42,448 nt of DNA from NCBI GenBank assembly GCA_017882825.1, contig JADGOS010000003.1, positions 1 to 42,448 of the forward strand, read 5' to 3'. A model generated the notes under the pieces. The model saw only the letters and a list, made by a program, of their open reading frames with translations. It made no database searches and was not told the DNA's origin. How positions within the stretch are numbered: position 1 is the stretch's first letter; the number at the start of each line of letters is the position of its first letter. Of this stretch, positions 1-42,448 are shown piece by piece. This DNA is from Demequinaceae bacterium (GTDB taxonomy: Bacteria; Actinomycetota; Actinomycetes; Actinomycetales; Demequinaceae). The position numbers and the translations under genes are program-made.

Positions 1-101
1 TCGTCCCTGACCGCGCGTCCCCATTCCTCGTCGTGATACCGCTCCATGGCGGCGTCTCCCGTGCCGAAGCATCGTTCGCTCGCCGACTTCACCTTGCTCA
101 T
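1..101 (-). CDS. tag: DNA-3-methyladenine glycosylase I, N-terminal fragment (runs off the left edge)
   Basis: Minus-strand translation from ATG at 101: MSKVKSASERCFGTGDAAMERYHDEEWGRAVRD; matches the TAG N-terminus with Zn-ligand Cys and YHDEEWG. Not in the ORF track because it is truncated. Confidence 0.75.
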   Translation of the reverse strand, partial: MSKVKSASERCFGTGDAAMERYHDEEWGRAVRD

Positions 102-220
102 GGGCCCAGTGTGGGCCGGGGGTCCGACGGTGTCGAGCGGCGTGCGGGGCTCCCGGGAGGGAGGTGGGAAACGGACGACCTTGGGGCACAGGTTGGCTCA
201 CCAGCCCCGGGAGGCTAGCC

Positions 221-1123
221 TTGGCAACCGAGATGACCATCCGCGATCTGCTCCGGGCGCCAGCGCCGACCTTGTCCTTTGAACTCTTCCCTCCGCGCGA
301 CGATCACGCGCAAGAAGCGCTCTGGGAGACGATGGCGCGCCTTGCCGAGGCCCGGCCCGACTTCGCCTCGATCACCTATGGCGCCAGCGGTACCACCCGG
401 CGATCGAGCAGGGAGGTGGTAAGGCGCCTCGCGGACGCGCACACGATTCGCCCCCTCGCGCACCTCACCTGCGTCGACCAGTCGCGCGACGAGATCACCG
501 CGGTCATCGAGGAGTTCCTCGCCGAGGGCGTGCGCGACTTCCTCGCGCTGCGCGGTGACCCTCCCGTTGGGCAACCGGACTGGCGCCCCCACCCGGATGG
601 CCTCCTCTACGCGCATCAACTCGTCGCCCACATTCGCCACGTCGTGGGCGCGCGAGGAATCGCCGAGGGCGAGTACTCCATCGGGGTCGCGGCCTTCCCG
701 GCAGCCCACGCAGAGGAGCGGTGGCGCCAGCAGGGCCTCGACGTGCTCCTCGCCAAGCAGGATGCTGGCGCGGAGTTCGCCGTCACCCAGGTCTTCTATG
801 AGGCCGCGCACTGGGAGGTGCTCGCCGCCGACGCCCTCGCCGCCGGGATCACGATCCCCATCCTTCCCGGGATCATTCCGCTGCTCAGCACCGGCCGCGC
901 CGCGCGTCTGGAGCAGCTCACGGGGGTGAGCGTGCCGGAGTCCGTCCTCCGCGCGCTTGCGGCGGAGGACGACGCCGGAGCGGCTCGGGCGGCCGGGATC
1001 ACGCACGCGGCGGCGCTCGCGCGGGATCTGGTATCCGCGGGCGCCCCGGGCATTCACGTCTACACGTTCAACCGGCACGAGGCGGCGCTCGACCTGGCCG
1101 CGGCGGCGGGGCTGGCGCGCTAG
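221..1123 (+). CDS. metF: Methylenetetrahydrofolate reductase [NAD(P)H]
   Basis: ORF 164..1123; FELFPPRDD, SITYGASG, HLTCVD, ALRGDPP, AKQDAGAEFAVTQVFY motifs. TTG at 221 preceded by GGGAGG is a likely start; ATG at 233 is the alternative. Confidence 0.93.
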   Translation: MATEMTIRDLLRAPAPTLSFELFPPRDDHAQEALWETMARLAEARPDFASITYGASGTTRRSSREVVRRLADAHTIRPLAHLTCVDQSRDEITAVIEEFLAEGVRDFLALRGDPPVGQPDWRPHPDGLLYAHQLVAHIRHVVGARGIAEGEYSIGVAAFPAAHAEERWRQQGLDVLLAKQDAGAEFAVTQVFYEAAHWEVLAADALAAGITIPILPGIIPLLSTGRAARLEQLTGVSVPESVLRALAAEDDAGAARAAGITHAAALARDLVSAGAPGIHVYTFNRHEAALDLAAAAGLAR

Positions 1124-1180
1124 TCGGGCCCAGGAGCGAGCGGTGCCGAGGAGGCAGCGGGGCGCAGCAGTTGGCGGGGC

Positions 1181-1603
1181 CTAAGCCTTCCTGAGGACCA
1201 CGGGGGTTCCCGCTTCGATCGTGCGGCTTACCGTGCAGGTCGTGTCGTGGGAGGCCTTCAGGGCGGCGCCGACGCGGTCGCGCGCCTTGTCCCCGTCCTC
1301 GCCCGCAGGGAACTCCAGGTGGAACGTGACCGTCATGTCGCGAAGGATGTTGCCGTCGTCCCCCTTCTCCTGGGTCGCCTGGGAGACGACGTCGAAGCGG
1401 AGCGGCTCGGCGCGCCGGGAGGTCATGTAGTCCACGTCGATTCCCGAGCACCCCGCGACCGCTACGAGCAAGAGCTCGACGGCGGAGAAGCCGTCCTCAG
1501 TCTCCGGTCCGAACCGGAGCGTCCCGCCCCTGGGGTTCGACGCGATGTACACGCCCTTGGACTCGCGGGTGAGGGTCACCTGGCGCTTCGAGGTCTCGGT
1601 CAT
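1181..1603 (-). CDS. OsmC family protein
   Basis: 140 aa; GPETEDGFSAVELLLVAVAGCSGIDV...C-T-CTVSRTIEAGTPV pattern of OsmC/YhfA-like proteins. Confidence 0.85.
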   Translation of the reverse strand: MTETSKRQVTLTRESKGVYIASNPRGGTLRFGPETEDGFSAVELLLVAVAGCSGIDVDYMTSRRAEPLRFDVVSQATQEKGDDGNILRDMTVTFHLEFPAGEDGDKARDRVGAALKASHDTTCTVSRTIEAGTPVVLRKA

Positions 1604-1810
1604 GGGGCGATCCTTTCACGGGGGTCCCTGCCCAACGTCAACGGCGCCGAGTGAGACGCAATTCCGGGGGTTCGGCGCGCGCGGTGGCCGTCATCCCGCA
1701 CGTTCGTCGATAGAAACTGCTCGCGGTAGACTCCTAGGCACCTCATTGGCGAGCCATCGCCATATGCGCACAGGCGAGCCCGCCGCGCACCCACGATCGT
1801 TGGAAGACAC

Positions 1811-4129
1811 ATGAGCCCTCAGACGAACAGCACCGCGCCCGCCTTCCCCGGCGGCACCATCCTCGGCTACCCGCGCATCGGCCGTAACCGCGAACTCAAG
1901 AAGGCGCTGGAGTCCTTCTGGAAGGGCGCGACCACCGCGGCGGACCTGGAGACCGCCGCGCGCGACCTTCGCCTCGCGAACCTCGAGCGCATGGCGGAAC
2001 TCGGCCTCGGCCGCGGCGACTCGTCCATCCCCTCGAACTTCTCGTTCTACGACCACATGCTCGACGCCTCCGTCGCCTTCGGCTGCGTTCCTTCGCGCTT
2101 CAAGGAGTTCGAGAGCGAGCACGGCGGCTATGACCTCGCCGGGTACTCGACCATCGCCCGCGGCCAGGGTGACAAGGCGCCGCTCGAGATGACGAAGTGG
2201 TTCGATTCGAACTACCACTTCCTCGTTCCCGAGATCGGCCCCGAGACGACCTTCGAACTCGGCTCGATCCGTTGGATCGACGAGTTTGTCGAGGCGCGCG
2301 ACGCTGGCTTCTTCACGCGTCCGGTCGTCACCGGTCCGCTCACGTTCCTCTACCTGGCCAAGCCCTCCGACGAGGCGCCCCGCGGATTCCGCCCCATCGA
2401 TCGCCTCGCGGACCTTCTTCCGGTCTACGCGAAACTCCTGGGCGAGTTCAAGATCGCGGGAGCGCAATGGGTGCAGATCGATGAGCCGATCCTCGTCGCC
2501 GACATCGACGTTCCTCGCGCGGACGTGCTTGCGGCGGCCAAGACCGCCTACGACGCGATCGCCGGGGTGACGGAACGCCCCGCGATCCTCGTCGCCGCGC
2601 CGTATGCCTCGCTCGACGACGCCCTTCCCGTCCTCGCCGCGACCGGCGTTGAGGCCATCTCGCTCGATCTCGTCCGCGGCACCGTGCCCGCGGGCGTGAG
2701 CCTCGCAGGCAAGACCGTCGTCGCGGGAGTGGTCGACGGGCACAACATCTGGCGCACGGACCTCGATGCCGCGCTGGCGAAGGCGGCCGCGTGCGAGGCC
2801 CTCGGCGGCACCGTCGCCGTGTCCACCTCGACGTCCCTGCTCCACGTCCCGCACACGACGGCGGGCGAGGAGCATCTGGGCGAGATTCTCCCGTGGCTCG
2901 CGTTTGCCGACCAGAAGGTCGCCGAGATTGCGACGCTCGCCAAGGCGCGCGCCGAGGGCGAAGCCGCCGTTTCCGACGCGCTGGCCGCGGCCCGAGCGGC
3001 GCTCGCCTCGCGCGCGGCCAACGCCGGCACGCACGTCGCTGCGGTGCGCGAGGCCCTCGCCGCCGTGACGCCCGCCGACTACGACCGCGCGAGCGCCTAC
3101 CCGACGCGCGACGCGGTCCAGGCCGAGCGCTTCCACCTTCCCGCCCTCGCCACCACCACCATCGGCTCCTTCCCGCAGACCGCCGAGATTCGCAAGGCCC
3201 GCGCCGCCCTCGGGGCCGGCGAGATCACTCAGGCCGCCTACGAGGACGCGATGAAGGCCGAGATCGCCGCCGTGATCACGCTTCAGGAGGGTCTGGGGCT
3301 CGATGTCCTTGTCCATGGCGAGGCCGAGCGCAACGACATGGTCCAGTACTTCGCGGAACTCCTGGGTGGTTTCGCCGTCACGAAGAACGGCTGGGTACAG
3401 TCCTACGGCTCGCGCTGCACGCGCCCGTCGATCCTTTGGGGCGACGTCTCCCGCCCGGAGCCGATGACGGTCAAGTGGGCGACCTACGCGCAGTCCCTGA
3501 GCGACAAGCCCGTCAAGGGAATGCTCACCGGCCCGGTAACGATCCTCGCGTGGTCGTTCGTCCGCGACGACCAGCCACTCGGCGACACCGCGCGCCAGGT
3601 CGGCCTGGCGTTGCGTCACGAGATCGCGGACCTCGAGGCCGCAGGGATCGGCATCATCCAGGTTGACGAGCCCGCGCTCCGCGAGCTCCTTCCCCTGAAG
3701 AAGCGCGATCAGGCGGCGTACCTCGACTGGTCGGTCGGCGCCTTCCGCCTGGCCACCTCCGGTGCGGGGAACGCGACCCAGATCCACACCCACCTGTGCT
3801 ACTCGGAATTCGGCGAGATCATCGACGCGATCGACGGCCTGGGCGCGGACGTGACCTCCATCGAGGCCGCGCGGTCCCGCATGGAGGTTCTTCCCGCGAT
3901 CAAGGCGCACGGCTTCGAGCGGGGCATCGGCCCGGGCGTCTGGGACATCCACTCGCCGCGCGTGCCCTCGACGCAGGAGATCGCCGAACTGCTGATTGAG
4001 GCGCTCTCCTCCATCCCCGGGAAGCAACTGTGGGTCAACCCGGACTGTGGGCTCAAGACTCGCGGCTACGAGGAGACCATGGCGTCGCTTAAGAACATGA
4101 TGGCGGCGACGAAGGTGGCGCGCGGCTAG
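1811..4129 (+). CDS. metE: 5-methyltetrahydropteroyltriglutamate--homocysteine S-methyltransferase (cobalamin-independent)
   Basis: 772 aa; GYPRIGRNRELKKALESFWKG N-terminus, HGEAERNDMVQYFAE, IHTHLCYSEF, WVNPDCGLKTRGYEE C-terminal Zn motif. Confidence 0.97.
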   Translation: MSPQTNSTAPAFPGGTILGYPRIGRNRELKKALESFWKGATTAADLETAARDLRLANLERMAELGLGRGDSSIPSNFSFYDHMLDASVAFGCVPSRFKEFESEHGGYDLAGYSTIARGQGDKAPLEMTKWFDSNYHFLVPEIGPETTFELGSIRWIDEFVEARDAGFFTRPVVTGPLTFLYLAKPSDEAPRGFRPIDRLADLLPVYAKLLGEFKIAGAQWVQIDEPILVADIDVPRADVLAAAKTAYDAIAGVTERPAILVAAPYASLDDALPVLAATGVEAISLDLVRGTVPAGVSLAGKTVVAGVVDGHNIWRTDLDAALAKAAACEALGGTVAVSTSTSLLHVPHTTAGEEHLGEILPWLAFADQKVAEIATLAKARAEGEAAVSDALAAARAALASRAANAGTHVAAVREALAAVTPADYDRASAYPTRDAVQAERFHLPALATTTIGSFPQTAEIRKARAALGAGEITQAAYEDAMKAEIAAVITLQEGLGLDVLVHGEAERNDMVQYFAELLGGFAVTKNGWVQSYGSRCTRPSILWGDVSRPEPMTVKWATYAQSLSDKPVKGMLTGPVTILAWSFVRDDQPLGDTARQVGLALRHEIADLEAAGIGIIQVDEPALRELLPLKKRDQAAYLDWSVGAFRLATSGAGNATQIHTHLCYSEFGEIIDAIDGLGADVTSIEAARSRMEVLPAIKAHGFERGIGPGVWDIHSPRVPSTQEIAELLIEALSSIPGKQLWVNPDCGLKTRGYEETMASLKNMMAATKVARG

Positions 4130-4611
4130 AGCCGGAGCTCCCAGAAGCCCACATCAATCCAGCGGTCGAACTTGCGCCCGATCTCGCTGAACGTGCCGAC
4201 GCGCGTGAAGCCGAGCGATTCGTGGAGGCCGACGCTGGCCTCGTTGGGAAGGGCGATCCCGCCGACGACGAGGTGGGTTCCGCTGGCGCGCAGCCGCGAG
4301 ACGAGCTCCCCGTAGAGCGCGGAGCCGATCCCGCGACGCGTCGCGCCCGGGGCGAGGTACACCGTGGCCTCCGCCGAGTGCGCGTACGCGGCGCGGTCCC
4401 TGAACTGGCTCGCGTAGGCGTAGCCGCGCACCTCGCCCGCCTCGTCCCAGACGAGCCACGGGTAGCCGGCTGACTGGACCTTCGCGATTCGCGCGCGCAT
4501 GTCGTCGTCGCCGAGCGCGTCCACCTCGAACGTGATGACGGTGCGCTCGATGTAGTGGTTGTAGATCGCGACGACCGCGCCCGCGTCTGCCGGGGACGCG
4601 TCTCTGATCAT
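4126..4611 (-). CDS. GNAT family N-acetyltransferase
   Basis: 161 aa from ATG at 4611: MIRDASPADAGAVVAIYNHYIERTVITFEV...GIGSALYGELVSRL; phosphinothricin-acetyltransferase-like. Confidence 0.85.
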   Translation of the reverse strand: MIRDASPADAGAVVAIYNHYIERTVITFEVDALGDDDMRARIAKVQSAGYPWLVWDEAGEVRGYAYASQFRDRAAYAHSAEATVYLAPGATRRGIGSALYGELVSRLRASGTHLVVGGIALPNEASVGLHESLGFTRVGTFSEIGRKFDRWIDVGFWELRL

Positions 4612-4646
4612 CTCCCCATTGTGCCGGAGCGTGGCGCCCGTAGCCG

Positions 4647-5915
4647 TCACTTCGTGGCGGAGGGGACAGTCGCCTCGCCGACCTCCTCGTAGCGCCGGGT
4701 CGACCTGAGGTATGGCCAGGCGAGGAGGGCGACGACCGCGGAGGCAGTCCCGGCGATGGCCGTGACCACGAAGCCGGCGCTCGCTCCGTGGCGCTCGACA
4801 AGGTAGCCCGCGAGCCACGCGCCAGACGCGATTCCCATGTCGATGCCGGTTCGCGTCCACGTCATGCCCTCGGTCAGGTGGTTGCGCGGCACCAGGGCCT
4901 GCACCATGCCGTCGCCCACCGCCATCGTCGGCGCCACCACAAGACCCGTGAAGAACATCAGGAGGGCGAGCACAAGCAGGTTGGGCGCGAGTCCGAAGGT
5001 CGCGGCGCCTATGCCGGTGAGGACGACGCCCCAGACGAGTCGCGACGCGAGCGAGTGGCGCCACACCCTGGCGCCGTACACGAGGCCCCCGATGAGCGAA
5101 CCGAGCGCGAAGAGCGCGAGCACGACGCCGGAGATTGACTTGTGCCCCAACTCGTCCGCGAACGCGACGGTGGAGATGTCCACGGAGGCGAAGAGGGCGC
5201 CCTGTGCCGCGAAGATGAGGGTGGTGATCAGGACTGCGGGTACGGAGACAAGCATGTGCGTCCCGAGGCGGGGGCGGCGGAGGAGGCGCCTGCGCTCGCT
5301 CGGAGTCGGGGTCCTCCTGCCCAACGTGAGCGGCTCCGTTTCGCGAAGCGTGAGAAACGCGTACCCTCCCACCGCCAGGGCGACGGTAGAGACCCCGAGG
5401 CCGGCCCAACTCGCCACCTGGGTCGCGAGGACGGTCGTCATGGCGGGACCGGCGATGAAGAGCATTTCGTCGAGCGACGACTCGAGGGAGAACGCCGTGT
5501 TCAGGGCGTCGTCGTCGCGAACGAGGTGGACCCAGCGGGAGCGCGTGTACGTGGAGATGCTGCCGCTCGCCGCGAAGAGGGGCGCGCACGCCATGAGCGC
5601 CCATTCCGGCTGGTGGGTGAGTGCCGCCGCGACCATGGCGACGCGGCCCACGACCGCGATGCCGAAGCCCCAGCGTAGCGTCGCGGCCTGTCCGAACCTG
5701 TCGACGAGGCGCCCGACGACGGGCGCGAGGAGCGCCCATGAGATCGCGACGACGGCGACGACGCGGCCCGCGACCGCGTACGAGCCGTACTCAATCTGCA
5801 CCATGAGGAGGATGCCGAGTTCGGTCATCGCCATCTGTGCGCGGGCAATCAGTCCCCACAACGTGAAGGCCTTCGCGCCGGGAATCGCAAGAATCGAGCG
5901 GTACGGGGCGAACAC
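4647..5915 (-). CDS. MFS transporter
   Basis: 422 aa, ~12 hydrophobic segments, GRLVDRFGQ loop motif; paralogous to 39400..40641. Confidence 0.85.
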   Translation of the reverse strand: MFAPYRSILAIPGAKAFTLWGLIARAQMAMTELGILLMVQIEYGSYAVAGRVVAVVAISWALLAPVVGRLVDRFGQAATLRWGFGIAVVGRVAMVAAALTHQPEWALMACAPLFAASGSISTYTRSRWVHLVRDDDALNTAFSLESSLDEMLFIAGPAMTTVLATQVASWAGLGVSTVALAVGGYAFLTLRETEPLTLGRRTPTPSERRRLLRRPRLGTHMLVSVPAVLITTLIFAAQGALFASVDISTVAFADELGHKSISGVVLALFALGSLIGGLVYGARVWRHSLASRLVWGVVLTGIGAATFGLAPNLLVLALLMFFTGLVVAPTMAVGDGMVQALVPRNHLTEGMTWTRTGIDMGIASGAWLAGYLVERHGASAGFVVTAIAGTASAVVALLAWPYLRSTRRYEEVGEATVPSATK

Positions 5916-6055
5916 GGAGGACCTCGGGTTTCGACGCTACGCGCGCATGGCACGTCTGTCACACCACCCGCGCGATGTGACCGGCGCACCGCCCACCGGG
6001 CGATACGCCCATGGTGCCATACCGGTTGACCGCCCAGGAGCGGGCGATGGTCCTG

Positions 6056-6087
6056 GGAGAAGGTGATCGACGGAGAAGGTGATCGAC
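6056..6087. repeat. Perfect 16-bp tandem duplication GGAGAAGGTGATCGAC x2
   Basis: Copies at 6056-6071 and 6072-6087, read directly. Confidence 0.9.
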
Positions 6088-6135
6088 GCCCCGCGGGAGG
6101 CGGATGGGGGGGAGCCTCACCGCGGGGCGTCGATC
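6081..6135 (-). terminator. Long stem-loop downstream of the DUF11 gene
   Basis: GATCGACGCCCCGCGG (6081-6096) pairs with CCGCGGGGCGTCGATC (6120-6135); stem extends by GAGGC/GCCTC with a bulged A. Confidence 0.6.
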
Positions 6136-6219
6136 TCGTCGCGCGAGAGGGGGTCTGCGCGCGACGGTCGTGGCTTTCGCCACGGACTGAACGGGGCTCT
6201 CCCCTGCCCCACAATCGAG

Positions 6220-6240
6220 GGGCGCGTCGTGGACGCGCCC
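6220..6240 (-). terminator. Second stem-loop in the 3' intergenic region of the DUF11 gene
   Basis: GGGCGCGTC-GTG-GACGCGCCC, 9-bp perfect stem, 3-nt loop. Confidence 0.4.
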
Positions 6241-6319
6241 GGCCTTCAGTCAAAAGTGTAGGTGACGCCACGCGTAGGTCAATGCGAGAACGCGGGAATT
6301 GCCTCGGCATGCGGCGGAC

Positions 6320-9300
6320 CTAAACCTCTTCGTACAGGCCGCGCCGCCTCCGGACGACGGCTATCAGGCCGACGCCGAGGGTAAGCGCGATGATGGCGGC
6401 CATGAGCTCGTACTGAAGGCCCATGGCCCCGGAAGCTGCAAGTTCAAGGTCGGTGAGCGTCACCGCGACCGGGGCATCGTCACTCTCGCTGAAGACTCCC
6501 GCGGAAAGGTCCTCGGGATCCGTCCATCGGACCTCGGCGACGTTCAGGATGGTGCCGGGCGTCGTGGAGGGATTCACCGTCGCGACGATGGTGATGTCGG
6601 GCGTCGTCCGGCCTCGCTCTAGGGTCCCATCAAGGACGCACGTGACCGTGCCGCCGTATCCGTCGGCGTCCCGTCCCGTGAGCGTGCAGGGGTCTGTCCA
6701 ATCGGGAACCGTCGGGTCGGATGACAGCCCAATGCTGATGGAGTCGACGCGGAGGGATGAGGGGATCGGATCGACGAGGGTCACGTTGCCGGTCGCCCCG
6801 TAGGAGAGGCTCTCGACATTGATCGTGTAGGTGACCTGCTTGCCGCGCTGGACGATGCCAGGCGACGAGGACTTGTGCACCGTGAGCACCGGAGCGGTCG
6901 TGGAGTCGTCGGTGTTGTTCGAGGGGTTGGGATCGGGCGTGTCCGAGCCGACGGTCGCGGTGTTCAGAATCGCGGCGGTTACGGTCGAGTCCGCCTGGAC
7001 GTCGAACTCGAACCACGAGGAGCCGCCGAGGGCCAGGGTGCCCCCGTTGGAGTCGAGCGTGCACGTGATGGCGCTGACGCCGGTGCTCAGGCACGTCCAG
7101 GTATCACCGCTGGCCGACGTGATGTTGCCGAGCGCGTCGTCGAACGTCAGGCCACCGGGCAGGGCGTCATCGACGACGACGTTGAGCGCGTCCGACGGCC
7201 CGGCGTTCGCGACTTCGATGCGGAACCGGCCGGTCCCGTTCGCGGGGATGTCTACCGAGACCGTGGTCTTGGTCAGTGACAAGTCCGCGCTGGTTAACAC
7301 CGGGTCCGACGTGGCGGCCCTGTCGTTGGTCGGGTCGGGGTCAAAGGGGTAGTCCACGATGGTCGCGGTGTTGGTGACGTCGGCGATCGTCGTAGGCAGG
7401 ATGGTGGCGTTTACCACGAGCGTGTCGCTCCAGTCATCGACCCCCAGAGTCGTGCCCGTCCAGGTGCAGACGAACTCTCTGGCCGCCGTCACGGGCTCGC
7501 AGGTCCAATCGGTGCCGCTCGTGGTGGCGTTGAGCCAGTCCACGGTTGTGGGAAGGGTGTCGGTCACGACGATGGGGGGGACCGCCACGGAGGGTCCGTG
7601 GTTCCTCGCGCGTAGGTTCCACGTGATCGTCTCGCCCGCCGTGAAGTCGGTACCTACCGAGGATTTGGTCAGTTCCAGGTCCGCGACGACGGCGGTCGAG
7701 GCGGGATCGCGATCGCGGTTGTTGTCCGTGTCGGGATCGAAGGTCTTGGCGGAGACCGTCGCCACGTTTTCGAAGTCCGTCGCGTCAACAACGTCGGCGG
7801 GGATGGTGACGTTGACGGTGATGATGGGCAGCGCGTCGCTCGGATCGAGCGGCCCGGCGTGGGTGAAGACGACTTGGCCCGGGGTGGACGTGTCGTCGGT
7901 CCACCCGGCCCCCGTGAAGCCCACGTAGGTCGCGTCGGCGGGAAGCGTGTCGACCACGACGATCGGGCCGACGGCCGGATCGGAAGACGCGCTGTTGGTG
8001 ACGGCCAGGGTCCACGAGAAACTCGAACCCGCAGTCGGGTCGAGGGCGGGGTTGTGGGCCTTGTCGATCAGGAGGTCGGCCTTGTCGATGTGAACGATCG
8101 CGAAGGTGCTGGCCGAATACACCCCAAGCAGGTTCTTGGGCGAGCCGGAGACGTCATAGACCGTCACCGTCGCATCGTTGCGGTAGTCCACGGCCTCACC
8201 CGTGTTCGCGCCGGTCCAGGTTGCTGATGCGTCGGGGTGCGCGGTGTACACGATCGTGAAGTGCGCCGTCGGAACCAGGGTGGGCAGTCCAGACCACGTC
8301 AGGTCCTGACCCGAGATCGCGGGGTCGGCCACCGCGCCACCGTTGACGGTCGTGGAACCCGTGTCGTAGGTCCAATTGTCCGGCAGGGTGTCGACGACCT
8401 GCCCGTTCAGGGCGTTGCTCGTCCCGCTGTTCGTGACCACGATGGTGAAGATCTTCGCTTCGCCGATGTACGCGGGTCCGGCGGTCGGCGTCTTGGTGAT
8501 CACCGGGTTCGGGAACTCCGGGGTGACGACGGCATCGGCCGTCGGGCCAGGAGGCGTCGTCGGGTACGAACGGACCGCGTCGTCGTCAAATCCCGGGGTC
8601 AGGAGCGGGTGCGAGGTGTAGCCCGTCACGGTCGCCACATTCGTCAGACTCGACGCGTCGAGGTACTCAGACGACGCGAGCGAGGCGCTGTAGGTGAAGG
8701 TGTGCGTGGCGTTCACGGCAAGTGTCGACAGGCTCCACGAGATGGTTCCCCCCCCGGTTGTCGCGCTCCTCCCCGAGATCGTGCCCCCATCCGAGATGCT
8801 CAGGGGGTTGACGATCACATTGGTCGGAATGACGTCGGTGACCGTGATGTCGTAGGCGGGGCTGGCGTTCGTGAGGGCGTTCGTCACCCCCACGCCATAG
8901 GTGAAGACCTCGCCCGGGGCGACGGTGTCGGAGTCGAGGCCGTTCACCAGTTTGGCGATTGTGAGACTCGGTTGGATCACGGTGAGTGTCGCTGTCGCGT
9001 CCGAGGTCGTGGCGCCGGGCGTGTAGTTGGCGCTCGTCGGGGCGGGGCCGACGGGGTCGATGATCGCCCACCTCATGGTGGCGGTATTCACCATCGCGCG
9101 GCCGCTGATGTTCACGGGGTCGTCAAGCATCGTCCCGGTGTACGTGAGCGTGACGGTCCGGGCGTAGGTCCGCGACACGATGTCGCCGAGGTACCACCCA
9201 TTTAGCGTTCCGCTGGGGGTCAATGTTGTTCCGCCAGCGGGGAGATCGCCGAGGCAAGAGAGCGCAGCCCCGTAGGTGCAGTCGACGCTGACTCCCGAGA

Positions 9301-12300
9301 TCGACAGCCCTGCGGGGACGTTGTCGATGATGGCCGCGTCGTAGAAGTTCGCGTCTGCGGGCACGTTCACCGTGACCGTGTAGGTGCTCTCCTCGCCGAT
9401 GGTCGCCGTGTCGGCGGCGAGGCCATTGACACGCTTGGTGATAGTGGCCCCCACCACCCGAATCGTCACGGCACTCGTAGCCGTCTGGACCGCGCGGTCG
9501 GCGGCGGGGTCGTCCAGGCTGTACGCCGTGATGCGCCCCGTGTTGAGGTATGCGGCATTGCCCGCCGCGGCGAGCGAGACGGTCGCGGTGTAGTACAGGG
9601 ACGTGTCTGTCGGGTCTGGCATCGCCCCAATGGTCCAGGTGATCGGTTGCCCCGTGCATCCCGCGATCGGCGTCGTCGTGTCGACCGATCCGACGTACCC
9701 GGCGGTGATGGACCCGAAGGTCAGTTCCGCGGGCACACAGTCCGTCACCACGGTGTCGAACGCGGTGGGCCGTCCTCCGGTGTTGTTTCGCGCCCGGAGT
9801 TGGTAGGTCACGGTCTGCCCAGCGGTAACCGTCGTCGAACTGACGGTCTTGTTGATCCTGGGGTTCGGCGTGGTGACCGTGACGCCGCTCGTGGCCGTGA
9901 TGGTGCCTTGCGTGCCGCTCGAGAACGTCGCCGTATCGGCCTGCGCGGTGCCGTGGGTCAACGCGGAGCTGCCCTTGATGTGCGCGAAGAGGTGCACGGT
10001 GAAGGTCTGATCGGACCCCGTATTGTTCGTGTAGAGCGTCGGGAAGGTAAGGGCACCGGTGGCCGCGACAATGGCGAAGCCCGGAGTGGTTCCCACGGCG
10101 AAGGTGCCCGTGAAACCTGCCGCGGTCGAGCCACTTGGGTGGACGACGGTCGTGAGCGTGCTGTGAACCGCCCAGTTTCCGGGCACGGCGAAGCCATCGG
10201 TCAGCGACCCGGTCCGGACCGAGGTGTACGCCGGAATCGTCACGGTGTAGATGAACTCCGCGATCTCTCCCTTGACCACCTGGCCCGCAGAGTTGTTGGT
10301 ATCCGTCGGTGAGGTCGCGGACTTGACGATCGTCGCCAAGGGAAGGTGGACGGATGAGACGTCGCGCGTCCCGTCACCGGGCGTGTTCCACGGGATCGCG
10401 GGGCTTGGGCCGCCGTGAGAGACGTCGAAGGAACCCTCAGGGTAGTAATCCTGGGCCGAGGTACCGGGTGGATAGGTGTTGATGTTGGCCGAGTACCTGA
10501 TGATCGACGCCTCGTTGTCGTGCGTCGTCGCGACGGACGTCCCGAGCGGAATGGTCACGGTGTAGTTCAGCGTCTTGTGGGCCTGACCCGTTGGCACGTC
10601 GTAGGGCACGGTGACGCCCGTCCAGACCACGACGGAGCGGGTGTTGAGCGTCGGATCCATCGTGACGCCGGGGTAGGAGGCCCCGCCCGGATAGCCGACA
10701 TCCCCGGGATTGGCCGCGTAGCCGCCGTCGGTGATTCCGGAGACGGCGGAGGCGGTAATCCCGGGCGGGAGGGCGTCCCACACGGTGGCGCCGGTCGCGC
10801 CATAGGGCATGGTGGAGAGGTCGACACGGTAGCGAACCTGCTCGCCCTCGCGCACGAGTATCCCGTCGCGGTTCGACGCGAACACCGAGCCGTCGGCGTT
10901 CGCCTGGGTGGTGGCCGCGCGCGTGTAGTCGGGAGTGGCACTCAAGTTCGGGGTGACCGACTCGACGCCCTTCACGAGCTGCATCTCCGGGTCGACCAGG
11001 ACGGATGCCTGTTCGCGCAGGAAGTACAGGACCCCGTCCACGTTCTGCTGGCGGTACTTCATAAGGTTCTCGGGCTTGTCGAGAGGCGCCAGTCCGTTGC
11101 CGGTCGACGGCCCATCGACGGTCGCCCAGACGTGCGCCACGAAGGTCGAGCCGCGCGGGACGTATCGGTCGGGCAGTCCAACGATGGCGATGTCGCCGAG
11201 AGTCCACTCGAGGCGTCCCCCGGCCGCGTCGAGCGTCGGGGTCGCTGAGCCCGTCGGGCCGCCGATGATTGCGTAACCCTTGTACGTCAGGCCCGCGGGA
11301 AGGAAGTCCGTCACAACGGGGTTGCGGACGTCAATCGTCGACGGGAAGTTGACGGTAAGTTCGAAGCACGCGGTGTCCCCGAACCGGAAGCCGGTGGCGA
11401 GTTCAGCGTTCCACGTGCCGGTGACCGAGGTGCAAGGGTCGGTGAGCGGGCCGAGCCCCTGGAGCACGTCGGCTCGGCTCATCACGCGCTTGTCGATCGT
11501 CGTGTAGTCCGTCGGCATGGAGGAGCCCGAGTCGTCCCAGACGTTCCAGGTCTCTGGGAAGGACGGCTTGAGCACGGTGATGGCATCGGTTGCGGCGGTG
11601 AAGAACACCGCGTTGCCAAAGCCGTCACCCGAAGTGGTGGGACCGTACTCCGTCGGCGCGAGTTCGTACTCGGCGCGGTTGAGCGCCTTGTAGGTGATGA
11701 TGTGGGTGCCGTTTGCCGCGATCGTCGCCACCGTCGGGTGTAGGACCATGTCCCAGGTCCCGTCTCCGTGCGCCGTGACGGACTCCACGGTCGCGCCCGT
11801 GACCACGCCGTCGATGGACGTGCAGTCGGACACGTCGAGCGCCGAGGGATTGATCAGCGTCGTGCCCGTCGGCACGAGCGGGCACAGGCCGTTGCGCATC
11901 GTGTCGGTGAGGATGATCGCCGACGAGTCCATGTACTCGCTCGCCTCGAGATTCAGGCGGAACGTGGTCTGTCCGCCCGTGACGAAGGTGCCCCCAGCGG
12001 TGATGGACTTCTGGACGGCCAGATCCATCGCGTCGATGGTTTCCCGGGTCTGGGCGGTGGTGGCCCGGGGGGCGGCGGTGCGGACGACGCCCTGGTAGTC
12101 GCCAGAGACGTTGGCGACGTTGGTCCATGGGTGACCGTCGGTGGGCGACCCGGTCAGGGTGAGGTCGCCCTGACGCGTCGAGGGACCCTGGTTGTTATCG
12201 AGGTTGGCCGCCTGCCCAAGCGAGGCCGCCGTGGGCGGCGCAACTGGCGGGTCGGCTGGCGGGTCGACGAGCGGGTCGGCCCACGCCATGGTGTTCTCGT

Positions 12301-13423
12301 GCAGCGGCACGGCGGCCGCGTACTGCACGGTCCTCACACTTCCCAGGGCAAGGGTGCCGAGGTTCCATTCGACGCGGGTGTAGACCAGGCCCTCGGTCAC
12401 GCCATAGGTGGTGGCGTCGGTTCCGCTCGCGGTGACGGTGTCCACCGAGGTGGGCGTGGGGCACTGCGCTGGCGGGATGACGGGCGCGCCCGTGAGGTCG
12501 GGGGCGCCGAGGTACTCGTTCACCGCCGGGTCGCCGGGCGCCCAGTCGATCGTGGAGTTGTCCACGCCGCCGCACCCGAGGAATTCGAGCCCCGCGGGGA
12601 TGAAGTCGACGAGGATCGCGTTGTCCGTGTCGCCCTGGGCGGTGTCCGTGACGGTGATCGTGTACACGGTGGTGTGGTTGTGGACCCCGCGCACGAGCTC
12701 GGCCTCCGGGCTCGGCTCGCTCTTGGCCAGGGTCAGCGCAATCATCGTGGTAGCGGCGCTGCTCGCCGCGGCGGCCCCCGTCTCGCCGGTGGCCGGTTCT
12801 CCGCCGACGCCGGTGGACCCGTCGAACACCGGAAGCAGGGAGGCCGTGCCTCCGAGGTAGGCATGGCCGATGACCGAGTAGGTCGAACCCACGGGGAACA
12901 CCGTTTCCACCGCAGTCTGAGCCGTCCCGGAGTTGTCTATCGCGGGTTGCGTGGGGTGGACGACGACCGAGCCACCGAAGGCCCCTCCTCGAGGAAGGTC
13001 GGAGACGTCCTCCCATACCCAACGGAACGTCCCCAACGGGATGCTCGAGTAGTCCGCGTGGGTGTAGATGACGGGGGCGCCAAGGCTGGAGCTCACGAAC
13101 TCCACGCCAGCCGGGACGTCGAGGTAGAGCGCAAGGTTGAACCCGTCGGCCGTGGCCGGGTCCGTGGTCGCGGCCGTGTTTCGTGCCGAGATCGAGTACG
13201 TCGCATTATTGCCGGCGATCACGTTGCCGCCGCCCGTCACGGATACCGTCACGGAGGGGGCGGCGGCGGCGGCGGGGGTCGCGGATCCGAGGATCGCGAG
13301 TGGAGCAACGATGAGCGTGGCCGCGGCCACGCGGGCGAGAGCGCGACCGACGCGCACGAACGGAAGCGCAGACAGCACACCGCCCTCAGCGCATCGGGAT
13401 AGAGCCCGACGTGAGGCTGACAT
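6320..13423 (-). CDS. Giant DUF11-repeat secreted/surface-anchored protein (~2367 aa)
   Basis: Within ORF 6320..14914. ATG at 13423 gives MSASRRALSRC...VRVGRALARVAAATLIVAPLAILGSATPAAAAA signal peptide; ~13-14 repeats of type xLxxxKS...G...Y.I.V.N.G...A..V.VTDxLPxG; C-terminal LAASG + TM + RRRR. Confidence 0.88.
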   Translation of the reverse strand: MSASRRALSRCAEGGVLSALPFVRVGRALARVAAATLIVAPLAILGSATPAAAAAPSVTVSVTGGGNVIAGNNATYSISARNTAATTDPATADGFNLALYLDVPAGVEFVSSSLGAPVIYTHADYSSIPLGTFRWVWEDVSDLPRGGAFGGSVVVHPTQPAIDNSGTAQTAVETVFPVGSTYSVIGHAYLGGTASLLPVFDGSTGVGGEPATGETGAAAASSAATTMIALTLAKSEPSPEAELVRGVHNHTTVYTITVTDTAQGDTDNAILVDFIPAGLEFLGCGGVDNSTIDWAPGDPAVNEYLGAPDLTGAPVIPPAQCPTPTSVDTVTASGTDATTYGVTEGLVYTRVEWNLGTLALGSVRTVQYAAAVPLHENTMAWADPLVDPPADPPVAPPTAASLGQAANLDNNQGPSTRQGDLTLTGSPTDGHPWTNVANVSGDYQGVVRTAAPRATTAQTRETIDAMDLAVQKSITAGGTFVTGGQTTFRLNLEASEYMDSSAIILTDTMRNGLCPLVPTGTTLINPSALDVSDCTSIDGVVTGATVESVTAHGDGTWDMVLHPTVATIAANGTHIITYKALNRAEYELAPTEYGPTTSGDGFGNAVFFTAATDAITVLKPSFPETWNVWDDSGSSMPTDYTTIDKRVMSRADVLQGLGPLTDPCTSVTGTWNAELATGFRFGDTACFELTVNFPSTIDVRNPVVTDFLPAGLTYKGYAIIGGPTGSATPTLDAAGGRLEWTLGDIAIVGLPDRYVPRGSTFVAHVWATVDGPSTGNGLAPLDKPENLMKYRQQNVDGVLYFLREQASVLVDPEMQLVKGVESVTPNLSATPDYTRAATTQANADGSVFASNRDGILVREGEQVRYRVDLSTMPYGATGATVWDALPPGITASAVSGITDGGYAANPGDVGYPGGASYPGVTMDPTLNTRSVVVWTGVTVPYDVPTGQAHKTLNYTVTIPLGTSVATTHDNEASIIRYSANINTYPPGTSAQDYYPEGSFDVSHGGPSPAIPWNTPGDGTRDVSSVHLPLATIVKSATSPTDTNNSAGQVVKGEIAEFIYTVTIPAYTSVRTGSLTDGFAVPGNWAVHSTLTTVVHPSGSTAAGFTGTFAVGTTPGFAIVAATGALTFPTLYTNNTGSDQTFTVHLFAHIKGSSALTHGTAQADTATFSSGTQGTITATSGVTVTTPNPRINKTVSSTTVTAGQTVTYQLRARNNTGGRPTAFDTVVTDCVPAELTFGSITAGYVGSVDTTTPIAGCTGQPITWTIGAMPDPTDTSLYYTATVSLAAAGNAAYLNTGRITAYSLDDPAADRAVQTATSAVTIRVVGATITKRVNGLAADTATIGEESTYTVTVNVPADANFYDAAIIDNVPAGLSISGVSVDCTYGAALSCLGDLPAGGTTLTPSGTLNGWYLGDIVSRTYARTVTLTYTGTMLDDPVNISGRAMVNTATMRWAIIDPVGPAPTSANYTPGATTSDATATLTVIQPSLTIAKLVNGLDSDTVAPGEVFTYGVGVTNALTNASPAYDITVTDVIPTNVIVNPLSISDGGTISGRSATTGGGTISWSLSTLAVNATHTFTYSASLASSEYLDASSLTNVATVTGYTSHPLLTPGFDDDAVRSYPTTPPGPTADAVVTPEFPNPVITKTPTAGPAYIGEAKIFTIVVTNSGTSNALNGQVVDTLPDNWTYDTGSTTVNGGAVADPAISGQDLTWSGLPTLVPTAHFTIVYTAHPDASATWTGANTGEAVDYRNDATVTVYDVSGSPKNLLGVYSASTFAIVHIDKADLLIDKAHNPALDPTAGSSFSWTLAVTNSASSDPAVGPIVVVDTLPADATYVGFTGAGWTDDTSTPGQVVFTHAGPLDPSDALPIITVNVTIPADVVDATDFENVATVSAKTFDPDTDNNRDRDPASTAVVADLELTKSSVGTDFTAGETITWNLRARNHGPSVAVPPIVVTDTLPTTVDWLNATTSGTDWTCEPVTAAREFVCTWTGTTLGVDDWSDTLVVNATILPTTIADVTNTATIVDYPFDPDPTNDRAATSDPVLTSADLSLTKTTVSVDIPANGTGRFRIEVANAGPSDALNVVVDDALPGGLTFDDALGNITSASGDTWTCLSTGVSAITCTLDSNGGTLALGGSSWFEFDVQADSTVTAAILNTATVGSDTPDPNPSNNTDDSTTAPVLTVHKSSSPGIVQRGKQVTYTINVESLSYGATGNVTLVDPIPSSLRVDSISIGLSSDPTVPDWTDPCTLTGRDADGYGGTVTCVLDGTLERGRTTPDITIVATVNPSTTPGTILNVAEVRWTDPEDLSAGVFSESDDAPVAVTLTDLELAASGAMGLQYELMAAIIALTLGVGLIAVVRRRRGLYEEV

Positions 13424-13448
13424 GGGCCTCAGCCTAGGGGTCCGGTCC

Positions 13449-13454
13449 TCTATA
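13449..13454 (-). promoter_or_regulatory. Candidate -10 (TATAGA on minus strand) of the DUF11 gene
   Basis: tctata at 13449-13454 lies ~26 bp upstream of ATG 13423, with duplicated TTGTCAC elements upstream (13473-13488). Confidence 0.4.
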
Positions 13455-13500
13455 CACCAGCGATGGTGAAGGTTGTCACTTTTGTCACAGCCGCACCAAC

Positions 13501-14694
13501 CTAGGGCGCTCGCCGCCGATCCGTGGCACGCATGAGTATGGGGCCCGCGACGGCGAGCGCAAGAACGTACGCGGCGGCAAAGGGGCCGAGCCGCGGCTCC
13601 ACCCCCGCGGCAACGCCCAGCCCCGCGATGACGATCGAGAACTCGCCCCTGGGCACAAGGGCGTAGCCCGCGCGCCACCGGCCCGCCCGCCCGATGCCGG
13701 CGATCGCCGCCGCAATGTAGCCCGTCGCCACCTTGGACGCGACCCCGACGCACGCAAGGGCGATCGCGGGAAGAAGCACGGGGGGGAGGGTGCGCGGATC
13801 GACCTGCATCCCGAAGAAGACGAAGAACAGCCCTCCAAACACGTCGCGAAAGGGTGGCAGGAGCGAGCGCACCTCGTCGGCCACCTGGCCGGAAAGCGTC
13901 ACGCCCAGAAGAAACGCGCCCACGGCGGCCGAGACTTGTACGGCATCGGCGAGACCCGCGACGAGGAAGGTGATTCCCAGCACGGTGAGCAGGAGCAACT
14001 CGCGCGAACGCGAGTGAATCGCCCGCGATACGCGAGCGCTCAGTCGAAAGGCGACGTAGAAGGCGAGAAGGACGACGCCGATCGCGACTCCCGCGGCGAG
14101 CGCGCCCTGCGCGAGCGTCGCCCCGACCAGGAGGACGGCAATCACGGGCAAGACGAAGGCCGTGATGACGTCCTCCATCACGAGAAGGCTGAGGATGACG
14201 GGTGTCTCGCGGTTGCCGATCCGGTCCATGTCGCTCAGGAGTCGGGCGATGATCCCGGACGACGAGATGTAGGTGATCCCCGCGAGGAGGAGCGACGCCG
14301 TTGGCGTCCAACCGAGGATCAGCCCGGCCGCGAAGCCGGGAAGGGCGTTCGCCGCGACATCGACGACGCCCGCCCGCCACGTCGACCGAAGTCCGTCGCG
14401 CAGATCCTCGGGCGAGTACTCGAGCCCGAGGAGCAGGAGAAGGAGGACAACGCCGATCTCGGCTCCGACCGCGATGAAGTCGTCTCCGGCCCTCAGGGGA
14501 ATGATGCCGCCCTTGCCGAGCGCGAGTCCGCCGAGCAGGTACAGGGGAATGGAGGAGATGCCGATGCGCTGCGCGAGCCGGCCAAGGAGGGCCAGGACCA
14601 ACAGGACGAGCCCGAGTTCGATGAGGACATCGCCCACCGACGGCGGAGCCGCTAGCGGCATGCCGACGGAGGCGATGAGCACCTCGGACCGCAC
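13501..14694 (-). CDS. CPA2-family cation:proton antiporter (KhtU-like)
   Basis: 397 aa; GLVLLVLALLGRLAQRIGISSIPLYLLGGLALG, LLLLLLGLEYSPEDL, AVGAFLLGVTLSG, PRGEFSIVIAGLG. Confidence 0.88.
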   Translation of the reverse strand: MRSEVLIASVGMPLAAPPSVGDVLIELGLVLLVLALLGRLAQRIGISSIPLYLLGGLALGKGGIIPLRAGDDFIAVGAEIGVVLLLLLLGLEYSPEDLRDGLRSTWRAGVVDVAANALPGFAAGLILGWTPTASLLLAGITYISSSGIIARLLSDMDRIGNRETPVILSLLVMEDVITAFVLPVIAVLLVGATLAQGALAAGVAIGVVLLAFYVAFRLSARVSRAIHSRSRELLLLTVLGITFLVAGLADAVQVSAAVGAFLLGVTLSGQVADEVRSLLPPFRDVFGGLFFVFFGMQVDPRTLPPVLLPAIALACVGVASKVATGYIAAAIAGIGRAGRWRAGYALVPRGEFSIVIAGLGVAAGVEPRLGPFAAAYVLALAVAGPILMRATDRRRAP

Positions 14695-14697
14695 GCC

Positions 14698-15177
14698 CTA
14701 GCCCGTCAGTATCCGCGTGGCTTCGGCGACCGCATCCGCATCCCCCATAACCAGAACTTGGTCTCCCGCCAGGAATTCGAAACTCGGTCCCGGTCCCGGC
14801 ACGGCATGATCCCCGCGGACGACCGCGACGACGGACGCGGATGTGCGCGTGCGGATCTTCCCGTCGGCGATCGTCAGATCGGTGAGCCCGCCGGTTTCCG
14901 GCATCACCACCCAATCGATGGCGAGACCCTCGACATCGTGGCGCAGTTGCTCAAGCCTGACGGTAATGGTGGTGCCGCCGAGGAGCTCGGCGATCGCCGC
15001 GGCATCTCCCTCCGAGAGTTCGATCGTTCCGATGGCGGCGTCGGCGTCTTGGGGGTCATAGATGACGATGTCGCGCGTGCCGTCCCGCCGAATCACGACG
15101 CCCGCGCGGTCACCCGCTTCGGTCGTGAACTCGTACCGGACGCCGATCCCGGGAACCTTGGTCTCGAAGATCTCCAT
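14698..15177 (-). CDS. TrkA-C (RCK_C) domain regulatory subunit, KhtT-like
   Basis: 159 aa; N-term ETKVPGIGVRYEFTTEAGDRAGVVIRRDGTRDIVIYD and C-terminal RCK_C GDHAVPGPGPSFEFLAGDQVLVMGDADAVAEATRIL; immediately upstream of the antiporter. Confidence 0.85.
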   Translation of the reverse strand: MEIFETKVPGIGVRYEFTTEAGDRAGVVIRRDGTRDIVIYDPQDADAAIGTIELSEGDAAAIAELLGGTTITVRLEQLRHDVEGLAIDWVVMPETGGLTDLTIADGKIRTRTSASVVAVVRGDHAVPGPGPSFEFLAGDQVLVMGDADAVAEATRILTG

Positions 15178-15237
15178 GCGTCGAGCATGGCACGGTCGGC
15201 GAAAGGGAGTCTAGGCGCCGCGGTGGAGATCAGGGCC

Positions 15238-16134
15238 CTAGGCGTTCTGGAGCTCCTCGAGGCGCGCCCAACCAAGTCGGTGGAGGAAGGGATTGGGGGA
15301 GGTGGCGTATTCGGCGCATATCAGGAGCCGGAACGCGCGGACTCGATCCATGGACGCCTCGTCAACCTCGCCATATCCCTCAAGGAACGTATCCTCCGCT
15401 CCGACGGGAAGGGTGACGCACGCGGCGCCAATATCCGCCGCCGGGTCGCCCGCCGAAAACATGAACCACGTGCAGATTCCACCGAATCGGCCCTGATCGC
15501 TGACGATGTATCGAGGATCGAGATTGCCGTGGATCCAGTGCGGCTTCGTCGCGGAACGAGCCGCTACTCCCGCGGCCCAGATGGAATCGAAGGCCCGGTA
15601 GTTGAGCGCGACGGCACCCGGCCCGCCCTCGTCGGCGAGCGCCGAGCGGGCGGCGTCCCAGCGCCCCTGGAGGGTGGACAGGGGTTTCGATGCGGAGGGA
15701 TGCCGGGGCGCGTCCGGCGGTGCCGGGCGGTGAACCTGGCGCAACGCGCGGCCCAGATCGGGGCCGGCGCCCGGAGCAAGTTCGACGATCGTCGCGTTGG
15801 AACCCGGGAGCCACGGGGCGATCTCCCAGTGGACCGGGTAGTCGTCGGTCGGTTCGCCGGTGAGCAAAGGCACCCCGGCGAGGAAGCCCCAGTCGCGCGC
15901 GGCCGAGGGCGACCATCGTCCGGACTGTTCGACGAGGGCGTCGAGGTCGCGGGTCGTGGGGAAGTTGGCGCACAGGCGCTCGCCGAAGCGAATAGTGACG
16001 TGATCGTCAAAGGTCAATCGGCGCCCGACCTCGAGTTCGGCCAGGTGGGGGAACTGCGTGCGCACAAGGGAACTCGCGAGCGCATCGCTCACTGCGAGGC
16101 GCCGGTCCCCCGTCCCGTCCGGTGCGGACACCAC
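15238..16134 (-). CDS. APH/choline-kinase-fold protein with degenerate catalytic motifs
   Basis: 298 aa; PHWIHGNLDPRYIV in place of HGDLHPGNxL and GGICTWFMFSAGDPAADIG in place of GxIDWxxxxxGDPxxDLA. Confidence 0.75.
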   Translation of the reverse strand: MVSAPDGTGDRRLAVSDALASSLVRTQFPHLAELEVGRRLTFDDHVTIRFGERLCANFPTTRDLDALVEQSGRWSPSAARDWGFLAGVPLLTGEPTDDYPVHWEIAPWLPGSNATIVELAPGAGPDLGRALRQVHRPAPPDAPRHPSASKPLSTLQGRWDAARSALADEGGPGAVALNYRAFDSIWAAGVAARSATKPHWIHGNLDPRYIVSDQGRFGGICTWFMFSAGDPAADIGAACVTLPVGAEDTFLEGYGEVDEASMDRVRAFRLLICAEYATSPNPFLHRLGWARLEELQNA

Positions 16135-16218
16135 GTCTCGACTCTATCGCCGCGCCGCCCGATCCTCCGCCGGTGGGGACGCTCCATCCACGCGGGCGTC
16201 GACGTCGTCGCGGGGTGC

Positions 16219-17312
16219 CTAGGCGGGAAGCGTCAGCCTGAACGTCGCGCCCTTGCCGGTGCCCTCGGACGTCGCGGTAACGTCCCCGCCGTGCGCCCGC
16301 GCCATGCCGCGCGCGATCGTTAGGCCGATTCCCCTGCCCGCCGGGTGCGTGGCGTCGGGAACCCGGTAGAACCTCTCGAATATGCGATCCATCTGATCCG
16401 CGGGGATACCGTCCCCGGTGTCCGCAACGGCGATCCATGCTGTGCCGTCGGCCCGGCCCCCGCTCACCGTGACGGACCCCCCGTCGGGGGTGTGCGTCAT
16501 GGCGTTGCCCAGGAGATTCGTAAGGACCTGCGTCACGCGGTCGGGATCCGCGCGAACCGGAAGGGGCCGAAAGCCGGAGATGACGAGCGCCACCCCCTTG
16601 TCCTCGAATTGGGCCGCGAGGCGCGCGGACGCGGACGCGGCGACCGTCCCGAGATCGATGGCGGCCGGCCGCAGCGGGATCGCGCTCTCTTCCGCCTGCG
16701 AGAGGAGGGTGAGATCGTCCGCGAGCCGGTGAAGTCGTGACGCCTCTTCCGCGATGCGGGCAAAGACCTTTGGATCGGGCGCAACGACGCCGTCAATCAG
16801 GCCCTCCATCGACGCTCGGATGGTGGTGAGCGGCGTGCGAAGTTCGTGCGCGACCTCGCCGATGAGCCGGCTGCGGTGGAGCTCGCTCTCGGCGAGCCGG
16901 GCGCCGAGGGCATTCACGTCCCGCGCGAGTTCCGCGAGTTCGGCGTCGGCGGGAAGGGGAATCTCGCTGCGGAACTCACCCCTGGCCATCCGGTGGGTCG
17001 CGGCCCGGATCTGCTCGACGGGCTGTGAGATGCGACGCGCGACGAAGATCGCCGCGACGCCGGCCGTGACAACGGCGGCGACCACGCCGATCACGAGCGC
17101 CCAGGCGAGGGACTCGGACAGCGCGCTCTGAAGCTGATTGGTGGTGGCGACGTTGCCGGCCGCGGGCGGCCTGCCCATCATGCCCATCCGGTCCCGGAGC
17201 CGGACGTTGAAGGCGACGTTGGTGACGATCGCGGCGACGATGACGAGGGCGCCCGCGCCGACCGCGGCAACGATGAGGTGCGAGGCGAGGAGGCGAGAGC
17301 GAAGGGTGGTGG

Positions 17313-17316
<4 letters not shown>
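16219..17316 (-). CDS. Sensor histidine kinase
   Basis: GTG start at 17316 overlapping the RR stop (GTGA); two TMs, HAMP, GEVAHELRTPLTTIRAS H-box, NLLGNAMTHT, DTGDGIP, GRGIGLTIARGM. Confidence 0.92.
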
Positions 17317-18014
<698 letters not shown>

Positions 18015-18040
18015 GATAGGTCGGCGCCTCGGACGCGGAC

Positions 18041-18071
18041 TGGCGCGGTGCCCCAACGGGGCACCGCGCCA
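18041..18071 (-). terminator. 14-bp perfect stem-loop between the Met-rich small protein and RR-HK genes
   Basis: TGGCGCGGTGCCCC-AAC-GGGGCACCGCGCCA. Confidence 0.65.
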
Positions 18072-18085
18072 TGGTCCGGCTCACG

Positions 18086-18439
18086 TCAGCGGCTCCGGTG
18101 GCCGGAGCCGTCCCTCGCGCCCTGCCCGCGGCCGCCCATCATGCCTGGGCCCCGCGCATCGCCATTGCCGGCCTGGCCGATGGCGCCGTTACCGTCGCAG
18201 CTGGCGCCGTCGCGGGCCCGAATCTGGTCACGGGTGCCGGCGCGGCCGGAACCGCCGAACATCCCGCCTCGCATCATCCCGGAATTGTCCTGCTGGCCCG
18301 CGCGCGCGGGGGCGCGCTCGCTAATCCCCGGACGGAACTCGTCGTGCGCGGCGACCACGGCGAACGTGACGCCCGCGGGGACGATGACCAATGCGGCCGC
18401 GCCGCCGATAATCGCCAGGGCCTTGTTGCTGATGTTCAT
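18086..18439 (-). CDS. Small exported Met/Gly-rich protein
   Basis: 117 aa from ATG 18439: MNISNKALAIIGGAAALVIVPAGVTFAVVAAHDEF... then GMMRGGMFGGSGRAG...GPGMMGGRGQG; GAGAGG-like RBS. Confidence 0.65.
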   Translation of the reverse strand: MNISNKALAIIGGAAALVIVPAGVTFAVVAAHDEFRPGISERAPARAGQQDNSGMMRGGMFGGSGRAGTRDQIRARDGASCDGNGAIGQAGNGDARGPGMMGGRGQGARDGSGHRSR

Positions 18440-18513
18440 GACATGCCTCTCGTGTCGGGTGGAGCGATGCCTCCATTCCACCCCGCGTGCATGGAGGGAC
18501 GAGGCTCCGAACC

Positions 18514-18530
18514 GTGAAGATCGTGTGAAG
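18514..18530. promoter_or_regulatory. Direct repeat GTGAAG-N5-GTGAAG (11-bp period), candidate OmpR-family operator
   Basis: GTGAAG at 18514-18519 and 18525-18530 in the divergent intergenic region. Confidence 0.4.
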
Positions 18531-18558
18531 CGTCGGAGGCTGGGCCTAGCCTGGAGCC

Positions 18559-18885
18559 GTGGCAACATCCAGGAACACGGTGGCGCACCTGCTCGAGCAA
18601 CTCGAGCCGCTCCATGTCCGCGCGCGCGCCATGTTCGGCGAGTACGGCGTCTACTGCGACGAGAAGATCGTGGCGCTCGTCTGCGACGACACCTTCTTCC
18701 TCAAGCCGTCGCCCGCGGCAGCGAGGATGGGGATTCACCTGGTGCCCGCGCCCCCGTACCCCGGGGCGAAGGAGTATTTCGTGATCGGGGCGGCGGTTAT
18801 CGAGGACGACGAGCAGTTCAGGCGCGTCGTCCAGGCGACGGCCGACGCCCTCCCGGCGCCAAAGCTCAAGCGCAAGAGGGGGTAG
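18559..18885 (+). CDS. TfoX/Sxy N-terminal domain protein
   Basis: 108 aa; RARAMFGEYGVYCDEKIVALVCDDTFFLKPSP...PYPGAKEYFVI. Confidence 0.85.
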   Translation: MATSRNTVAHLLEQLEPLHVRARAMFGEYGVYCDEKIVALVCDDTFFLKPSPAAARMGIHLVPAPPYPGAKEYFVIGAAVIEDDEQFRRVVQATADALPAPKLKRKRG

Positions 18886-18947
18886 GGCGGGACCAGGGCT
18901 CCACGCCATCGGCCCGCCAGGACGTACGGTGTGAAGTGGAGGAAATC

Positions 18948-19865
18948 ATGCGCGCTGCCCGTGTGCTCGCTATCGGTTCTTTGGCCGATATCGTCGTGGA
19001 GCACGTTCCCGTTCCCGTTCCGAACGAGGATCAGCTCCTGGTCAAGGTGGGCTTCGCCGCGCTCAACCCCATCGACTACAAGGTTGCGCTGCACGGTCAT
19101 CGCGGAGGGCGCGAGTTTCCGCTCACCCTCGGCTTCGACGCCGTCGGAACCGTCGCGGCCGTCGGCTCCGCGGTCTCGTCGGTTTCCGTGGGCGATCGCG
19201 TCTGCCTCATGACGGACATCATGGCGCCGGGTACGGCGGCCGAGTACGTGCTCGCGCGGGAGCGCAACGTCGCGGTCGTCCCGGCCGAGATAGGCGACAC
19301 GCAGGCGGCGGGACTGCCCCTCGCGGGGCTCACCGCCTCCCAGGCGCTCGACCTCGCGGGCCTCGAAGCCGGCCAAAGCGTGCTCATTCACGCCGGCGCC
19401 GGTGGTGTGGGGCATCTGGCGATCCAGATTGCGAAGCGGCGCGGCGCGATCGTCTACGCGACCTCCTCCTCCCGCCATCTCGACCTGCTCGCCGAACTGG
19501 GCGCCGACCATCCCATCGACTACCACGCGACGCCGCCCGGGCGATTTGCTGGACGCGTTGACCTCGTCCTCGACACCCAGGGCGGGGCTGTCGCGGAGGC
19601 GACGGTCGCGGCAATGCGCCCGAACTCGGTGCACGTGAGCATCGTTGGCTTCGCTCCGGCTGGCGCTGGCCGCGACGACGTGCGAGTGAAGACGATGCTC
19701 GTCGAGCCGCGGGCGTCCGAACTCGCGGCGCTTCTCGGGATGATGGCCGACGGGAGCCTTCGGGTCGTGGTCGACCAGGTGACCGAGCTCGGGGCATTCG
19801 TGACGGCCATCCTCGCGCTTCACGACGGTCACACGTCGGGCAAGCGGCTCATCGCCATCCGGTAG
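18948..19865 (+). CDS. NADP-dependent quinone oxidoreductase / zinc-type alcohol dehydrogenase-like protein
   Basis: 305 aa from ATG 18948 with GGAGGA RBS; ALNPIDYKV, LGFDAVGTVAAVGS, IHAGAGGVGHLAIQIAKRRGA. Confidence 0.88.
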   Translation: MRAARVLAIGSLADIVVEHVPVPVPNEDQLLVKVGFAALNPIDYKVALHGHRGGREFPLTLGFDAVGTVAAVGSAVSSVSVGDRVCLMTDIMAPGTAAEYVLARERNVAVVPAEIGDTQAAGLPLAGLTASQALDLAGLEAGQSVLIHAGAGGVGHLAIQIAKRRGAIVYATSSSRHLDLLAELGADHPIDYHATPPGRFAGRVDLVLDTQGGAVAEATVAAMRPNSVHVSIVGFAPAGAGRDDVRVKTMLVEPRASELAALLGMMADGSLRVVVDQVTELGAFVTAILALHDGHTSGKRLIAIR

Positions 19866-19887
19866 GCGCGCGGGCTAGGCTGAGGCG

Positions 19888-20463
19888 GTGTCCGACACGG
19901 TGATCGTGCGGCGGCGGGCGACGCCCGTGGTGCGTCCCGCCGCAATCGCCGACGCGCGACGAATGGCCGCCGTCAACGTGCGCTCCTGGAGGTCCGCGTA
20001 TCGGGGGATGCTTCCCGACGCGCTTCTTGAGTCGCTCGACGCGAAGGCGCTGACGGAGGACTTCGTCCAGACGCTCGCCAACCCTCGCCCTCGCCGGGTC
20101 ATCCTGATTGCGGAGGGCGGGCGCGGACCGATCCACCGCGTCGTGGGCTACGCGGCGCTCGGCCCGGCCGGCGAGAAGTCCAGCGCGGGCATCGAGGGTC
20201 CGGCGGATGAGGTCGCGCAGTTGCAGATGATCGATGTCGATCCGCGCTGGATGGGTCGCGGTTTCGGGCATGGGCTCCATGAGGCGATCCTGGGGGTGGC
20301 GCAGACCCTCAACTTCCGCAAGGCGGTTCTGTGGGTCGTGCCGGAGAACGCGGGGGCGCGCGCCTTCTACGAGTCTCACGGGTGGACCTGCGAGGGGACG
20401 GAGCGTACGGAGCGGTTGGAGGGCTATCCCGTCCCGGAAATCCGATACGTCCGGGATGTCTAG
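19888..20463 (+). CDS. GNAT family N-acetyltransferase
   Basis: 191 aa, GTG start; VRPAAIADARRMAAVNVRSWRSAYRGMLP...LQMIDVDPRWMGRGFGHGL. Confidence 0.87.
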   Translation: MSDTVIVRRRATPVVRPAAIADARRMAAVNVRSWRSAYRGMLPDALLESLDAKALTEDFVQTLANPRPRRVILIAEGGRGPIHRVVGYAALGPAGEKSSAGIEGPADEVAQLQMIDVDPRWMGRGFGHGLHEAILGVAQTLNFRKAVLWVVPENAGARAFYESHGWTCEGTERTERLEGYPVPEIRYVRDV

Positions 20464-20532
20464 TGGGTAGGGCGCTGGTGACCCCATCTGGGTTAACGGC
20501 GCGGGTATAGCCTCGGCGTTGGAGGTCCGCCA

Positions 20533-20946
20533 GTGTCACGAGACGTCTTCATTCAGGCCTTCCACGACGGCTCGCCGGTCTTCCTCCGGCACGCCTCGGT
20601 CGAGGCGCTCGTGGCCCCTTACCTGCTCGCCACTCGCACGGGCGTCGGATCCGTGCTGATGACCGACGGCGGCGCCGAGATCTGGGGATACGGCGACGAC
20701 GGCGGCCTCGCGGTCGTCGGCGCGACGGGAAACGAGATCTGGGACCTTGTCGTGGCGATCGCGCGCGCCAATGGGGCGGCGATCATCCCCGTGGGGGGAA
20801 CCCCCGTCGTCGCCGACGCTTCGATCATCCCGGACTTGCCTCCCGAGGGCCGGTCGGCCGCGGTGGTGGTCGGGTCGGGCGCCGAACTGATCGAGGCGCT
20901 CGCGGGCCAGGCGCCGTATGAGCCCCGAGAGGGCAGGGCGACCTAG
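20533..20946 (+). CDS. Hypothetical protein
   Basis: 137 aa, GTG start; no family recognised. An antisense ORF of equal size (20536..20949) overlaps, but the + strand translation looks more protein-like. Confidence 0.5.
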   Translation: MSRDVFIQAFHDGSPVFLRHASVEALVAPYLLATRTGVGSVLMTDGGAEIWGYGDDGGLAVVGATGNEIWDLVVAIARANGAAIIPVGGTPVVADASIIPDLPPEGRSAAVVVGSGAELIEALAGQAPYEPREGRAT

Positions 20947-21075
20947 CAATCCCTGCCCCGCCCGTGCGCCGTCGCCGGGACTCCCTTACGTTGCCCAAAC
21001 GCCTCGCACCATAGCGTGACACTCACAGACACAGATCGGGGCGCCATAGCCCCGCGGGAGAGTGAGCGGAACAAA

Positions 21076-21810
21076 ATGACAGCACTGACCATGAGGCGGA
21101 CCGCGCTGATCGCCGTGGGCGTCCTCGCCCTCGCCTCCTGCAGCAAGTCCGGCGACGCGGGGATCGCGCACCTCTCGACATCGAGCAATCCCACGGTGTC
21201 GGCAAGCCCGAGCGCCGGCACCTCAGAAGAACAGGCGCTCGCGTTCGCGCAATGCATGCGCGACAACGGGGTCGACTTCCCCGACCCCACGGTCGACGCG
21301 AATGGCAACCTCTCGTTCGCGGGCGCGTTCCAGCAGGCCCAAGGGGGCGGGCTCGACCCGGGCAACACGACCTTCCGCGCCGCGATGACCGCGTGCCGGG
21401 ACCTCATGACTGGCCTCACGCTGGGAGGAGGCCGCTCCGGCGGCGCCTTCGACTCGACAGCAATCCAAGAAGCGATGCTCACCTACACAACGTGCCTCAG
21501 GGCCCAGGGTCTCGACGTGGGCGACATCACCTTCGGCGGTCCGGGGCTTCGGGGGAACGGGTCGGGTTCCGGCTCAACCTCGGGCTCAACCTCGGGCTCC
21601 GACCCGCAGCCGACCGTGCAGCCGAGTGGGGGTCCGCCCGCCGGAGTAGCGCAGGGCGGAGGAGACTCGACCAGCAGGTTCGCCGAGATGCTCGGCCAGG
21701 ACCCGACCGATCCCGCGTGGATCGCCGCCAACGCCGTGTGCGAGCCCGCCCTCCAGAAGGCCATGTCGGGCGCCTTCCCGGGGGCGACCACGACGGGCGG
21801 GCAGGGCTAG
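21076..21810 (+). CDS. Cys-containing secreted lipoprotein preceding an ABC exporter
   Basis: ATG at 21076: MTALTMRRTALIAVGVLALASCSKSG lipobox; FAQCMRDNGVDFPDP, AMTACRDLM, YTTCLRAQGLDVGD, AVCEPAL. Confidence 0.82.
   Translation: MTALTMRRTALIAVGVLALASCSKSGDAGIAHLSTSSNPTVSASPSAGTSEEQALAFAQCMRDNGVDFPDPTVDANGNLSFAGAFQQAQGGGLDPGNTTFRAAMTACRDLMTGLTLGGGRSGGAFDSTAIQEAMLTYTTCLRAQGLDVGDITFGGPGLRGNGSGSGSTSGSTSGSDPQPTVQPSGGPPAGVAQGGGDSTSRFAEMLGQDPTDPAWIAANAVCEPALQKAMSGAFPGATTTGGQG
21571..21600 (+). repeat. 12-bp tandem repeat GGCTCAACCTCG (2.5 copies) encoding a Gly-Ser-Thr linker
   Basis: Copies 21571-21582 and 21583-21594, partial to 21600. Confidence 0.85.
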
Positions 21811-23009
21811 TGGCCCCCGCGGTTGGGGGGCCCGCGGGCGACCTCACGCTTGAGAGACTCGCAGATATCGTCGACGCCCGGTCGCGCCACTTTCGGCGCA
21901 ACCTGGCGCTCGTCGGTGCCGTCGGCCTCATTGTCGGCGGCGGGTTGGCCACTGCCGGGTTCGCGATCGCTGCCGCGAACACCGGCGGGGCCACCCCCCT
22001 CTCCGTATCGCTTGCCCCCATCGCCGTGGAGCAGCGGGATGTAGATATCTACACGGACTTCGCGGGGACGCTCGGATACGGCGCCACGGTCAGCGTGCGG
22101 TCTCCCGCCTCGGGCGTGGTGACCGCGGTGCCCGCGACCGGCACCGACCTGGCGCGAGGAGCCGTGTTGTTCGCCGTCGACTCGCAACCGGTAGCCCTCC
22201 TGTATGGCGACCTGCCGATCTGGCGGAGCCTCAACTCGAGTTCGAGCAACGGTCCGGACATCCTCCAACTCGAAACAAACCTCGCGGCGCTCGGCTTCAC
22301 CGCGAACGGCCACATGACGGTCGACGATGACTTCACCTATTACACGGGGGTGGCGCTCAAGGCGTGGGAGACCGCGATGGGCTTCTCGAAGCCGGACACC
22401 ACGTTCGACGCGAGCGAGGCCGTCTACTTGCCGGGGAGCGTGAGGGTCGACTCGGTCGTCACGCGCGGGACCGTCGCGACGAACGCGACGGAGGTGCTCA
22501 CCGTTGCCGTAACCGATAACGTGACGGACACCGTCGTTGGTGACCACGGGGTCTCTTCAGCGTCGTCGGCCACCCAGGAAGTCGCATTGCAGGTCACGAC
22601 GACCGATCAGTCGTTGTTCAGCGCCGGACTAGCCGTTCAGGTGGAACTCGCCGACGCGACGACCGTTGCCGGGAAGGTAAGCAGTGTGGGCACCACGGTC
22701 AAGCGCTCGGGCTCCGGTCCCAACAGCACCCTCTACGTTGACGTCTCGGTTGCGATTCCCGACGAACCGGCGGGCGGGCTCATCGAGGGCCCGGTGACGG
22801 TCCACGTGCCGAGCCAGAGCGCGAAGCAGGCGCTCATGGTCCCGGTCCGCGCGCTCGTCGCCCTGGCGGAGGGCGGTTACGCGGTGCAACGCCAGGCAAC
22901 GGACGGAACCCTGAGTTACGTCGGCGTGGAGACCGGCCTGTTCTCCGACGGCTGGGTACAAGTGACAGGCAAGCTCGCAGCGGGCGACATGGTCATGGTG
23001 CCCGCGTGA
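21810..23009 (+). CDS. Efflux adaptor (HlyD/MFP-like) with peptidoglycan-binding-like domain
   Basis: GTG 21810 overlapping the upstream TAG; N-terminal TM, biotinyl-lipoyl-like SVRSPASGVVTAV, ILQLETNLAALGF...AWETAMGF PG_binding_1-like. Confidence 0.83.
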   Translation: MAPAVGGPAGDLTLERLADIVDARSRHFRRNLALVGAVGLIVGGGLATAGFAIAAANTGGATPLSVSLAPIAVEQRDVDIYTDFAGTLGYGATVSVRSPASGVVTAVPATGTDLARGAVLFAVDSQPVALLYGDLPIWRSLNSSSSNGPDILQLETNLAALGFTANGHMTVDDDFTYYTGVALKAWETAMGFSKPDTTFDASEAVYLPGSVRVDSVVTRGTVATNATEVLTVAVTDNVTDTVVGDHGVSSASSATQEVALQVTTTDQSLFSAGLAVQVELADATTVAGKVSSVGTTVKRSGSGPNSTLYVDVSVAIPDEPAGGLIEGPVTVHVPSQSAKQALMVPVRALVALAEGGYAVQRQATDGTLSYVGVETGLFSDGWVQVTGKLAAGDMVMVPA

Positions 23010-23713
23010 GCGCGGGGGTCGCGGTCCTGGAACTGAGTGACGTCGTGAAGGAATACCCCGGGCACCCCCCGGTCCGCGCCCTCGACGGCGTCACGCTCCG
23101 GGTTGATCAGGGGGAACTGGTCGGCGTCGTCGGGCCGTCGGGCTCGGGCAAGTCCACGCTTCTCCACGTCGTCGGCACGCTCGATCGACCGTCCTCCGGG
23201 ATCGTGCGCATCGGCGGGAACGAGGTGTCGGCCCTGTCGGATCGGAGGCTCTCTGCGGCCAGGAGCAGGCTGATCGGCTTCGTCTTTCAGCAGTTCTTCC
23301 TCGTCGAGAGCATGTCGGCGCTCGACAATGTGGCGACCGGGCTCCTGTACACCGGCGCTGGCCCCGTGGAGCGGCGCTACCGCGCCTTCGAGGCGCTGAG
23401 CCGCGTGGGCCTCGCGCACCGCATCGAACACCGACCGACCGAACTGTCCGGCGGCGAGCAACAGCGCGTCGCGATCGCGAGGGCGCTCGTCAATCGCCCG
23501 GCCATCATCCTTGCGGACGAACCGACGGGCAACCTTGATTCCCACACCGGACAAGCAACCATGGACCTGTTCCGCGATCTCCATGCCGAAGGCGCCACGA
23601 TCGTGGTCATCACCCACGATCGCGAACTCGCCGCGACCCTTCCTCGGCAGGTACATATTCGGGACGGTCGCATCGAAAGCGACGAGCGCACGCGTGCGGC
23701 GGTGACGCAATGA
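23006..23713 (+). CDS. ABC transporter ATP-binding protein (LolD/MacB type)
   Basis: Walker A GPSGSGKST, signature LSGGEQQRVAIARAL, Walker B IILADEPTGNLD. Confidence 0.96.
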   Translation: MSAGVAVLELSDVVKEYPGHPPVRALDGVTLRVDQGELVGVVGPSGSGKSTLLHVVGTLDRPSSGIVRIGGNEVSALSDRRLSAARSRLIGFVFQQFFLVESMSALDNVATGLLYTGAGPVERRYRAFEALSRVGLAHRIEHRPTELSGGEQQRVAIARALVNRPAIILADEPTGNLDSHTGQATMDLFRDLHAEGATIVVITHDRELAATLPRQVHIRDGRIESDERTRAAVTQ

Positions 23714-24945
23714 GCGTCATCAGCCCCGCCAAGGCGCGCGGCCCCGAGGCCTCGTACGAGGTCGGCGTGAGCAAGGTCAGGTTCGTCGAGCTCCTGAGGG
23801 CCAGCCTCGGCTCGCTCGGGCAGCGCCCCGTTCGCACAGCGCTCTCGGCGCTCGGCGTCACCATCGGCATCGCCGCCATGGTCGCGGTCCTCGGGCTGAG
23901 CGAGTCGAGCAGGGCCGACCTGCAGGCGCAGATTGCGAACCTAGGAACCAGTCTCTTGACCGTGCAGGCGGGAAGCGGTTTCGGCGCGGGGGATGGGACG
24001 CTGCCAGCGGACGCCTCGACGGCCATTTCCCGCATCGGGCCCATCGAGTCTGTGTCTTCCGTCGTGACGCTGAGCGATACCGTCCTGCGGAACTCCGAGG
24101 TCAACGCACAGGCGACGGGGGGTCTTCAGGCCGCCGCGGTCGACCTCTCGCTCCTCGACACCCTCAATTCCTCGGTGGCGAAGGGTGAATGGCTGAACAA
24201 GGCCACCGCCGACTTCCCCGTGGTGGTCCTGGGCTCGGTCGCCGCACAGCGGCTGGGCATCGCCGACGTTGGCTCGGGCCAGCAGATTCTCATAGGCAAG
24301 ACATGGTTCACCGTGGTCGGCATCCTCAAGCCCTTCCCGCTTGCCGCAGACCTCGACCGCTCGGCCCTCATCGGAATGAATGCCGCGGCCACGTACCTGA
24401 GCGCGGACCTCAATCCGAGCACGGTCTATGTCCTCGCGGATCCCGCATACGTGGACGACGTCCGCAAAGTCCTCGGCGCCACGGCCAACCCCGAGCACCC
24501 GGAGGAGGCGCAGGTGAGCCGGCCTTCTGACGCGCTCCAGGCGCAACTCGCCGCCGACTCGGCATTCACGTCGCTCTTCCTTGGGCTGGGCGCCGTCGCG
24601 CTCCTCGTTGGGGGCGTCGGAATCGCCAACGTGATGGTCATCGGGGTGATGGAGCGCCGCGGCGAGATCGGCCTGCGGCGTGCCCTCGGCGCGACACGGC
24701 GGCATATTCGCGGCCAATTCCTGCTCGAGGCGCTCGCGCTCGCTGGCCTCGGCGGCCTCGTGGGAGTGGGGCTCGGAAGCCTGGTGACGGTGATCTACGC
24801 CCTGAGCCAAGGCTGGGGGGTCGTTCTCCCGGCCGTGGCAATCGTGGGTGGCATCGTCAGCGCCCTCGTCATCGGGGCGGTAGCCGGGCTCTACCCGGCG
24901 GTTCGCGCTTCGCAATTGTCCCCAACGGAAGCCTTGAGGTCCTGA
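23710..24945 (+). CDS. ABC transporter permease (MacB/FtsX type)
   Basis: 411 aa; RTALSALGVTIGIAAMVAVLGLS, VGGVGIANVMVIGVMERRGEIGLRRALGATRRHI. Confidence 0.95.
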   Translation: MSVISPAKARGPEASYEVGVSKVRFVELLRASLGSLGQRPVRTALSALGVTIGIAAMVAVLGLSESSRADLQAQIANLGTSLLTVQAGSGFGAGDGTLPADASTAISRIGPIESVSSVVTLSDTVLRNSEVNAQATGGLQAAAVDLSLLDTLNSSVAKGEWLNKATADFPVVVLGSVAAQRLGIADVGSGQQILIGKTWFTVVGILKPFPLAADLDRSALIGMNAAATYLSADLNPSTVYVLADPAYVDDVRKVLGATANPEHPEEAQVSRPSDALQAQLAADSAFTSLFLGLGAVALLVGGVGIANVMVIGVMERRGEIGLRRALGATRRHIRGQFLLEALALAGLGGLVGVGLGSLVTVIYALSQGWGVVLPAVAIVGGIVSALVIGAVAGLYPAVRASQLSPTEALRS

Positions 24946-24946
24946 C

Positions 24947-26146
24947 ATGCGCGCGCATCTATTCCGGCGAACCGTGGTCGTGGGATCGGCGAGGCGCGCC
25001 TCTGCGCGCCTCGCCGTGGGGGCCGCGGTGGCCGTGGCCGCAGTAGTTCTTGCGTCATGTTCCGCCGCCGACCCTTCCGGCAGCCCCTCGGTCAGTTCCT
25101 CCGTCGGCACCTCCGCTGGCATCCAGACTTCCCCGGTCACGCGTGGCGACCTCTCCGAGTCGATTTCCTTCGCGGGCGTCCTGACGTACGACCACCCGTT
25201 CGACGCGGTCTATCAGAAAACGGTGACCACGACGAAGACGTCGTCGGTCGGAGGGGGCCCCGCCGGGCCGGGGGGCGGAGGAGCGGCGGCCGCGACCACC
25301 AAGACGACCACCGTCACCAGCTCCGCGAGCGGGACCATAACGTGGGTCGCGCCCGCGGCTTCGGTGCTCAAGAGCGGTGACGTCCTCTATCGTGTCGACA
25401 ACGTTCCCGTCGTCTTCGTAGAGGGCGACGGCGTGCTGTGGAGGGACCTCAAGGTTGGCTACACGGGGGACGACGTCCAGGCGGTCGAGAGCGCGCTCGT
25501 CGCGCTCGGCTACGACCCCAGCGGCACGGTCACGATTGACCAGAAGTTCACGTCCTTGTCTCGCTCGATGATCCAGCGATTCGAGGCGGCATACGGGCTT
25601 GCCAAGACCACGTCGTTCCCCTACGCGACCGTCGTCATGCGTCCAAGCGACGCGATCGTGACCGCCATCGCGCTGGCCGTGGGCGACACGGTGACCACCG
25701 GGGCCTCCGTCCTGACGATCAGCGACACCTCCCGAATCGCGACCTTCTCGCTCGCGCCTGCGGATCGCAACAAGATCGCGGTCGGTGACGCGGTGACCAT
25801 GCGTCTTTCCACCGGGAAGAACGTCTCGGGCACCATCGCGTCCATCTCGTCGGGAATTGACGCGACGACGAACGAGTACGACGTCGTCGCCTCGTTCTCC
25901 GAGCCGATCGAGGGTCTCGGCGACAAGGTCGACGTGACGGTCAAGGCATCCGTGCCCCTCGCGATCGGCGCGCTTCTGGTTCCGTCAACCGCGCTCGTGG
26001 TGCGAGACGATGGGACGACGACGGTGAACGTCATCAAGGACGGCGTGGTGGCCGCGGTGGTCGTGACGGTGATCGCGACCGCGGGACAGAACTCCGCGGT
26101 CAGTTCCTCCGATCTTGCCGAGGGCGACGCGGTAGTGGTGACGTGA
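24947..26146 (+). CDS. Second efflux adaptor lipoprotein with peptidoglycan-binding-like domain
   Basis: 399 aa; VVLASCSAAD lipobox, GTITWVAPAASVLKSGDVLYRVDNVPV, DVQAVESALVALGYDPSGTVTIDQKF. Confidence 0.83.
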   Translation: MRAHLFRRTVVVGSARRASARLAVGAAVAVAAVVLASCSAADPSGSPSVSSSVGTSAGIQTSPVTRGDLSESISFAGVLTYDHPFDAVYQKTVTTTKTSSVGGGPAGPGGGGAAAATTKTTTVTSSASGTITWVAPAASVLKSGDVLYRVDNVPVVFVEGDGVLWRDLKVGYTGDDVQAVESALVALGYDPSGTVTIDQKFTSLSRSMIQRFEAAYGLAKTTSFPYATVVMRPSDAIVTAIALAVGDTVTTGASVLTISDTSRIATFSLAPADRNKIAVGDAVTMRLSTGKNVSGTIASISSGIDATTNEYDVVASFSEPIEGLGDKVDVTVKASVPLAIGALLVPSTALVVRDDGTTTVNVIKDGVVAAVVVTVIATAGQNSAVSSSDLAEGDAVVVT

Positions 26147-26171
26147 GATCCTGACGGAGGAGGAGGGCGCC

Positions 26172-26843
26172 ATGCGCGTGCTCGTCGTTGAGGACCATGC
26201 GGCTCTTGCGCGCGAGGTCGCTCTGCGCCTGCGCCGGGAGAGGATGGCCGTCGACGTCGCCGTTGACGGAGCCGAAGCCCTCGCGAAGGTGGACGTCACC
26301 GCGTACGACGTGATCGTGCTCGACCGCGACCTTCCCAAGGTTCACGGCGATGATGTCTGCCGCGCGTTGGTGGCGCGGGAGAGCGCCCCGCGAATCCTCA
26401 TGCTTACCGCCGCACGCGGCATCGGAGACGTCGTGTCTGGCCTCGAACTCGGCGCCGACGACTACCTTCCCAAGCCGTTTGCAATGGTGGAACTGGTCGC
26501 CCGCGTGCGTTCTCTCGCCCGGCGCGCGGCGTCGGTCGTGAGTCCGATCCTGACCGTAGGCGGCCTCGTCGTCGACCCCAACACGCAGATCGTGACGCGC
26601 GACGGACGCTCGATCTCGCTCTCGCCCAAAGAGTTCGCCGTCCTGGAGGTGCTCGCGGCCGCGCCGGGGCGCCTCGTCTCGGCGGAGCACCTGCTCGAGA
26701 AGGTCTGGGACGAGTACACCGATCCGTTCACCAACGCGGTCCGCGTGACGATGGTGACGCTGCGCAGGAAGCTGGGAGAGCCGGGACTGATCTCGACCGT
26801 GAAGGGTCGCGGCTACCGGCTGACCGAAGAGGGGGAAGCGTGA
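26172..26843 (+). CDS. OmpR-family response regulator
   Basis: MRVLVVEDHAALAREVALRLRRE...IVLDRDLPKVHG...LPKPFAMVELVARVR; winged helix. Confidence 0.93.
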   Translation: MRVLVVEDHAALAREVALRLRRERMAVDVAVDGAEALAKVDVTAYDVIVLDRDLPKVHGDDVCRALVARESAPRILMLTAARGIGDVVSGLELGADDYLPKPFAMVELVARVRSLARRAASVVSPILTVGGLVVDPNTQIVTRDGRSISLSPKEFAVLEVLAAAPGRLVSAEHLLEKVWDEYTDPFTNAVRVTMVTLRRKLGEPGLISTVKGRGYRLTEEGEA

Positions 26844-28069
26844 GGCTTACCGTCCGACTCAAGATCACCGCGCTCTTCGCGATTCTCTTCACGGTACTCG
26901 CCGCCGTGCTGGTGGCGACCGCGTACTCGTTCATGGCCGCGAGGACCACGCCAGAGGCCGAGGCCCAGGCCCGGTCGCAGGCCTTCCGGTCCGCGCTAAC
27001 CCATGCGGGCGTGGCTCTTCCCGAGCAGCCGCAACAGTTCCCCGGTGTGGGCCATGGCGGAGACGCAGGTGTGGTCCCCCTTGGTCCCGGGGCGCAGGTG
27101 GAAATCGCGATCCGGGGCGTCGAGGAGCAGGCGCGACAGAACGCGCTCCACGACCTTCTCCGGGTATCGATCCTCGCGTTCCTGATCGTCGCCGTCGTCT
27201 CCGTTGGACTCTCGTGGTGGCTCGCGGGACGCGTCCTGCGGCCGATCAGCGAGGTGATCCGCGAGGCCAGCACGCTCTCGGCCACGAGTCTGTCGAGGCG
27301 GCTGCCCGCGGACGGCCCCGACGACGAGTTCCGGCGCCTCAAGACCGCCTTCAACGGCATGCTTGATCGCCTCGAGTCCGCGTTCGAGGCCCGGCAACGG
27401 TTTGCAGCGGACGCGTCCCACGAACTTCGAACGCCCCTGGCCGTGTTGGGGGCGATGGCGGACAACGTCCTCGACAGCGGCGCGCGCACGCCACGCGCCG
27501 CGAAGGACCTTGCTGTCGAGGTTCGGGAACAGGTGGACCGCTCCGAGTCGCTGGTGGACTCCCTCCTGACCCTCGCGCGGGCGGACGACGTGCGCAACAC
27601 GCGAGAGCGCGTGGACCTGGCCGACGTCGTCGCGGAGGCGGTGAGCGCCGTCGCGGATGCCGCCTCGCGAGCCGGAGTCGCCATCAGCCTCGATTTTTCG
27701 GATGCTCCGACGGAGGGCGACCCCGTCCTGCTGGGGCGCATGGCGTTCAACGCGCTCGACAACGCCGTGAAGTACAACCTTCGTTCCGGCGGCACCATCG
27801 AATGCGCGACCTTCGTCGATGGCGACAACTCGTGTATCAGGGTCGCCAACTCCGGACCCATCGTGGAGGCGGACCAGATCCCTCGCATGTTCGAGCGCTT
27901 TGAGCGTGGCGAGACTCGGACGGAGCGCGACGGCCACGGCCTTGGCCTGCCGATCCTGCGGCGCGTCGCTGAGGCCCACGGGGGCGCGGCGACGGCGTCG
28001 CCGCGCCCCGGCGGCGGGTTCATCGTCACGGTCACCGTGCCGCGATTGCGGGACGCTTCCGGACGCTAG
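26840..28069 (+). CDS. Sensor histidine kinase
   Basis: 409 aa; HAMP, FAADASHELRTPLAVLGAMADN, NALDNAVKYN, GHGLGLPILRRVAEAHGG. Confidence 0.93.
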   Translation: MRLTVRLKITALFAILFTVLAAVLVATAYSFMAARTTPEAEAQARSQAFRSALTHAGVALPEQPQQFPGVGHGGDAGVVPLGPGAQVEIAIRGVEEQARQNALHDLLRVSILAFLIVAVVSVGLSWWLAGRVLRPISEVIREASTLSATSLSRRLPADGPDDEFRRLKTAFNGMLDRLESAFEARQRFAADASHELRTPLAVLGAMADNVLDSGARTPRAAKDLAVEVREQVDRSESLVDSLLTLARADDVRNTRERVDLADVVAEAVSAVADAASRAGVAISLDFSDAPTEGDPVLLGRMAFNALDNAVKYNLRSGGTIECATFVDGDNSCIRVANSGPIVEADQIPRMFERFERGETRTERDGHGLGLPILRRVAEAHGGAATASPRPGGGFIVTVTVPRLRDASGR

Positions 28070-28118
28070 GTTTCCCGGGTGGTTCGTGCCAGATTGGGGG
28101 AGGGCCTTCGGGGGCGTC

Positions 28119-28132
28119 GTGACCAAAGTCCC
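28119..28132 (+). promoter_or_regulatory. DosR-like palindromic box upstream of the hydrogenase operon
   Basis: GTGACCAAAGTCCC; 12/14 match to GGGACTWWAGTCCC; centre ~42 bp upstream of a TSS predicted from TACCGT (28156-28161). Confidence 0.5.
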
Positions 28133-28188
28133 CCCCGCTGAGGCGAGGCGAACCTTACCGTGAAATCGGGAGTCACTGGAGGCGGCGA

Positions 28189-29319
28189 ATGACCAGCACC
28201 ACTCGAACCCTCAAAGTCGAGGGCCTGCGGAAGCTCGTCGAGGAACTGCGCGCTCGCGGGTTCACCGTGATCGCCCCCACGGTGCGGGACGGAGCGATCG
28301 TCAACGCGCCCATCGAATCCATCGACCAACTTCCTCGCGGCGTGGGGGACCAGCAGGACGCGGCCCACTACCGGCTCACCGAGCGCGCCGACGGTGCGTA
28401 CTTCGGATACGCCGCCGGTGCGCAGTCGATGAAGCCCGTCCTCTTCCCCGCCGAGGAACTCCTGTGGCGCGGCAAGCGCGACGCCGCTGGTGCATTCACC
28501 GTCCAGCCCGCCTCGAACGAGGGCGGGCCCTACGCGCTGCTCGGCGTTCGCGGGTGCGACCTCAAGGCCATCCACATCCATGACGCGGTTCTCACGAGCC
28601 GAGGCTTCTCGGACGCCCACTACGCCGCCCGACGCGCGGGCGCCCTTCTCATCTCCGTCACCTGCGGCTCGCCCGCCGGGACGTGCTTCTGCGCATCGGT
28701 GGGAACCGGGCCCAGGCCATCGGAGGGCTACGACTTGAGCCTCACCGAGGTCATCAAGGGAAGCTCCCACACGTTCGTCGTGGCGGTCGGTACGGAGCGC
28801 GGCGCGGAGATCATGGACGCGCTCGGGGCCTCGACGGCCTCGGAAGCCGAGATGGCCGCCGCCGACGACATCGCGAAGGACGCCGCCCTCAACATGGGTC
28901 GCGAACTCAACACCGACGGCCTCAAGTACCTGATGTACGCGAACGCCGAGAGTTCGCACTGGGACGACGTCGCGTCGCGGTGCCTCTCCTGCACCAACTG
29001 CACGCTCGTCTGCCCCACCTGCTTCTGCACCTCGGTTGAGGACGTCAGCGACCTGACCGGCCAAGAGGCGTCCCGACACCGGGTCTGGGACTCGTGCTTC
29101 TCCGAGGACTTCTCCTACATCCACGGTGGCAGCGTGCGCGAGAGTCCCCGCTCGCGCTATCGCCAGTGGATCACCCACAAGTTGGCGTCCTGGGAGGACC
29201 AGTTCGGGATGACGGGGTGCGTCGGTTGCGGCCGATGCATCACGTGGTGCCCGGTAGGAATCGACATCACGGCCGAGGCCGCCGCCCTCCGCGGCACCCC
29301 CTCAAAGGCGAGGAAGTAG
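28189..29319 (+). CDS. hydB: Group 3b (sulf)hydrogenase Fe-S subunit, HydB / anaerobic sulfite reductase A-like
   Basis: 376 aa; CxxCxxCxxxCP motifs [16 protein letters not shown] and [26 protein letters not shown]. Confidence 0.87.
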
Positions 29320-29329
29320 GAGAACGCTC

Positions 29330-29803
29330 ATGGGCACCATCACGGAAATCAAGGACTACATGCCGGAGCACCCGTTCTTCAAGGGGCTCGACCCCGATCT
29401 GATCGAGTTCCTCGCCGGGTGCGCGCGCAACGTTCACTTCAAGGAAGGCGAGATCCTCTTCAGGGAGGGTGACAAGGCGGACACGTTCTACGTCATCCGC
29501 AAGGGGCGCGTCGCGATCCAAGTACACAACCCGGCCGGCGGAGGCATGATCTTCGACACGGCCGACGCTGGCGACGTCGTCGGTTGGACGTGGCTCGTGC
29601 CGCCGTACAAGTGGGTCTTCGACGCCTCCGCGTCCGAGGAAACGAGCGCCGTCGCCTTCGACGGCGAGTGCCTCCGCGGAAAGTGCGAAGCGGACCCGGC
29701 GGTGGGATACGCGCTCATGAATCGGGTCATGCTCGTGATGTACGACCGGCTCCAGGCGGCGCGGATGCGTCTTCTGGACTTGTACGGGACGGTGGGTAGC
29801 TGA
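29330..29803 (+). CDS. Cyclic-nucleotide-binding-domain protein, no DNA-binding domain
   Basis: 157 aa; FKEGEILFREGDKADTFYVIRKGRVAIQV cNMP-binding fold; no HTH after the dimer helix. Confidence 0.85.
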   Translation: MGTITEIKDYMPEHPFFKGLDPDLIEFLAGCARNVHFKEGEILFREGDKADTFYVIRKGRVAIQVHNPAGGGMIFDTADAGDVVGWTWLVPPYKWVFDASASEETSAVAFDGECLRGKCEADPAVGYALMNRVMLVMYDRLQAARMRLLDLYGTVGS

Positions 29804-29804
29804 G

Positions 29805-30662
29805 GTGACGTCGACGGTTTCCAGGAGCGGCGCCGTCGCGGCCGACCCGATGGTGCCGCGGACCTTCACCCTGCTCTCAACCCATGCGGACACGCGCGAC
29901 ACCTTCACGCTTGAACTGGAGCCGACCGACGGCGTGCGGCTCGAGTTCAGGGCGGGTCAGTTCACCATGCTCAGCGCGTTCGGCATCGGCGAGGTTCCCA
30001 TCTCCATCAGCGGGAGCCCCATCGAGGACGGTCCGCTGATCCACACGATCCGTAGCGTCGGCGGCGTCTCGAACGCTATCGTGACTTCGGCGCCGGGGAC
30101 CCAGCTCGGCGTGCGCGGCCCGTTCGGAACCAGCTGGGATGTCACCGACGCCAAGGGCGGCGACGTCGTCATCATCACAGGCGGCATCGGACTCGCGCCG
30201 CTCCGACCCGCAATCCTGGAACTTCTCGCCGAGCGCGACCAGTACAATCGCGTCGTGCTCCTCTACGGGGCCCGCACCCCCGAGGACATCCTCTTTGGCG
30301 ACGAGATGCGCAAGTGGGCCGATCGCCTCGGCATGACCGTCGAGGTCACCGTCGACAACGGTCCCCACGGGTGGAAGGGTCGGGTCGGATTCGTGACCCA
30401 GCTCATTTCTCGCGCGAGTTTCGATCCCGCCCAGACCATCGCGCTCGTCTGCGGCCCCGAGGTGATGATGCGCGCCTCGGCAAATGAGTTGCGTCAGCGC
30501 GGCGTCCCTGCGGGGAAGATCCGCCTTTCGATGGAGCGGAACATGAAGTGCGGCATCGGTCTATGCGGACACTGCCAACTTCGCGAGCACTTCATTTGCG
30601 CGGATGGCCCCATCCTCACCTACGAGGTCCTCGCCCCCCTGATGCAGAAGTGGGAGCTCTGA
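29805..30662 (+). CDS. hydG: FAD/NAD(P)-binding hydrogenase subunit (HydG type)
   Basis: GTG 29805; [61 protein letters not shown] [2Fe-2S]. Confidence 0.9.
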
Positions 30663-30663
30663 C

Positions 30664-31476
30664 ATGCCCGACGCACCCCTTCCCAAACTCGCGGTCTGGA
30701 AGTTCTCGTCGTGCGACGGCTGCCAGTTGTCGCTCCTGAACTGCGAGGACGAACTCCTGTCGATCGTCGGGGCCGTCCACATCGCGTACTTCCCCGAGGC
30801 GACGCGGGCGGTCGTCGAGGGTCCGTACGACATCTCGCTCGTCGAGGGTTCGGTCACCACGCCGGAGGACGCCGAGCGCATCCACGAGATCCGCGCGGAG
30901 TCCAAGCTCGTGGTGACCATCGGAGCGTGCGCGACGGCGGGCGGCATCCAGGCGCTCCGCAACTGGGGCGACATCGAGCAGTACCGATCGATCGTCTACG
31001 CGCACCCCGAGTACCTCTCGACCCTGGCAACGTCGACCGCGATCGGTGACCACATCAACGTCGACTTCGAGCTGCGCGGCTGCCCCATCGACAAGTACCA
31101 GTTGATCGAGGTGCTTGCCTCCCACCTCCAGGGCCGCAGGCCCCGCATCCCCACCTACTCCGTGTGCGTGGAATGCAAGCGCAAGGGCAACATCTGCGTC
31201 CCGGTCGCGAACGGGACGCCGTGCCTCGGACCCGTCACGCAGGCCGGGTGCGGCGCGCTGTGCCCGTCGTTCGCGCGGGGGTGCTACGGGTGCTTCGGCC
31301 CGCAGGACAGCCCGAACGCGCCCGCGCTCTCCGACCAGTTGATCGAACTCGGCATGACCAATGACGATGTCATTCGCGTCTACCGGACGTTCAACGCCGA
31401 GGCGGACGCCTTCCGCGCAGAGTCCAACCGCCTCCAGGCGTTGCCAGGGCCGTCCAAGCAGGGAGCCGCGAAATGA
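30664..31476 (+). CDS. hydD: [NiFe] hydrogenase small subunit (HydD type)
   Basis: 270 aa; [93 protein letters not shown]. Confidence 0.93.
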
Positions 31477-32777
31477 CGCACCAACTCAAGGATGGCAGCC
31501 AGGTCCTCCAGGTAGGCATGCTCGCCCGCGTCGAGGGCGAGGGCGGCATGCACATCGAGATCAAGGACGGCGTGGTCGAGTCGGTCAAGCTCAACATCTT
31601 TGAACCCCCCCGCTTCTACGAGGCGTTCCTGCGCGGGCGCAAGTACACCGAGCCGCCGGACATCACGGCGCGCATTTGCGGGATCTGTCCCGTCGCGTAC
31701 CAGTCGGCGTCGACCGAGGCGATCGAGGCCATCGCTGGCGCCGTCACGACGCCGGAGATCCAGGCGATGCGTCGCCTCCTGTATTGCGGGGAGTGGATCG
31801 AAAGCCACTCGCTCCACATCTTCATGCTTCACGCCCCGGACTTCCTCGGCTACGACAGCGTCATCGAGATGGCCGCCGACTACGGCCCCGTCGTCGAGAT
31901 GGCGCTGCGGCTGAAGAAGGCGGGCAACGACCTCATGGAGCTCGTCGGCGGGCGCGCGATCCATCCGGTGAACGTCAAGGTGGGCGGGTTCTACCGCATG
32001 CCCACCAAGGCCCAGATGCTCGCGCTCCGCCCCGCCCTGGAGCGCGGGCTCGAGGAAGCGTTCGAGACGGTCAAGCTGGTCTCGACCTTCGACTTCCCCG
32101 ACATGGAGCAACCATACGAGTACGTCGCGCTTCGTCACCCGGACTACTACGCGATCGAGCGCGGGACGGTCGTGTCGACCTCGGGCGTCACCTTCCCAGT
32201 CAGCGAATTCCCCAAGCACATCAAGGAATTCCACGTGGAGCACTCGAACGCGCTCCACGCGAAGTTCGACGACACGATGTACATGGTCGGGCCGCTCGCG
32301 CGCTACACGCTGAACTTCCACCAGTTGAGTGATCGTTGCAAGGAGGCCGCACTCGCGGCGGGCCTGGGCGAGACGTGCCGCAACCAGTTCAAGTCCATTA
32401 TCGTTCGCGCGGTCGAACTCGCCTACGCCTTCGAGGAGGCGTTGCGCATCATCGACGGATGGAAGGACGGTGCGGCGCCCTCCGTGCCGGTTGGCCCCGC
32501 GAAGGGCGAGGGGATGGGGGCGTCCGAGGCGCCGCGCGGAATCATCTTCCACCGATACGTCACGGACGAGAACGGCATCATCGAGGACGCCCAAATCGTC
32601 CCTCCAACGTCCCAGAACCAGCCGAGCATCGAGCTCGACCTCAAGACGGCAGCCCAGAAGTGGGTGGACATGGACGACCACGCCCTTACCCACCTGTGCG
32701 AGCACGCGATCCGCAACTACGACCCGTGCATCTCGTGCGCGACCCACTTCCTCGATCTCAGGATCAAGAGGTCATGA
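31473..32777 (+). CDS. hydA: [NiFe] hydrogenase large subunit (HydA type)
   Basis: 434 aa; [30 protein letters not shown]-terminal [18 protein letters not shown]. Confidence 0.96.
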
Positions 32778-33280
32778 CCGACCAGGCCGCGCCGCGCGGC
32801 GGGCCGCTCGTGGTCGGCCTCGGTAGTCCCGACCAGGGCGACGACGCCGTCGGACTCGAGATCGCCCGGGCCGTCGAGGCCCTGGGCCTTCCGGGAGTGT
32901 GCACGGCAATTCACGAGGATCCGACCGCCCTCCTGCACCTGTGGGAAGGGTTCGACGTCGTGGTCGTCGTCGACGCCGTCATGACGGGGAGGCCCCCGGG
33001 CGCCATCACGGTGATCGAGGTTGGCGCCGGAAAGGCGCAACTCCCGCCCGAGGCGTGGGCCGCGACCGGTCGCGGCGGGACTCACGCCTTCGGGCTCGCG
33101 ACGGCCGTCGAGCTCGCGCGCGTCCTTGGGCGGCTTCCGCGACGCGTCACGGTCGTGGGGATCGAGGCCGCCTCCTTTGCTCAGGGCACGGCGCTGAGCC
33201 CGGAGGTCGCCGCCTCCGTCGACGACGCCGTGGCGATCGTCGGGGCGGTCGCGCGGGACAGAGTGAGGAGTGTCGCCTGA
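32774..33280 (+). CDS. Hydrogenase maturation protease
   Basis: 168 aa from ATG 32774; VVGLGSPDQGDDAVGLEIARAVE, VVVVDAVMTGRPPGAI, GTHAFGLATAVELARVLG. Confidence 0.92.
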   Translation: MTDQAAPRGGPLVVGLGSPDQGDDAVGLEIARAVEALGLPGVCTAIHEDPTALLHLWEGFDVVVVVDAVMTGRPPGAITVIEVGAGKAQLPPEAWAATGRGGTHAFGLATAVELARVLGRLPRRVTVVGIEAASFAQGTALSPEVAASVDDAVAIVGAVARDRVRSVA

Positions 33281-33516
33281 TGTGCCTCGGCGAGATCTGT
33301 GAGGTCACCGAGATTCGCCCCGGGGGCCGCGCGCTGGTCCGGGGAGACCGGCGCGAGCAAGAGGTGCTCCTCATGACGATCAGCGGCAACGTGGCGCCGG
33401 GAGACTGGCTGGTGTGTCACTCCGGTTTCGCCCTCGATCGCGTCTCTGCGGATGAGGCGCGCGAGGCGCTCGCGATTCGTTCCACCCCATCAACCCAGAC
33501 GGAGGTCTCACCATGA
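33280..33516 (+). CDS. hypC: HypC/HupF-type hydrogenase maturation chaperone
   Basis: 78 aa from ATG 33280 (TGATG overlap): MCLGEICEVTEI...GDWLVCHSGFALDRVSADEA. Confidence 0.88.
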   Translation: MCLGEICEVTEIRPGGRALVRGDRREQEVLLMTISGNVAPGDWLVCHSGFALDRVSADEAREALAIRSTPSTQTEVSP

Positions 33517-34448
33517 CACATTCCCGCCGAACAGGACTCCTGCTGGCGCTCGCTACGGCGTGCATCAGCGGCGTCTCGATCTTCGTCAACTCCAACGGGG
33601 TGAAGGCCTACGGAAGCGCCGCGGTGTACACCACGGCCAAGAACATCGCGGCCGCGATTATCCTCGGCGCGATCGTCGCCGTCGGGACGCGACACGGGAC
33701 GCGCCTCTCCCGGCCCACGAGCCGCGGCCAGTGGGCGACCCTCGCCGCCGTCGCCGTGATCGGCGGCAGCGTGCCCTTCGTTCTCTTCTTTGAGGGCCTC
33801 GCTCGCGCGACCGCCACGCAGGCGGCATTCCTCCACAAGAGCCTGGTGATCTGGGTGGCGATCCTCGCCGTGGTCGTGCTTCGGGAGAAGTTGTCTTGGG
33901 TCCACTACGCCGCTATCGCGCTCCTGATCGCCGGCCAGATCGGACTCAACGGCGGCCTGGCTGGCCTCCTCGCCGTCTTCACGGATTCGGGCGCGATGAT
34001 GGTGCTCGGCGCGACCCTGCTCTGGTCGGTGGAGGTCATCATCTCCAAGCGGGTGCTCGCCGACGTCACCCCCTGGACGCTGTCCATCGCGCGCATGGGT
34101 GGTGGCGCCGTGGTGCTCGTGGCGTGGTCGGCCATCACCGGGACGATCGGGAAGATCGTGCCCTCCTCGTCGTCGCAGTGGGGCTGGGTGGCCGTCACCG
34201 GCGTCCTCCTCGCGGCGTACGTGGCGACCTGGCATAACGCGCTCGCCCGCGCTCAGGCCGTCGACGTGACCGCCGTTCTCGTCGCGGGCGCACTCATCAC
34301 CGCCCTCCTTTCGGGAGCCTTCAAGGGGGTGAGCCTTGCGCCGAATCTTCCGTGGAATGGCCTGATTCTCGCCGGCACCGTGATGCTCGCGGTGCAGATG
34401 TGGCGCGCGCGTCCCGCGCCGCGGCTGACCGCGGGGTGTTCTGCGTAG
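33513..34448 (+). CDS. EamA/DMT-family transporter
   Basis: 311 aa, ~10 TM; ATG overlaps the hypC stop (ATGA). Confidence 0.85.
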   Translation: MTHSRRTGLLLALATACISGVSIFVNSNGVKAYGSAAVYTTAKNIAAAIILGAIVAVGTRHGTRLSRPTSRGQWATLAAVAVIGGSVPFVLFFEGLARATATQAAFLHKSLVIWVAILAVVVLREKLSWVHYAAIALLIAGQIGLNGGLAGLLAVFTDSGAMMVLGATLLWSVEVIISKRVLADVTPWTLSIARMGGGAVVLVAWSAITGTIGKIVPSSSSQWGWVAVTGVLLAAYVATWHNALARAQAVDVTAVLVAGALITALLSGAFKGVSLAPNLPWNGLILAGTVMLAVQMWRARPAPRLTAGCSA

Positions 34449-34457
34449 GGCGGGGTC

Positions 34458-35219
34458 ATGGTCGACGGAGTCCTCCTCTTCAGCAGGTACGCGTACCCAC
34501 CGAACGAACTTGGCTATTGCGGGCCCGACCGGCCGCAGCAGTTGCTCGAGCAGGTCTCGGCGGGAGCGTCCGACGACGGGCTCCGACAACTGGCGAAGGG
34601 TTTCGAGGGCGCGTGGCCCTACCTCGAGCTCATTGCAGCCTCGGCGGGAATCGCCGATCCGCTCGACGAGCGCGTGGTCGAGGCCTACTGGGTGGGCAAT
34701 CATCTGCTGGACGGCGTGGGCCCGCGACTCATGGGCGACTCGCTCGAGGCGCGCTTCAAGAAGCGGGCGGCCGGATCATGGAATCACCTCGCCGAGGCGG
34801 TGCCCGCCGGCGCCGTTCCGCATCACAGCTTCCACGTGTTCGCCGTCTACCCGTGGCTCGGGTTGCTTCGGGAGGGGCGCCTCGACGAGCCGCTCCGGGT
34901 CCTCGATCGCTGCAGGATTAGATGGGGGCAGGTCGTGGAGGTCGTCGGCGAGGAGGCCCTCGTTCGTTCGCGGCGCCTCGAGTGGGACGGGCGGAAGCTC
35001 ACCCTCGGCGAATCCTGCGTCGAGCGCGTCCTCGTGGGCCTCGACGGTCTCGGCCTCGCCGGAAACCTCGTGCCGGGCGACTGGTGCTCGCTCCACTGGG
35101 ACTGGGTGTGCGAGCGTCTCGTCGAACGTCGCCTCAAGGCGTTGCGCGACTACACGCTCCGGCAACTGGCGATGGTCAACGGGCTGTCCCACCCCGCGCC
35201 CTCGTCGGTCCTGTCGTAG
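34458..35219 (+). CDS. Uncharacterised protein resembling DUF6390
   Basis: 253 aa; SRYAYPPNELGYCGPDR, EAYWVGNHLL, PHHSFHVFAVYPWLGLLREG, PLRVLDRCRIRWGQV; family recognition from memory. Confidence 0.65.
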   Translation: MVDGVLLFSRYAYPPNELGYCGPDRPQQLLEQVSAGASDDGLRQLAKGFEGAWPYLELIAASAGIADPLDERVVEAYWVGNHLLDGVGPRLMGDSLEARFKKRAAGSWNHLAEAVPAGAVPHHSFHVFAVYPWLGLLREGRLDEPLRVLDRCRIRWGQVVEVVGEEALVRSRRLEWDGRKLTLGESCVERVLVGLDGLGLAGNLVPGDWCSLHWDWVCERLVERRLKALRDYTLRQLAMVNGLSHPAPSSVLS

Positions 35220-35240
35220 GGTGCTCCCGCCGCGGAAAGA

Positions 35241-35274
35241 CGTCAGCCCGGCGCGGGGGGGCGCCGGGCTGACG
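35241..35274. terminator. Strong 14-bp perfect stem-loop terminator between convergent operons
   Basis: CGTCAGCCCGGCGC-GGGGGG-GCGCCGGGCTGACG. Confidence 0.75.
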
Positions 35275-35344
35275 GTACGGGCGGCGTCTAGCGCTGCGCC
35301 CGCCCGCAAGGCGGGATGGGGGGATGCCCTGCGGGAGTCTTGAG

Positions 35345-35869
35345 CTAGATGAACAGGACCTGAGCCCCGTCCGTCATTTCGATGAAATCGGCGGCCGTGA
35401 TGATTCCTTCCACGTCCTCGCGAAGATCCTTCATCGTGAGCTTGTTCATGTCGGCGCTCATCTTGCAGCCCCACAGGTGGCCGCCCGATGCGCTGATCTG
35501 ATCAAGGAAGTCGGGGACCTCGGGCACCTGAAGCTTGTTGATCTCGTGCTGGAGGTACCACGTCGCGAACGGTTGCATCCCGGGAATCCACGCGAGCCAC
35601 TGGGGCATGCGGATCCCTCCGATCGGCAGGTGCATCGCGAAGTTCCCGACGGGGCTGAACTTCAGCTTCTTCTGACGCTTCTTGTGGATCATGTCGAAGC
35701 CCCAGAAGGTGAAGAACAAGTGAACCTCCACGCCCTCGCCGAGAGCGGCGTTGCCAAGGATGAGGCCCGGGTACGCCATGTCGAGGTTGCCCTTGGAGCA
35801 GATGATCGCCATCTTGCGGCCCGTGGACTCGCTTCCGAAGTTCGGGACGATGGGCTGGGTGTTGGCCAT
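35345..35869 (-). CDS. DsrE/DsrF-like family protein (DsrE2-like)
   Basis: 174 aa; KMAIICSKGNLDMAYPGLILGNAALGEGVEVHLFFTFWG...GGHLWGCKMSADM. Confidence 0.87.
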   Translation of the reverse strand: MANTQPIVPNFGSESTGRKMAIICSKGNLDMAYPGLILGNAALGEGVEVHLFFTFWGFDMIHKKRQKKLKFSPVGNFAMHLPIGGIRMPQWLAWIPGMQPFATWYLQHEINKLQVPEVPDFLDQISASGGHLWGCKMSADMNKLTMKDLREDVEGIITAADFIEMTDGAQVLFI

Positions 35870-35889
35870 GATTCAGTCCTCTCCGCGTC

Positions 35890-36204
35890 CTAGACGCAGC
35901 CGGCGGGCTTGGGGAGCCCAGCGATGTATGCCATCTTCTTGGCGGGCTTCGCCGGGAAGAGCTGGAACTGGAGCTTCACGGGGAATCCGCCAACGGCGTC
36001 GACGCGCCGCGTGGTTGCCGTCGTGCCCTGGCTCTTGTAGTCGGTGCGCAGGAACGTGATGACCTTCCAGTGCTCGTCGGTCATCGCGACGCCGATGTTC
36101 TTGGCGAGTTCGGCGCCCAGCTTCTCGTCCCATTCGTCGTACTCGGTGAGGAAGCCCTCGTCGTCGACGTGGACCTCGCGTCCGAGCATGTCTTGGGTTG
36201 GCAT
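35890..36204 (-). CDS. DsrC/TusE family sulfur carrier protein, single-Cys
   Basis: 104 aa; DDEGFLTEYDEWDEKLGAELAKNIGVAMTDEHWKVITFLR...YIAGLPKPAGCV. Confidence 0.92.
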   Translation of the reverse strand: MPTQDMLGREVHVDDEGFLTEYDEWDEKLGAELAKNIGVAMTDEHWKVITFLRTDYKSQGTTATTRRVDAVGGFPVKLQFQLFPAKPAKKMAYIAGLPKPAGCV

Positions 36205-36230
36205 GACTCATTCCTTTCTTCGAGCGGCGG

Positions 36231-37475
36231 TTAGTTACCAGCGGGGCGCCGCTTGCCTCGCATGGACATATAGGGGGAGATGGGGATGTAGCGACCGGGG
36301 AGCAGGAGCCACCAGTAGACGAACCGGAAGGCGAGTTTGCCGAGGTGGTTCAGGCGCGTCTCCTTGAGAAGGCGCATGGGGCCAAGGACGGGAATCGGGA
36401 AGGAGCCGGGCAGGGGCTCGACGTCATAGCTGAAGTCAATGAGCAGACCCTTGCCGTGTCCGGACTCGACGAAGCACGTTGCGTGCCCGTCGAACTTGTG
36501 GGTCATCTCCTTGCCGGCGATGAGCTGGAGGAAGTTCTTGGGGAAGAGGTCGAGCTCGTAATGCGCGACGGCGCCAGCCTTGGAGGTGGGGGCGTTCGTC
36601 GCGTCCCCGACGGCGAAGACGTTCGCGAACTTCGTTGACTGGAGCGTCTCCTTGTTGACGCTGACGAAGTTGAGTTCGTCGCCGAGGCCCGAACGGCCGA
36701 TGAAGTCCGCGCCCATGTTGAGCGGGATCGTCACCAGCAGGTCGAACGGGATCTCCCGCTCGTCGTAGGAGAAGATCGCCTTGGCGTCCTCGTCTACTCG
36801 CTCGATGATGTAGTCCGGCTCGACGGTGATCCTCCTCTTGCCGAGCATGTCACCGAGCGCCGCGGCCGCGACGGGCTTGGTGAACGCCCCCGGAAGCGGG
36901 GTCACGTACGTCATCTGGACCTTGTCGCGGATTCCGCGCTTGGTGAAGTACGCCTCGGCGAGGAAGGCAATCTCGAGCGGCGCGACGGGGCACTTGATCG
37001 GCATCTCGGTCACGTGGACCACGACCTTGCCGCCCTCGAACTTCTCGAGTTTGTCGCGGAGCGCGAGCGCGTCGGCGTACGTGTAGAAGGAATGGACGCT
37101 GTCGTGCCAAAGCTTGCCGTCCATCCCGGGCGTCTGGTCGGGACGCGGCGTGGTGCCGGTCGCGATCACGAGGTAGTCGTAGGCGAGGACGGTGCCATCG
37201 GTGAGGACGACGACGTTCTCCGCGGGCTTGACGTCCTGAACGGCCGCCTTGACGAGGTTCACGCCCCTCGGGATGAGTTTCGCGAGCGGCCTGCCAACCT
37301 TCTTTGGCGTGTACATGCCGACTGCGAGGAACAGATATCCGGGCTGGTAGTCGTGGGTGTCGGCCGGGTCGACGACCGTGATCTCCCACTCGGAGCGCGG
37401 AAGCTTCTTCCTGAGCTTGTTGACGGTGATGACTCCGGCCGTGCCGGCACCGATGACGAGCAGCCTGCGCATCAT
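36231..37475 (-). CDS. Sulfide:quinone oxidoreductase-like FAD-dependent oxidoreductase
   Basis: 414 aa; LLVIGAGTAGVITVNKL, DYLVIATGTTPRPDQTPG, MPIKCPVAPLEIAFL, ANVFAVGDATNAPTSKAGAVAH, GHATCFVESGHGKGLLIDFSY. Confidence 0.87.
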   Translation of the reverse strand: MMRRLLVIGAGTAGVITVNKLRKKLPRSEWEITVVDPADTHDYQPGYLFLAVGMYTPKKVGRPLAKLIPRGVNLVKAAVQDVKPAENVVVLTDGTVLAYDYLVIATGTTPRPDQTPGMDGKLWHDSVHSFYTYADALALRDKLEKFEGGKVVVHVTEMPIKCPVAPLEIAFLAEAYFTKRGIRDKVQMTYVTPLPGAFTKPVAAAALGDMLGKRRITVEPDYIIERVDEDAKAIFSYDEREIPFDLLVTIPLNMGADFIGRSGLGDELNFVSVNKETLQSTKFANVFAVGDATNAPTSKAGAVAHYELDLFPKNFLQLIAGKEMTHKFDGHATCFVESGHGKGLLIDFSYDVEPLPGSFPIPVLGPMRLLKETRLNHLGKLAFRFVYWWLLLPGRYIPISPYMSMRGKRRPAGN

Positions 37476-38206
37476 TCGCTCCTAGTGGTGGGTTCGGGTC
37501 GCGAAGCGACACGGGAGAGGCTCGCCGCGACGCGGGGCAGCGCGGCGAGCACGACGGCGCGGTCCGCGGCCGTCAGGTGGTACAGGCCATCCGAGACGTC
37601 TCGAGATCCTGCGGGGAGAACGTCGCCGGGGGCAACTCCGCCCGCGAGGACCATCCCGACAAGTTGGTTGCCCTCGCGCACGAGCGCGCGCGCACATTCG
37701 AATCCATGGGGGCCGACGCGGAACGTCGGCGCGAACGCCTGCTCGTTCGCGAGTGCGCGCCAGTCCTTGAGGCACGCCTCGAGGACGGCCGGGTCATCCT
37801 GGCGCTCGGCAAACCACGCGCACGGGTTCGCGACCTCCGAGGCCGGGTTGCCCTCCATATCGGTGACGACCATCATCACTCCCAGGAGTTCGGCGGCGAG
37901 GTCCACGAGCGGCTGGAGGCGCGGCGCGTCGGCACCGGAGAGGATTCCGGTGGACGGTGTACGCGGACCCGCCGCGGCGGACGACAACTCGATCCCCGCG
38001 CCTTCCAGCAGTCCGCGGATGGGCCCGGCGGGAAACCTCCACTGGCGACCGACCTTGATCGCCGGGAGCCTTCCGTCCTGAGCCATTCGGTAGACGGTGG
38101 ACTTGTCGATCCCCAACAGGGACTCGACGTCCTCGGCGGACATGAGGTCCGCCCCGCCCTGCTCCTGCATAATCCTCATACCATGCAGACTATGCATCAG
38201 AGCCAT
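37472..38206 (-). CDS. HTH (excisionase-like) plus PocR-type ligand-sensing domain regulator
   Basis: MSAEDVESLLGIDKSTVYRMAQDGRLPAIKVGRQWRFP DNA-binding module; PocR-like region PLVDLAAELLGVMMVVTDMEGNPASEVANPCAWF...CLKDWRAL...FRVGPHGFECARALV. Likely true start 38179 or 38143, not 38206. Confidence 0.75.
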   Translation of the reverse strand: MALMHSLHGMRIMQEQGGADLMSAEDVESLLGIDKSTVYRMAQDGRLPAIKVGRQWRFPAGPIRGLLEGAGIELSSAAAGPRTPSTGILSGADAPRLQPLVDLAAELLGVMMVVTDMEGNPASEVANPCAWFAERQDDPAVLEACLKDWRALANEQAFAPTFRVGPHGFECARALVREGNQLVGMVLAGGVAPGDVLPAGSRDVSDGLYHLTAADRAVVLAALPRVAASLSRVASRPEPTTRSE

Positions 38207-38250
38207 CGCGGGGCCGGGACCAAGGTCCCCGCCTGCCTCTCATGCAGACT
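38182..38250. repeat. 10-bp direct repeat CATGCAGACT flanking the DosR-like box
   Basis: Copies at 38182-38191 and 38241-38250. Confidence 0.8.
38216..38229. promoter_or_regulatory. DosR-like perfect-arm palindrome upstream of the sulfur operon
   Basis: GGGACC-AA-GGTCCC; 12/14 match to GGGACTWWAGTCCC; candidate minus-strand -10 TAGTCT at 38187-38192. Confidence 0.5.
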
Positions 38251-38290
38251 GCAGGGGGCGCACCAAGAGATGTCGCGATCGCGGGGCGGG

Positions 38291-38334
38291 ACGCAGAGGC
38301 GGGCGGGGCCGAGTTGCCCCGCCCGCCTCTGCGT
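38291..38334 (-). terminator. 18-bp perfect stem-loop downstream of the LppM-like gene
   Basis: ACGCAGAGGCGGGCGGGG-(8 nt)-CCCCGCCCGCCTCTGCGT. Confidence 0.75.
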
Positions 38335-38364
38335 CTATACGTCTGCGGGCCATTTGTCCGCGAT

Positions 38365-39339
38365 CTACTTGTCCGCGGGCTTCTGGCCTTCCCCCTCCGC
38401 CGCGGTCGCAGGCGCCTTGGCACCTGCTGGCTCGGTGGGGGGCGCATCGGAGGCGAGCGGTGGAACCGGGATCGCCTTCCGCCCTCGCGTCGTCGCGACG
38501 AGCGCTCCGGCGAGCCCGGCGAGCACCGCGAGCAGTGCGGCGCCCGCAATCCAGACCCACGGCGGAATGCTCGAGCCCGAGTCCTCGCCCGGTGCCGTGA
38601 TGAGCGTCGGGCTTGGGCTCGTAACGGGCGACGGCGAGGCGCTCGGTTCGGCGCTCGGCGTCACCACCACGGTCACGACCGGTTGGGGTGCCGCGCTGGG
38701 TACGGGGTTGGGCACCGGGTCCCCGCTCGGGAAGAACAGCTGCCCGATACCGGGAATCAGGTGGACCAGGGTCCCCCCCTTGCCCCGGGCGGTGGGCGCG
38801 TTCGCCAAGGTCACCATGTCCCATGCTGCCCACCCGGGCGTTTCGCCCGCGGCAGAGGTCTCCTTGGCACCGGTCTGTTGGATCAGCTTCCCGGGGAAAC
38901 TCACGGTGAGTTGCATGAAGCCGTCACCGTCGATGATCGCCTGCCGCGACGAGTCATCACCGGGCGTGGGCGTGTAGCCGTTGACCACGTACTCGTTGTT
39001 GTCGTCCTTGAGGATCTGAATGCCCCAGGTGTTCGCCACGGCCCCCGAGAAGGTCGCGACCGGTTCGTCGACGAAGTCGACGTGGTATCCCTTCCACTTC
39101 CCGTTGTCGAAGGGCGTGACCGTCGCGTTGGCGAAGAACGCGGCGATGTCGCCAGCGCCCGTCCCGCGGTAGGGGTCCGAAGCGCTGGTGTACGCCTCGT
39201 CAAGGGCGATGTACACGGTCCCGTCGACCGTGTCGTCCGGTTGAATGTAGTAGTAGGCGCTCTGGCGCAGGCACCCCGTGAGGGCGAGAAGGGCGAGCCC
39301 GGCGAGGCACGCGGCGACGAACTTGTGGCGCATCGTCAT
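38365..39339 (-). CDS. LppM-like lipoprotein with C-terminal TM
   Basis: 324 aa; LALLALTGCLRQSAYYY lipobox, Pro/Ser-rich linker, SIPPWVWIAGAALLAVLAGLAGALVATT TM; similar layout to 40728..41429. Confidence 0.7.
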   Translation of the reverse strand: MTMRHKFVAACLAGLALLALTGCLRQSAYYYIQPDDTVDGTVYIALDEAYTSASDPYRGTGAGDIAAFFANATVTPFDNGKWKGYHVDFVDEPVATFSGAVANTWGIQILKDDNNEYVVNGYTPTPGDDSSRQAIIDGDGFMQLTVSFPGKLIQQTGAKETSAAGETPGWAAWDMVTLANAPTARGKGGTLVHLIPGIGQLFFPSGDPVPNPVPSAAPQPVVTVVVTPSAEPSASPSPVTSPSPTLITAPGEDSGSSIPPWVWIAGAALLAVLAGLAGALVATTRGRKAIPVPPLASDAPPTEPAGAKAPATAAEGEGQKPADK

Positions 39340-39399
39340 CTCCTTTGTTGACGTACGCTCACGCTACCGCGAAGGCGAAATGAGCGGCAGGGTCCTGAC

Positions 39400-40641
39400 T
39401 CAGAAGCTCGGCGGGACGGGCGGGACTTCAATCTCCGAGTCAACCGCGTCGGCCTCGGCGCCTCGCACCGAACGCAGCCACGGAATGGTCGCGACCGCCG
39501 CCACCGCGACGAGAAGGGCCGACCCGCCCGCGAGTGCAAGCCCGGCGCGGGCCCCGGTCTTCTCGATCAGCCCACCCGCTAGCCAGGCCCCAGCTCCTAC
39601 CCCGATGCCGATGCCGATGCGAAGCCACGCGAGCCCTTCCATCAACTGGTCCTTCTTGACCGATCGCTGGATGACGTTGTCCGAACTCGCGAGAAGCGGC
39701 GCGATCACCGAGCCAGCGAAGAACCCGACCGCGCTGAAGAGGACCAGGTTAGGTTGCACCGCGAGCAGTGAGAATCCCGCGGCGACCAGGAGCGACACGG
39801 CCACGATCCGACTCCACAGCGGGGACTTCCACTTCCGGGATCCATAGGTGAGGCCGCCGAGGAAGGAGCCGAGAGAGAGGACACCGAGCGCCGCGCCCGC
39901 CCACGCCTTCTGGCCGAGGGAGTCGGCGAACGCCACCGTGGAGATATCGAAGGCACCGAACATGAGCCCCAGCGCCGCGGCGATGAGGCTCACCGCGATC
40001 ACGGGAGGCGGCACGTGAAACCCGAGGCTCGCCCCTTCCGTGCCCGTCCGGGGCGGGGGCTCCGTCGCCTTCTGGGGGAGCAGGATGGCCATGCCGATGA
40101 CGAGGGCGGCGGACGACACCACGAGCCCTGCGGCGGGGTGGACGCTCGTCGCGAGGATCGCGGCAAGCGACGGCCCGGCGATGTACAGGGTCTCGTCGAG
40201 GGCGCCCTCGAGGGAAAAGGCCGCATGGATCTCCTGATCCGTCGTGAGCATGTGCGACCAGCGCGCTCGGGTCAGCGAGCCGAGGGGTCCCGTGAAGGAC
40301 GCGAAGACCACCGCGATCCAGAGAACGGGCTCCGGCCCGCGCGTCATCGCGGTGGAGATCGCGATCACGACCCCCACGATGTGGAGCCCGACCATCGGCC
40401 ACATCGCCGCGCGCTGGCCGACGCGGTCGACGATCCGCGCGGTCGGCACGGTCTGAAGCGCCCACACGAACACCCCGATGGCGGCGACCCTGCCCGCCAC
40501 GGCATACGACGAGTACTGAATCTGGATCATCAGGATGAGGCTGATGTTGAACATCGAGCCGACGAGCCGGGAGAGGAGGCCGGCGAAAACGAACGACGAC
40601 GCCCCCGGCTTGCTGAGCAACCTGCGGTAGTCGTCGAACAT
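39400..40641 (-). CDS. MFS transporter
   Basis: 413 aa; paralogue of 4647..5915 (LMIQIQYSSYAVAGRVAAIGVFVWALQ / AFSLEGALDETLYIAGPSLAAILATS). Confidence 0.85.
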   Translation of the reverse strand: MFDDYRRLLSKPGASSFVFAGLLSRLVGSMFNISLILMIQIQYSSYAVAGRVAAIGVFVWALQTVPTARIVDRVGQRAAMWPMVGLHIVGVVIAISTAMTRGPEPVLWIAVVFASFTGPLGSLTRARWSHMLTTDQEIHAAFSLEGALDETLYIAGPSLAAILATSVHPAAGLVVSSAALVIGMAILLPQKATEPPPRTGTEGASLGFHVPPPVIAVSLIAAALGLMFGAFDISTVAFADSLGQKAWAGAALGVLSLGSFLGGLTYGSRKWKSPLWSRIVAVSLLVAAGFSLLAVQPNLVLFSAVGFFAGSVIAPLLASSDNVIQRSVKKDQLMEGLAWLRIGIGIGVGAGAWLAGGLIEKTGARAGLALAGGSALLVAVAAVATIPWLRSVRGAEADAVDSEIEVPPVPPSF

Positions 40642-40663
40642 CGCCCTAGGCTCTCATGTGGCA

Positions 40664-40725
40664 ACGACGACGGCCGGAAGCGCGGAAGGCGATCCCTCGC
40701 CCCGATCGCGTCCGGCCGTCGTCGT
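40664..40725 (-). terminator. 15-bp stem hairpin immediately downstream of the LppM-like gene
   Basis: ACGACGACGGCCGGA (40664-40678) pairs with TCCGGCCGTCGTCGT (40711-40725). Confidence 0.6.
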
Positions 40726-40727
40726 CG

Positions 40728-41429
40728 CTAGGCCGAAGGCTCGACCGCACCCGGCGCTTCGTCTTCGGGACGGGCGTCGTCCGTGGGAGAGCCGCCCTTG
40801 CGGCGCTTCAGCAGGACGATCCCCACGATGACAAGTGCCACAATCGCGACGGCGACGATGATGATCACGGCCACCGGTGAACTCGTGCCGCCACCGATCG
40901 CCGAACCCGTGGCGTGGGGCGCCTCGGTCAGGGTCAGAAGGTCCCAGGTGACCGTCGTGCCCTTGAGGGTTCCGTTGTGTTCGGTGACCTTTCCAGGAAA
41001 CGTGATGGCCATGGTCGCAATCGCACCCGAACCCGCCGGAAGTCCTTGAGTCTGCGAGGCATCAGGCGCCTTCCCCTGGAACACGAAGGTGTCGCCTTCG
41101 CGCGTGATCGTGCCATCGACGCCCTTAAAGGAAGCGAGGGGTTCGTCGCTGAAGGTAATCCGGGTTCCTACGTATCCATCCTGCTTGTAGGGGGTGACCT
41201 TCGCGTTGACCATCGTGTTGGTGCCGGAGTCCGCGTTCAACTGGTCGGCAAAGGCTTGGTCCGTCATGCCCATCGACGCGCCAATGCCCTCCTGGACGGC
41301 GACGATCATCTCGCCGCTCGCGGTGTTGTTCTCATGCAGGGTGACATCGCTGATGATGCGAACGCAGCTGCTCAGGCTCAGAACGAGAATTGCGGTCGCG
41401 ACGATCGCACCCATCTTCTTGAGGTTCAT
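40728..41429 (-). CDS. LppM family lipoprotein with C-terminal TM
   Basis: 233 aa; LVLSLSSCVRIISDVTLHENNTASGEMIVAVQ, ITFPGKVTEHNG, VAVIIIVAVAIVALVIVGIVLLKRRK. Confidence 0.8.
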   Translation of the reverse strand: MNLKKMGAIVATAILVLSLSSCVRIISDVTLHENNTASGEMIVAVQEGIGASMGMTDQAFADQLNADSGTNTMVNAKVTPYKQDGYVGTRITFSDEPLASFKGVDGTITREGDTFVFQGKAPDASQTQGLPAGSGAIATMAITFPGKVTEHNGTLKGTTVTWDLLTLTEAPHATGSAIGGGTSSPVAVIIIVAVAIVALVIVGIVLLKRRKGGSPTDDARPEDEAPGAVEPSA

Positions 41430-41508
41430 AGTTTTCCCTCTCCGCCGTGAAGACCCCCGCGCCGGGGCGGGCGGTCACGTCAATCCTGGCAGAAGGGGGG
41501 CGCCGCGG

Positions 41509-42448
41509 CTATTGGAGCGCCTCGGCCACTACCTCTGCCGCGGCCGCTTGAACCTCACCCAGGTGCGCCTCCGACACGAACGATTCCGCGTAGATCTTGT
41601 ACACGTCCTCCGTGCCGGACGGGCGCGCGGCAAACCAGGCGTCCTTCGTTGCGACCTTGAGCCCGCCGATGGGTGCGCCGTTTCCGGGAGCCGACGTGAG
41701 CGTCGCGGTGATGCGCCCCCCCGCGAGCGTGGTTGCCCGAACCCGGTCGGGAGAGAGCGCCGCGAGGGCGGCCTTCTGCGATGGAGTCGCCGGAGCGTCA
41801 ATCCTGGCGTACCAGCTTTCGCCCAGCCGATCGACAAGCCCGCGGTGAAGGGCCGCGGGCGAGGCTCCCGTCGTGGCCGAGATCTCGCTCGCGAGAAGGG
41901 CGAGGATGAGGCCGTCCTTGTCGGTGGTCCACACACGCCCGTCGCGCCGGAGGAAGCTCGCGCCCGCGGACTCCTCGCCGCCGAACGCGATCGAGCCATC
42001 GAGGAGACCCTGCACGAACCACTTGAAACCCACGGGGACCTCGATCACGGTGCGCCCGAGGTCGCGCCCCACGCGATCGATGAGCGCCGACGAGACGAGG
42101 GTCTTCCCGATCGCCGCGTCGTCCCGCCACGCCGGCCGCGCGCCGCCGTACAGGTAGGCGATCGCGGAGGCGAGGAAGTGGTTGGGATTCATGAGTCCGC
42201 CATCGGGAGTGACGATCCCGTGGCGATCCGCGTCCGCGTCGTTGCCCGTGGCGATGTCGTACGGCGCGTCGTGGGACATGAGCGCCCTCAGGCTCGCCAT
42301 GGCGTAGGGGGAAGAGCAGTCCATGCGGATCTTGCCGTCCCAATCCAGGGTCATGAAGGCCCAGCGTGGATCGACGTCGGGGTGGACCACCGTCAGGTCG
42401 AGGCGGTGCTCCTCACCGATGGCACCCCAGTAGTCCACGGAGGCGCCG
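41509..42448 (-). CDS. pgm: Phosphoglucomutase (alpha-D-glucose phosphate-specific), C-terminal part, truncated at right edge
   Basis: [73 protein letters not shown]; frame open to the window end. Confidence 0.93.

Follow-up and report, generated by a model that had tools for sequence, protein, structure and literature searches.

What connects hydrogen and sulfide metabolism in a genome where the genes for both stand side by side? In the window, by which we mean the whole stretch of 42,448 nucleotides of Demequinaceae DNA that was analysed, a group 3b [NiFe]-hydrogenase operon on the forward strand converges, tail to tail, with a reverse-strand operon for a PocR-type regulator, a sulfide:quinone oxidoreductase (SQR), a DsrC(TusE)-family protein and a DsrE2-like protein (Table 1). 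The original prediction took this arrangement for one composite H2/sulfur locus in which a persulfide relay might exchange sulfur with the hydrogenase. Our best reading is that the link is one of regulation and that adjacency is not the main point. The two operons are probably separate transcription units of a single DosRS-type low-oxygen regulon. In this small relative of Demequina, H2 and sulfide metabolism may be turned on jointly by a single oxygen-sensing system.

Table 1. Features of the hydrogenase and sulfur operons (positions in the window)
Feature	Position	Strand	Evidence
DosR-type box GTGACCAAAGTCCC, 70 bp upstream of hydB start	28119-28132	+	1 mismatch to GGGACYWWRGTCCC
hydB, Fe-S beta subunit of group 3b hydrogenase	28189-29319	+	NCBIfam sulfhyd_HydB 8e-40 (below equivalog cut-off), Fer4_22
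cNMP-binding-domain protein without HTH	29330-29803	+	PF00027 5e-15
hydG, NAD(P)/FAD gamma subunit	29805-30662	+	PF00175, PF10418; PRK08345 7e-54
hydD, small subunit	30664-31476	+	NCBIfam HydD 1e-49
hydA, [NiFe] large subunit, group 3b-like	31473-32777	+	phmmer 4e-77 to cytosolic/sulfhydrogenase I alpha
Hydrogenase maturation protease	32774-33280	+	TIGR00072 1e-26, HycI
hypC chaperone	33280-33516	+	PF01455 1e-13
EamA/DMT transporter	33513-34448	+	PF00892
DUF6390 protein	34458-35219	+	PF19927 3e-98
Perfect 14-bp inverted repeat between the convergent operons	35241-35274		fold z = -3.5
DsrE2-like persulfide carrier (putative), Cys24 and Cys135	35345-35869	-	PF13686 2e-28
DsrC/TusE-family protein, 104 aa	35890-36204	-	TIGR03342 78.9 > 53.5 bits; PF04358 4e-29
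Type III-like SQR	36231-37475	-	NF049943 596.6 > 525 bits; phmmer 6e-53 to human SQOR
HTH_17 and PocR-sensor regulator	37472-38206	-	PF12728 3e-12, PF10114 1.5e-7
ATGCA/TGCAT repeats over pocR 5' end	38165-38200	-	similar repeats at pocR start of six other genomes
DosR-type box GGGACCTTGGTCCC, upstream of pocR-SQR operon	38216-38229	-	exact match

The two operons and the hairpin between them

All predicted genes of both operons are present, in the predicted order and on the predicted strands. The overlaps said to tie them together were located as well: ATGA at hydD/hydA, hydA/protease and hypC/DMT, TGATG at protease/hypC, and another ATGA between the regulator and SQR. The four-subunit BGDA set includes the Fe-S subunit HydB and the FAD/NAD(P) subunit HydG. 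HydA was rightly called group 3b-like. Its best solved relatives are the alpha subunits of cytosolic hydrogenase and sulfhydrogenase I, and both nickel-ligand CxxC pairs (L1 and L2, C69/C72 and C419/C422) are invariant in the alignment. Sulfhydrogenase family models score far below their equivalog cut-offs on the window hydrogenase. Of 80 group 3b loci, 53 contain a homologue of the cNMP-binding protein, and the EamA/DMT gene lies downstream of hypC in Demequina as well. A second PF00374 match, on contig C124, did not resolve into a hydrogenase.

In the sulfur operon, Cys162 and Cys334 of SQR align with the redox Cys positions of SQOR. The Cys334 column is selenocysteine in seven genomes of one family; the window SQR is the Cys form and does not belong to the selenoprotein subtype. 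The DsrC-family protein contains, as predicted, exactly one Cys, the penultimate residue Cys103. Its CysB position is never Cys, either in the window or in Actinomycetota homologues encoded beside SQR-DsrE2, which places it outside DsrC sensu stricto, and it scores below the TusE equivalog PRK11508 (61 vs 191 bits). An overlapping 112-aa ORF (35873-36211) was tried as the DsrC gene and has no family match; the 104-aa frame is the right one. The predicted DsrE2-like identity holds at the level of the Pfam DrsE_2 superfamily and fails at that of the NCBIfam DsrE2 equivalog NF047629 (95 vs 210 bits); the positions of its two Cys residues are mostly conserved. In the PocR regulator, Cys129, Cys145 and Cys171 are conserved in 6/6 homologues.

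The inverted repeat between the operons is a probable bidirectional terminator, judged from its predicted fold. It has no T-tail and is thus not a classical intrinsic terminator. Since the operons converge on this hairpin, their co-transcription is unlikely. A search of the window for sigma-70-type promoters and T-tailed terminators found none, as expected for an actinobacterium of 68% GC, and there were no Rfam or tRNA matches within the window. The hairpin and both DosR-type boxes had been absent from the original description; the boxes lie exactly at the two limits of the interval that it gave.

DosR-type boxes and a candidate sensor

Boxes of the form GGGAC-N4-GTCCC precede both operons, at conserved positions, as in a DosRS-type regulon, and match the published DosR motif TTSGGGACTWWAGTCCCSAA (PMC2275270). 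Taken by itself, the window holds four box matches against 1.5 expected. This is of weak significance, and the case therefore rests on conservation. The hydB box lies at -72/-71 in 16/17 Demequina loci, where it is the main conserved block of the upstream regions, and the SQR box lies at -95 to -99 in 8/8 Demequina SQR operons. When the window is included, a box is found upstream of hydB in 17 of 18 cases (shuffle mean 0.25) and upstream of the SQR operon in 9 of 9 (shuffle mean 0.26). With a matrix built from the hydB boxes alone, SQR upstream regions from several further families score at p <= 0.013. Among hydB upstream regions in general, a box excess at p < 0.05 occurs in 5/30 from Actinomycetota vs 0/33 of non-actinobacterial origin.

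Such boxes are rare. The 1.81 Mb window genome has only two exact GGGACSWWSGTCCC sites, that at 38216-38229 among them, and none of the reversed-pattern control; four Demequina genomes have 10, 9, 7 and 6 exact boxes against 1, 1, 0 and 0 for the control. Other genes directly downstream of boxes in the genome scans include cydA, flavodoxin and sucC, in addition to hydB. The flavodoxin box also occurs in the window's own genome. The cydA of that genome has no box within one mismatch. No box precedes the SQR operon of a sister species (G001) that has SQR and no HydA. Only 23 bp separate the box upstream of pocR-SQR from the start annotated for pocR. That is too short a distance, unless translation really begins deeper inside the gene, perhaps at the ATG at 38143. 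Independent expression of the two operons had been named in advance as grounds for abandoning the link. On promoter evidence it does not apply, since the box is common to both operons where they are unlinked.

What might bind these boxes? In the window genome, a HisKA_3 kinase with two GAF domains comes after cydABDC; among solved proteins, DosT and DevS are its best relatives. A DosR-like regulator (G000:C1:18326-18910) is also encoded beside cydABDC. The kinase appears to be a DosS-like heme-GAF protein: its His before Pro-Pro aligns with that of DosT/DevS, and we take this residue to be the heme ligand, heme binding being putative. The recognition helix of the regulator reads AEKTVKNHVT vs AEKTVKNYVS in DosR. 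Because its match to M. tuberculosis DosR does not reach E = 1e-40 and its relatives in Demequina share no more than 39-45% identity with that protein, we infer the identity of the binder.

Association of the two modules and its alternatives

A physically linked locus kept as a unit was the more specific claim, and it has to be given up. The proposed neighbourhood survey recovered the full SQR/DsrC/DsrE2 set within 10 kb of only one of 80 group 3b loci (in Lentzea); the nearest group 3b loci are all without linked SQR, and the operons are unlinked in nearly all other genomes carrying both. We used Demequina for comparison, as the nearest genus represented by many genomes; there the operons lie on different contigs or more than 1 Mb apart (the latter on one contig in G009). 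Genome G110 has hydA, a gap of 157 bp and pocR-SQR on one strand; in its family (f15), surveyed for further cases, it alone has both genes. A conserved syntenic unit is ruled out by the survey of 80 loci as well as by Demequina, and in the window a strong hairpin separates the operons.

Functional association of the two modules, and their co-occurrence in related genomes beyond this strain, fared better. All 8 SQR+ Demequina genomes are nested within the 20 HydA+ among 34 (Fisher p = 0.007, not phylogeny-corrected), and 9 genomes of the order sample have both modules vs 1.3 expected (again not phylogeny-corrected). The common box in unlinked genomes points the same way. One could still suppose that two independent accessory operons became neighbours by chance and share boxes merely because a hypoxia regulon has many genes. 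Linkage is indeed not conserved in Demequina or in G001, and its excess rests on 2/19 genomes (1/18 without the window, p = 0.11). However, the regulon is small, each scanned genome having between 2 and 10 exact boxes, so that membership of both operons is a functional link in itself, and the nesting of SQR+ within HydA+ also speaks against chance, which we consider rather unlikely.

The predicted relay, in which DsrE2 and DsrC would carry SQR persulfide to or from a group 3b sulfhydrogenase, coupling NADPH/H2 to sulfane sulfur, strikes us as improbable. Adjacency in the window, the arrangement in G110, co-occurrence above expectation and the presence of sulfhydrogenase I among the best HydA relatives would all suit it. 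Against these stand the scarcity of linkage, the many genomes that have the SQR-DsrC-DsrE2 core and no group 3b hydrogenase, and the low scores of the sulfhydrogenase models; nothing beyond textbook analogy speaks for direct sulfur exchange with the hydrogenase. It is less probable still that the PocR-type regulator, rather than the DosR-like one, coordinates both operons. As first gene of the sulfur operon, with three conserved Cys suited to sulfur or redox sensing, it would be well placed, but pocR is not next to SQR in Demequina, and the ATGCA repeats, its likely site, mark the start of pocR itself in seven genomes but are not seen before the window hydB. These repeats are possibly an autoregulatory operator of pocR, going by their placement.

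A bolder version combines the pieces into a hypoxic internal sulfur shuttle. The hydrogenase would reduce sulfane sulfur to sulfide with NADPH/H2, DsrE2/DsrC would carry persulfide, and SQR would re-oxidise sulfide, passing electrons to menaquinone and bd oxidase. We would be surprised if this proved correct. If true, electrons from cytosolic NADPH would enter the respiratory chain under DosR control, bypassing complex I.

The regulon reading and known systems

The regulon reading was built on computed gene identities, box conservation, sensor and regulator presence and Cys/Sec conservation. From here we infer DosR binding, hypoxic induction, the direction of electron flow, persulfide hand-over and the final sulfur acceptor. 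A drop in O2 (or a rise in NO/CO) would act on the heme-GAF histidine kinase and the DosR-like regulator, and the latter would bind the boxes upstream of hydB and pocR-SQR. The group 3b hydrogenase would then balance NADPH against H2. In parallel, SQR would oxidise sulfide via its Cys162/Cys334 pair and send electrons through menaquinone to bd oxidase, its sulfane sulfur being taken off by the DsrE2-like and single-Cys DsrC/TusE proteins. PocR could be a second, local control on the sulfur operon. Direct sulfur exchange with the hydrogenase would not be needed.

Parts of this scheme are familiar. The group 3b Hyh belongs to the M. smegmatis dos regulon (PMC8125079) and is induced at low O2 (PMC2799521). 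The mycobacterial DosRS/DevRS dormancy regulon has in common with the present case the GGGAC-N4-GTCCC box, a GAF heme-type kinase, a NarL-type regulator, a group 3b hydrogenase target and low-O2 logic with cytochrome bd. It differs in that here the pair is encoded beside cydABDC, the regulator shares about 40% identity with DosR, and the predicted targets include an SQR-TusE-DsrE2 operon. Streptomyces coelicolor, too, shows that DosR-like systems with palindromic sites are not confined to mycobacteria: its OsdKR (PMC5069765) has the consensus AGGGCCGATCGGCCCT vs GGGACCAAGGTCCC here.

The enzymes also have known counterparts. Pyrococcus NADP(H)-linked group 3b/sulfhydrogenase I has the same BGDA subunits and active-site Cys pairs and the closest solved large subunits, whereas the window proteins fall below the NCBIfam sulfhydrogenase equivalog cut-offs. 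The window SQR scores above the cut-off of the type III selenoprotein subtype (NF049943) and has the same two catalytic positions; unlike the members of that subtype, it has Cys in place of Sec and is linked to DsrC and DsrE2. The Allochromatium DsrEFH-DsrC relay (PMC3397948) and TusE likewise pair a DsrE-fold carrier with a DsrC-fold acceptor that has a penultimate Cys. Unlike in Allochromatium, the DsrC here has no CysB, the carrier is DsrE2-like and not DsrEFH, dsrAB is not alongside, and the pair is coupled to SQR.

DosR control of a group 3b hydrogenase is thus already known; an SQR-TusE-DsrE2 module in such a regulon appears to be new, and in the literature library searched no paper names dosR, sulfide quinone and hydrogenase together. 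On the regulon reading, a well-known low-oxygen dormancy-type regulon, familiar from mycobacteria and Streptomyces, would also exist in Demequina and its relatives, and would include sulfide oxidation together with the persulfide carriers. If true, aerobic actinobacteria under hypoxia would, next to cytochrome bd, use H2S as an electron source for respiration under regulatory control, or clear it as a toxin. Cultured Demequina strains, among them D. phytophila NBRC 109391 with both operons, allow direct testing. A function and a regulator are thereby proposed for a widespread and apparently uncharacterised SQR-TusE-DsrE2 cassette, whose key residue is Sec in one lineage.

Two operons and how they are linked

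Contig C66 of a draft genome (1.81 Mb in 177 contigs, 95% complete) makes up the window; the genus falls in the same family as Demequina. The gene order of the original prediction was borne out, with the genes of both operons present as given (see table). The solved structures nearest to HydA are the large subunits of cytosolic hydrogenase and sulfhydrogenase I, and HydA keeps both CxxC nickel sites. Since a perfect hairpin lies between the operons, each is most likely transcribed on its own.

Features of the two operons and their surroundings in the window
Feature	Position	Strand	Description
Hydrogenase operon	28189-35219	+	hydB, cNMP-binding protein, hydG, hydD, hydA, maturation protease, hypC, EamA transporter, DUF6390
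Sulfur operon	38206-35345	-	HTH_17+PocR regulator, SQR, DsrC/TusE, DsrE2-like protein
Perfect 14-bp hairpin	35241-35274		between the two operons
Box GTGACCAAAGTCCC	28119-28132		70 bp before hydB
Box GGGACCAAGGTCCC	38216-38229		before the pocR-SQR operon

Of 80 group 3b loci from different phyla, 53 have a stand-alone cNMP-binding protein between hydB and hydG, as the window does (29330-29803). DUF6390 is found in 8 of the 80; it and the EamA transporter (together 33513-35219 in the window) come after the hydrogenase genes in several lineages, which suggests a role of DUF6390 linked to the hydrogenase. Just upstream of the operon (23006-28069) are a MacB-type ABC exporter, an HlyD-like protein and an OmpR-type two-component system. 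An ORF of 2864 aa on the minus strand (6320-14914), which contains an MG10-like stretch besides its seven DUF11 repeats, probably encodes a very large surface protein.

The linkage of hydrogenase and SQR is mostly not conserved. Among 59 relatives, none besides the window has HydA and SQR adjacent; in G009 they are more than 1 Mb apart on one contig, and in other relatives they are on different contigs. The full sulfur set is near a group 3b hydrogenase in one of 80 loci (flanks up to 10 kb), that of Lentzea waywayandensis (L071), about 7 kb away on the opposite strand. A ribosome-hibernation-type S30AE protein is encoded between these two Lentzea operons (L071 11872-12198). In the order-mate G110, pocR and SQR lie 157 bp downstream of hydBGDA in the same orientation, and the contig stops there. 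Linkage in 2 of 19 genomes having both genes gives p = 0.007 versus random placement, and 0.11 without the window. Counted without correction for phylogeny, both genes occur together in 9 genomes versus 1.3 expected (297 genomes of the order) and in 8 versus 3.8 expected (317 genomes of the phylum); in Demequina, all eight SQR-positive genomes fall within the 20 of 34 that have HydA (p = 0.007, likewise uncorrected). A separate DsrC-hydrogenase association exists in another phylum: in Candidatus Zixiibacteriota (L135, DSEQ01000025.1, 5263-6300), three tandem DsrC-like matches immediately precede a group 3b hydB.

A common DosR-type box

Both operons are preceded by a palindromic box whose half-sites follow the DosR motif TTSGGGACTWWAGTCCCSAA (PMC2275270). 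In Demequina, 16 of the 17 loci with hydB found have the box at -72 or -71, amid diverged surroundings (in three loci the hydB start fell outside the examined stretches), and 8/8 SQR upstreams have it at -95 to -99; the Demequina genome G019 has none within 300 bp of hydB. Allowing at most one mismatch and counting the window, 17/18 hydB and 9/9 SQR upstreams carry the box, versus about 0.25 in dinucleotide shuffles. A weight matrix built from hydB boxes only and applied to SQR upstreams of other families found SQR-operon boxes at p <= 0.013 in loci L041, L034, L035, L142, L071, L042, L146 and L032. As a negative control, 0/33 non-actinobacterial group 3b hydB upstreams scored at p < 0.05, versus 5/30 in Actinomycetota.

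The window's genome has two exact boxes, the second at a flavodoxin gene, and none of the reversed pattern; several Demequina genomes have 5 to 10, and 0 or 1 reversed. Genes just 3' of boxes include cydA, flavodoxin, sucC, hydB and SQR. The cydA of the window's genome has no box within one mismatch, and the genus-mate G001 has an SQR operon without box and without HydA. The box is also found before genes for pyruvate:ferredoxin oxidoreductase and a DUF4914 protein (L224 of G001, L220 of G005), hinting at a wider fermentation regulon.

Sensor, regulator and a low-oxygen reading

Judged by its genes, the window's genome has a complete DosRS-like system tied to cytochrome bd, because a DosR-like regulator and a DosT/DevS-like kinase lie beside the cyd genes. 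On contig C1 (L240 2763-10943) the regulator, 88% identical to that of a genus-mate, stands tail to tail with cydA-cydB-cydD-cydC-kinase (profile checks covered cydA, cydB, the kinase and one ABC gene); G001 and G020 are arranged similarly. M. tuberculosis DosR, checked against PDB 3c3w, finds orthologue-level matches (53-58%) in G110 and others, and matches of 39-45% in Demequina, where the recognition helix AEKTVKNHVT is near DosR's AEKTVKNYVS; the C1 regulator is the orthologue of these. By profile, the kinase contains HisKA_3 and two GAF domains. DosT and DevS are nearest to it among solved structures, and alignment with them places the His in front of Pro-Pro, presumably the heme ligand, in register.

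The best reading of these sequences is that hydrogenase and SQR module belong to one low-oxygen regulon. The regulator would become active once the heme-GAF kinase loses its O2 or binds NO or CO; it would then bind the boxes and induce the cytochrome bd genes (boxed in Demequina), the hydrogenase and the SQR module. The group 3b Hyh of M. smegmatis is a dos regulon member, up at low O2 (PMC8125079, PMC2799521). SQR would pass sulfide electrons to menaquinone, and DsrE2/DsrC would carry off the persulfide. Of this scheme, the sequences show the gene content, the box, the sensor and regulator pair and the conserved catalytic residues; binding, induction, the direction of the electrons and the acceptor of the sulfur are inferred. 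The original prediction had a persulfide relay joining the sulfur operon to the hydrogenase. That prediction is partly supported, on other grounds: the operons probably belong together through shared regulation by a common box, not through a physical or biochemical relay. Direct sulfur exchange with the hydrogenase, for which there is no specific support, is a less likely possibility. The favoured explanation is a DosR-type hypoxia regulon with an added sulfide/persulfide arm.

The sulfide module

SQR scores 596.6 bits versus the curated cut-off of 525 for NCBIfam NF049943 (type III SQR, selenoprotein subtype), and human SQOR aligns along its length. Its only cysteines, 162 and 334, both align with SQOR cysteines. 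A distant family of actinobacteria, f41, has seven genomes (L159-L165) in which the Cys334 column holds an in-frame TGA codon within DGHATUF, in agreement with the HxxU motif given for this family of selenoproteins (PMC13188914); these SQRs are predicted to be selenoproteins. Exchange of Cys and Sec at exactly that column is good evidence that the position is catalytic. Most of the selenoprotein-type loci lack adjoining DsrC/DsrE2. SQR, DsrC and DsrE2 are side by side in nearly all non-selenoprotein loci examined, and in Actinomycetota the DsrC homologues that accompany SQR and DsrE2 have a single, penultimate Cys.

The PocR regulator accompanies the sulfur genes in some lineages only. Three Cys of the PocR-domain protein (37472-38206) are conserved in 6/6 homologues, which suggests a metal, heme or thiol sensor. 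Its start codon is uncertain: the annotated ATG is 23 bp from the box and a downstream ATG (38143), where the conserved HTH begins, about 86 bp. Repeats containing ATGCA surround the start of this HTH_17-PocR gene (38165-38200 in the window) and of its counterparts in six other genomes; they are perhaps a tandem-repeat operator of this regulator.
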